Source of the DNA: Ceratobasidium sp. AG-K
Taxonomy: Eukaryota; Basidiomycota; Agaricomycetes; Cantharellales; Ceratobasidiaceae
NCBI GenBank assembly: GCA_037039685.1
Contig: JAWNGF010000002.1
Span: 6,696,001 to 6,760,000, forward strand
Direction: 5' to 3'
DNA length: 64,000 nt
Position numbers and translations under genes: made by a program
In this document: in pieces, positions 1-64,000 of the stretch
Numbering within the stretch: the stretch's first letter is position 1
How the letters are laid out: every line of letters starts with the position of its first letter
Notes under the pieces: model-generated
Seen by the model: the letters and a program-made list of their open reading frames with translations, nothing else
What the model was told of the DNA's origin: nothing
The model's database searches: none

Positions 1-631
1 TATGGTAGATGCAGGAGTCGAACAGAAAAGGCTTATCTATCAATTCGATGGTGTAATCGGTGTTAGAACTGTCAATACTGCCGTCGGCATCTCTTGGCTT
101 GCAATGCTGGGTCAAGCCCGATGTGATCCCTCGCCTTCTTTCGGCTGTTTCTGAGTAATGGTTGTGTACTAAGCCCCATCGCATAGTAATACACGTTTTT
201 GAACCATACATTTCTCAGCTGAAAACCAGCCAACCACAGTTTGTCCAATATCCATTATTCAACCCGACTGGCTGTATTAATAAAGGACAGACCTCCGCTT
301 GCTGCGCAAGTCCCCGCCACGACTACACCGACTCGCGTCCGGGCCTTTCGAGCCGTCAAGTGAGTAAACGTCCCATGTCAGCAGCCGTTACTGGTGTAAC
401 TCACTCAGATTTGTACGCTAGAGGTCACCGTGTGAGGGTTTGGGTTTGCACTTAATGGTACGTTCACTCGCCGAATGTGTGTCATGGTTTCCGGTGCTAA
501 ATTCATTGCCACGGTACTCAAGCTCGCAACGTGGTCACAGTTTCTTTGACGGTGCCGTCGAAAGTGGTAGGTTCTATAACTACGACGGCAGACAGCTCTT
601 GAGTGCGTCACCAAAATCCTCTGACGCTTGG

Positions 632-762
632 CGAGCGCCGGTTTGCTCATACGTGCTCGCTTGGGTAAAGGAGCACTCAGGTGCACCCGAGTGGCTGTGC
701 AATTGGTGCTCCTATACCTAAGCGAGCACGCACAAGCAAGCAAATCGGCGCTCACGAGCCCG
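632..762. repeat. Fold-back inverted repeat 1
   Basis: Bases 652-676 are the near-perfect reverse complement of 706-730 (core CGTGCTCGCTT against AAGCGAGCACG). Pairing resumes outward (GAGCGCCGGTTTGCT at about 634-648 against AGCAAATCGGCGCTC) after a few unpaired bases. The centre also pairs (TGCAC with GTGCA). The single-stranded form would be a roughly 130-nt hairpin. No transposase or target duplication was found, so a MITE-like or fold-back origin is inference. Confidence 0.6.
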
Positions 763-1658
763 AAAGAGAACCGGCGGATTTGCTTGAGTGTGGCCGTGTT
801 CACCGGTTGTGCCGCTCGCGTTTTGGTTAGTTTCATCGGCTCAGGCATGTATTGTAGTAATGTTATAAATACAAAACATATCTTGCCACAACCTGCGTCG
901 AGGAAACGATTAATTGAAAGGGAGGAAATGAAATTGGTTATCGCGTGAAAGCTTTTGCCCCAAACGTAGTCGAATCAGCGGAGCGACATTATTGACGGTC
1001 CTAATCAGAGCCCCATGTGCAAATTGACACTATGGGACAACATTTACTATTTGATTCGCGTGAAGAGGTCCAAATTAGCTCGGGTGCATGCTAATTACTG
1101 GGGGGTTGACATTTGCGCTAACACGCTGATTTGCGCTAATTGGCGCTAATTACTCCCGTCGCTTTTTACTGACGCTCATTTGCTCAAGCAATAGTGACGG
1201 TGCAAACGGCGCTTAGACAAGTCCACCCCCTCCAGTCTCTTTTGCTCGCCTGTATTGTGTGTATTGTGTGTGTCAATTTATTGTCAATATTTAATTGTGT
1301 GCGGCTGCGAAACTCCATTGCTACTAGCTACATAACTTGAAGGCACTACAGCACATGGGGTGGTGTTGTGTTGTGTCGTGCTTTTATGAAGTGTTTTTGT
1401 TCATTTCACAGTAGTTTTGGAAAAATTGTTCACAGCTCAACGAGAAACAATCGGAATCGCACACGAATTACTATGCGACATTATGTCGGCCCCTGAGGCC
1501 CAGACTCTCAGCTAGAGGCAAGTCTGCGAATTCCTTCATGCATAAATGGTGGGTGGACCATCTCACCGCGGCCTGGCCCAACTCTCGGTCCGTGACGGTA
1601 TTGGCACGAATTTCACCACGAGCAAAAATTAGCGCTGACTCCCAGTGTGTTGTAGGAG

Positions 1659-2097
1659 TGTCGTAGGTGTCGTAGGCGACCTGCTAAATACGTTATACGT
1701 ATTTTAAGGGCTCCCCGGCCTAAGTGCTCGGCAGGAATATTCTATGGAACGTTTGAACAAGCTCGTCGCCGGGTCTGAAGGTGATTGCTCGTGGAACATT
1801 CGATGGAGCATGGTGATTGGGCGACCGTTTCAGTCCTGGCGCTAACAGCGAGTTTGCGGACAAAATACAAATTGAGGTCTGGTGTCATGCTCCATCGAAT
1901 GTTCCACGGGAAACCACCTTCCTAATTTGTCGTTCCACAAAGGTTGTCCGCAGGCCCGGCGACGAGATTACGTTCATTCCCGGTCGTCATCGAGCTTGTT
2001 CAAACGTTCCATAGAATATTCCGGCCAAGCACTTAGCCTGGCGGGCCCTTAAAATACGTATAGCGTGTTTAGCATGTCGCCTACGACACCTACGGCG
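1659..2097. repeat. Fold-back inverted repeat 2 (MITE-like)
   Basis: The left arm (about 1659-1812) and right arm (about 1886-2097) are reverse complements over most of their length. Perfect blocks are 1791-1812 against 1886-1907 (22 bp) and 1734-1765 against 1991-2022 (32 bp). Outer parts match at roughly 90 percent, around TTAAAATACGTATA and GTCGCCTACGACACCTAC. The right arm has about 58 extra bases. The loop is about 73 bp. No coding capacity is seen; it looks like a non-autonomous fold-back element. Confidence 0.75.
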
Positions 2098-4090
2098 CCT
2101 ACGGGCCTCTCGGCTCCTGGGCTGCACGCTGTATTTAACTGCGGGAAGGAAACCGAAGAGCCCCATTCTCGCTCTTGCTCCCTCGATTCACCAGAATTAC
2201 CTCGCCCGCCGCTCAAGAAATTCGACCACGCACCCCTCGCGCTGATTTGTCTAAATTCCCACACACTCTAGGCTTGTGGATATGCGCCTGCAACGAGGTC
2301 GGATGCATGGAATTGCTAGCGCGATGCAAAACTATCGCCCCTCCGAGAATGGTGCTTTACCAACTCTTGTGAGTGTGAATAGTTTGTTGTTGGCATCTAT
2401 ATGCTATGCTAGGCGCGAACCTGAGGCGCTTTTCATCAGTCCGTGGCCGATAGTTGTCAACGTTCGGTTGGTCCCAACAATCCCCGTACAGTGAGAGACG
2501 CCGCAAAATGTAAGTTATGTGGCCCGAAGGTGCGCTACTAACGACTGTACTTTCAGGGCCCATTACTTCTAGGGCACGATTCATGGCCGGGGCTGCACAG
2601 GCACCTCCAATGGGCGACCCACAAGTCTCCCGGTCCGGAACAGCTAGTATCACACTGTACCGACTCTTGCTTGTGCTCTTCCCGGGTTTATTCGCGCTCG
2701 CCAAGTATTACACGGACGCATACAAGCTGCCCGATTCGTCTCGGAAGTTGGACCCGATGAATGCCCTCGTGTCTGCCGGGTAAGTATTTCGACATACGCA
2801 ACGCGACTTTGCCGAGGTGCTGATCGAGAGGCTAGCTGGGGATGTATCGGGTTTTGCGATGGCGGTCCAAGTGGATGGCGGTACTGGCTATTCGCGCTCG
2901 ACTTGGCTACGCTGGCTGGGTCGTGGGGAGTTCTTCGTATCTTGCTGCAAAGGGTTCGCTCGTCTAGACCACCTGCTGGTACGTCGACTGGGTCGAAAAT
3001 GTGGCCTGGAGCGCATGTTGACTTGGAACATATAGCCGAGGACATCGAAGGTGGGACAGACGCACCCCGCCAGGCTCAAGAGCAGTCTGTTCGCGAGACG
3101 CCCGCCACGCCGTGTTGCAATGATACCTAACGGCCCTCTAAAGCCCCAACGACAATACCCCAACGTGACTCAGCTATTAGCGATTTCGTGCACTCCCTTT
3201 GTCTTATTTCGGCCCTCCAGCACGTTCAAACTACGCCATTCAGCTACTACAATCAACACTAATATCTTATCGCACTACGCAGCAAGTCTGCTCGTCCAAC
3301 TCGCTATTTCCCCTTACCCTGAAACTATAGTTAGAGCTTTATCTTACTGTATTTATCAGCCCGCTTTTTATTATGGACATGCTTTTAAGTTGGCGTCTAG
3401 CATAGTTTTCTTGTAGCGAAGAATGTTGTAACGCTAACGTAGCAATCGGATCATTGTAAATTATAGCGCCTCTTGGCGAGCACGAGATCCTAGGCGAGCA
3501 ACCCACAGTAGCCGACTGGCACACGATTACGATTTTATGCAACTTGACTAACCTGTGTTGTACTGTAACTCGTGGATATGTGGTGGATGTAGTGTTGTTA
3601 GATAGGAGAATTGGGATGAATCGCTTTTGATAACCACATTAATTTTCCGAACAAAAATTGTGGTGTGTGGTCATGCATATCTTAGTGTTTGATGGCCCTG
3701 ATGGCCTGAGTTATTCCGAATCGTCACACGCTCAGAGCGCTCGCATGTCTAGCGTTCTATCATCATGTCATTATTACTGTTAGGTAAACTAGACCCTCTT
3801 TCATTATTACCTCGGGGCTCGATAGAACTGCTAACCTCGTCATGTGGCTTACGCACAGTTTGGATGTCATTGTCGGACCTTTGAGGTGATGGCCGGAAGG
3901 TTCTCGGTGCCTCGTTCGCATTTAGCGTCTCTGCCAAGTTCTCTTGGTGGCTCTGTTGGCAGATGTCCACCTCGTCTCGCACACCTATGGCCCTCATCTT
4001 TTTCTCTTGGCTTCATCAATTCGGTACGACCAACCAGGTCGACGCTCGCAGCAACTCGCTCACCGCCGCATATTCTCCGCACAAAAGTTG

Positions 4091-4097
4091 TATAAAA
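4091..4097 (+). promoter_or_regulatory. TATA box of GH7 gene
   Basis: TATAAAA lies 55-61 bp upstream of the cellobiohydrolase start codon, a usual distance for a strongly expressed secreted fungal enzyme. An ATG at 4109 is out of frame with the gene. It either lies upstream of the transcription start or forms a short upstream frame overlapping the real start. Confidence 0.6.
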
Positions 4098-4151
4098 TTC
4101 AACGCAAAATGGCCTTGAATAGCATCGGTCCTCACCAAGCAATCTTTTACA

Positions 4152-5847
4152 ATGCTTCCCTTCGTTGCTCTATTCTCCCTCTACCTCGTTGTCGCCCAGG
4201 CCCAACAGGTCGGCACGCTCAAGCCTGAAGTCCACCCCGGCCTCCCCTGGCAAAAGTGCACCAAGGCTGGTGGCTGCGTGACCCAATCGAACGCCAAGAT
4301 TGTGCTCGACGCCAACTGGCGCTGGGTCCACACCACTTCCGGCTTCGCCAACTGCTACAATGGCCAGGCATGGGACACTTCGGTCTGCCCCGACGGTGCC
4401 ACCTGCGCTCAGAACTGCGCGGTCGACGGCGCTGACTACAGCGGAACCTATGGTATCACCACCTCCGGCAACGCTCTCACCCTCAAGTTTGTCACCAAGG
4501 GCGAGAACACCAACGTCGGCTCCCGTGTCTACCTCATGGCCAGTGATGACACCAACTACGAGATGTTCAAGCTCAAGAACCAAGAGTTTACCTTCGATGT
4601 TGATGTTTCGAACCTCCCCTGCGGTCTGAATGGCGCTCTCTACTTCTCCGAGATGTTGGCCGATGGTGGCAAGTCCAAGTACCCGAACAACAAGGCTGGT
4701 GCCAAGTACGGAACTGGCTACTGCGACGCTCAGTGCCCTCGTGACATCAAGTTCATCAACGGCGAGGTAAGTTTCAACTTCACTAAATGCCGGTATTGCA
4801 CTAATGCACACCCAATAGGCCAACGTCGCTGGCTGGTCCGGCTCCCCGACCGACCCCAACTCGGGCAAGGGCAACTACGGTTCCTGCTGTAACGAGATGG
4901 ACATTTGGGAGGCCAACTCGGTTTCGACCGCCTACACTCCCCACCCTTGCACGGTCTCCGGCCCAACCCGCTGCACCGGCACCCAGTGTGCCGACTTCTG
5001 CGACCAACCCGGATGCGACTGGAACCCGTTCCGCATGGGCGACAAGTCGTACTACGGCAAGGGCCTCACCGTCGACACTTCCAAGAAGATGACCGTCGTC
5101 ACCCAGTTCTTGACCGCTGACAACACCGCCAACGGCAAGCTCGTCGAGATGCGCCGCCTCTACGTCCAAGACGGCAAGGTCATCCAGAACTCCAAGTCGT
5201 CCATCCTCGGACTCACCCAGTTCGACTCGATCACTGATGACTTCTGCGCCGCTCAAAAGTCGATCTTCCAAGATACCAACGTCTACGCGCAAAAGGGTGG
5301 TATGGCCACGATGGACAAGTCGTTTGCGAACGGCCATGTCCTGGTCATGTCCATCTGGGATGACCATGCGGCCAACATGCTCTGGCTCGACAGCAACTAC
5401 CCACTCAACCTCCCGGCCAACCAACCCGGTGTCGCTCGCGGAACTTGCCCTACTAGCTCTGGCAAGCCCCAGGATGTCGAGACGCAGTCCCCCAACGCGT
5501 CGGTCACCTTCTCCAACATTCGCTTCGGTGATATTGGGTCGACTTATGGCTCGACCGGCCCGATTACGACTCCTGGCCCGATTACCACGACTACGACTTC
5601 GTCCGCTCCGGTAAGCATTCCTGTATCTCCCCTCAGTCTGTGCTAATGAACAGTCCCAGGTTACCACCACTCCCACGACCGGAACTGTTCCCAAGTTTGG
5701 ACAATGCGGCGGCATTGGACACACTGGCCCAACTGTGAGTGTCTCTCTATAATAATAATCCTTGAACCCAGACTGATTCCGCTTTAGGCCTGCGTCGCTG
5801 GCTCTACCTGCAAGTTTGTCAACGACTGGTACTCTCAGTGCCTCTAA
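4152..5847 (+). CDS. GH7 cellobiohydrolase with C-terminal CBM1
   Basis: Secreted reducing-end cellobiohydrolase (exo-beta-1,4-glucanase) releasing cellobiose from crystalline cellulose. Exons: 4152-4766, 4819-5610, 5660-5734, 5788-5847, giving 513 aa. An alternative in-frame acceptor at 5653 would add two residues. Residues 1-18 are a signal peptide. The GH7 core follows, with EMDIWEANS holding the family catalytic triad (nucleophile E231, D233, acid/base E236). A Thr/Pro/Ser-rich linker (about 455-480) leads to a C-terminal CBM1 (QCGGIG at 484 to the end WYSQCL) with the expected cysteines and aromatics. Length and layout match Cel7A-type enzymes. All four exons keep frame and no defect is seen. 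A TATA box lies 55 bp upstream. The fold is highly disulphide-bonded, and the codon choice is strongly C-ending, as in highly expressed genes. Confidence 0.95.
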
Positions 5848-6235
5848 GTCCTGTCTAGACGGTGTATACGGTTGAATACATGTATGGCGAATGACCTGAA
5901 TCCATTTTTTTCTACTTTCCATTTCGTGCATCGAGTGCTCGTCTGAACTAAGAAGCAACACATTTGAGCTTGTCGGTAACATAAGATTGTCCAGCTACAT
6001 TGAAAGGTTCTTACATCTAGTTACTAGTTAGGGATGGCGACTTTTAACGACCGGCGTCTAGCATATATGCCAAGCTGCATTTATTTGTCCACGATGATCA
6101 TGGATTTGAATTGATGGTACACTTCTGATCTCTGCCACATTCTTGGAGTTTACGAGCAGCGCCATACAAATTAGTAGCCATTGACAAGCCTCGAAACGGG
6201 GATATAGTTCGCGCCAACCAGTTCTCTATACCATC
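5848..6235. other. Intergenic, 388 bp
   Basis: This is the 3' region of the GH7 gene and the upstream region of the CHAT relic. Nothing further is recognised. Confidence 0.5.
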
Positions 6236-7982
6236 ATGGACAACTCAGACAAGGCTCAAGCTCTATCGTTAATCCAAGACTTCAAATCTCCACTTGACTT
6301 GGAGGGAGCTGGCCCATATATCACTTGCTTCCAACGATACGAAACCGGCTCATTCCCCAACCTTTCCGAAGACCAAAAGCTTAATGCATCCCTACTTTGG
6401 CTTTTAGCGGTCCGAGAGCACCAACATGAATCATTGTTATCTACTTATTGTCACCTGGCCGATTATTTTGCACATCTTCCCGCTCTAGGGCTTGACATAT
6501 GGGCCCGTAAGCAGTTATTGGACCAGTTACCAGGGGATCTTGAAACTTCAGCCGCTCGACAGGCCATCATAAGCGGAGACTAGGAGCTGGCGATCAATTT
6601 ACTTGACAAGTGCCGTGGGTTGACCTGGGGACAGCTCTTACGTACCCTCCCTCCCGGCGGTGAAATAGAGCGTCTAGTGAACAGTCATCCCGAGCTCGGT
6701 GTTCCATTAAGAGGATAATTGCGAGCTCTACATATATATATAGCATGACCCACCGTACTCGATCATTACGGACCGATCAAAGGCACACTCAAGCGGAAAT
6801 CGACGCCCATGTTGATGTGGCCAAGGAGGTATAAACTATTTTGATCCGTGTTCATGAACTACCAGAGTTTGAAGACTTTTTATTGCCAAATCCCTTGAGA
6901 AATGCTCGGAAACTGGCAGGCCAGGGGACGGTTGTGATACTTGTCCCTGATGACACCTGCACTCACATCCTTCTACTCCAAGATTCTTCTGCAACCCCCG
7001 AACCTCATATATGCGAGGAATTGAATTTAGACAAAGTGCAGAATATGGCACAAGCGATGAGGCTCGTTCTTAGTCGATGCGGATTGTCAGAAAGAGGAGA
7101 TACAGTAATTGCCGACGCCCACGAAGGTGACGGAATTGAAGAAGCGGGGGCGTCTGAGGATTCCACAGAACGGGGTTTCGTTGCCGCCGGAGGCCGTCGA
7201 CGAACAAGACTTCGGACTATAGATGACGAGCTCAGCGATATTTTGTCCGTGCTGTGGAGAACTATTGGTACAGCAATACGGGACGTTCTTTCGCCGCAAG
7301 TCAGTAATAGTCCAAATCAATATCTGAGTGGTATCCACTCATCACGGACTTCTAGCACAATCAAACAAACCCTCCCAAAGTGTATCTTTATCCCACCGGT
7401 CCCCTGGCCAGCCTTCCGATTCACGCTTCGGGAGTATACTCGAGCCCTGACAGCGAAGCGCTCCTAGACTATCTTGTCCCACCTTACATTCCAATATTTC
7501 AGCACCTCGCTTTCCCCCCACCCGCCGTGATATTACATCCAGCGCATGTATTCGTGATCAGCCAGGCCGACATTCCAAACCAGAACCTGCTTCCAGCAAC
7601 TAAAATAGAAGTAGCAGAGATCAAGAAGCATGTCCCCCCGGATCGGCTTTCATTAGCAGAGGGAGTCCAAGGTAACAAGCAGGCTCTTACCAGTACGGCT
7701 TGGATACTATTGCGAGATCAACCTCTCATTCTTCACCTCGCATGTCATGCTCGACAAGACCCGTCGGACCCCTTTACTAGTGCGTTTCTCCTCCATGACG
7801 GGCCCACAATCGTGTCCCAACTCCTAGGGCAACGAAGTCATCAACCGTTACTGACAGTTCTCAGCGCCTGTCAGACGGCGGCCGGGGATTTTCTAGCCGC
7901 AATTCTACCTGTCCTCAATCTCAAATGCTCCAAGGCAGAATCACTTGCGGCTAGATTATTTTTTAAAATAATACATCTTTAA
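6236..7982 (+). pseudogene. CHAT-domain (caspase-like) protein, broken
   Basis: Remnant of a TPR-CHAT protein, a family of caspase-like peptidases that is expanded in some fungi. The first open stretch (6236-6580) is helical and ends at an in-frame TAG (6581-6583). The same frame then continues with family-like sequence (LLDKCRG...WGQLLR) to a stop at about 6717. A second segment (6841-about 7377) contains LPEFEDFLLP. A one-base shift near 7377 moves to a third frame, which carries YPTGPLASLPIHASG, then the catalytic histidine region HLACHA (about 7735-7752) and the catalytic cysteine region LSACQTAAGD (about 7860-7890). The usual C-terminal part after that motif is missing or scrambled. With a nonsense codon, at least one frameshift and 3' loss, the gene is almost certainly dead. 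The domain assignment rests on the paired His and Cys motifs. Confidence 0.8.
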
Positions 7983-8052
7983 CGAGCTACATCAACGTGA
8001 GGTGAAACCGCTCGTGGACCGAGTCCATACGGCCGAAGCACAGGTGACAATC

Positions 8053-8150
8053 AGGGGAAGCACTTGCAGGGGAAGACATATACGCAGGGGAAATGTAGCA
8101 GGGGTGGCACAGAGGCCGGTACATGCAGGGTTAGATACACCAGGGCAGTA
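8053..8150 (+). repeat. Irregular GCAGGGG word cluster
   Basis: The words CAGGGGAA or GCAGGG recur at about 8054, 8068, 8085, 8099, 8126 and 8142 with irregular 13-27 bp spacing. They resemble a decayed short tandem array. Confidence 0.4.
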
Positions 8151-9017
8151 AACAGACCGAGACAGAAAAGCAATCGAGGCCGTTGATAAGATTCTGCTAA
8201 ATTAAAAAGGTAAAACCGTCAGTAAACCACAAGTAGACCACCTCTATTCCGCCGCAGCAGTTTTGCACCTCGGTCGATAGAGGCAGGACCATACACGGAT
8301 GATCCCGGGCACATCGAGGGCCCCAGTGGCACACCGTCCTAGTGCCAACGGTGGGGTGCGCATTAAGCGCGAGGGCGGACCGGCAAAGATTGTCGGGTGT
8401 AAGAAGGGGTAGGGTGAGGATGGGTCCTGCTGGTGCGCAGGTCGGCACGGCCACAATTGTCGGAGGTGGCCAGCTCGAATTTAAGGAGTGGGACCCTACT
8501 GAGTGGTGACATGGCGTGGGGGAAGTGGGCCACGTCCCCCAGTCAGAAGGAGGGCCAAAAGGCGCGCGAAAAGAGCGCAATGTTGTATGCAGAGGATATG
8601 CTAAGACGCGGGAGGAGGGGGTTGCTGCCGGGCTCGTCGAAGGGTAGTAAAGAAGGAACGGCAGGGAGGGCAAGGCCGTCACGTGCGGCTAGATATGGAA
8701 GGCTTGGTCCCCAGGTAAACACTCGGTAGGTTTTCGTGCCCAAGCACCTGGCGGACTTCGACCGAGGCTTTACATTCATAATCTAGTCGGTTACCAACAA
8801 GCTCGTTGAAAACCAAGTGGCTGTCTGCTTACGTGCCGCATCCACCTCCACGAGCATTGTGTACAGTATGATGACCCTGGCAATCCTCGCTGGTTACAAA
8901 CTGTTAGAATCGCCTCCAAGTTGCCCCAAGATCAACTGGTTTAACTAGAGTGGTAGGGGATTCGGCGTTCTCAAAGTCCTTGGCTCTTCTCTCAGCGAAA
9001 ACCGCACGTGCTAGTTA

Positions 9018-9041
9018 GGGCTCGTTCACGCAAACGAGCCC
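9018..9041. repeat. Perfect 9-bp-stem hairpin
   Basis: GGGCTCGTT (9018-9026) and AACGAGCCC (9033-9041) are exact reverse complements around a 6-nt loop. There is no T-run after it, so it is unlikely to be a terminator. The words resemble those in fold-back repeat 1. Confidence 0.5.
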
Positions 9042-9485
9042 TTACGAGCCTCAATTAGCACTGCGGTTTGCGCTGAGCTCACCTCGGGCGACTCGGCATG
9101 TTCCTATTCATCACATTTGTGAAGGGAATGCTGGCAGTAGCTGCGCGATCAATCACTGTGACCTACCGCATTTCTTTTCACCTCTCTCGAGCGGTGCACA
9201 ATCAGGAAGAGCTACATGAGATTCGTGCTAGTGGCGGCTGGGTGAGGCACTGCGTCAAACGCTGGCGGAGGTTGCTGACCAACCTCAGGGTTCCAAGCTG
9301 GGCATTTCGACCTCACACTTGACCATCACGGCTGCCGAATTATAATAACCCGGGCCCTGGCCATACGGTGATGGTATAATATCACCCCCACATTTCTACG
9401 GAGTACGGACGCAGAGAACGTTATTGACCCTCAATCTCCATTTGGATCAACTAAATCCTGCTGGTGTCCAGCGATCACTTTCAGG

Positions 9486-11748
9486 ATGAGCTCTCAATTA
9501 CTCGACCAGACTTGGGCAATCACCGGAGCCGGACTTGTGACTCTAGCTTTGTGGTATTGGTCGAGACCGTCAGTTCCACTACCTCCTGGACCTAGGGGCA
9601 ATCCCATATTTGGGTCAGCGTTAGAGGTTAGCGATAACACCAGCCCACTATTGATTACATTTGAGGCTGAACCGCACCTTAGCTCCGCGGCTCGAAACCT
9701 TTTTGGCTTGCTTTTGCGGAATATTCAGAACGTTATGGTCAGTGGTTTGTTGGGCTCCTGCCCATTGCTGATGGAGTACTCGCCTTCAGGTCCGTTGATC
9801 ACCATTCGAATGATGTTCCGTAGGGTCATTATCATCAGCGACCCAAAAATTGTAACCGAGCTTTTCGAAAAGCGAGCCTCGCAGTACTCGGATAGGCGCG
9901 TCGGTGAGATGATTAAGCTGTAAGTTTGTGACATTGCTTGGATAGGCGCCTACGATTACTGACTCCAGCCACTTTCTTAGAGTAGGCTGGGAATATGATC
10001 TTCTATTTCTTAGATATGGCCCGTTACTGAAGCACTACCGCACGCTTCTCCAGCGCGCGTTCAACAATCGCGTCGTAGTGGACTACTTGCCGTTGCAAGA
10101 ATACGAAGTCAAGCGAATGATGCGAAGATTGTCGGAGACACCGGAGCACTTTATGCGGCATATTCATTTGTAAGTGCTTTGAACGGCTTTCCTGTTAGAG
10201 AACTGATGGAAAGAAATAGAATGGCGGGAAGCGTTGCGATCCGTATGGCCTATGGTTATAAGGTTAATTCCCCAGATGACCCGCTTGTGGAAGGTGTGGA
10301 AAAGTCCATGGTCATATTTGCAGATAGTATGTGTCGGCCGATGATTTTTCTTGTTTATGGTTCAACGCTCTAACGCAGCGTCAATAGTTGGAACGCCTGG
10401 AAGGTGGATGGTAGATGTCTTCCCATACTGTGAGCCCCCGTTGATCTAGGTTCTGACCGCCACAACGCTAACCGACTTGTGGAATACAAGTGCGATATTT
10501 CCCGCCGTGGTTCCCCGGTATGGGCTTTCGTAAGGCTGTTGCCTCATGGCTACCAATGATTCGTCAGGCTCGAGACGAGCCTTTTGAATTTACTAAACAA
10601 CAAATAGTGCGAATTCCTTTCATTGTACCACTCATCTTTCTAATCATCTGGTTTCGTTGTCTAGGCGGCTGGGACGGCCGAGCCCTCGTTCGTGTCTAAG
10701 CTTCTCGATCCAGAGAGTGGTGAAGAAGTCACAGCTGAGGAAGAGGCTCACATCAAGGTAAACTTGTCACATCTTCCACACCGGTACGGAAACCCTTGGC
10801 TTATAACTTGACGCAGGTGGTGGCATCTTCACTCTATGGTGCTGCGTCCGACACAACCGTCTCGGCTATCAAATCTTTTTTCCTCGCCATGTTGCTCTAC
10901 CCAGGTGCCCAGGCTAGAGCCCAGGAAGAGATCACCGCCTATTTGCGAGCAAGGGCAAAGGATCCTGATGCGAAAATCGGACTGGAAAACGCGACCCAAT
11001 TCATCACTATGGCCGACAAACCCAATCTTCCTTATACTAGTGCCCTCGTTCGGGAACTATTGCGCTGGCACCCTATAATTCCTATTGTTGGCCACCAATC
11101 TGCCGATGAGGACGACAATAATGTGATATGCGACGGAAAGACATACAGAATCCCGGCACATACACCCGTTATCGTCAATGCGTGGTTGGTGTCTTTGTTG
11201 CCCTGAGATTATCATTGAACTGGAACGAGAACAGGCAAATAATGCACGATGCAGAGGTTTACGCTCAGCCTGACAAGTTCATGCCTGAGCGTTTCCTAGT
11301 CAACAATCCCCCGCCTCATCCGGAAACTTATGCATTTGGATTCGGAAGGAGGTACGTTCTTCTTATAAGTCATGCATTTCATTTCGCTAATCATTTGAGA
11401 AACGGTGCCTAGAATCTGCCCAGGCATGCATGCTGCTCAACAATCAATGTGGCTTTCGATCAGGTCCGTATCTTATTGCCTCCAAACCTCCACGGACACA
11501 AAAATAACTTTTTCCCGCCAGCAACATCCTATCCGCTTTCACCATCACCAAGGCAAAAGACGAAAACGGAGAGGAGATCGTCCCAGAAGAACGGTACACA
11601 AGCGATATCATCAGGTGTGATTTCTTCTTTGTTGACCAATTGAGTTTCGCCGCTCATAAATGTAATCCATAGCCACCCTATGCCGTTCAAATGCAACATT
11701 CGGCCTCGTGAGGGATGTAGGGAGTGGTTGATGACATTTGATGATTAG
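9486..11748 (+). CDS. Cytochrome P450 monooxygenase, copy 1
   Basis: Membrane-anchored, haem-thiolate monooxygenase; substrate unknown. Thirteen exons keep frame: 9486-9626, 9683-9737, 9790-9919, 9981-10169, 10220-10326, 10388-10429, 10491-10606, 10665-10757, 10817-11184, 11235-11351, 11413-11463, 11522-11614, 11673-11748, giving 525 aa. The N-terminus has a hydrophobic anchor and a proline-rich hinge (PLPPGPRG). Helix I carries GAASDTT (about 299-305), helix K carries ELLR (about 372-375), then PERF, and the haem loop is FGFGRRICPG with the ligand Cys at about 455. The C-terminus HPMPFKC is family-typical. The gene is complete. Structure was set by comparison with the second copy at 14025, whose exon lengths are nearly all identical. 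Fungal secondary metabolism or detoxification is likely, but no biosynthetic backbone gene is nearby. Confidence 0.9.
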
Positions 11749-12250
11749 TCGTCTCGCGCGCATTTTACTCATGTCTCTCCGTCTGTAAGCATCCGAGCAA
11801 TGGTCGAATCATGTGATTGAAACTCAGAGCAAGCTAAATACAACGGGGTAATGCAATAATGATCCCCATATTTAAGTTATCGAATGGCTATTTGGAAGAG
11901 ATTCGGGAGAGGCTTTGGGGGTTGGCTAGGAGTGCCATTGAGAACCGCATACATCGTGCACAACAAGACGCACACACTGTTAGCAAGGACAGCAAGCTTA
12001 GATACCAACCCCCCAAAAGATGAAATGCAAGCATGATGACGCTAATGTTTAGCCAGTGAGACCCGTGCATCCAAGTCAATGCGTTGCTTTGGGCAAGGCG
12101 TTGACCTAGCCAGTTTTGTTACTGGCCAGCACTCAAAGCTGCACGCTCGCATACCGCAGCGATCTCCGTGATAAATGAATTAAGAGGGGGGCTGATTAGC
12201 AAACGAGAGTTGAATGAGCAAAAGTTTTGAGGATGGGTGGCGATCTTAGA
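11749..12250. other. Intergenic, 0.5 kb
   Basis: This is the 3' flank of P450 copy 1 up to the LINE insertion. Nothing further is recognised. Confidence 0.4.
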
Positions 12251-13897
12251 TGCTTTGTTGAGTTTTTTTTTTTTTTTTCAATCAGTAATTATTTGTACAG
12301 CGTTGCGGGGCATAGCCCTATGGTGCGCTGCTCTAGAGGTGGGGTGGCGTAAGGCCCTACAAAACACAACCAAACGGAAGAACCGAGACAGTCATAGGCA
12401 AGAGCGAGACGTATACACTACTTGTAAATACCGAGAAGGGGAAAGAGAGCCAGACAAACGTGAAAAAGAAAAGCAGAGTATTAGGCCGAGGGGCAGTGAC
12501 TATGAGAGAGCAGACGAGAGAAGAAAACGGAGAATAGGGGCCTGGGCCCTGACGGCGCTGGCTGGCGGCAGCTCATCTGAGCAGGTCCGAGAACCTGCCA
12601 GTGGCCTTCACGTACTCAAAAAGCGGCCCTAACGCCTCCGACGAGAACAGGAGGAAGTCGAGTCGCGCGAACTCGTGTCCTTGGACTTCTAAGCATAGGT
12701 GGCGCTCTAGAGCGTACCGCGGGCAGTGCAGTAGGAAGTGTGCTACTGTCTCGTCCTGGTTGCCACAGTGAGCACAGCAAGGGGAGTTTTCGACCTGAAG
12801 GCGATGGAGGTGTCGTCGAAGCTGGACGTGGCCCGTGGTAAGCCGGAAGAGGAGTGTGGCGCGGGATCGGGGGAGACCGTGTGTGTGAGCAAGGAAGTCG
12901 CTGGCGGCGATGCTGGGGAAGCGTGAACTGAATCTGGCGCCCGGTTTAGAAGCGAGCCAGTGTGCCGTAGCCGCGTCGCGATTCCTCCGCTGGAGTTTGC
13001 GCTTGAGCGTCGTCGGGTTGGTTGGCGGCCTGTAGTTGCGCAGCGCCAGGGGGACCAAGGCAGCTGGGTAGACCTTGCCCCGCATCGCCGCCCCCGCCTC
13101 CGCGTCCGCCTCCTCGTTTCCCGGGATTCCCACATGCCCTGGACACCATTGAAGTCGGACGGTGGTACCTCCCGCCCTGTCGCGCGCCCGCTTGAGGGCC
13201 CTCCGAGTTGCCTTGAGGAGGGCCTGTGTGGCACCCTCTGCCTTGCCCGTGATGCACGAGATGGCCTCCTGCGAGTCCGTGAAGATCGTCGCATCGTCCA
13301 CCACCTCTGACGAGAGTACCAGATGCGTGGCGAGCAGGATGCCCGCGAGTTCGGCATCTAGGACCGAGTGGTCGTCCGAGTCCCCAAGCCTGAAACCAGC
13401 GGGAATGGACGGCTGACCGAACGTGCGTAGTATGGCGGCTGCGGCCACCCCCCCGGCGGCAGAGGCACCGTCCGTGTAGATCTGGAGGTGGGAATCGTCC
13501 GTGTTGGCGTCGATGATGGCTTGCGCACGGCTTGGGAAATCGCCACGGCTCGCCTGGACACGCGGGCGCTGGTTGAGCGGCCATTTTTCGAAATCTGTGG
13601 GTTTACAGTCCGCGAATTGGAGGATGCGTTGCATGGGGGTGATGTGTGCTTTGCGACCTTTGAACGCTTTTCCGACTGCATTGTGAAGGGGGTGGTTGGC
13701 TGGGCAGGAGGCAAGGCGGATGGCGGCGCGCTGGCAGGCCTCGTTGAGTAAGATGTGTACGGGGAGGAGGTTCGCATGGATGTCGAGCGCCTCAATCGGA
13801 GTGGACCGGAGAGCGCCGAGGATTGCCCGGGCTGCCGTGGACTGGATTCGGGCGAGCCGCTTGGCAAAACCGACGGAGCCGGTGCTGCTTTGTTGAG
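12251..13897 (-). mobile_element. 5'-truncated non-LTR retrotransposon (LINE) with TSD
   Basis: The element body is about 12263-13885 and reads on the minus strand. Its 3' end is a 16-base poly(A) (16 T on the plus strand, 12263-12278). It is flanked by a 12-bp direct repeat, TGCTTTGTTGAG, at 12251-12262 and 13886-13897; the next two bases also match. A poly(A) tail, a target-site duplication and loss of the 5' part (EN and most of RT) are the classic marks of target-primed reverse transcription. The insertion lies only 127 bp upstream of the ATG of P450 copy 2. Confidence 0.9.
12573..13885 (-). pseudogene. LINE pol C-terminal fragment with RNase H domain
   Basis: This open frame of about 440 codons is the C-terminal end of a LINE polyprotein. 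It begins in the post-RT region (RIQSTAARAILGALRSTP). The RNase H domain shows all acidic residues: IYTDGAS, DAELAGILLA, IFTDSQEA, and WCPGHVGIPGNEEADAEA with the late histidine and aspartate. A terminal zinc-knuckle-like motif follows (CCAHCGNQDETVAHFLLHC). No stop interrupts the part that was copied, so the insertion seems fairly young. The endonuclease and the reverse-transcriptase core are absent because of 5' truncation. The open frame extends artificially beyond 13885 into host DNA. Confidence 0.9.
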
Positions 13898-14024
13898 TTG
13901 AGGGAAAAGATATCGATAGCTCTAATTTCGGAGGATGCCGGAACTTTCCGGTACTTTGGAGCGCTGGTACTGGCAATTTAAACTCGTCCATCAAAGACAT
14001 CGATGCCCTCCGCAACTCGCAACG

Positions 14025-16259
14025 ATGAGCTCGGTACTTCGCGAAAATGCTGGTTTGCTCGCCGGAGCTGGGCTTGCTACCGCTAGTATGTGGTGGTACT
14101 GGACACGACCTTCAATTCCAATGCCTCCTGGACCAATGGGAAACCTGATATTTGGGTCTGCTCTGGAGGTGGGTTTGTTAAACCTTGAAAGCTCGTGACA
14201 ATTACTATAATTATTTATTTGATTCTATCGCTCTAGCTTGCAAAATCAAATGCATACTGGCTTGATATTGCGAGATACGCTGATCAATATGGTCGGGTCC
14301 CAGGCTCATCATTTATCCTTACATTCTCCTAACACGCGATATGGATTCAGGTCCAATATTCTCACTTCGGATGCTCTTCCAGAGAGTGGTAGTAATCAAT
14401 GACCCGGTCATTGCGACCAACTTGTTTGAGGGGCGCGCAACCCAATATTCTGACCGACATGTCAGCGAACTAGCCAAATTGTACGTCATTTCCCTGGGTA
14501 TTCTATCCCAATCCTACTAAGGAGTATCGTGGGTGAAGAGCAGGATGGGATCGCGATATTTCATTCACGCCGTATGGCCCGCGGCTGAAACTCTATCGTG
14601 GTCTTCTCTATTGCGCACTAAACAGTCGCGCAGCGTTGGACTATATTCCACGTCAAGAACATGAAATAAAGCGAATGTTGAAGAAATTATCGGAGAGGCC
14701 AGAAGACTTCATTCAACATATATACCTGCGGGTTTACTGCTCCACCCAACGCTATCAACAGTTACTGATGCCGGGTTAGAATGTCTGCGACTGTGGCACT
14801 CAGAGTAGTATATGGCTACGAGGTCGAGTCGCCCGATGATCGATTCCTCAAGAATGCAGAACAGTTCATAGAGGTGGTATCAGAGTGTACGTCGCCCGGC
14901 TATACGCAGGTCCAGCCTTGAGTTGATACATTCAAGTGTTGTCGCCCGGTAAATGGATGATTGAGGTTTTCCCAATATGTAAGTACTTCAAGGTATCTAT
15001 AATTGTTTCGGAGACCGTGAATTGAAATGGGTAGTGCGATACGTGCCTACTTGGTTCCCCGGTGCTACCTTTCATAGGGTGCTCGAGTCCTGGAAACCAA
15101 TCATTCACGCCAACCAGGTGGAGACGTTTGAGTATGTCAAACGACAGATGGCAGGCTGAATTTCGATTACTATGCTAGGGTGCCGGGCTAATACCCCCTG
15201 GTAGGAACTCGGCAAGGCTGAACCATCATTTGTGTCCAAACTTTTGCAGCCCGAGGATGGAAAAGAGGTTACGGAAGAGGATGAGTTCTATATCAAGGTA
15301 TGTTTGAGTCGCAACCTAGCATATACCAGAGAATAGCTGAGGCATGAACAGAGCATCGCTGGCACTCTCTACGGGGCTGCCACGGATACCACCGTCTCAC
15401 TCATCAAGTCTTTTTTCCTCGCTGTGCTCCTCTACCCAGATGTGCAGGCGAAAGCTCAAGCCGAGATCGCAGCTTATCTCGAGAAGCCGGAAGTAAATAG
15501 TGCTCAGTCCGACCGGACATTACCCATCTCGATGGCTGATCGGCAACATTTACCTTACACAAATGCTATAATCCTGGAGACCCTGCGGTGGCATCCTGTG
15601 GCAGCGTTGCTTGTGCATAGGTCTTACGATCAAGACGATAATAACGTTATAGCCTATGGCAAGACCTATCGGATCCCGGCACGTACAAACGTTCTGGTCA
15701 ATTCATGGTGTGCCGTTCATGCGTTTGCCGTGGGACTAGACTAAATTTGCGATTATTAGGAGTATTCTTCATGATCCGCGGGTATATCCCGAGCCCGAGA
15801 AATTTAAGCCGGAGCGGTATCTGGTGGATAACCCGCCTCGTAGTCCAGACCTATTTGCGTTTGGGTTGGGTAGAAGGTGCGCATGATCTGACGAGTAACT
15901 TGAGTGCTATCTACTCACGACTCAACGTCCCAGAATGTGCCCAGGGATAGTCGTTGTTCAACAATTGTTATGGTTATCCATTAGGTACGTTAATTGATGC
16001 AATGCGTCGCCCGATAATGACGAAGACATTCCGTCAGCAATGTTCTCGCCAACTTTAGTATCCTGAGGACGAAAGATGAGAATGGGGTAGAGATTATACC
16101 CGAGGAACTGTACACCTCGGGCATGGTGTGGTCAGGCTTGCCTGCTACACTCGTGGTTTATTTGCTGAGATTGTGCCTTGCAGCCATCCCGCCCCCTTCA
16201 AGTGCAACATTCAAACTCTCAAATCTCGTGAAAAGTGGATATCAGAAATTGAAAGTTAG
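14025..16259 (+). CDS. Cytochrome P450 monooxygenase, copy 2
   Basis: Tandem paralogue of the P450 at 9486, with the same 13-exon architecture: 14025-14168, 14237-14291, 14351-14480, 14539-14727, 14780-14886, 14937-14978, 15035-15150, 15205-15297, 15352-15707, 15760-15876, 15934-15984, 16038-16130, 16184-16259, giving 522 aa. Motifs: PMPPGPMG hinge, GAATDTT in helix I, ETLR in helix K, PERY, and haem loop FGLGRRMCPG with Cys at about 452. Eleven exons match copy 1 in length. Two inferred introns (14728-14779 and 15151-15204) start with GC instead of GT (GCGGGT, GCAGGC) where copy 1 has GT. Either these are GC-AG introns or splicing is failing. The LINE insertion ends 127 bp before the ATG, so the original promoter is split. 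The gene is intact at protein level; expression is uncertain. Confidence 0.85.
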
Positions 16260-16779
16260 GGATATGTTGAGGAACGTGATTGTATGCGGCCGAGTTTGCC
16301 ATGCATATCGGAATTTGCCGCACCTAATCAAGTCCATGGCTTGGGATTGCGTCAATGGCTCGTGTGCGCGTATGAATCAATCTAGTCCTCGGTGCTTTTT
16401 CATCGGATGGCTGTATTTTTAAAGTAACAGCACGCTGGGGACACGTCCGATAAATTGCGGATTCGGCAAAGTCCAACAACCATATTAGCAATTTCTACGA
16501 AAGCTTTGTCAGACCTCCAGCTCCGGATATGTTATACCTCATTATCAGGGACATACTTCAGATCTACATTACCAGTCCCATTGTGGCGGGATTATACTAA
16601 CAGCAATATACTGGCCGCTGCATACATCACGAGCACTAGAAATGATACCCGAATGAAGCTGCACACTTGTAGATGCGAGAAATATTAAGTTCAATTGCAA
16701 TTATACACAACATAAACTAAAAAACAATGTCCCACCCCGAATAATAACAAGCGAAAGCAAGCGCGAACCCCAAATCATC
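16260..16779. other. Convergent intergenic, 0.5 kb
   Basis: This is the 3' region shared by P450 copy 2 (plus) and the DUF676 gene (minus). It is AT-rich and nothing else is recognised. Confidence 0.4.
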
Positions 16780-18622
16780 TCAAAGGACGAACCGATCAGC
16801 CCAGTGTTCCAAGACACCCATGCCATCCATGTGCATCGGGAACACTCCGGGATCCCGTACAATAATCACGCTATGCGCGTTCCTCACATATGGGAAATAC
16901 GCTCGGTACTTCTTCAGCTGGGGTATCGAATTGAGCGTCTCGATCATCTTCAAATGCGCAGGCGTAAGGATAGGTTGGTTCGGATCGTCGGCTTTCGGTT
17001 TCGGTGCAGTTCTCGACATGGGATCGGTCGTCGGCGCAGTCGAAGGCGTCGCAGCGGGAGTGGGAAGCCCTCCAACCTCGACCTCGGGCGTGTCCGGCCG
17101 ACTCGCTTTGCGTCTTCGCGTGTCGGCCTCGACGACCGTGCCTTCTTCCATATCGCTCTCCCAGCTGTGTCGTCGGCTGGCCACGCCTGGGTCGGCGGGG
17201 TCGACCATGTCTGCGACGGCCTGTTCCATTTTTCGCAGGACGGAGCTGAGGCTGGATTCGGATTCGGGCGAGTCGGCGAGGGCCTTGAGGCGGCGTCGGG
17301 AGGAGCGTGATTCGCGTTGGAATCGGATGGTTGCGTAGGTGAGGCCGGCTGGGATGAGGAGGGGGATGCACAGGTAAAAGATCTGATGGAAAGAGTGGTA
17401 AGCGCTGGGTGGTTTACCGCGCGGTTGTGGACTCACGAGGTTCAGTGGGAACGGGAATTGCAAAAATGGCGGCAAAGCGGGGCGGCCACTGCGATACCGG
17501 GAAGGAGAATACCATGGGATAGCGGCTCGTTGCGCTTGGTACTCTCGCTCAACCTCGGATAGCGGGACTTCCTCGCCGATTGGGACTTCACTGAAGGACT
17601 GGATGACATGCTTGTACTTGGGGTCTAGTTTGCTACGAGATACGTGTGAGATATTCTGACGCCACAAGGAGCTTGACGAAATGCTTACATGGCTAATCGG
17701 TGGGACTTTGATTTGAGGACGGTGAAAGGGTCATACGGTTCGGCAAGCGCGGTACAGTACGTGACGGTTATGTCGTGCTACAGTAGAGTAAATGAGCATG
17801 AGAATCTGTTGGAGGGCTATGCCTGGATACTCACCACCGCGTTTCCATAGAAGGAGACGTTGGGGAAGGACTTTAATGCCTTGAAAAAGATCGAGTCTAA
17901 TTTTGTCATCAGCATGAGCGCGGCTCCCGATCGATCCCGACGCACCTGGATCGGCCATCACCTCCAGCAAGGGTCTGCCTTCCTTTGCATCGGGTGACCA
18001 TACGTCATTATCAACTCCGTAGAACTGTCGGCCAGTCCGGGAGAGCATCATGGGGCCGAGCTTGTGCATCGCCGCGCCGACGATGCCTCGGAATCGTGGG
18101 AGACCAAGGTGCGGCGTCGCAAATGTCGTAAAGTTGACGGGCTTGATGGATTGGAAGAAACCTCGCTGATAGAGGATGCTGTCGGGAAGCGCTCAGCCGA
18201 CAGCGAACAGATAGCAATGTACCGCGACTCACCCAATCGCATACCGAGATATCAAGCCGCCCAGACTGTAGCCGAATATCGAGAACTTTGTGACCTTCTT
18301 GAGCCCCTCTGCCTCGATCTCCTGCACCATCTCGTATATCTAAGCCGGTGATTGATGAGCTCCACATGCCACGAACGTTGACGACGGTACTCACCTCCTT
18401 GACCGCCCGCTCCGCCCCCCAGTCCAACCCGTCATACGTGTGCGAGTCAGAGTTGGAGCTCACTCGCAACGTGACCAGCTCGGTATCACCCTCGGGTTCG
18501 GCAAACTTGGCACGGATAACCTCCTCGACGGTCTGGAGATGGGCTGGCGTTCCCCACATGCCATGAACACACGCCAAAAAGTGGACCTTCTTGGGTTTGA
18601 TAGTAATCGAAGGGGTATCCAT
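16780..18622 (-). CDS. DUF676 family lipase/serine esterase
   Basis: Alpha/beta-hydrolase of the DUF676 family, which includes the yeast lipid-droplet phospholipase Lpl1. Exons on the minus strand: 18395-18622, 18233-18339, 17946-18178, 17835-17896, 17689-17777, 17437-17632, 16780-17382, giving 505 aa. LACVHGMWG near residue 15 is the oxyanion-side HG motif. GYSLGG carries the nucleophile Ser101, and TFATPHLG follows. HDITVTY (about 211) is a candidate region for the catalytic histidine. A hydrophobic segment (about 306-324, IFYLCIPLLIPAGLTYATI) suggests membrane or droplet anchoring. The tail is charged, Ser/Pro-rich and probably disordered, before a conserved-looking end. Every splice is canonical and in frame. 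A TATATATA stretch lies about 140 bp upstream. The substrate is not determined by sequence. Confidence 0.88.
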
Positions 18623-20295
18623 GATTAGTGTCGGAAGTCTAGTAATTAGATGAAGTTAGGAAGAGTGTAGTGAACCAATCGAGAAGGGTGTCGTGTGAGC
18701 GCAAAGTCTAAGACCTGCAAATTCTAGGAGGGAGTCTTGCGATCCGGGAGAAGAGGATGTGTATATATATGTAGCTCCACCGTACCGGGTTTATATCGCA
18801 TGCGGCGCAGCCTGTGGCCGTGGCCGATCGAGTGACGCGTGCACCGGCCTCAAGCCCTTCCCCGCTGACTCAGCGCAAAGGCGATACGCGATGTTGATCC
18901 AACCCCCGCGAGCGTCATTTTTCTAACGAGAAAGTAGATAGGCACCTGGTGATTTGCTACGTGAACGGTTTGTTCCTCGATGTAGTTCTTCTTTTGCGAG
19001 AGTCTGTTTCCAGGACTTTGTTGGTCTAGGCTATGCTGGTCCTCGGGCATGGCTGGGCCCGAGCCACTTGGATACCGCCGGGTAGCATGAATATTCTTCG
19101 TTTATGCATTGTGTGATTGGAATGTGCGATCGATGAGTCCTTTCGTCTGACGAGCGCGGGTTATATTTGGCGGGCATAAATGCAATGGATGGAAATTGGT
19201 CATGAGGTGGCCGAGATGTGTGCGGGGTCTTGGTGGAGGCCAGCCTCGCCGTTCTGTTTCGCAAGTCAAGGGTTCAGTTGATAAGGTATCGAGTCCGGGC
19301 CGCATACGTGCTCTTCACAGAGCCCGCAGACGTGACGGCATATTGGCTCGTTTATGATCTACAAGGTCTGTCCTGAGCCATAGCCTTTGATCCCAACGGT
19401 CATTGCGGTAATGATTTTCACAGAAATGTGATCGCCGTGGAAGAAAAGCTGCATCGAGGATGCGCTCGGCCCAAGGCACGCTCTAGAACAAAGTATACCA
19501 GTAACGCAAAAATTCCATTGGAAGTAAATACAAGAAATGTACGACATGTATAACCTGACAACACCATAGCCTGGCAGAGCAATCGCCCGCCAGACACGAT
19601 GCAACCGATTCTCGATGCCTCAAAAAAACACAGTTGATCTGGGCCCTTCACCAGAACTACGTCAGCGTCGGGAATTCTGGCTGCGCAGGCAGAAAGAGGC
19701 CAAGTAGAGATAAATAATTCAGACGTTCGGACGTATTGTTCAATTCGTTCCAGTTGATTGTTGGGAGCGACGAGTGACGGAGGCAATTCGCGAAATTTTA
19801 TATCAGGTGACTAGCCAAACAAGTGCAACCAGCTGGACGGTCACGTGAATTACAGGGAAAGACTCTGGTAACGCTTTCGTTACACTCTGGCAACTCCTGC
19901 TGCACTCGACATCGACAAGGCGACCCACTCGCTCATCATATCGAATGACTATGTCGAAAAAGACCTCCCACTAGCTATTACTCGGCTCTGCGTGTGCACT
20001 CACCTGAACTGGGCGCTTACCAATTAGTTGTTAACCACCTTCGCACTCTGCCTCCGTCTCGCTCAATTACCTGAATGAGTAATTATTACTCCCGTTTGGG
20101 TGTACTAATGGAGGAAATTAGTTACTCAAAAGGGTAACTGAGCAGAAGAAACAACAACCTCAACTCTCGCCAAACAACCATCCCTCGGACATAAAAGATG
20201 GAGCTCGCGGTGGATACTCTCCTCGTCCCACAAGACACACAGCCCCAGCGCCCACACAACCTTCAAGCCTAATCAAGGACAAGACGATTTCCGTT
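18623..20295. other. Intergenic, 1.7 kb
   Basis: No gene is recognised. Close to the downstream gene is a 15-bp palindrome GAGTAATTATTACTC (20077-20091) and an inverted pair AGTTAC/GTAACT (20120-20139). These may be regulatory sites of the gene at 20296. Confidence 0.4.
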
Positions 20296-21356
20296 ATGCA
20301 ATCGTCCTACTTCTCGGAAATGCTTGACGCCGCCTGGCCTTCCGTCCCTGCCCTTGGCATCAACGAGAAGGTATTGGCCAATAGTTTGGTAACTCCTATT
20401 AAGGTGAGCACTATTGGTCCTAGTTCCCTATACCATATATTAACGGAATCTAGGAAAACGAGGCTGATTCATACTACCCAACACGTACCTCTGACGACAA
20501 GGCCGAGGCGGATCAACTCATGATCGTACGTCACCCATCCTTGCAGCTCTCCGTATCGTTGAATATTAACCCGCCTCTTCAGGAAATGCTCCGCGTGGAC
20601 GTACCTCAGTCTATCATTCGGTCCATCGTCCAGTCCGACTCGTACGATATTATCCCACCCAAGGACGCCACCACCGCCCCATTCCTCGTCATCACTTATG
20701 CCAACAAAACGGACGAGGACATCCGTATTGCCAACAATAATTGGCAGCCCCGCCAGGACACCTCCTTCTTGCAAGTTCCAAAACCCGGAATGCCCGCCAA
20801 TGTCCGCGCCGAGTCCGAGGACCTGGAAATCGATGAAGATACCTGGGCCGGATTTGAGTGGAACTTCGATGTCGATATGGAGCACTGCGGCTATTCGAGC
20901 GAGGATATGTTTTCAGCTCTAGCTCTTGATTCAACCCCGTTCGGAATCCCAGTGGACTCGACCTCTGGTTGGCCTTCCGATCCGAATACTCGATATTTTG
21001 TTGGATACACTCGCCGACGCGGAGTGGAGAGTACTGCCGGCTGGTTGGATATGCGCGCATCGGCCATGGAGTTCACCCGCCCTTGGAAAACCGTCAAGTT
21101 TGGGTTCGTCCCGACGTTTACACCAAATGTGGTTCAAGTCCAGTCGACAATCAAAGCGAAAGCCGAGGTCGAGGACTGGAGCGACGATTTCGACATGGGC
21201 GAAGAAGGTTTGTTAGAGGTTGATGGAAATGACGGCGGCGAGATGGACAACAGTTATGATGAGGACGCGACCATGCACGAGGAGACGGAGAGCGATCTGA
21301 ACGAGCCGACGGACTCTGAGTGTGAAGGCGAGCCCAGGGTCACGGCTGACTGCTGA
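20296..21356 (+). CDS. Uncharacterised acidic protein
   Basis: I do not recognise a family. Three exons (20296-20403, 20454-20525, 20583-21356) with canonical GT-AG introns give 317 aa. The N-terminal 60 residues are soluble-looking. The middle is a mixed alpha/beta-like region with several tryptophans and NTRYFVGYTRRRGVES. The last 60 residues are very acidic (repeated Asp/Glu, for example DWSDDFDMGEEG), as in chromatin-associated or chaperone-like proteins, though this is only a compositional remark. There is no signal peptide, membrane span or catalytic motif. Strong C-ending codon use and clean introns argue that it is a real, expressed gene. The start at 20296 is the first in-frame ATG. 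Confidence 0.7.
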
Positions 21357-24300
21357 CCCCCCGAATGTCACGCCGAGGACGCAATGTCTAATATCAATTC
21401 GATGCTCCTAATTCCCTCATATGTACATCTACATATTTGTATCTGAAGTCATAGATATGTAATCATAGAAATTCGAGATCAGCAACTTTTGACCGGTTAA
21501 ATTTCCTTCGTGCCTTTTGGAGTTCGGGATCGCCCTCACGCTCCGTCGTGGCACGGTCAACTGCGACCATCGAATATGATAATGATCAATTTCACCATTC
21601 TAAGGATATCCTCCAACCGTAGCATAAGTCAACCATAACTTTGATAAATGGCATTATCAGGACGGCATATCTTTAAACGTCATTAAGTATATTGGCTATT
21701 ATAACTCATGACCTACTCGTACTGGCCCTACTATTGTCATTCCACGATGCCATCCAGATGCGCCTGTTTGCTCAGACGTGAAGGCGACATACGCTCGAGG
21801 TTGACATGCTCCAGAGCGGTCCACCGCTTCCGAAATTCAAACGTCTAATCATTACTGGACTGCTTCGTCACTAGGCGGTGGGTCCGCGTATGGGCATAAA
21901 TACCCTACCAGGGCGTGTACTGTAGGGGAATGGTTATCTGATACAGAATGAGAATAATTGCGTATATGCACTTATAAATTTACTCGAATAGATACACCTG
22001 CATGTTGAGCCGCCGGCTATTCAATAACATCCGATACTGGAAAATTACATATGGGGAATATCGTGGCCCACTAACTGCTCCACTGTTACCGTTGAGAGGT
22101 GCCCCTCAAGACTCTGGAGATTATGATTCATGAAACTTGAAGAAGGGTGAGATTACATTACCCGGATGTGTCATAACATCCGCCGCCCTGAGCTCGAAAC
22201 AACGAAGCGCATACATGACCAGCCCGAAAACTAGCCAAGACCACATACACAAAGCGAACTGGCTAACCACCTGTACTCCTTTCTCGCTCTGTCTTGGCGG
22301 GATCGCCCCCTAGTGGATCTGTCGGCTCTTGAAACCCAATCAGACTGCTCAAATGCCTTGCGCCTATGAATGGCGAGGACGATTCAGGACTTGCCGACAT
22401 TCTGTCAGCCCTCACTACTGCGTTCAATCCCCGGACCTGGGTCTCCTCGCCTACCCCCTCAAGGGGTCGAATAGGGTGAGAGCCAGTGACCAGCCTGGAC
22501 GATTCATTAGTGCCGAGAAGGACTGGTCGTATCAAGGCGCGTTTGATGGGACAGATGTGGTTGCCATCTGCTGCTGATACTCCATACGAGCACCAGAGTC
22601 ATACTGCATCCTGGAATCGACGCGCGGTCGAATGAAAAGCACAATCTCTCAAGGCTTGTGCGGACGACCGGTGACGAGCCGAGACGACGCATAAAAAGGT
22701 TCTCGTCGGTATGAAATGCGTGGAACCGCTCCACTGCGAATCGGGGAACCCTACCAAGCGTTAGCTGCAACGTGTCTGGGAGCTTGCCTTAGCCATGGGT
22801 ATGGTGAGTCCCACCTTGGCTGCGCAAGCCTTGTATGGCCCTACTGTGCAAAGGTTGTGAGCCTTGGGTTCTTGTGCTGTGAGTGTGCGTGTTTATCACG
22901 AGATACAATCACTAACGCCATCTTAGTGCCTCGACAGCTCAACACAAGTCAGACAAGGAACATTCTTTCCTCCTCGAGACTGGCAACGGCCATACTCAGG
23001 GAGGCCCACACATTCCAGCCGCAATAATGTAGGCAAACCTTACGACCGGGAGTGAGAATTGCACACTCGGACACAATTTATTTTCCTTACGGCCTTATTA
23101 TAGTCGGAGTATCCATCGTTGGACGTTTTGGCCCGGACTTGGAGCTTTCACGCAACGTCCAGGGCTGGTGACCTTGCCACTTAAATGTGAACCGCCGCTT
23201 GTAAGTTCTCATACGCATCGACATATGGGTTACTCGTGCTCATTCCGATTCGCAGGAACTGCATGAGAGACTTGCAAAAGATTTCAACGCAATTATCAGT
23301 GGCAAGAATTGTCGCGTCCAGGTTTCAAGTCACTCACTGAACAATTCCTCCCCCACAAGCTCACCCCTTCCTATAACCGTTGCACCGGGGACTGACACCA
23401 ATGTGCCCAATATCTTGTTGGCTGGGACAGTAGATCTCGGCGCGTGTACCTGATCAACCTCCCGCATTGCAAATACTCGGCGATTCCCGACCCGAGGGTT
23501 TGGTTGTGGCGCTGATCAGGCTGATATTGATCAGTTAGAGACACCCTCATCCCGAGCGCAACTCTAAGACGTTGTACTAACCGACAGTCGCCCTAGGCTT
23601 ACTTGAGCCCGACATGCCTTCACAAATTTTCTATCCTGCTCATATCAACCGCATCTAGAACTCGGCTGGGGCGTGTTGTCGGAGTCAATCCTGTTCAAGT
23701 CGCCCACCACCCGGTGCTTTTATCGTTGTTCGGACACCCCTTCTATCTTGTATGTACTTGCTGTGACGGAATGGCCTGTATGCTCCGGTGACCGTCTCGC
23801 CTTTGTAAATATGAGGTTTTTGTTGCAAGATGGATGGATGTGAGTCCGATTCGACTCCGGCCCGCTTCCATGTCAGTGTCGGGTCGATCAACGTTCCTGG
23901 AACCCCAGTGACTACCGGTGGCGTCGATCCCCCATCAATGTAACCCCGCTCTCACCCCACGGTAATAACACAAGGTGCCCCACATTCCCCAACATACTTC
24001 GTCTTTGACGTCATTGCTTCAGATATATTCTTGTCGAGCGGCTCGGGTTCTCCCTGCGATCGAGTGCCCTTGCCGAACTGGGAACCCAGCCTCATTCCTC
24101 GTCGAATGACTTAGCGGTAATAGTAAATTCCAACGCTATTCCCTTGCAAGTTCACCATTCATCACCATTGTTTCCTCGCATCATTGTTGCCGTGCCTCAA
24201 ACGACGCAAACGCCACATCATTCACTTCCGAATAATGTCGCGTCCAGTGACTTCCGTGCGCTGGGCGCTTGACCATCAGTCTTCTCCAGGAAACTCTACC

Positions 24301-24416
24301 TTGTGCCAACTACCCAGCGACAATCAGCTTGTCGACGCGCCAGCCGTTTCTGCCAGCCCTTCAATCGCCAACCTTTTGTGCTCCATCTTCCACTCATATT
24401 CGAATCAGAGACTGCA
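21357..24416. other. Intergenic, 3 kb
   Basis: No gene is recognised; open frames are short and domain-free. A 45-bp segment at 23861-23905 resembles 29248-29289 on the far side of the next gene. Upstream in-frame ATGs for that gene exist at 24303, so its 5' end could lie slightly earlier. Confidence 0.4.
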
Positions 24417-27400
24417 ATGGCGTCCGAATTGGGGTGTCAGCAAACCAACCCGTTTCCAACCCGGTCACCTCGCACTACACACCGTACAATTCCATACCCA
24501 TCGAACCCACCAACCCACGCCCGTGACTCCCTTGTCAGAGGGGATCCTATGCCGAATTTAGTGGCTCCAACGGGCATGCCATCTGTGCAAACGACCTCCA
24601 GCACTCCCCTGCAAAGGAAGTTGGCCACACTCAAAACGGTGCTCCAAACGGCAAGGGCCAGCCTCAAGGGGCTACCCCCTGTACGATCGGCACTCGATGG
24701 ATTGGAAGAGTGTCTCACTCATATGCAGGTACGTTCGTAGCGTTATTTTACTCCGCTCACTACCCGGCGCTAACTCAAATAGATCCGGGAGCAAACTCGC
24801 CACGAGTATGAGGAGATACTGTCGGACCTAACCTACTTAGCGAATCTGATCAAGACGCATGCCAGCGAAAAGAACCCATTTTATGTGCCATATTCAATTA
24901 GCAATATTACAAGGTGTGTAGGACAGCCTGCATCCAGTTCGCAGTTGAGCAAATGAGAGCGCAGGGCCATCGAGGAACAGACGAGCTTCATCAAGGAACG
25001 TCAAGATCAGTCACAGATCAATCAGTTGATCATGGCACAGGATGATGTAGAAGCTGTGATGAAGTGCTATCGCAGGATAGGAGTGCTGTTCCAGCAGCTA
25101 CAGGTGGGTGAAATGACAATCCGATGCGACCTGGGGTATAACAGACCACAGGCAGATATATCTTTGAGTATCTGGGACGTTTTGTGGGAACAACAAATGG
25201 TACGTGCTTACTCAATGTATAAATCTGTTCAACTGGGACGCGAAACCCTCTCGCCTGTAGGATACCCTTATCGAACGCCTCCTGCCGGCATGTGACGCCT
25301 ACCACAACGCAGCGCTTCCTACCTCGGCTACAAAACGCTCTGGATGCACGGAAGGCACCCGTGTTGACCTCCTAGAGACCACGCAAGACTGGAGCCGACA
25401 GGAAGATGCGCCAAAGATCTACTGGCTGAGCGGCATGGTAGGAACCGGCAAGACCACGATCGCCTACACCCTGTGTGAGGTGCTCGAGGAGTACAAGCAA
25501 CTGGCTGCCAGTTTCTTTTGCTCCCAGAACTCACCAAACTGCCGAGACGTCAATCGGATAATACCAACGATCGCGTACCAGCTCGGGCGATATTCAAACC
25601 CTTACCGAAAGGCGCTGTGTGACACGCTGAGGAACGACCCTGACGCTGCGAAGCGGAACATCGAGCAGCAGTTCGAGGCACTGATCTCGAAGCCACTGGC
25701 TGAAATGGGCAAGGCTATGCCGACCGACGTCGTAGTGGTGATTGACGCTCTGGACGAGTGTGAGGACGTGGACGGAACCCGACAGGTGCTGGATTTGCTA
25801 CTCCGATGTGCGGGCAGCCTTCCGATCAAGTTCTTTGTGTCTAGCCGACCAGAGCCTGCCATTGTTACTAGCATGATGACAAGCGAGAGCGCCACTCCTT
25901 CGATTCTTCGATTGCATGACATCGAAACATCCCGTGTGCAAGCAGACATCAAGCGCTATCTCACCGAGGCGCTATCTTCCATCCAGATTACCCCTTCCGA
26001 ACTCGATCAGCTTGCCACTCGATCCGGTGGATTGTTCATATTTGCGGCAACAGCCGTACGATATATCATCCCTCACACGGGTTCCGTAGATCACAGGCAC
26101 CGTTTGGAGGCAGTGCTGAAGCTAGACCCGAGCCACGGACACAAGAGCAACAAAGGCGTCGACAGGCTATACACCGCAATCCTATTGAACGTGTTCGACC
26201 CCGAAGCGTATGAAAGGGAGGAGTTGGAGATGAGGCAGCGTGTGCTTTGGACTGTGGTTTGCGCGAGGGAGCCATTGACGATCTCGGCGCTTGCCGAGGT
26301 TCTTGATGCATCCAGCGACCAAGTGGACATGCTCGCAATACAGCCTCTGCAATCCGTGCTGCACGTTTCTCAAGGGATCAAGCTTGTATCGACCCTTCAC
26401 GCGTCGTTTCCCGACTTCCTGTCCAGCGAGGAACGTGCAGGGAAGTTATACTGCAACAAGGAACCGCACGAGCTGCATTTAGCGGGGTGCTGTTTCAGGC
26501 TCATGGATCGATTGCTGCGGTTTAATATATGCGACCTACAATCGTCGTACGAGTTTGACAGGAGCATTCCTGACATACAAGATCGCGTTGCCCAGAAGAT
26601 CTCGACCGGGCTTTTTTACGTGTGCAGATACTGGAGCGACCACCTGACAAGAAATCCACCCACATCTCCGTTGCTCTCACTTGTCGAATCGTTTCTGGAC
26701 AATCTTCTGCTCTTCTGGATGGAGGTGCTAAGTCTCCAACGGACGACCGGCCACGGGGAAGCCGTGCTAAGTCAGGTGCTAGACTGGCTTCCGGTGAATA
26801 TATAAAATATACTCCCGCTATTGTCCGCTGACAAAATCTCATAGACGCAGGATGAAAGCTCAAGGGTCCAGCACTTCACATACGACGCCCGCAACTTTCT
26901 CACCACCTTTGCCGGCAATCCCACCTCCCTCTCCACCCCGCATATATACATATCTGTACTACCATTCACACCAAAGCAAAGCTTGGTGTATACCACCTAC
27001 TGGCCGCGGACACGGGGGTTGCTTCGAGTCGAAGGGGCAGCGATGGACACAAGAAGCAAGTCGGCACTTGCATCCTGGTCAGTGGGAGGAGCGGTGAAAT
27101 GCCTAGCCCTATCAAACGATGGAAAGCGTGTTGTTTCTGGTTCGGACCGCAACGAAGTGAGAATATGGGACATATCTAACGGAACTTGCGTCTTGGGACC
27201 GCTGAAGGGCCACAAAGAACCGGTTTTGTCAATTGCATATTCCTCAGACGGTACTCGGATCGCGTCCGGTTCCAGGGACCGTACAATTTGTATGTGGGAT
27301 GCAAACAAAGGCAGCTTGACCGCTGGCCCTCTTCGTGGTCATGCCCAAGCGGTCCTCTCTGTCGCATTTTCACCCGATGGAGCCTGCCTTGCTTCAGGCT

Positions 27401-29091
27401 CGGACGACCAGACCATTCGCATTTGGGACGTACGCTCGGGTGCCCTAGTCGGCGAGCCCCTCGAGGCACATCAGGAGGCCATGCAGTCAATTACGTTTTC
27501 ACCCGACGGCGAGTGTCTTGCCTCTGGGTCGGCCGACTGCACAATCCGTGTCTGGGACTGGAAGCAAAGGACGATGGCACTGGGACAATTTGAAGGGCAT
27601 ACAGGTGCCGTGTACTGCATCGCATACTCTAGCGACGGGCATCGTCTGGTGTCTGGGTCGGCAGATGGAACAGCTCGAGTGTGGGACTCGTCGGATGGCA
27701 CATTGCTGGCAAATCCGTTCGAGGGTCATACCGGCCCCGTCTCATGCGTTTCATTCTCGCCCAACGGCACTCGAGTTGCATCGGGTTCATGGGATCTCAC
27801 AGTCCGCGTATGGGATGCTGAGAGCGGGTCGTTGGTGGCTGGGCCATTCGAGGGACATGGTGACTGGATCAACTCAGTACTATTCACAACAGACGGCACT
27901 CGCATCTTATCCGGTTCCGACGACGGCACGATCCGTGTTTGGGATGCGCGCCACGAGACAACAGGCGCTTCCGAGTCGTTGGGGCTCACCGGCGGCATCT
28001 ACTCTGTTTCGCTGTCGCCCGACGGCACGCGCCTTGTATCTGGCTTGAACGACAAGACGATCTGTGTGTGGGACACGCATGATGGCGCACTGGTCGCCGG
28101 TCCGTTCAGAGGTCACACTAAATCAGTAATCTCGGTGGCATTCTCGCCCGACGGAGCACGTATCGTGTCAGGCGCTCATGATTACACCCTGCGCACATGG
28201 GATGCGTCCACCGGCACTTTGCTTGTCGGCCCGATCGAGGGTCACACCCGTTCGGTCCGGTCGGTTGCATTTTCGCCCACCCGCGATGGCAGCCAAATTG
28301 CATCCGGTTCTGATGACAAAACCATCCGACTATGGGACTCGTGCACCGGTGCATCGGTTGCCGAACCGTTGTTAGGCCACACCAGCATTGTCCTATCAAT
28401 CGCGTACTCACCCGACGGCGCTCGCATCGTCTCCGGCTCCGGGGACAACACGGTCCGAATGTGGGACGCCAACGCCGGCACTCCGCTTTGGACATACGAC
28501 ACTCACACCCACTGGGTCAACTGTGTGGCGTTTTCAATCGATGGGACGCGAGTTATGTCTGGCTCGAATGACTGTTCCATCCTGGTGTTTGACGCGCGTG
28601 ACGGTGCGGTGCTGCATGGTCCGTTCACTGGCCATACCAGAGAGATCTCCTCTGTCGCATTCTCCCCCGATGGAACGCGCGCTGTCTCTGGCTCTGAGGA
28701 TAAAACAGTGTGGTGTGTGGGATGTGGAGAGAGTGGCATGCCGGTGGGTGGTCCACTCAAGGGTCACACCAGTTCTGTCAAGTCTGTCGCATTCTCCCCT
28801 GACGGTGCACGTATCATTTCTGTCGATGCAACGGTGCGAATTTGGGACCTAGCAGCAGCAACCCAAGCAAACGGATCCGATGGCTGGTCTATCGACTACG
28901 GCGGGTGGCTGACCAACTCGTACTCGCAGCGCCTGTTCTGGGTGCCATCTGATCTACACCCCCGTTTTGGCTTCCTTACTTCTTCCACACCGATCGTGAT
29001 AAACGCCGACTGTACGACTAGCAATGAACCCTCCACGCTGCTAGGCGATCGGTGGCAAGATTGCTGGCGTCCGCCAAATGCCTTACCTTGA
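24417..29091 (+). CDS. NACHT-WD40 receptor (NLR-like STAND), copy 1
   Basis: Fungal NLR-like STAND ATPase of the HET-E/HNWD architecture, a class linked to non-self recognition and regulated cell death. Exons: 24417-24728, 24783-24913, 24965-25103, 25152-25199, 25261-26793, 26845-29091, giving 1469 aa. In-frame ATGs at 24303 and 24549 are alternatives. The N-terminal helical region (about 1-230) has no domain I can name. NACHT follows, with Walker A GMVGTGKTT (about 268-276) and Walker B VVVVIDALDECED (about 366-378). A helical linker leads to 14 WD40 repeats (about 805-1390), enough for two seven-blade propellers. A conserved tail after the propellers is shared with copy 2. Repeat 13 is damaged by a compensated frameshift (see findings). 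The WD40 array is the presumed ligand sensor. The effector output is unknown. Confidence 0.9.
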
Positions 29092-31434
29092 TTAGTCCGC
29101 CCCTTATTGCTCTTTTGCGCTTGCTTGAACTCCCTTTTGTTATCCAGACTCTCACGATACTACCGCGTGTGCTCCCGTGTCTGATTGATTGGTGTAAATT
29201 AAACCTTTTGATACCAAATAAAAATCTGCTTGCTTCAGGATCCTACCCCGCTTCCATGCCGACGTCGATCAGCGTTCCTCGCTACCCCGCAACCGCCCGC
29301 AATGTCGGCTTTGCGCCAGCAAGCTGCCCCCGCATTCTTCCACCTTCCGGTCCAGTCTCAATGACCGCATAGCCAAGAATCTGGCTCGCCGTTTTTTTAG
29401 AATAAACATTGCCGTGTATCACCTGTTATTTCTTTTCAGGAAGTATCCTTTCGGGTGGCTGTCCCCACTGCCCTCAAGCGATCCCTTGGGAGAGCCACAT
29501 TCATTTTCCTCCTCACTTTTATCACGTAGAAAGTTGTACCTATAGTTGGTGCTTGCGGTTAGGCACTCGAATAGCGCCTCTGAGCTCAATCAGTCCTGGA
29601 ACATATCCGTCGTTCGGTCCAAATCTTTGTACAGGGCCAGACCGCCAGCCTGTATGCTATATTCTAGTTTTGTCTCGTCATTATCATGGCACAACCACAA
29701 TACTGTAAATCTGCATTCGGGTAGACGTGAACGGAGTTACGTTGTCATCAGACCAGGAGAACGGATTGAACACAAAGCGGGCACCGACAGAGACTATGTC
29801 TAAACTGTCTGAGATACCATTTTGCATGCGTTGTGTGTTTTCCAGGTTGCGCTGGGCCATAGTAGTCGGAAAGCCATGTGAGGAAGTTGGGGAATGTTTT
29901 GCGTGATGCTTACTGGGAGCTCGATTTCCAGTTGGGTTTGAAGGTCCACCTTATTGACGGTTGGCTATTGGATGATACAGTTAACACGATGTGCTCACGT
30001 TCCTTCGACGGGCCTTGGCGTACATGTCTAATATCCATGGCTCGAGATGCTCGGATGTCTCGCTCGTTTGACTGGCGAGTGTGATTCGCGACTCGCCCCC
30101 GGTCTTGATCAACCCTGTCCGGACCCAAACGTGAGATGCGAGGGTGTCGAGCGGCTGGAACCCGACTTACCGTGTACTTGTTCCAGAATGATATCTAACT
30201 GCTTCTTGACTCTAGATGTCGGCGAAGGACGGAGATCCGCACATCGTTTCCCACAAGGCAAAGTAGTTTAGCGAGTCAATCGAGTGTAGGCAAGGGACGA
30301 TCTGCGGAACGTGATTGAGGGGTTCCGATCAAGTACGAGTACAGCTGGTGAGAATGGTTTGGACAATCTATTTGGGCCAGGTTTTGATGCTAGTGGTATA
30401 GTCGCAAACGGGGCGTCGGCAGGGGGCGGTGGTGGACGGATGGGGGTGAGACATTGTCGGCCCGATGCCACCCGAGTCGCAGAGCTTTCCTCTAGGTTAA
30501 TCGGCGAGCAGAGATGGAAATTGGTCCGTCCGGTTGATGCAGTGAGCGCGGCCTGAGGATCGCAAGAGTCGAGAGCGAATACTGTAGCTGGCTGGTATCG
30601 GGAACAAGGACAGAATGGGAATTGGATTGATGGAGAGTTGGATTTGAACCCTCTTCAGGGCCGAGGACGTCATCGAATGAACATCCCTTGACGCGACGAC
30701 CACCTCGAGCCTGTTCTTATGGCGAGCACCACAGCTGGAACCAGATATTTACGTGAAAAAAAAACCCCCTTAGTTAATATTACGGTAAAAAGCGTTGATG
30801 GTCGATGGACAAGGGTAGAACACGGCCGAATCGCTCGAGCGCCAGGCGGGGGCGTTTATGTTTGTTGGGCACACTGACTATTCCGAGCACAGCAGATCGG
30901 TGCTAGTACGTACCCGCATTCTTTATCCACGTCCTCAGCTGTTCAGGCAGCGCTGTTTGTGGCCTTGTAACACGCCCCGCGATTGCGGTGAGTTGCTTCT
31001 TTCTCTAACCGAGCATTGAGCTCACTCAACCAGGCATTCCAGCTCCAAAACAAGTCTCTTCAGCTGCTCCGTTCCCCAGCCTCCTGGTTCCCACTCGATA
31101 GCCCCTTGGTACCGTGCTCATGCGAGAATCAGGGCCACTTCGCGTGCCGGGGTTGAGGTGCGCTCAGACAAAGAGCACGATCGCCCGGGCTTCCGTAGAC
31201 GACTGGCGACGAGGCGAGCGGGATTCGAACCACAGCAATGCGCAAGATGTTTTCGTCAGCCTGACTTACGAGCGAGCACCCGACTCGCGCCTCTAGCACG
31301 AATCGGGGAATCCTACCAGGCAAGAAAAGGCGAGAGCTGCCGCGGGTCTGGAAGCTGGATCCTTGGCACGGGAGCTGTGAGTTTCGTTACGGTTCCGTGG
31401 ACCTTCACAGGCTGACATCGCCCAAGTGCTTCTC
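29092..31434. other. Intergenic, 2.3 kb, between NLR copy 1 and copia
   Basis: No protein gene is recognised. The region carries the second copy of the short segment seen at 23861 (29248-29289). At 31211-31293 there is a tRNA-like stretch on the minus strand that does not fold as a tRNA (see rejected items). Confidence 0.4.
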
Positions 31435-31439
31435 CCGCC

Positions 31440-31707
31440 TGTTGCGATATGCGCAGTGCCGGGCTAGATAATCGTGTATCTCAGCTCGTGCTACTTGAGA
31501 GTAGAGAACTTGTATATATATACCTAGATAATCGTGTATCTACAGGTAATATAAGTAATAGAAAATGAAAAGAAACATCTAAACTATACCTCAGCTCGTG
31601 CTACTTGAGAGTAGAGAACTGAGGAAAACTTTCTCCGAAGCTCGAGACCATGTGGAACGCAATCACGTGATGCGCATATATCTACGTATAAGACTGTATA
31701 TTCAACA
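31440..31707 (-). repeat. Copia LTR (3' LTR of the element)
   Basis: 268 bp with TGTTG...CAACA ends. It is identical to 36078-36345 except C at 31473 against T at 36111. It contains internal duplications: a 30-bp block at 31481-31510 and 31591-31620, and CTAGATAATCGTGTATCT at 31464 and 31524. CACGTG occurs inside ATCACGTGAT. Confidence 0.97.
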
Positions 31708-31719
31708 CACCCACTCAGG
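31708..31719 (-). promoter_or_regulatory. Polypurine tract of copia element
   Basis: On the minus strand the bases directly before the 3' LTR read CCTGAGTGGGTG. This purine-rich stretch sits where the plus-strand primer of an LTR retrotransposon is expected. Confidence 0.6.
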
Positions 31720-31745
31720 ATTAGACAAAAAATGAAAAGAAATTT

Positions 31746-34700
31746 TCAAAACATTCCCATCCCAGCAATGAAGCCGGGGAATTTGACGCGTCCGAGTGGT
31801 TTGGTAAGCGCATCGGCGACCTGTTGGTCGGTCGGAATAAATTTGAGATCGACCTCGCGAAGAGCAATCACTTCTCGAATGAAATGATGTTTGACTCGTA
31901 TATGCTTCGTATTTTGATGATTTACGGGGTTTTTGGCCAATGCGATACTCAATTGATTGTCGGTAAGCAAGGTTGTCGGACCTTTGGACAAAAATCCGAG
32001 TTCATCAAGGAATTGACGAAGCCAAATCAATTGGCGGGCGGCGCTCGCAGCGGCGACGTATTCGGCCTCGGTACTCGATAAGGAAACTGTTGGTTGCTTA
32101 CGGGATGACCAAGCGACGCTCCCTCCGGCACGTTGGAAGATCCAGCCGGTAGTCGATCGGCTTGTATTCGGATCGCCAGCGTAGTCAGAGTCAACGTATC
32201 CGATCGGGTCGGACGATTTTGATCGTTCAAATACGATCCCGAGTGCCTTCGTGCCTTGTAGGTACCGCAAAACTCGCTTGAAAGCTGACCAATGCTCGTC
32301 GCCAGGATTAGCGGCGTGTTGGGCAAGCAAACCGGTCGCAAAAGCGATATCAGGACAGGTCGAAATCATCGCATACATGAGCGATCCGACACCACGCTGA
32401 TAAAGCGTTCGATTGACAGTAGGAGCATTGAGTTTGGGCAGGTTTGGGGTCTCTGCCATTGGCGTGTCCCACGGTTTGGCCTCGGTCATGCTGAATCAAG
32501 CTAGTATATCGCTAATATATCGCTTTTGACAAAACTTGAGTGTGCCAGCTTCGCGATTTCGCTTGATTTCGACACCAATGAATATGCGTGCCTCGCCTAG
32601 ATCGACAATATCGAATGATTTGCGCATTTTCGACTTGATTTCCTCCAGAAATGAAAGAGGTTTACCAGCGAGTAGCATGTCGTCCACATGAGCTAAAATT
32701 ATCGCCAAGTTATCGCCATCGCGTTGAATGAATACGGCGTGATCGCTTTCGGTCCGTGTGAATCCGATCGCCTCAAGAACCTCTTTAAGTCAAAGGTAAA
32801 ACACTCGGGCGGCTTGTTTCAGACCGATAATGCCTTAACGAGTTGCCAGACATGATTGCCTTTGGCAAACCCCTCGGGTTGCTCCATATAGAGCTCCTCC
32901 TCGACAACGCCATGCAGGAACGCAGTCTTGATGTCGAGTTGAAGTAACTCAAGGTCTTCACTCGCGACGATGCTGAAAAGCACCCTATATGCGTCTGATG
33001 CGGCTACTGGCAACGATATCTTGACATAATCGACACCTGGAGCCTGCAGGAATCCCTTGGCGACGAGTCTAGCCTTGTACTTGAGGATTTCGCCATCGAC
33101 ATCGCGCTTGTATGCATACACCCATCGACATTTGATAACTCGCTTGTGGCTCGGTCTATCGGCCGGTTTCCAAACTTTGTGCTCGGTAATCGACTTTATC
33201 TCCTCGATCATCGCCTCGAGCCATAGATTGGCGTCTGGACGCGCCATCGCTTCAGCATAGGTGTCGGGGGGATGCTCAATTAGCACATTCATGGCGCTCT
33301 CGGTCGTTGGCTTATCGGCTCGCGTGGCAGTCTCGTTCTGCGCACCCACTTCAGCTCTGTATCGTGTCGGCGGTCTCGTAACTCGACCTGATCGACGTGG
33401 AGGCTTGGGCTGAGTTACTGGCGGCTCTGGCACGACGGGGGAATCGCTTGCCGGCTCGATCTCGGGCTTGCTATTCGACTCTTCTGGCTCGGACTCGGAC
33501 TCGGATTCTTGCTCGTTTACTGACTCTTGGCGCTCTGGCTCGGTTTCTGACTCGACGGCGACCTCAGGCATTGGCTCTTGGCGTTCTTGATCGCCCACTT
33601 GCTCTGGGAACTCGTCCTCGAAGTCCTCGATGATCACTTGCTGTCAGGTTTTGCCTCCTTCATCAAATACAACGTCGCGTGAGGTGATTACGCAACCAAT
33701 TGGGCGCTGGATAAGCATGTGCGCCTTGCGACCTGGAGCGAATCCGAGGTAAGTGCATTCGAGCGATCTTGCCTGCAGCTTGGTACGTTGGCCATCGGGT
33801 ACTCAAACCCATGCCTTGCAGCCAAAAGTTCGGATTCGGGAGACATCGGGTAACTTGCCCGTGAATACCTCGTCCGGGGTTTTGCCGTCAAGCGACCGTT
33901 TTGGCGTCACATTCCAGATGTATGCGGCATGGACGATGGCAAACCCCCAGAACTTGTCGGGTAAGTCTGCATCTGCTCGCATTGTCCGTTGGCTGTCGTT
34001 TAATGTGTGAATCGCTCGCTCTGCAACGCCATTGCTGGCCGATGAGTCCGCCTCGGTCTTTTGGTGTTCGATTCCGTGCGACTTGAGCCACGCTTCGAAT
34101 GCGTTCGATGCGTATTCGCCTCCGCCATCGGTTCGTAAGTGCTTGATTTGCTTGCCCGTTTGATTCTCCGCTGACGCTTTTAGCTCTTTGAAGTGCATCG
34201 CATATTTGTTCTTGTGCTTAAGTAAGTGCACGAACATTTTGCGGGACTTATCATCGATTGTGACGGTGAAGTACTGATAGCCTTGAATCGCTTGAACAGC
34301 GACAGGCCCGTGTAGGTCGCTATGGAGTAGCTCAAGTACGTCGGACGCTCGATTTGTTGACGTCGGAAACGGGGCACGAGTCTGTTTGCCCTTGAGGCAC
34401 GGCTCGCATTTCGATTGCGGCGGTAAGCGACTTCCTACAATATCCATTCCTTGAACGGCGCCTTTTCTGACCATATCCAGCACGTATTTGTAGTTTATGT
34501 GGCCTAGGCGGCGATGCCAGGTATGTAGGTCGGCTCGAGCGATGTGACTGGCGGTATATGTGATGAACTTGTTTGCTTCTAGGTCGTCCTTATCGTTCAG
34601 GCCCTCCGGCTCAACAGTGGCAAGGTGAGCGGTCGGTTCGGCATGTTTAACTCGCGCATTTAGTCGGTAAAGCTTGACACCTAACTCGCATGCATAGCCG

Positions 34701-36073
34701 ATCTCGGGTCCACGGCCCTTGTCCTCGAGGAGCCTGGCATCCTTGTCGCCAAATAGAACGAAGGTGCCAGTTTTGGCAAGCTGTTTGACCGACATGAGGC
34801 TCGCATGCAGTCCCGGTACGTGTAGTACACCGTCAATGAACATTTCGGTCTCCTGACGGGCTTCGTTGCATAGCGTAAGCAGCACACGGCCGATTCCGGT
34901 CGCATTAGTCAGGTTCCCGTTGCCCACTCAAACTGGGATTGGTGGTACCAATGGCTGGTAAGTCGAGAACCATGCTCGATTTCGAGTCATATGTTTTGAC
35001 GCGCCAGAGTCGAGCAGCCACGTGTCTCGGGCAGACGGATCGTCCACGGCCGGCATCGCATATAGCGACGGCATATCCTCGGGTTCAGCGGGTGTCAGAG
35101 CCACTTTGGCTGACTCGGTTTTAGGTGCAGTACTCAATTCGCTCGGTTTCGGCTCGTTTGACTTAGCAGCTCGTCGCTTTTGGTGCGGTCCAGTCCCTTC
35201 GGCTCCGCCTCCTTTCGCCCAGCATTCCTTCTTGGTGTGCCCGGGCTTGGCGCAGTTATCGCATAAGGGGCCTTTCGCCTTTTTCTTCCCTTTCGGATCG
35301 CTCGGTTTCTTGGATTTCGGCTTGGGAGCTTGAGCATACATCGCAGTGAGTCCGTCGCCTGTCTTCCGTCGTTCCTCTTCAGTAAAGGCGGCATTTGTGA
35401 CCATTTCCGAGGTAATGAGTCCGGTCTGGGTGGATGTCTGGAGGATCGTACTGACAATCGCATAGGACGGGGGGAGCGCATTCATGAAGACTTGGGCAAG
35501 CAGTAGGTCGGTAACGGGCTCGCCGAGGGTCTTCATTTTCGAGGCAATCGATCGGATGCGATTGAAACCAGCAGATAAGTTTTCTTCCTCCTCGATTTTC
35601 GCGCTCATGAGTTGCTTATAGCAGAAAGAAAGCGACTGCATTCCTTTCCCTTCCCAGCGCTCAACAACTTTCGTCCACGCCTCGTGCGCCGATGTCGTCT
35701 CCCTCACGTCGGCCATCGCTCCGTCTTCCATGTTCAAGGTAATTTGAGCGAATGCATCATCGTCTCGTTTCTGCCAGTTTTCGATTTCGGTTTTATTGGC
35801 TGACACTTTGACAGAGTCCTTTTTATCGATCTCGGTGAGTGGTTCAGGCTGTCTTTCGGTGCCATAAGCGATTTTGAGCAGTCCTCGTATGCATAGGACC
35901 GTCGTTTGGCGGAATTTCCACGAATCGTAGTTGGATCCGTTGTCCTTCAAGAGCGGAATCTCGTAGGTTTTCTTACTAAGGTAAGCGTCGGTCGATGCCA
36001 TTGTTGGGGTAGTAACGTTTACAGCGTTCACTGGGTCCTCTTCTGCTTCACTTTTGACGCTACCAGGGCTCAT
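31746..36073 (-). pseudogene. Copia gag-pol polyprotein, interrupted
   Basis: One long reading frame from gag (start ATG at 36073; a later candidate start begins MASTDAYLSKK) to the pol stop at 31746. Gag has a CX2CX4HX4C zinc knuckle (about 35224-35265). Protease has LLDSGASKH (about 35000). Integrase has the HHCC region (HRRLGH...CEPC), then SDLHG, TDGGGEY and the late Glu. Reverse transcriptase has HVDDMLLAG. RNase H contains LLTDNQLS. In-frame TGA codons lie at 34928-34930, 33803-33805, 33644-33646, 32790-32792 and 32496-32498, and one base is missing near 32830. Each TGA aligns with a position where CGA (Arg) would read naturally, so C-to-T transition is the likely cause. The copy cannot make an intact polyprotein. 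Confidence 0.93.
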
Positions 36074-36077
36074 AACC
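36066..36077 (-). promoter_or_regulatory. Copia primer-binding site (half initiator-tRNA type)
   Basis: Directly after the 5' LTR the minus strand reads GGTTATGAGCCC, which is complementary to the anticodon region GGGCTCATAACC typical of initiator tRNA-Met. This matches copia-type priming by an internally cleaved tRNA. The gag ATG at 36073 lies inside this site. Confidence 0.75.
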
Positions 36078-36345
36078 TGTTGCGATATGCGCAGTGCCGG
36101 GCTAGATAATTGTGTATCTCAGCTCGTGCTACTTGAGAGTAGAGAACTTGTATATATATACCTAGATAATCGTGTATCTACAGGTAATATAAGTAATAGA
36201 AAATGAAAAGAAACATCTAAACTATACCTCAGCTCGTGCTACTTGAGAGTAGAGAACTGAGGAAAACTTTCTCCGAAGCTCGAGACCATGTGGAACGCAA
36301 TCACGTGATGCGCATATATCTACGTATAAGACTGTATATTCAACA
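36078..36345 (-). repeat. Copia LTR (5' LTR of the element)
   Basis: 268 bp, TGTTG...CAACA. It pairs with 31440-31707 and differs by one CpG-to-TpG change at 36111. Confidence 0.97.
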
Positions 36346-36350
36346 CCGCC

Positions 36351-37749
36351 CATTACTTAATTCAAGTTCAAAGTTTGCGTGCACCTTTGGCTTAGAATAC
36401 ATCGCTAGTTCCTTCACATTATCGTATCGTTCCAAAGCCGACGGGCGTTTCACGCTCGTGACTGGTGGCCGCAATTTCAAGAATATCAGCCGATTCCAAT
36501 CGTCACAAGGTCCATTGATCTTGCTCTCGGACACGAACCCTGGGTGTCCTAGTTCTTACAATAAATAGATTAGTCGCGTACGCTCCCATTATACTCAGAA
36601 ACTTCCGTGTTGAGATGATTCGGCTCGACGTTTGCGCCCTAGGCTGGCTGTCTCGTGCCCTCGAACACTAGGCCCCCAGCACAAGCCCAAAAACCAGTCG
36701 CCTTTGGGAAAAGGGAACATTGAGAATATCGACGCAAGAAACTCGCTTTGCATATGGTCCGATGCCAAGATCGGCTCGTGCTGTCGAAGAATCCAGGCCG
36801 AGTTGCGGGCTGTGGAATGGGAGCCGGCGGGTGGCCTTGCACCAACAGGATCGAGAGACGAGAGACGGGAAGCCTGAATCGCCCTGGGTCGCTCTGGATC
36901 CAGCCAAGCTTCTTACCTTGCAAAGTGAGAAATTACAGGCTTGACGAGTACACGGCAGGGCCGCAACATGGAGATCGTTGAGATTGATATAACCGGCGTG
37001 GTTGACGGGTGGCCAAGTTGTGGGCTTACATCCTTGGTTATGGCTCTCGTCGTCCTGTCACACTTTTTAGCTCATGTCCGAAGGCTATCTGACTTTGACC
37101 TTGTGGCTATGGTTGCGCGACCCTTGTACTGAGGATTCGAGTTCATCCAGCCTACAATTTCCTCGTGTTTGATCTGCTAATGTATTATTACCCCACAAAA
37201 GTATGTTAAAATGTAGTATCAACTATCGCTTCCACTGCCATTTCTGTTTCGGAAGCATCATTGGCGTGATGGGAACTGTGGATGCTCGACGCAAGTAGTT
37301 ACGTATCAGTGTGATGGGATGGAGAGATACCTGCTCGCAATATGTGCGACACCATAATGGCGGTCATAAGCTCGCGTTCTGTGTGCGACTGTCTGGCAAG
37401 TCCTCGATATATATGTGAAATGAATTACACTCATCTGCCTAGTAAGGTAAGTATCGACCTTCATCTTGCGATTCAGGGCTTATTTCCAATATTGCCGGCT
37501 CCATGCTTCCGGCACTCGACTCGCACCTTATCTCGTAACTATCGCCGAACGCTGAGAACCTTGAAGACATGCCACGCATTGATGCCTCGCTTATTTGTAA
37601 AAATCCTCCGGGGGTCCACGTACTCTGCTTCCCTTACCCCGACACTCGATGGCATCCACACCGAAATCACGGCTGGGGGACTTGTTTCGCAGCTGTTTCC
37701 CTCGCGCCAGGACACGCACCACATCTGATCCATCGTCTTTATCCTGCAT
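36351..37749. other. Intergenic, 1.4 kb, between copia and NLR copy 2
   Basis: No gene is recognised. A minus-strand open frame at 36340-36534 borders the insertion and could be a fragment of something split by the element, but rejoining it to 31439 gave no recognisable protein. Confidence 0.4.
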
Positions 37750-40700
37750 GTGAATCATAACGCTCAACCTACCGGCGGTCCATCCGCCCAAGTTACCCCG
37801 ACAGCGAGCACCCCACTAGGGCCCATAACGAACACCCTGGCAACAAAAACCGAACCAAGCCTGGCAATAGCCACGCTGAAGACGGTCCTCGAAGGGCTAC
37901 GGTCGAGTCTGACTGGGCTCCCGCCGCTACAACTGGCCGTTGGTGGATTGTTGGAGTGTATTGTGCCTGTAGCGGTAGGATTTCGTGCCTCGAGACTATC
38001 CTCACGAATCTGACAGTCGAACAAACCAGGTCGGGGATCAAAGTCACCAAGCATACAACGAATTAGCAGGTGATCTGACCAACCTGGCAACTCTGCTTCA
38101 AAAGCATGTCGTCGATGCGAAGCCACGTTACGTACCATATTCGATCGCCAACGTTGCGCGGTAGGTGTTTAAACCACCTGCATTCGGCTTGAGGTTGACG
38201 CTCCGAATAGGTCTATTACTGAACAGACGAGCATCATCCAGGAGCACCAGAATCGGTCAAAGATCGGCCGCCTGGCTCTGGGACTCGAAGATGAAGAGGC
38301 TGTGCTAAAGTGCTATCGTCGGATCGGCGCATTGTTTGAGCAGCTGCAGGTGAGCATTCCGAGTCGACTGCTTCAGCAAAGGGCCTCACATGATGACAGG
38401 CCGACATTTCGTTGAGCATCTGGGACGCTATGCGAGAACAACAGATGGTATGGAACTTGACGTGTTTGCTTTTTTGCGGAGAATAAGAGCGTATGATGTT
38501 TAAAGGACACTCGCCTCAAGGACCTCTCGCCAGTGCACGATGCGTACTACAATGCAGCACTCCCCACCACGGCCATGAAACGATTAGGATGTACAGAGCA
38601 CACTCGCGTCGAGATACTCGACACCACTCGTGGATGGAGCCGAGAGAGGGATGGGCCGAAGATCTTCTGGCTGAACGGCATGGCTGGCACCGGTAAAACC
38701 ACCATTGCCTACACACTGTGCAAAATACTCCAAAAGGATAACCAGCTTGGAGGTAGCTTCTTCTGCTCTCGCAACTCGCCCCACTGTCGAGACGTCAACC
38801 GGATTGTGCCGACGATCGCATACCAGCTTGGACGATACTCGAACCCGTACCGCCAGGCGCTGTGCAGCGTACTCGACGGCGACCCAGACATAGGGAAACG
38901 AGACATCGGTACGCAGTTCGAGTACTTGATCTCTAAGCCGTTGGCCGAGGTGGGCAAGGCGATGCCGACGGATGTAGTCGTGGCGATCGACGCTCTGGAC
39001 GAGTGTGAGGACGTGGATGGGACCCAAGGCGTGCTGAACTTGCTACTTCGACATGCAGGCAGTCTGCCGATCAAATTCTTTGTGTCTAGCCGGCCCGAGC
39101 CTTCGATCTCCGACAGCATGATGACTAGTAATGGTGAAATGCCCTCGATCCTTCGGTTACACGATATCGAAAGGTCTCTGGTACAGGCTGACATCCAGCT
39201 CTATCTCGCCGAAGCGCTGGGATCCATCCAAATTACCGTTGCGGAGATTAGTCAGCTCGCTGAACAATCGGGCAGCCTGTTTATATTCGCCGCGACGGCT
39301 GTACGATATATCATGTCCAATAAAGGCCTTGTAGATCACAAACAACGGCTACGGGTAGTGCTGAAGCTACGTCCAAGCTGGGGAAACAAAAGCTATGAAG
39401 GCATCGACAAGCTGTATGCTACGATTCTATCAACCGCATTGGATCCAAAAACGTTCGAGGAGGCTGAACTTGAGCAAAGACAGCAAGTGCTATGGACAGT
39501 GGTTTGTGCGAGAGAGCCCTTGACGATCGCAGCGCTCGCCGAAGTTCTTCACACGCTTGAAGTTGAAGCAGTCCAGCGCGCAATACTTCCCCTACAATCT
39601 GTACTGCATATATCGGAGACTACAAGCATGGTTTCCCCGCTTCACGCATCGTTTCCGGACTTCTTGTCGAGCAAGGAGCGTGCTGGACCGCATTACTGCG
39701 ACGCGACGTCGCATGAGTCTTATCTAGCAGAGTGCTGCTTCAAGCTCATGGATCGGTCACTGCGGTTCAATATATGCGACCTAGAATCGTCATACGAGTT
39801 TGACAGCGATATAAAAGACCTACAGGATCGCGTCGCCCAGAATATCTTTACTGGGCTTTTCTACGCGTGCAGATACTGGAGCGACCATCTGACAAGAAAC
39901 TCGCCCTCACCTCAGCTACTTTCACTTCTCGAATCGTTTCTGCAGAGTCGTCTACTCTTCTGGATGGAGGTGCTGAATCTCAAAAGATTAATCGGCCACG
40001 GCGAGAACGTACTGAGCCAGGTGCTGGCCTGGGTTCCTGTGAGTATCTACATATATTCACACTATTTTCCGCCAATAATTTCGAGTAGACACAGGATGAA
40101 AACATTAGACTCAGAGATTTTGCCTATGACGCACGCAACTTCCTCACTGCCTTTGCCGGCAATCCCACCTCGCTCTCCACTCCACATATCTACCTGTCTG
40201 CACTACCATTCGCGTCCAAGCAAAGCCTAGTTCATGCAACCTACCAGCCCCAGACACATGGACTGATACAAGTGAAAGGTGCAGTGATGGACACGGGAAG
40301 GAAGTCGGCACTCGCAACCTGGGAAGTTCCGAGTAGCGTGAATAGCCTAGCCCTATCCAATGACGGCAGGCACGTCGCCTCTGGCTTTACCAACAGCGAA
40401 GTGAGCGTCTGGGACATATCTAGCGGCACTTGCATCCTAGGACCACTAGCGGGCCATGAACACCCAATTTGGTCAGTCGCATATTCTTGGGACAACTCCC
40501 GTATCGCTTCCGGTTCTTTGGACAATACTATCTGTATCTGGGATGCACACAAAGGCAGCTTGAGCGCTGGCCCTCTTCGCGGTCATACCGAAACAGTCCT
40601 CTCCGTCGCATTCTCACCTGATGGAGCTTGCCTGGCTTCGGGCTCACATGACCAGACTGTTCGGATCTGGGACGCATGGTCGGGTACTCCAATTGGCTTG

Positions 40701-42332
40701 CCTGTCAATGCGAACCAGGGTGCTGTGTTTTCCATTGCGTTTTCACCAGACGGAGAGCGCCTTGCCGCAGGGTCGGATGACTCCACAATCCGGGTCTGGG
40801 ACTGGAAGAAAAGCACGATGGCACAGGGGCAGTTTGAAGGGCATACGGGTGCCGTGCATGCCATCGCATATTCTAGCGATGGCCTTCGTCTGGTGTCCGG
40901 TTCACGAGATAGGACGATTCGAGTATGGAACTCGTCGAGTGGCACATTGCTGGCCGGTCCGTTCGAGGGCCATACCGGTACCGTCTCGTGCGTTTCATTC
41001 TCACCCGATGGCGCTCGAGTCGTATCCGGTTCGTATGATTCTACAATTCTCGTATGGGACGCTGTGAGCGGCAGGTTGGTGGCTGAGTTCCTTGTGGAAC
41101 AGTGCAGTAATATCAACTCGGTACTGTTCACTGCGGACGGCACCCGCATCGTGTCCGGCTCAAGCGACGGCACGATCCGCGTATGGGATCTGCGCCACGG
41201 GGCGACAAGTGCTATCGAACCGTCAGGACAAACCGGCCTCATCCACTCTGTTGCATTGTCAACCGACGGCACACGCGTTGCATCCGGCTCACATGATTGC
41301 ACGATCTGCGTCTGGGACACGCAGAACAGCGCACTCGTCGCCGGTCCGTTTGAGGGCCACACTAGTTTCATCACCTCGGTGGCATTCTCGCCTGACGGAG
41401 CACGCATTGCGTCTGGATCTCATGATTACACCCTGCGGACTTGGGACGCGTCCACTGGCGCTTTACTTCTCGGTCCGCTTGAGGGTCACACCTTTGGGGT
41501 CCAGTCGGTTGCCTTTTCCCCCGATGGTAGCCAGATTGCATCTGGTTCCGGTGATTGTACTGTCAGGTTCTGGAACTCGCACACCGGGGAATCAGTTGTT
41601 GAGCCATTCAAAGGCCACACAGGGGGAGTCACGTCGATCGCATTCTCACCCGACGGCACCTGCATTGTCTCCGGCTCGTTCGATCACACCATCCGAATGT
41701 GGGACGTCAAGGATGGCACAACACTCTGGACTTCAAATGCTCACACCAAGGATGTGTACTGCGTGGCGTTTTCCCCTGATGGAACGCGTGTAGTGTCTAG
41801 TTCGAATGACTGCACTATACTAGTGCTGAACGGACGTGATGGTGCGGTGCTACATGGTCCGTTCACAGGTCATACCAGCTCTGTCCGGTCAGTTACATTC
41901 TCGCCCGACGGAACATGTATTGTATCTGGCTCTTATGATGAAACAGTGCGCGTGTGGGACGTGGAGAGCGGCACGACGGTGGCCGGTCCACTCAAGGGTC
42001 ACACTGGTGTGGTTAGCTCTATCGCATTCTCTCCTGACGGTGCACGCGTCATTTCAGCCGGCGCAGCGGTATGGGTCTGGGATCTAGCGGCTGTCGCTCA
42101 AGCAAGCCCATCTGATGACTGGTCCATCGACGAGAATGGATGGCTGACCAACTCTCAGTCACAACGGTTGTTCTGGGTACCCCCCGACCTGCGCGCTAGG
42201 TTCGGGCTCCTTACCGCCTCCAACCCCATCGTGATCAACGCTGACTGTACGACCCGTATCACCCAGTCTACGCTGATGGGCGATCGGTGGCGTGATTGCT
42301 GGGGCGTGTCGTTGGAGTCAGATTTGTCCTAG
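37750..42332 (+). CDS. NACHT-WD40 receptor (NLR-like STAND), copy 2
   Basis: Paralogue of the gene at 24417. Exons: 37750-37974, 38030-38160, 38211-38349, 38400-38447, 38506-40038, 40089-42332, giving 1439 aa. Exons 2 to 5 have exactly the same lengths as in copy 1 (131, 139, 48, 1533 bp), which fixes the structure. Walker A is GMAGTGKTT (about 239-247) and Walker B is VVVAIDALDECED. The exon-6 region has 14 WD40 repeats (typical unit AFSPDGTCIVSGSYDETVRVWD) and the same conserved tail. All frames are open and all repeats look intact, unlike repeat 13 of copy 1. The N-terminal exon is the most divergent part. An STAND-type role in recognition or incompatibility is inferred from architecture; the trigger is unknown. 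Confidence 0.92.
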
Positions 42333-43632
42333 CCAGCTCACTTCTCGTTATTTGTTTTATCTTCGCTCGTAAATTTTTACTCTCCTCCTATCTCTCATGT
42401 CCTTGTTGCAATATCACGATCTGTATCCTCCGCGGTTTGTTTGATCAGCGCATATTTCAGGGGTTCGATATATCTATCTGCCTTGGAATCAATTGATTAC
42501 ACACTCACTTCAAAGAGGGGGGAAATTATCAAAATCCTGTGCAATGAATGCACGACAGCGAAGCATTAACTATCATATCCGGAACCAGTGTTTGGCCAAC
42601 GCATATATTTACCAATATATATGCGCAATTCTCCACCTACACAACCAGGTATCTAGAGAACGGTCGAAGCACTCAACAGTTCCCGGATATATAAAGTTAT
42701 TGGCCTACTCACTTGACTCCTGGAAGGTGCTGCATCCTTTTCATGCGGGAGCAAGCAATCTCTGGTAAAGCTCATATTCCCTTAGAACAAAGTGGATATC
42801 ATCCTCAATCTCGACTCCCCCAGATGGTGGAATATCCGTACAACGTGAACCCACTGCCCCATATAAGATATTAGCAGCTCGCGTTAGTTCCTCGCTATCA
42901 TGTCTCCCGGGAGCTCAATTCTGAGTGCAACGGTCTACCCCTCCAGTATGTCTGGGCGTAGATTGGTGGGACAAGGAGTCCAGGCGGGAAGACTTGGATA
43001 GTCGGAGTCGGTGTCAGCCACCTTGTGGTTTCCATTCCACTATTCGGGCTCGGTGGCGCTAAGCGCTACCTCAGTGACCTCTGGAATGATCTTCGAAATG
43101 TCTAAAACCAGAGCACAAATCTACACCCGGATATCATAGGTTGGGGTGTAAGTTTCGAGTTGAAGCTGATCTAGAGTCATGAACATACTCTGAAGCTATT
43201 AGTGAGGGATGGGCGTTTCCAGGTATATGCGCACTACCCTATGAGCATAGGCACCAAGCTACTTCTGGATCAACCAACGCGAGTTTCCAAAACATAAATT
43301 TGGCCATACCCCAGCATTCAAAACCTGTTCCGGCTCCATTAAATCGCTTGGGTCACTTGGTCGCTGTTCCTGGTAAAGTTGTCGACGATTTACTGTCCGT
43401 CTTCGACGGCCGTGCTTTCAGCCATTGTGTATTAGTACACGCTTTATAGAGTATACAGGACGAGTTAACAACGTAATATCGCAGCGATTTTAGGTAATCA
43501 ACAAAACCACGGAGTATATGTGTACGGACACTTCAGGCACACGCCAGGAAGCAATTACCCAGATGCAATCGCGCAAACACAAAACACTATACTAGCTTAA
43601 AAACGCATCTTGGGTATTGGCGCCAACGAAGT
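42333..43632. other. Intergenic, 1.3 kb
   Basis: No gene is recognised. The stretch is AT-rich after the NLR stop, with only short open frames. Confidence 0.4.
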
Positions 43633-45425
43633 TCACGAACTGAAACCACGTATGATTATCAATAGGCATCATGATTATTCTCGAGTACTCGAGTGACATA
43701 CCTTGTCAGTGAAATAAGTCTAAATTCGTGTCCTCCACCTGGCTCTGCTATCTCCTCCAAGACCTTGCAAGTTACTTCGTGTGGCCCAGCCGGAACGCCA
43801 TCTGCAACATCAGCATCCCTAGATACAGCATCAGTATCAACCATGACAACTCCACTCGTCGACATACCTAGCAATGTTTCTACAGCGTAACAGGTCAGTA
43901 ACATGATGTAACCTGGCTAACCTTAGTACTCACAACCTATCCTCATCCCACCACCCATCAATCCTTGTAGCCGCAGCCTCGTTATCATCCACCCAGCACT
44001 TTACACTCCCCAACCCAAATGTCTTACTCTTCAAGTAAGTAACCTTGATTGAGCCCATTGGACCGACCGTGATCGAAAACGTCGCATAGGCACTAGGCTC
44101 CTTGGCAAACACATATGCCTTGTCCTTCCATGCCCAGTCGAACCAGCCTTGCTGGCTGATGGGCTCCAGGCGGTGTTTTTTTTTGCTCCGGGCAGACAGA
44201 CAGGTAGTTTTTAGTGGGGGTACCCGTTCGTTGTGGACGTACTTCTGGAACATCCGTAACTGAATAGGTGTAGGCATTTTAGTAGGCGAGTAGGGGATTT
44301 TGTGAAGCCCACCCTTGGAAACTCTCCCATTTCTTCTGGGCCTGGAACTGTGTTTCCTGGGTACTGGAAATCGAGGAGCGATGGGTTGGTTTTGATTTTA
44401 TCTTGGGTACAGATTTGACGCTACATATATGCAATAAGCAGGTCGGCCAACATCTTGTGTCCCACCTTGCCGATCTAGACATCACGGATTAGTACTCAGA
44501 TGCCCAGTAGAATGACTCAGACGCGTACATGTCGGAGGTCGGTGTCACTATCAGGTGTCGCTACGTGGAATATCTCTCGCTCTAGCTGAGGATTCTCGAG
44601 GACGTGATAGAGCGCCACGTTACGAAGGCTAACTGTTGGCAGGTCATAATACTCTGCTACACCTAATGCAAAGATATAAGGATAATCTACAAATTGTCTC
44701 ACCTAGGCTTACCCATATGCAAGTCACTACCTGTTGAGATTTCATCAAAGAAAAGCGCCATGACATGGGCGTTGACGACAGCCGGCTTATGAGGCAATTC
44801 GAGCAGCAAGCGAACTAGGCGTTCGTAGGTTCAAGCAAAGTACTCGTCTCTGCGTGTCAAGCTCGTTAGCGATCGCAGTGCGTGGAAGATGAGATGCACC
44901 TTGTATCATTGATAGCCATTTCGATGATTACTAATTCAACGTCTTCGTCTAAAATAAACAATAAGCAAGTCGTCACATTGGTTGAAGGACATTCGTACCG
45001 ATGTACTCTAGAGCACACAAAGATAAATAGTCAGTCGTAATAGTGGGCACTGCGCCGTTGACGAAAACATGCCCTTCGTGCCTGGGCATGGAGTAAGATT
45101 CAAGGTACCTTCGACGCATCTAGTAGACTCACGGAAAAGTTGTTCTCCACCACTCAAAAAATATAGTTGTCCAGGAATTCAGATGATCGACGCCATGTCC
45201 GGCGGAAACTGGCAAAGTTTGTTTCAACTATCAGGCGACGAGTCAAACATCATCATGCGTACCTGAACCTTTTAAAGTTCCGATATTGATGGGTTGGCCA
45301 TCAGCAGCCTTTTGGAGAACTCGGCGTAGTCTTGTGTTAGGACCTTCATACGCGCGTGATCGCTCCAAGTTGTGTTGACTAGAAGGCGTGCACCGAACGA
45401 TTCTTGCCTCATGCTGTAAGTCCCC
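43633..45425 (-). pseudogene. SGNH/GDSL-type hydrolase-like protein, interrupted
   Basis: A multi-exon minus-strand gene whose spliced pieces resemble basidiomycete SGNH-hydrolase proteins (often named capsule-associated). Recognisable pieces in order: GPNTRLRRVL; KGSVSAGHGVDHLNSW (block I); FFEWWRTTFP; HVFVNGAVPTITTDYLSLC; VELVIIEMAINDT (block III); AVVNAHVMALFFDE; GVAEYYDLPTVSLRN; VGHKMLADLL (block V histidine); then a C-terminal beta-sandwich-like domain (FAKEPSAYATFSITVGPMG, GGHEFRLISL). Two in-frame stops interrupt otherwise conserved exons: TGA at 44831-44833 and TAG at 44421-44423. The aspartate usually found three residues before the block V histidine is not evident. The first exon and true start are unclear. 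Two stops suggest a recent pseudogene. Confidence 0.75.
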
Positions 45426-45881
45426 CTCTCCTCAAGAACTCAATGAGGAGAATTAGAGTGTATGCGAGCTGCCTAAGACAGTCAACCTCGGCTCAACTCA
45501 GTCATTTATTTCAAATACCGACTTGGGACGCGGGATAACCAAACGTGAGAGGATTGTGATCGTTAAGTAACGAGAAATCATATTGATGGTACGCCAAGTT
45601 AAAAGAGACCACTCAACCCAATCAAGCACTATTTCGGCCTATTTCCCTCACGTTGAACTCTGAGCGGGGTTGAATGTTGGTCAAACAGGGGTAGCCCATG
45701 TATGCAATCAAAAAACTCAATCGTGTCATGGCCAAGGTAGCATTATTTAAGCCAATCTGTCGGTTTGCCTCATTCATGAGTTGTATGTCTATTTTATGTA
45801 TTTATACGTGGATTTATCGAACGACTTGCATGCGCGATGACAAAGGAGGGTTACGTCAATCACACTGCTCCAGCCTGAGGA
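45426..45881. other. Intergenic, 0.46 kb
   Basis: AT-rich spacer between the SGNH relic and the SKP1-like gene. Nothing further is recognised. Confidence 0.4.
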
Positions 45882-46660
45882 TCAGCGATTCTCCGCCCAC
45901 TCCTTCGGAAGAAGGAGAAAATTTAACATTCCGAAATGGGTAAATATCACTAGATACTCACATTCTCTTTTTTTATCTGCGCCTATGAACAAAAACGGAA
46001 GCTTCAGTTGAGTTACAGCACTTATGAAAGTAACTCGCCTCTTCCTCGGGTGTAAAGTCATTCACTATATTGAACATCTGCCTGATCTGGTCTGGAGTCT
46101 TGCCTTTGATCCTGTTGGCAACTTCGCGACACCCTAGGTCACTAGAGTTTGAATACCAATAATTCAATTAATCAATGACAGAGCGTGTCCAGGGGAGCTA
46201 CTAACCAGAGAGGCTTGATATCCAAATAATTTGCAGCTAATATGATCTCGAATAACAGCTCCGGGTCGACGCTGATGAAACGCTGGTCCCATTCATCCGG
46301 CTCTAGAGAACGTCTGCGCCTAGGATCATCACTTTCTTCGTCCAAAATTGGAAGAGGTTCGGTGCGGTGGTGCTCGCAGTACTCGAGGACCTCGAAAATA
46401 TACAATCTGAATTAACGAGTTTTCGGGCGGTAAAATATCGGGGCATACATACCTTTTTTAGAACAGACGAGCTCACGTTTGGAAAGGGGATTGGTTCATT
46501 CGGTACTGGAGAGGCGTATTGATGAGATTCCGGGGATAAACAGCCATCGATCAAATCAGCCGCACATACCATCCAGTGAAGAGATGATCCCGATACGCAT
46601 GCATATATCCCAGTCGACAGTAAACACCTCATTATCATTAGCAACGAGCTGTGATGACAT
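45882..46660 (-). CDS. skp1: SKP1-like SCF ubiquitin-ligase adaptor
   Basis: SKP1 links F-box proteins to cullin in SCF E3 ubiquitin ligases. Exons on the minus strand: 46570-46660, 46453-46505, 46206-46390, 46039-46141, 45962-45982, 45882-45902, giving 157 aa, close to the usual 160. It shows DNEVFTVD at the N-terminus, [49 protein letters not shown], the F-box-binding helices ([24 protein letters not shown]) and the C-terminal EWAENR. Two 21-bp exons at the end were placed by family homology. The intron 45983-46038 starts with GC (GCGAGT), an apparent GC-AG intron. The BTB/POZ segment after residue 20 is short and diverged compared with canonical SKP1, so this may be a specialised paralogue. 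A truncated relative lies just upstream. Confidence 0.88.
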
Positions 46661-47051
46661 TTTGTGACCGATGGGATGTTTGGGGAGTCGATTCTCGAGG
46701 GAAGCTTAAATACAAGCGGCGGGATACTGCGGTGCTGATTGGAGGAAATGGCTGAGTGAATCTTTTATAGCTGAATGACTTTCTTAGCGTTGAGTGCCTG
46801 CCCATCCATCATTTCCGGATTGGGAGGGCGTAACGTTAGGGGGCTGCTGCGGTGTTCAGTCGGACAAGCGCTCAGACGCATGGCGCAGGCTCCTGTCCGT
46901 TGGCTTTGTTTGCGCAAACACCCTAATTTATCAACGCGGGGTCTATTGACATTGGCTGCTTCATGAATTCAAATTTGGAAGATTAAACAACGCTGGCATC
47001 ATTGGGCAGTGACTTATTCAGAACGATGAGGCGGGTACATAAGAAGAAAAA
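46661..47051. other. Intergenic, 0.39 kb
   Basis: Likely promoter of the SKP1-like gene. A minus-strand TATTTAAG lies about 45-55 bp upstream of its ATG. Confidence 0.4.
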
Positions 47052-47574
47052 CTAGTCGCGCCGAGCACTTGCTAGACGAAAGGTTGCAAGGTTACTACAT
47101 CGAAGGAATGAGTAATAGATCGCTGATAGAGTGATTCCGAGAGCTTACAGGAGCGGCTGGATTCCTAATTCATTGGAGGCTTGGATCATAAGGAGCAAAG
47201 CCTCTACTGCGATTTGGTTAATAAACGCGTAATCCCATTCATTCGGGTAGTACGTGTTAGAAGTCTCGGAACGATGACGATCGCAGTATGTGGTGACCTT
47301 GAACAAGGGCGATAACTAGAGTCAGCTAATTATCGACATTATGACTTGGAATGAGAAATACCCTGGTCATAGTAGTCGAGCTCACGTCTTTCAAAATAAT
47401 CGGATTCTCGGATTGCAGATGCGCGCCTGCAACTCAACATGAGCAAGGTAGCTGGGTGCATTGCACGAGGGGAGCGGACATGCCTTGTGGGAGAGCAAAG
47501 AATTGTTTATACACACTCGGGTCAACCGTGACGACTTGACCATCGTTCGTAGTGAGCTGCACGGATTCAGACAT
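47052..47574 (-). pseudogene. SKP1-like truncated copy
   Basis: Starts MSESVQLTTNDGQVVTVDP, a SKP1-type N-terminus. Later pieces read ENPIILKDVSSTTMTR, VTTYCDRHRSE and EWDYAFINQIAVEALLLMIQASNELGIQPLL, matching the SKP1 core in order across intron-like gaps. After VDPS the frame hits TAA, while the alternative frame continues (VYKQFFALPQ), so either a base is lost or this part is intronic. The last exon gives NLATFRLASARRD and stops, so the helices that bind F-box proteins (the IKGKTPEEIR and FTPEEE region) are missing. It cannot act as a normal adaptor. It is probably a decaying tandem copy of the neighbour; a short dominant-negative product is possible but unsupported. Confidence 0.65.
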
Positions 47575-48293
47575 GTATAGTTAACTAGTAGTGGGTGGGG
47601 TTTTAGCAGAGCGCTGTTTGGGTTGTCGTTTTATACACAGCGCTCACGCACGGGAACCCCCCAGTTTGTATTGCTTAGATCTCGAATCAGCTACTTGCAT
47701 AGCTGTGGCGTAGCCTGGCACTCAGGGGACTCGCCGTGCTTGTCGATGCACCGAATTCATACCATTGGCGTTGCCTACTCTATGAAAGAAGGGAGTGGTA
47801 TTAGCCACGCCAATCCCTTAACAAGGCAGCTGCCGTTTCTCGACTTTCCTAGGCGGAATCACATAAGGTTCTAGAATGAACGACCTACATAAATTGTATT
47901 GGGTTTTAGCGCTCGAGAGGGGTCAATGATATATGATGTTTGCCCACCCGCACGTGATGTGCGCTTACGAGTGGCTTGCGCCTATACTGCACTTGCCAGC
48001 CCGCCACTGCGGCAAAAAAATCCCATCTTTTGCATTATCGGCAAAGAGCGCTGTAACTAAGAACATAGGATTACCATTCAAAGCGGGCTTGATGCTGATT
48101 TGATGACCGGCAACTTCGGCCAAACCCACGCGGCGAATAGGTGCCAAGAGGATATCCACGATGACTAAATTTACTTCGCCAAGGCAAGCGCCGTCAAATC
48201 CCATGGAAATAAAGCATCATGGGAATGCCGATACCTTGTCTATCTCCCCTCCCACTTGTTCCTCGTCCTCGAGTCCGGTTTATCGACACAATA
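47575..48293. other. Intergenic, 0.7 kb
   Basis: Upstream region of the chitin deacetylase. No gene is recognised and no clear TATA box is seen. Confidence 0.4.
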
Positions 48294-50047
48294 ATGGTCG
48301 CCCACACGGCAGTCGCTCTCTTGTTCTCGCTTTCAGCGGCCGGAACCGCCTTTGCTCACGACGCTCGTCAACACCGCCACCTGGCGCGTCAAGATCCCCA
48401 TGCCATCCCTCCTCTGGCGGAAATTACCCAAGGCATGCCAACAGAGCCTCCGGTGCCGCTCTCAGCGACTCCAGTTGCGGGCTCGCCACCTGCAGTCTCG
48501 GGAGCGCCCAACCTCCCAGCCAGTGAGTGCATATGCGCGCTAATCATCGAGTCAGAAATTGAAAATCTTCTCAGTCCCTGACATGTCGTCCTACCCACCG
48601 GCTGGTCAGGCAATTCCCATCGATTCCCCCCAAGTCAAGGAATGGCTAGCCGAGATCGCTGCGTCTGGTGTGCAGATTCCGGATATTCCTCCCAACAAGC
48701 CTCTTCCAGATGATGCCACTGGCGAAACCCTCTGCTCGCTCAACAAGGATGCTGCCGCCGCGGGAGGTGCTTCTGGTTCTTGCTGGTGGAGTTGCACAAG
48801 CTGCACGCGGGAGACCGATCTCGTAACCTGCCCCGACAAGTTGGCTTGGGGATTAACGTGAGTGGTGGTTCCATGTTTCGCCAAGACCGAGGCTGAATGA
48901 AATGTTCTGAATTTAGCTTCGACGACGGTCCATCCCCTTACGTGAGTCTCCGCTTGGATGAAATTGTCGAAAATGGCTAATTACAATCCGTTGAAATTCT
49001 TCAGACGCCCAAGGTTCTAAACTACCTCTCCGAGAAAAACCTAAAGGCTAGTTTCTATGTGATTGGTGCCAACGTTGTCAACCACCCGGAAATTTTGCAA
49101 GCGACCTACCAGGCTGGACACGAGGTCCGTTGCTATGCGCAGAGTCCTAAATCACGTCTAATACCTCGTTTTATCTTAGATTTCTAGCCATACCTGGACC
49201 CACCCCCAACTCACCACTCTCTCGAACGAGCAGATTGCAGCCGAGCTCGGGTGGACGCGCAAGGTTATTCAAGCGGTCCTAGGGGTTACGCCGAAGTACT
49301 TCCGACCACCGTACGGAGATTGCGGTATGTTGTTCCTGTCCCGCACTGCCTGCCGGCAGTATTCTAAGATAAAAATACCTAGATGATCGTGTGCGCGCTA
49401 TTGCCAAGGGGCTTGGTCTCACCCCCGTCATCTGGACTCAAGGGTTTGATACTGATGGTGAGCGCATTCAACCTTAACCAACTGTTCCATGGCTAACAAT
49501 CGCGACAGATTGGTCCGTCAACTCCGGGGGTGTATCAACTCAGCTCATGGAGGGCTATAACAAGATGCTCGAGACGCTTCCCACCCTCAACGACGGTGTC
49601 ATTAGTCTTCAACACGACTGGTACCAGGGCACTGTCGATCTCGCTGTCGGTTACTTTTTGCCTGCTGCGTGAGTGAATATTTTCTCGTCTAGAGCGCTAA
49701 TCTAACATCTATCCCCCACATATAGTCTCTCGCATAACCCCGCACCCAACTTCCAGAGCGTGATCCAGTGCCAACACCAGCCCCTTGGAGCCTCGTACCT
49801 CGAGACCAGCGGAGCCGCGGCCGGAACCGGAAACACTCCCGCTGCAAACACTACCAACACCGTTACCAGTGCCCCAGCCGGCACTTCGACCACCAAGGCC
49901 GCAAGCAACTCGAAAGCGGCGGCCAGCGGTGTTAGCACCTCCTCTGCCTCGCCCGCTGCTCCGTCGGCCAACTCGGCCACGATAACGGGTGCTTCGGGAT
50001 TGTTTGCCGTGGGAGTGGCGGCTGTTTTGGGTCTCATTGGTGCATGA
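48294..50047 (+). CDS. cda: Chitin deacetylase, GPI-anchored type (CE4)
   Basis: Polysaccharide deacetylase converting chitin to chitosan at the cell surface, used in wall remodelling and in hiding chitin from hosts. Exons: 48294-48522, 48575-48857, 48917-48941, 49005-49124, 49180-49324, 49383-49457, 49509-49668, 49726-50047, giving 452 aa. Signal peptide is about 1-21. The NodB motifs are in order: TFDDGPSPY (171-179; D173 base, D174 metal), SHTWTHP (222-228; metal His223 and His227), RPPYGD, DTDDWS and ISLQHD. A Ser/Thr/Ala-rich stretch then ends in a hydrophobic tail (GLFAVGVAAVLGLIGA), typical of a GPI-attachment signal. All eight exons join in frame with GT-AG introns. Metal ligands and catalytic residues are present, so the enzyme should be active. 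Confidence 0.94.
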
Positions 50048-50287
50048 GCGGCGTGCTTAGATTTCTTTGGACTTTCTTGTATCTGGTTATGTTTTGGTTT
50101 CGATTTGCTTTGACGTACGGAGCCTGTGCTAGTATAGTTATTTGCACAATATACCATATATATTGGCGTGTCCCTTTGCGGCGATCGTTCATTCTGGGGA
50201 CAAACAAGTAACTACATGCAATAAGAAATCTTAACAAAGATCGGGCGGATTGGCCGGAATCGATTTGAGGCGAAAGGTCGCAGCATA

Positions 50288-51777
50288 TTACGGATAGACA
50301 TTCGAATCATGGTCAGGGAAGTCTGGGTCCATCCTTCCGAGTTGCGTGGAGGAGGCATGTTTTATGAATGGTTCGAGTTGGACAAAATCGTCTCCCAAGT
50401 CGCCAAATAACTCAAACACGCACGGGTCCATGGAAGGTGCGAACGAGCTCGCGCTCGAGGCCAGGGTCGATCTTAGATAAGTCTCGAGAACATCGGCCAC
50501 ACGTTTGTTTCCAATTGATCCATTCATTATATGCAGCTCATGGGGCCCAGTGTATGTCTTGGGCCACAGAGCGGGAGTTCGACCCGCCGGGGGACTGTGT
50601 CCATAGCTATCCAACGCGTTACAACGGAGGATCAGGGTATCGAAATCGCGGCATGATGATAGGTATTCATTGATTCGAAATTTAGGGCCGGTATTAAAGA
50701 TGCGTAATTGTTTGACCTGGCAGCGCTCAAGGAATGCTCGACAGCCAGAGAAGATTCGCGGCCTCCATATAAATCGATTGATAGAGATAAGCGCTGCGAG
50801 GGCACAGAAAGCTTTGTTAGAAGGCAAGATAGCCCAAAGACCCTTTGTATCTGCAAGTGTTTGAGCTGGGTCAAGGCTAGGTTAGCCGCCTCATTTGGTG
50901 ATGAGTATATCATAATTTCTCGGAGTTTCAGAATTTGAAGCCATGGACATGCCGAGAGGGTTTGAAGCAAGGACGGAGCCGTCGTGCCGGCACTCTCAAG
51001 CTGTAACACAACGAGGTTATGGGACACGAGTTTCAGTCGATGTGAGAACCCCCCTCTAAGGCGTAGTACACGGATGGACTCTGCAAGCAAATCCCAAAGT
51101 TGTTGACTCATCACACCCCTCCTAAGGTCTATAACCTTCGTAAGGTCATCATGCAGCCAGATTATTAGTGTACGGACGGACCCAGCTTGTCCGTGTGCCA
51201 TCCAAGCGGAGACCAGTCGGCGAACTCGACGAGGGTGACTCTGGTTGAACAGGTTGAATGATTCGACGCGCCTGAAATATGGTTGGAGGCACTCTACTAT
51301 CATACTCATGCCCGAGTCAGAAATATTTTTCTGGCCATCGACCCAAATACTTAAGGGTGCATCCTGGGTACGTCGAAGGAACAACTGCGCAAGGTCGCGG
51401 GACTTCATAGAGTCTTTCATAGCCCCAAGTGTCAAGTGTACATGCGACCAGAGCGAAGAGGTACCAAGAGTGATAACGCGCCAGTAGCTGCAAATTTGAG
51501 ATAAAGCAAGTGGCTGCTTGTGATAATCATGGAGTTGAGATGGATTAGCTGGGGGACAGGGATGACATGGTTCTTGCCACATAATCAAGCAGAAAATTTG
51601 GAGCAGAATCTCTGGTGGGAGCTTATCGGCCAATGACCTTGTAGTCTGGGTAGCGGTTCCTCCAGCTTGCTCATTGATGAGTTGATTGACTTTTTGTGTT
51701 GAAGAGGCTGAGTTCTGGGGATCCTCGCTTGGAGGGAGGTAACGTGCTGTCGAAAAATCATCATTGTTGGCGGACAT
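50288..51777 (-). pseudogene. F-box protein with one frameshift
   Basis: Intronless minus-strand gene. From the ATG at 51777 the first frame has an N-terminal F-box (LADKLPPEILLQIFCLIMW ... LALSQICSYWRVITLGTSSLWSHV). A long leucine-rich-like region follows, ending near 50737 in LAVEHSL. A natural continuation (ERCQVKQLRIF ... HDSNVYP, stop at 50288) lies in the next frame. One missing base near 50737 explains the break; no intron fits. The first frame otherwise reads on to a stop at 50632. F-box proteins of this kind recruit substrates to SCF ligases, and a SKP1-like gene lies 4 kb away. It is either a young pseudogene or a sequencing error; the rest of the frame is clean. Confidence 0.75.
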
Positions 51778-53036
51778 GCCAGCAGGTTTCAAACAGTGCA
51801 ACGTGATTAGCGGACCAGATGGACTGCAGGGTAAAGGAATTCTGTTGTGGTTGGCCGAGATCTCTACAAATGTGTAAAATATCATTTTATGGTATCAAAG
51901 TGCCCAGTTTCAGTATGATTACCCTTTTTGGACAGGATTTAGTAATATTTATATCGATTTTTGGGACAACTTATCCCACCACCTTGTTTTTCAAATTCAA
52001 GAATCAGACCCAGAGGCTCAGATATTAGGATAGTTTGCACCGAAAATTGGTTGAATCCATACCGAAATTCGATAAAATACCGAATCTGGACGCTTTGATA
52101 CTGAAAAATGGTATTTTTGTCATTCTCAGTGGATATTACTAATAGAGCCCGGGTTTATGTAATGCGCCTGTGAGGCCAAGCCTGGATCTCGACTTCTGGC
52201 TACTTTGCCGTGTCAGCACACAGATACTTCGAAGATTGCCGGTCCCATCACGTCATTGAAGTTAGCCACTGGTTAAGAGTGAGATAAATTATAGGCCAAA
52301 TTACTCTCTTTGTGTCTGGGTTCCGCCTAAATCCGGCTGAGGTAGTGCGATGATTGTGGATCTGGGGCTTATGGCACACAATCTTGAACATGGTGTACCG
52401 ATTTGATTATGTAAGCTTCCTCTCTAGTGGCTGAAGTGGACATTTTTGGATGTCAGATATATTAAAAGATTCAAATACATTGCTAATATTGTGGAGGTGT
52501 GAAGTCATGACGCATATACCCAGCTCGCAGGGGTACCTCCTTGTGAGAACCTAGAGTTCGATCATTCAACCCGCTCTTGAGCTTTCGGCATAAATGTCAA
52601 CAGGTTTTTCGTACACCTGTGTGTCTCTAGAGGGTTTTGTTTGGCGCGAGTGGTCAACATTCACCTTTTGCGCCTGTGGTCCGTCACGCCGGTAAACTCA
52701 GCGCCTCGGCATTACAGTACGATGAACGTTCCAGCCGGGCGCGAATTGAAAATCATGAGGTACCCCTTGTTTCAAGATAGGTATGCGGGAGCCTTTTCCG
52801 CTTGACTCCCCTTTGGTCATTTCAACGGCGGGTCCGCCTCAGAAATCGTTATTCATATAATCACGTGTATATGCTAAGTATTTACGATATCATCTGCTTC
52901 GACGGTCATGTAAATTTTAGTAGATTTAAATCATTAATCGAGAAGGGTACTGTGCATGGACAGCAATCCTTTGGTGTTGGTTCTTGCCTGGGTTGTTCGA
53001 GTCATCATTGTTTATGTCAGATGTTGCCGAGATGCC
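51778..53036. other. Intergenic, 1.26 kb
   Basis: AT-rich upstream flank of the F-box gene and left flank of the RecQ/DUF6589 element. No gene is recognised. Confidence 0.4.
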
Positions 53037-53045
53037 GGTCGTTCA

Positions 53046-53252
53046 TAGACTCCTTCCCAGACCTTGAGCACGTGCCGCTCAGGGAAAATACAGGGTTCTT
53101 TTCGCACTGGCTGCGTGCTCGAAGGACTGGCCCCATTCTCCCTGTTTGCATGTATGTACCAGGTTCGCCACTGATGAAGTCGTTCTCGCTGTTACTCCCT
53201 GTGTCACTTTTTCGCATCGCACGTGATCCTACCGGTCATATTCCTGTCACTC
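53046..53252 (+). repeat. Left 207-bp terminal inverted repeat
   Basis: Begins TAGACTCCTTCCCAGACC. It is the exact reverse complement of 58650-58856 and ends 50 bp before the helicase ATG, so it likely contains the helicase promoter. It contains CACGTG and is open in the helicase frame, so a longer N-terminus starting inside the TIR cannot be excluded. Confidence 0.95.
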
Positions 53253-53302
53253 GCTTGTATCTATCCAACGACTTTCTTTATTCTTACCGTCTAACGTCTA
53301 AT

Positions 53303-56038
53303 ATGGGGTCTGTTACCCCTGTTTCTTCACCTGAAATCACCTTGAAAACGCTCTCAACTCTCGGTGTTACACCATGCAAGTTCCAGACTCAAGTCTGCGA
53401 TCTTCAGCTTCAAGGTCGCCACTGCTTTTTGATCTCCCCGACCGGTTCAGGGAAGTCGCTCTCGTTTTTGATGCCATTTATCTGGCAGAGGACAGGTGTA
53501 TGCATTCTAATTTCGCCTCTTCAATTACTTGGCAACCAGCACGCTACACATCCTTGGATCGAAAAGCTTGGTATCCGGGCAATCAACCTGACGGCTGAGA
53601 CAACATCTGACAGTTTATTTAAGGTATGTATGTCCAGAAATTTCCGCTCTACACAAATTAACCACAGTCCCATTGTTTATTGCAGGATATTGCAGCAGGA
53701 AAATACCACCTAGTTGTGGCGTCCCCCGAATACGTCGAGCAGGACTCACGATTCCGGAAATATCTGTGGGACTCGGCGAGCTTTCGAAAGCAGGTGACAC
53801 GCATTGTATTTGACGAGGCCCATTGTGTTATGGACTGGGGAGGATTCCGACCAGCATACAGGCGCCTTCGGTTTCTCCGCCCTCTTCTCCCCGACGCAAC
53901 CTTCCTTGCTCTTTCCGCCACACTCACTCCGACTATGGTTGCTGAACTTAAATCCCTACTTGGGCTATACGATGTCAAGGTCATTCGCCGCTCAAACGAT
54001 CGACTCAATGTTGCCCCTGTCGTCAAACCTATGAAGTATACACTTCAATCCCTCCATGACCTCGCATTTCTGATTCCCCTTGGTGTTGATCTCACCGTGT
54101 GTCGCCCGCCAAAGTTCATGCTGTTTGTACAAAGCAAAAAAATGTGCCAACGGGCTGGGCACTTCCTCCGGGCACGATTGCCACCAGATGATCAAGACCG
54201 TGTGCTTTGGGTTCATTCGGAAATGACGAGTGGCTTCAACCAACGCACAATGGAAAAACTTCGAAACAGTGAGATCTACGGGGTAGTCTGCACAGACGTG
54301 GCAGGAATGGTAAGTTGTTTGCTTACATTGACTTGCTTCGAGTAGAATAATCTACATTTGACAGGGAATTGATATTCCCGATGTGGTTTTATCTGTACAA
54401 TACCAGGTACCAGACAAACATTGTACACATTACCAGCGTTCGGGGCGTTCGGGGCGCGATCAGCAGCGATGGGCGTATTCAATACTTCTGGCCGAGAAAA
54501 AGTACCTTGACAAGACCAAGCAAATGCAGTGGGAGCAGGCCAGAAAGGCACAAGAAACGAAACAGAAGAAGAAGCGGAAGGCCGAGGCCACACTTGAGTC
54601 GCCCAAGCCATCTCAATCACCCCGTGTCAACCTGCCAACTGGTTTGGCTCAGGCCAGTGATGTTACTGTCAAGCTGGAAGAGGACGTTGAGAGCAAACCT
54701 GTCCCTGTGATCCTAGCTCCCGTTACACCTAAACAAAGCCAGAAAAGGCTTGACATTGAACCAGTCATGGATCAGTACATTAATGCGCACTCTCGTGGGG
54801 GGGCATCGGCAACAGGAGATGCCCAACCAAGTTGTCGCCGCTCAGCTGGGAACAGCTTCTTTGGGAATCCATCAGTTCCTAAAGGTGTGTGCTTCTTTAC
54901 ATTCGTGATTGGATTGATCTTCACCACCACTCCAGTGGGCGACGACAACTATTGCTGTACACGTTGCTGTCCTCCAACACCCCCTCCCGACAGGTGCTGC
55001 GACATGTGCAACCCTCTCCTTGCTGACACTTTAACAGGGTGTGTTTTAAAAGAACCCCCACCATCAACCAACCGAGCCCCAGCACAGTCAAAAATACCCG
55101 CCAACAAAGCTAGTGACTGGACAGATGCTGACGTTGGGCTAAAAGAGGCACTCTGCTTTTGGCGGGATCAAGCCGCTGAGGCACGATGGGGTCCAAATCA
55201 CCTGGTTGGGGGACTGGGGATCCTCAGCAATCAGCAAGTCAAGCGTATTATTGAACTTGCCCGACTCCAAATTGTTCCCACACTCTCCGACTTCACAAAA
55301 GAGTTGAAATGGCTCTACATGCCTGTCTATGGTGCCGAAGTGCTCTCGATTGTTCACAGTTCCCACCCTCCTCGCAAGCCCCAGCCTCCAACCATTCCCC
55401 ACAACCCCATCTCAATAATCACCCAAGCAGATGGAGTTCCAGGCAATGTCCTAGTTAAGACTCCAAAGCCACCGGTTTGTACCAGCTGCTTCCAGGCTGG
55501 TCATATCCGTAAGTGTGTCCCTATCAATTTACTAATGGTTGGCGTTGATTCCTGTTTCCCCTGCTGTAAAGGCTCAAGCCTCTCGTGCCCAAATAAAATT
55601 GCCAGACTGGCTCGTGGATCGAGTGATGATATTGGTCAAATAGCCTGTACAACACCATACCCAAAAGGCCTCAATCCATTGCCCACTTCAACGTTCTGGA
55701 CACCTGTCCATCCTCCAGCCACCACAAGTAATCCACATCTTTCCTCATCGCTCAACTATAGTCGCAGTCCAACAAACCCACCAGTCCCTACCACGTATCA
55801 TTATCAATATTTTGATCATGCTAATACATTGCCCGCAGCCCATGTTTCCCCTGCCTACTCATCTACAGATAGGTCCCACTGCTCTGGCCGTGCGTCCTCC
55901 TCTGCCGCACCACCTTTTGCTTCTTCCTCCGCACCATCTTCAACACTAAACCACAATTTGCCAGGCATATCCAGTGCTGCATTCATACCTGCAACAAACG
56001 CATTGACGGGGGTGGAATTGAGGGGTCGCCCAGGATGA
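53303..56038 (+). CDS. RecQ-type superfamily 2 DNA helicase of the TIR element
   Basis: ATP-dependent DNA helicase. Exons: 53303-53623, 53686-54309, 54365-54884, 54936-55508, 55572-56038, giving 834 aa. The motifs are complete and in order: I, SPTGSGKS (K51); Ia, LISPLQLL; II, VFDEAHCVMDWG (D150-H153) followed by the RecQ-like GFRPAYRRL; III, LALSATLT; IV, KFMLFVQSKK; V, VVCTDVAGMGIDIPDV; VI, YQRSGRSGRDQ. The C-terminal 450 residues are a Lys-rich region, a cysteine-rich patch (CCTRCC ... RCCDMC) and a second putative zinc knuckle (CTSCFQAGH), likely DNA binding. The final 60 codons overlap the opposite gene and are low-complexity, so the true 3' end may lie earlier. Its place inside TIRs suggests a role in transposition or repair of the excision site. 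Confidence 0.85.
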
Positions 56039-58624
56039 TGTATGTTCATTTCCTCTCCTTCAAGGTGCCGTCGTAGCATGGCTAAGTTTGTTTTAACGAC
56101 AGGTGGTGGATGACGTATAGTCTGTGGTGTCAAATAAAAATTGTCTTCAACAATGCCGTGCACTGCCTGATAGTCTTTGATTAGTGGCGATTCCTTGATG
56201 AGATTGTCGAGTGTGCGGTTAACACCCGAGCCAGAGTGTAAGCACTTGTGCATGTAGTTATTCCGCTCTACAACCCAGTCCACCCCTCGGAATCCGTCAC
56301 GCTTGCCTGTAGGGTTGGCCAACCAATTCCGCCTGACAATTTCCGACAGCTTGGCTGGCCAGCCTTCATCAAGGTATGTTAAAAAACGAGTGGTGTAGGT
56401 CGCATATTTATGCTTTTTTGTATGGCGCCAGATGTAGACCCAGAAAGGGAGCAAATCTTCGACTCGCTGGATGTCGCCATAGCGTGATGCTCGTGTTGTG
56501 GCTAGGTACAGTAGGCCATCGCGATTAAACATTTGTATCTGGTCCTGGACCGAGTCGGGTTGAGAGAGATCGTCCTCAAACTCATTGGTTGGGTCATACA
56601 TCAACAGTGTAACGTAATTGCGAACCACTTCGCGTGAGACAGCAAGAATATTGTCCCAATTTGGCGTCCAATCTGTCAAAGAGACGCCAAATTTTGTGGC
56701 AACAACTAACCTCCAAGCATCGGCGATTGTGGCAAGCATCAGGTGCTCAATCAGGCTATGGGTACGTCGAAATCCTGGGTTACTGCTGATCTTCCCAATC
56801 TCTCGTGGTCGCAACAGGGTGCAGAGGTGGAAGATGGAGTGCGGGTGGGTAGCATGACCGGTACGGGGTTTGTCGGGCTCGATCCAACGTTGCCAGAGTG
56901 AGTCCGCCATTGCCATGCGGGTGTGGAACCACCCATTGATAAATACTAGGAATTGAAGCCGGTCTACGGCCGTATCTTCAATTTGGCGACTCTGTTGCAA
57001 GCTCCGGATCTTTTCGCCTGTGCCCAGATCACCGTGTACAAGGATAACATGCGACTCAAGGTCTTCGGTACGAGCACCACCCTGTGCAAGCATGTTGCTA
57101 ATTGCTGCAGCGTTCCCGGACGTACTAGAGACACAGATGTTCATGGTCTGTAGCGGTATTTGGGTTGTTTTGGTTGCCGGGAGGACCCTTCGGGCGCTGG
57201 GAGCGCCTAATTCGATACGGCGGAACTTCTCCTTTAGTGCCGGGGGGATTGTCTCGAGGTTATCGTTGAGGAGGATGTCGCGGGCGTGCCAGGCAAATAG
57301 GGACTCGATACTGTCAGGATGATCAGCAGGAAAGGACGCCTTTGCAACCAAACGCATGAGCTTGTCATGCGACAGGGTGACCAGGGGCAGTGATTGGTTT
57401 AGGTTGAATTCAGAACGTGCCCAGACCGCTTGACAGAGGCGTAAGTCGGCTTTGCTGATACCAGAACATAACTGGACGAGTGTCGCAGTAGTCAAGCTGA
57501 CCAGTTTTCCATTATTTGTTGCAGTCGGCTGCTCAGTATCGAATCGAACCTCGAGGTTGTCGTATGCAACAGCCCATAATAGAGTGGCTAGCTTGTTCGC
57601 TAACGCTTTCCTTGCTTCAATCGACATGCTCTGCACCATCCGGTCGATCGACAAGGGAGCAATGCTCAGGCCTACGCGAGAGAATAGCTCAACAATTTGA
57701 GCGGGGGTATTCATCGAGTGCAAAAAGAAACCCGTGACCGCTTGCAGCGCATTACAGCGCATATTGCTGTTGCTCATGCATATAGAAAACAGTGCTATTC
57801 GTCGCTGAAACCACAAGGTGAGTACAATGTTACTGGACCTGCTAAGAATGCATAAGGCTCACTACATGTGTTCGTTGTAACTGTCTCTGGACTGCATTTC
57901 CAGTTCGGGCCTTTTTCCGTGCCCCATCGGCCGTGTTCTCTGCACCCGGCTGCCCACCACCAGTCGCTGCGTCAACGTTGCCGTTACCTCCAGGTTCTTC
58001 ATCTATATCCAACCAGTAGTCATCCTCAAGGTATCCTCCCCAGTCCTCGTCCGGCATATCCTCTACGGTCTCCAACATCTCAGCCTGTCCTCGGGTTTGT
58101 GTATTACGGCCAATAGAAGCTGGAAAATCGCATCCATTCAGGTGGGTAATTTTGGTTAAGTAGTCGCCTTGTTTATTGCTTGATTTGGCGGCGTGTTGGG
58201 CGGAGACGGCGTTAAGCAACACGCCAAACAGCTGCCATAGGGACGGGCAAGTCTCCTCAAAAATTTTCGCCATTTTCATGCTTGAAAACCCGTGGAACTG
58301 TGAAGGTGAGGCATGCGCCACATTGAAATGAAACCCAGCGGACGAGGTCAAAAGTTTGTTGATTTCGAGAGCGTATGCTCTACATGCGATGTTTCGAGCG
58401 ATTAGGTTGATTGTAGGCGCAGTTTTGGGGGTAGAAATGAGCGCATGGACAATATTGTTGAGCGTGGCGGGCTGGCATAGGTTTTCACGGAGGGTATATG
58501 CATGCCCGGTGAGCTCGTTTGACTGCACAACCCCAGTTACATAAGTACAAAGTAAATCACCAAGTGTAATATTATTGTCTACAAGTAATTGGGAGATGAG
58601 ATTGAGCTGTCGGTGAGAGACCAT
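55855..58624 (-). CDS. DUF6589-type protein, candidate transposase
   Basis: Two exons on the minus strand (57863-58624 and 55855-57804) with a canonical intron give 903 aa. I recognise it as resembling the fungal DUF6589 family, common in basidiomycetes and of unknown function. The N-terminal third is helical with an acidic linker (about 190-235). The second part has AYDN (D336) with VRFDTEQPT, then HVILVHGDLGTG (D513), then HLCTLLRPREIGK and a C-terminal charged region. Spaced aspartates in beta-strand-like settings fit an RNase H-like DDE transposase, but this is inference; I cannot fix the third acidic residue. The ATG lies 26 bp inside the right TIR. The 3' end overlaps the helicase coding region by 184 bp. 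The frame is intact. Confidence 0.8.
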
Positions 58625-58649
58625 TTTTTTCGTGGCGCGGAGCGTGCAA

Positions 58650-58856
58650 GAGTGACAGGAATATGACCGGTAGGATCACGTGCGATGCGAAAAAGTGACA
58701 CAGGGAGTAACAGCGAGAACGACTTCATCAGTGGCGAACCTGGTACATACATGCAAACAGGGAGAATGGGGCCAGTCCTTCGAGCACGCAGCCAGTGCGA
58801 AAAGAACCCTGTATTTTCCCTGAGCGGCACGTGCTCAAGGTCTGGGAAGGAGTCTA
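58650..58856 (-). repeat. Right 207-bp terminal inverted repeat
   Basis: Exact reverse complement of 53046-53252. It ends 26 bp from the DUF6589 ATG, so it likely supplies that gene's promoter. Confidence 0.95.
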
Positions 58857-58865
58857 GGTCGTTCA

Positions 58866-59348
58866 TAGTTAATGGCCCACTCGTGGGCTGACACCCAAGC
58901 CCTTGTTTGGCTTGTGCCATGCTCACAAGCCCAGAGAAATTTTCTTGGAGCATCTTGGCATATGGCTGCATGCAACTACTGGGGCGTATGGCCGATCAAC
59001 TATTGCATACATAATTTCACCTATATTATGACGTAGAACCGATTGGCCATGACATACAGCGGCACGGGAAGAACACAATCGAACCTCCTGCCCACTCTTA
59101 CTGCCAAAGGTGGATGTTTGGTCCGAAGCCTACTTCGTCGAGGCATGTTATCGTGATTTGCGGGCGGCGTTCCTGACCGTCCTGGTATGCAAGCGTGGTC
59201 CGGGGTTATCCCGGCCGCCAAGTTGCACTATGCCACCCGCTTTTATAATTCAGTCTGTTTGGGGAAGGGTCTGTTCAGCTCATTATCCTCTGTCTGTTCT
59301 CCGCCAACCTCTCACGCACCACCCTCCTTTCTGATATACCGGTTCAGT
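58866..59348. other. Intergenic, 0.48 kb
   Basis: Right flank of the transposon and upstream region of the membrane protein gene. No gene is recognised. Confidence 0.4.
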
Positions 59349-60099
59349 ATGACTTCCTACCCCGAACTAAAGAATAGAACGTGCTGTTGTGGTATCCCAT
59401 CGTGAGCTTGAGCTGTTGGTTGGTCTGCTAGTTGTCTGACCAACGTGAAAATGTATAGGCGGGTTGGGGTTGCAATTATTGCATGGCTTTATTTTTTTGC
59501 TGGCATTGCGGTCACCGTGCTAGCCATTATGCTGTTTATTCAAAGTATGTTTATAACCCTAGCCTTGCTGGTTTGATGTTGACGTTGAATGAAAGGCGAG
59601 TTGACCGTATACACCACGACTGGCGCCTTGGTTATCTTGATTGCTGTTTTGGGCCTAATACTTACTTGCGCAGCAGCTCTTGGGTAAGTTGGTCTCTCTG
59701 CGTCTGCTTCGCTCTTAAACCTGGGTCTTGACCTGCCTTGGATTTAGGATTGCTGCAACGATTGGACAATCTCCTGGCATTGCCAGTTTCTTCTCTGGCC
59801 TGTTCATCTTCCTACTCGTTCTGCAACTCGCGTTTGACGTTGGAGTTATTGTTCTCATATTCACAAAGCAGCTTGATTCATTAATCCCAGCATGTTACCA
59901 TCCGCGAACGCAACGATCCAGTACTTGCGCCAGTGGGAGGACTTCAAGAGGCGTGATCTGGATAGTACAGACTGTCATTAGGTTTGCCCTTGGATTCTGT
60001 GAGTACGGGCATTGGATGTGTGAGAATTCTATTGAGCTGGAGCCCAGATTTTTCCCGTCGGATTGCGAGCTTCAGTCGACAGTGTGCGGAACGGACTGA
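59349..60099 (+). CDS. Small multispan membrane protein
   Basis: Exons 59349-59401, 59459-59544, 59596-59683 and 59748 onward join in frame with short GT-AG introns. The protein starts MTSYPELKNRTCCCGIPS and has hydrophobic segments at about 22-43 (IIAWLYFFAGIAVTVLAIML), 52-75 (LVILIAVLGLILTCAAALG) and about 90-118 (IASFFSGLFIFLLVLQL ... VGVIVLIF). It looks like a tetraspan-type basidiomycete membrane protein with a Cys-rich N-terminus; I do not recognise the family. The 3' end is uncertain. The simple frame runs to 60099, but one more intron could switch to a frame reading TIRERNDPVLAP near 59905, or to a soluble Pro/Ser tail ending at 60391. Confidence 0.6.
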
Positions 60100-60854
60100 C
60101 CCAGAACTGCATGCCCACCTCGTGTCGATGGCTGCCTCCGCCAAGACTCCGAAGCTTGCGAGTGGCACGACATTCGCGTCACACTTGCCAACTGTTAATC
60201 CCGGTCGGTCACCCCAAATTCGAGTCTCTGCTCCAGGCCAAGCTCCGCCCAGTTCCCGAAGCTCAATCCCACAAGTAGGACTCCTAACGGTGCCACAGCG
60301 TCCTACCAGGCAGTCTCGATCCAAGGCGCTGAGCAAGTCAAGGGACCCACTAAGAGTCATGGAGATGGGACCCTTGGGTGAGTCTGCGTAAAATTTCTCA
60401 TGTGGGGTGTAACGCAACATGCATTCGGCCGGGGTAAGATGTAAAGGATTGGAGCTAGGTTTCAAGTGGGAGCTTTTGGTGGGTGCGGAGTAGACGAACG
60501 AAGGCCGGTATGTTCATAGTAAATTATTTCTTTGGGTATTTTTCTATATATGAACTGTAATCAGATGAGGCTTCCAGCCGAGGTGGTGTTTGTGAGTTTG
60601 AAAGCGCCCCAGGTTCGAACTGCGATGGATGAACGGTTACCCATCCACAATGCGGACTTTGTGGGCCTTATTTATTATAACTGATGCACTATCTGATATA
60701 CGCTGGCATATTATATTCACGCACAACATTTGTCTACTAAAGCGAGCAGGGTATATGCGTTATGCAATCCGGTTTCCACTTTATTATGCATAACTTTATC
60801 AATCCGAAAGCCAAGCTCGATCGGTTCTACCCGACCAACAACCATACGCTCTGC
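60100..60854. other. Intergenic, 0.75 kb
   Basis: Possible 3' tail exon of the membrane protein (open frame to 60391), then AT-rich convergent spacer. Nothing else is recognised. Confidence 0.4.
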
Positions 60855-62627
60855 TTAGACTTCGAAGCAACTAGTGAAGTTTCCCCCCGCCCTCGAATAA
60901 GCCTGGCTGGCAACAAATCCATCCAGCGCACATAACCCTTTGGACGTTCCCAACTTTCCACACTCGGAAAGGCCGTTGAGTGGAATCACCCTATCGTTGA
61001 TGATAATCCGCACATAGTCGCCTTGCAGGCCGGAAGTCGAGCAGGAGAGTTTCTCGACGACGGTCGACCCCGCAAACGGAACGAGTTTAGAAACCACGAA
61101 TTGCTGCTTAGAGCTAGAGGGTATTGGGCCACGCGAGGGAAGATCCTGTGCGTCGCGAAGGATACCCAGAGCCGAGAGAAGCATTGCGATGTTGTTGTCA
61201 CTGGAGAAATCCGCAAACTGTATGTATCATGCTGTTAAGTGTGTGAAGACAATACGAGCTAGAACCAAGCTTACGATTTTCGGAGCTGTCGGGCCGATAG
61301 GGAACGTAGCATTATTCGAGTTGAGGGTACTGTTTGTGGTGGTATGATCTTCCACTGGTGTACCCGTCAGACGTGCGAGGAGCTCGTTGACCCAGCCAGC
61401 GCCTTGGGAGCGTGCATATGCCGAACCGTACGACTTTGAGTAATATTTCTGCGAAATAGCCATTAAGTCTAGCCGGAAAGTGTGACAAGGGGTTGACTTA
61501 CCTCGAGATCATAATAATATTCGTTCTGCTTCCATTCATCCTTGCTAAATACGGCACACCATGGGCTTGGACTCCCATTCTTGGCAGCGGTATCGAACCC
61601 GCATAGACTCATCAAACTATTGGTGTCGTTGTCGTTAAGGTTTGCTCCAGGCAAATGCTTGTTTAATCGCTTGGTGATTGCAGGCGCGAATTTACTCAGC
61701 CACTCGCCGGAAGCGATATCACCGGGGGAGGGATCCAGAGCCTCAGCTGCGACGCAGGTTTGGACGTTGAGGGTGTTGTTGCTCGTCTGTGAGGATACTT
61801 AAATATCTCGGAACCAGGAGTGCAGGGGATGAGACTTACGTCGCTGATGAGGATTGACACATCGGGCTGTGGCAAGCTCGCAATCGACACGTTGAACAAG
61901 CCACCTTCAAATCCCTGCCTCCACCATCTCGCAGACTCGACGATCCTATCTTTTTTTGCTGCGCGGACGAACTTGGCGCTCCCCAGGGAAGCATATTTCT
62001 TCGCAATAATTTGCCCCGAAATATATGATCTACCTCCTCGCATCAGAACGCCACAAATACTATACTGGAAGCCTGGAAGTTGCTCACTGGTTCCGGCCGA
62101 AATCAACCAGCTGATCTGCCGTGTATGTGAATCTGAATGAGGGGGCGAACTGGAGTTTGGGGTCTGTAACATTTGTGACGTTGGCCAGCTTTGCGAGTAC
62201 TGCGTCGATGTCGGCGCCGCTGCCCGAAGTGGGGAATCTAGCACCGTGGCGCTGCAACTGCGCGCATGGAAGGCCCATCAATATTTTCAGTTCGTCTTCA
62301 CGAAGATTCCAAATTGGGAAATCTGAACTTACGATGTTGACCATGCTCACGGAACATCCGGTGGGAACTTCAGTGGAGATTTCGCTGGGGACCGCGTATC
62401 GTGGGCCATATGGTCCGAGCTATTTCACAAGAAGGGACCATTTAATACTTCGGGAAATACTGAAGAATGACACTACTCACGTTGTGGGCAATCTTGTCAT
62501 CCAACTGGTAACTGGGAAGTGTGGGTAGCTTAGCGCTATCGGCACGCTCAACGTGCAAGGGCTCAGAGTGAACATATGTCGCCACAGACACGATTCCACC
62601 CAAAACCAATACATCTTTAAGTCCCAT
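60855..62627 (-). CDS. Histidine acid phosphatase (phytase-like), secreted
   Basis: Secreted acid phosphatase of the phytase (HAP) family, releasing phosphate from inositol phosphates or other esters. Exons on the minus strand: 62481-62627, 62333-62419, 62088-62257, 61840-62029, 61502-61786, 61275-61448, 60855-61217, giving 471 aa. A signal peptide covers about 1-21. The catalytic motif LQRHGARFPT (nucleophile H82) is intact, as are NQSYISGQIIAKKYASL and SLCGFDTAAK. The late motif that is normally HD (proton donor) reads FADFSSDNN: Asp358 is kept but the preceding His is Ser357. Several N-glycosylation sequons (NVT, NNT, NST, NAT, NFT) fit secretion. All splices keep frame. Activity may be altered by the His change. 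Confidence 0.9.
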
Positions 62628-63453
62628 CTTGCGTTGAATAAAACGTACTGTGAAAAGAGCCAAGAAATAGTAAGTTACCAAGAACTCCCACTCTCCCCTC
62701 GAGTATTTATATTTAGTAGAAATAAGGGACGCACGTACAGTAATATGGGAGTATAGTGCTTCTCTTGCATCCTCCACATGCCTCCAGGTCAACAGCTGTC
62801 GAATCCTTCTGCTTCGCGACCGCTTGCGGGAACGATGGTGGTTGGCTACTCATTGCTCAGGAAGATATCTAGGCATTCTCTTATATCGTTCGACGTGGGG
62901 TGGCAGAGTAGCTAGAGAGACACGTGTGTTCCGAGCATCGCTTTTCGGGGGACGAGCCAATAGTAAATTGGCAAAGGCTTGGAGAAGAGGAGCGAAGTTC
63001 GGGGATGCCCGAAACCGGCATTGCCCTCTCACGTGGACCCACGTGCGTGGCGTCAATAAATCTAGCTTATTTCCGGTTCATGAAAACCAAGCTTAAGCGG
63101 ACCTCAAATCGCCCATTGGTCTCCTTGGATAGCGGCCGTCGTTGGGCTGCGTCGTGACCTGCAACTTGGCAGAACTTGTATCGATATGGAGATCGTTGAA
63201 ACCATCCGAATCTATTTGCTGGCGGTTCGGCTGACTGTTGTAATTTGTCCAAATGTGATGTCACATCAGGGTAGCGCGTCTCAACAACACCAACCACCAC
63301 TCCTTGTCTTTCAGTCCGCGGATAGGCCATTGCTCAATATTGGAACCAAGGGGATCTCATTGTCGCTGATACTGTGATTCAAAGCTATCTGCCTTGCCGG
63401 CTACTATTTCTTGAATTAATTGATTATCACCGGCGAAAGAACGTGTATCAGTC
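62628..63453. other. Divergent promoter region, 0.8 kb
   Basis: Separates the phosphatase (minus) from the gene at 63454 (plus). No gene is recognised inside. Confidence 0.5.
62704..62711 (-). promoter_or_regulatory. TATA box of the acid phosphatase gene
   Basis: The minus strand reads TATAAATA, 77 bp upstream of the ATG at 62627. Confidence 0.55.
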
Positions 63454-64000
63454 ATGGCGAGCGTATCGACATCTACAGCGTATATTAGCCCTCTGAGCGT
63501 GTCATTTGATGAGCCAAGCCCAGTTCCATGGCCAGCGACCTTTACTTTAACTTCTATCGGTGACTATCCTTTCGGGTAAGTCTTGTCTGTGCCACACCAA
63601 CCAAACAACTCACATATCTCAAGTCCTCCTCAGACCGACTCGATAGAGGCCTATGTCGAACGAAGATATCTCGAATGTCTCTGGATGCCGGAAGTCCTAG
63701 AGCCCCTGTCTTCCTTTATTCCTTCCCTTCGACGAATAACCCCGTCAAAAGGTTGGACAGCTGCGTTCGGACCACACCCGCTTCATGCGGTCCTGGATGA
63801 ACATCTACTGGACTTGGTTGATATTCACAAAAAATATCGCAAGACGATTCCTGTACTGTTGGAAAAGGAGGGAGACGCACAGGATCCGGAAGAGGCGTGT
63901 ATTTGGTACGCATGGACGCATGCTCAGCCTGTGCACGAGGAGCAAAAGGATGAGGAGGTCAACGAGGAAAAATGGGCCAAGGATTGGTTACACGAAGCTG
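63454..64000 (+). CDS. Uncharacterised protein, 5' part (runs off window)
   Basis: The ATG at 63454 opens exon 63454-63575. A GT-AG intron (63576-63623) follows, then an exon open to the window end. The visible 166 residues start MASVSTSTAYISPLSVSF. They are soluble, with VERRYLECLWMPEVLEPL and a charged stretch rich in Glu/Lys (EEQKDEEVNEEKWAKDW). There is no signal peptide or membrane span. I do not recognise the family from this part. Clean splicing and the long open frame support a real gene. Confidence 0.65.

Follow-up and report, generated by a model that had tools for sequence, protein, structure and literature searches.

What kind of locus places a RecQ-type helicase gene and a DUF6589 gene, the latter from a Pfam family filed as of unknown function, between long inverted repeats? 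The case examined lies on contig C2, in a 64-kb window (the whole stretch of DNA that was analyzed). We conclude that it is a two-gene DNA transposon, likely of the AcademH type, in which the DUF6589 protein is the predicted DDE transposase and the RecQ-family helicase would assist; we put the probability of this reading at about 0.85. Kojima 2020 is reportedly the primary AcademH paper.

Element structure and empty target site

The element proper was 5,811 bp long (53046–58856). A repeat search of the window identified a left terminal inverted repeat (TIR) of 207 bp (53046–53252, plus strand), starting TAGACTCC, and an identical right TIR of 207 bp (58650–58856, minus strand). Rechecking confirmed that the 207-nt arms were 100% complementary, with 5397 nt between them; they formed one of the two inverted-repeat pairs of at least 80 nt listed for the window. 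The 9-bp target-site duplication GGTCGTTCA directly preceded the left TIR (53037–53045) and followed the right one (58857–58865). Two converging genes filled the space between the repeats, with start codons 50 bp from the TIR for one gene and 25 bp for the other. The helicase gene was on the plus strand and the DUF6589 gene on the minus strand, and neither contained an internal stop. The perfect 207-bp repeats, the 9-bp flanking duplication and the two intact converging genes claimed in the original prediction were all recovered. At the DNA level the interior of the element occurred once in its genome. The pattern of the first 29 TIR bases was found only at both ends of this element and both ends of an element on contig C7.

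The empty site lay in a paralogous segment of contig C2, approximately 546 kb distant, from which the element was absent exactly and in which GGTCGTTCA was present once. The left flank (52500–53045) matched C2:6202615–6203165 with 97% identity, and the right flank (58866–59500) matched C2:6203166–6203800, directly adjoining the left-flank match, with 99% identity. The original prediction had named a search for empty sites and had proposed a TIR DNA transposon; the defined ends, the duplication and this empty site, in a segment with ~0.9% mismatches, bear that proposal out. Since similarity ran from 51538 to the window end in pieces 98.2 to 99.1% identical, interrupted outside the element by two unaligned gaps (51872–52131 and 63361–63451), the arrangement was read as a segmental duplication with the element in one arm only. 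The duplication itself (window 51538–64000 against C2 about 6201926–6208204) was 98–99% identical and extends over at least several kb.

The simplest reading of the empty site is insertion after the segmental duplication, although precise excision from the other arm could also account for it. Mismatches in the main aligned pieces of the duplication amounted to 0.93%. Were the insertion as old as the duplication, ~1.9 differences between the TIRs would be expected; because 0 were observed (P about 0.14), a recent insertion is suggested. The recent movement previously read from TIR identity stands as a suggestion rather than an implication.

Other features of the window

Several further features were observed. 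An inverted-repeat pair at 1662–2094, whose 104-nt arms are 91% complementary with 225 nt between them, is possibly a small non-autonomous element. A probable Copia-like LTR retrotransposon occupied 31440–36345; its two 271-nt long repeats were identical with TG...CA ends, CCGCC was present on both sides, and its minus strand carried open reading frames that we take to be gag-pol-like. Two copies of a gene or gene pair, ~71–79% alike and 13.2 kb apart, were located at 25261–29091 and 38497–42332. Each presumably encodes a NACHT-like ATP-binding part followed by WD40-like repeats, and we assume that these genes are perhaps NLR-type immune-receptor-like.

The DUF6589 protein

The DUF6589 gene (58624–55855, minus strand) comprised two predicted exons encoding 903 amino acids without an internal stop. 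Exon 1 (57863–58624) covered the N-terminal region, for which the structural model was mostly helical and of low confidence (pLDDT 68.0, pTM 0.42), and exon 2 (55855–57804) the catalytic core. PF20231 (DUF6589, E=7.1e-87) was the sole Pfam match of the protein at E up to 0.1. An RNase H-like fold was predicted, together with a DDE triad comprising D86 (codon 57559–57561), D263 (57028–57030) and E517 (56266–56268), numbered within ORF 57816–55858. Foldseek alone returned nothing at E 0.001 or better. When a profile built from 41 relatives was searched against solved structures, GabR was the sole match, with E values of 0.85 or worse, and an NCBIfam search of two transposase ORFs gave no match. 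The stretch from D263 to E517 of the DUF6589 protein contained no C/DxxH motif. Strings of this type occurred in 17 of the 41 relatives at scattered offsets, with at most five rows at any one offset.

From the predicted fold and triad, DUF6589 is very probably the transposase of the element, the role assigned to it in the original prediction. A Pfam family filed as of unknown function would thereby gain a likely function, that of a DDE transposase. Our literature search found no paper that names DUF6589, so this role is proposed by the present analysis. New here are a likely role for DUF6589, as transposase, the exact empty site, and a copy whose two genes are both open.

The helicase gene

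The helicase gene (53303–56038, plus strand) had five predicted exons encoding 834 amino acids, again without an internal stop. Exon 1 (53303–53623) contained PTGSGKS, exon 2 (53686–54309) DEAH and SAT, and exon 3 (54365–54884) QRSGRSGRD, which we take to be helicase motifs. Exon 4 (54936–55508) encoded a conserved Cys cluster, and exon 5 (55572–56038) the C-terminal tail, with the stop at 56036–56038. The Cys cluster, which is conserved in relatives, comes after the helicase motifs, as does a CCHC-like knuckle in several of the relatives. Pfam matches to DEAD (E=1.2e-23) and Helicase_C (E=1.9e-16) were obtained with a translation still containing one unspliced 51-nt intron. The best solved relatives were RecQ, BLM and RecQ1 (E 6e-27 to about 5e-24). 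A Pfam search of six ORFs at E up to 0.1 gave no nuclease family. Splice sites of both genes are predictions, supported by protein relatives.

The two genes overlapped tail to tail by 184 bp, such that 55855–56038 codes on opposite strands for the tails of both proteins. Since the helicase relative P0047 has the same kind of ending, the overlap may be old.

Copies in the genome and relatives elsewhere

A PF20231 search of the genome returned 10 matches at 9 loci, including that of the window, and no match in 14 control genomes. Seven other DUF6589 loci were examined, with C7:167954 left out. The helicase was also present at four of these (L012, L013, L014 and L038), always convergent with DUF6589, and was not found at the remaining three of the seven; L016 and L041 lacked a helicase match. 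Copies with both genes, for which the original prediction had advised a search, exist in the same genome, and its assignment of the helicase to the element is borne out. Neither L038 nor L041 showed the E motif of the transposase, no TIR pair was found flanking the DUF6589 fragment of L041, and L012 retained a right-end remnant while its left end was not found. L015 matched L014 with 99.4% identity over 4.9 kb, with its helicase half missing; because the match includes flanking sequence, L015 is a segmental duplicate and not a transposed copy.

Duplications of 9 bp, likewise to be looked for at other copies, were found as exact pairs in three other elements. These were GCTAATTCC at the C11 copy (9/9), TAATTAGGT at the C1 copy (9/9, with a longer right end) and GTCTCGACC at an element on C7. 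The C17 copy showed a duplication of 8/8 or 8/9. In a random-end control, exact 9-bp pairs per 400 trials numbered 0 for L013, 0 for L014, 2 for L038 and 1 for L017. The duplication of L038 is less certain, since its right end has ~28 bp absent from the left TIR.

The C7 element (L017 3613–5935; C7:1182613–1184935) was 2,323 bp long, matched neither gene and is non-autonomous. Its TIRs were 304 bp long (98%) and composite. Only bases 1–90 belong to the window family, at 90–91% identity to the TIR of the window element, while bases 91–304 had matches of 94% at two further genomic sites. A third place, C2:3355068–3355125, matched the first 52 bases of the C7 TIR at 83%.

In word-limited searches, the named matches among 45 and 44 DUF6589 relatives were all fungi. 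Among the best 19 helicase matches (P0047–P0065), six were on contigs equal in size to the contig of a DUF6589 protein, co-location being judged from contig size and organism. Three of these six pairs had consecutive locus tags (FRC09_006428/006429, FRC10_002263/002264 and CTheo_1347/1348). RecQ-like genes paired with DUF6589 in Ceratobasidiaceae are to be regarded as transposon genes, not host helicases.

Alternative classifications

The placement in AcademH likely holds, and rests on a match to published descriptions; DUF6589 was compared with Academ by description only. This leaves some room for a reading, which we consider unlikely, that DUF6589 elements are a DDE superfamily distinct from Academ and acquired their RecQ helicase on their own. 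Such a separation would suit the all-fungal range of the named DUF6589 matches, given that animals are also reported as AcademH hosts in the partial accounts available, and the helicase missing from three of the seven other loci sits less well with the reading favored here. Against it, the helicase, the 9-bp duplication, the fungal host and the low copy number all fit AcademH as far as it is described, and a second, unrelated lineage with the same set of features would be a coincidence. A superfamily of this kind, equally improbable, would be built on an obligate pair of transposase and RecQ helicase, with the helicase melting the ends and helping to set the 9-bp stagger. If true, transposons would have recruited RecQ separately in this group, in AcademH and in KolobokH.

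A Kolobok-superfamily transposon carrying a RecQ helicase is far less probable still. KolobokH is described as a cut-and-paste transposon with a RecQ helicase known only from fungi, and the RecQ gene of one red-alga Kolobok lies on the complementary strand, as in the window element (both from the available part of PMC9587614). However, the described Kolobok target is TTAA (PMC6004289, in part), unlike the 9-bp duplications here, and the C/DxxH motif that Kolobok and MuDR are said to share (PMC9587614, same part) is absent between D263 and E517. KolobokH was rejected on these two counts, its RecQ notwithstanding.

The long TIRs and the duplication of this element would also suit a Mutator-like (MULE) element with a captured helicase gene, since MULEs typically have long TIRs and duplicate ~9 bp of target. 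We regard this reading as very improbable. Neither a MULE transposase domain nor the MuDR-shared C/DxxH was found in the window protein, DUF6589 being its only Pfam match at E up to 0.1, and a one-off capture does not fit a helicase that is found next to DUF6589 again in diverged copies and in further species. The least probable reading, with hardly any weight left to it, holds that a telomere-linked RecQ gene of the host and a neighboring DUF6589 gene lie inside a chance or assembly-made inverted repeat. In its favor, contig C2 ends ~26 kb from the element. Against it, the repeat cannot be accidental given an empty site exact to the base with one duplication, C7 has another element with this TIR start and a 9-bp duplication, and the gene pair recurs at four other loci. 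The host RecQ reading falls because the helicase sits inside the TIRs, and because the last 9,087 bases of the contig contain 5 CCCTAA and 0 TTAGGG, with no telomere array in the last 200 bases.

Proposed mechanism

For the AcademH-like transposon that we favor, the N-terminal region of the transposase would bind the inverted repeats. Catalysis by the predicted residues D86, D263 and E517 would free the element and join its ends to target DNA cut with a 9-bp stagger; the host, in filling the gaps, would then make the 9-bp duplication. The part played by the helicase is the least certain step; it would open the ends, process the branched strand-transfer joint or help repair the donor gap. That diverged copies and other species again pair a helicase with DUF6589 argues that the helicase matters to the element. 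In AcademX a nuclease is found in place of the helicase, and the difference in duplication length between the two groups seems tied to these different enzymes (PMC10045372, in the part available). With its two open genes, its defined ends and its empty site, this copy makes it possible to ask whether a transposon-borne RecQ helicase is needed for transposition, and whether it affects the length of the target duplication.

Comparison with known systems

Helitrons transpose by a rolling-circle mode and have neither TIRs nor target-site duplications. The window element resembles them as a fungal mobile element with a helicase, but its 207-bp TIRs and 9-bp duplication led us to reject this assignment. 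hAT elements make duplications of 8 bp. The hAT transposase Hermes (structures 4d1q and 6dwz) shared 10% identity with the DUF6589 protein over aligned residues, and the systems differ in the 9-bp against 8-bp duplication and in the DUF6589 protein being without C/DxxH. KolobokH is, in the available description, likewise a fungal cut-and-paste transposon with a RecQ helicase; in the window element the helicase is a separate gene, convergent with the transposase.

Our literature search found no paper linking Rhizoctonia solani transposable elements with Academ, and none joining Academ, XPG, transposase and TSD. Fungal Academ copies are described with DEAD (PF00270) and recQ_fam domains and as often annotated as host genes (PMC6416283, in part). 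The original prediction had called the element undescribed. That claim largely gives way, as the combination of a helicase, a DDD/E transposase and 9–10 bp duplications is that of AcademH in the partial descriptions at hand, from which no difference was found, AcademH being known here by description. AcademH is reported to make duplications of 9 or 10 bp and AcademX of 3 or 4 (PMC10045372, in part), and GGTCGTTCA is 9 bp. AcademH carries a helicase instead of the AcademX nuclease, with DEAD and Helicase_C domains (PMC10799480, in part); both domains and RecQ relatives were found here. It is also described as low-copy in Basidiomycota, Ascomycota and Mucoromycota (same source), which fits an interior present once in its genome and named relatives that are fungi. 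In its RecQ-type helicase, 9-bp duplication, TIRs, low copy number and fungal host, the window element thus resembles AcademH as so described.
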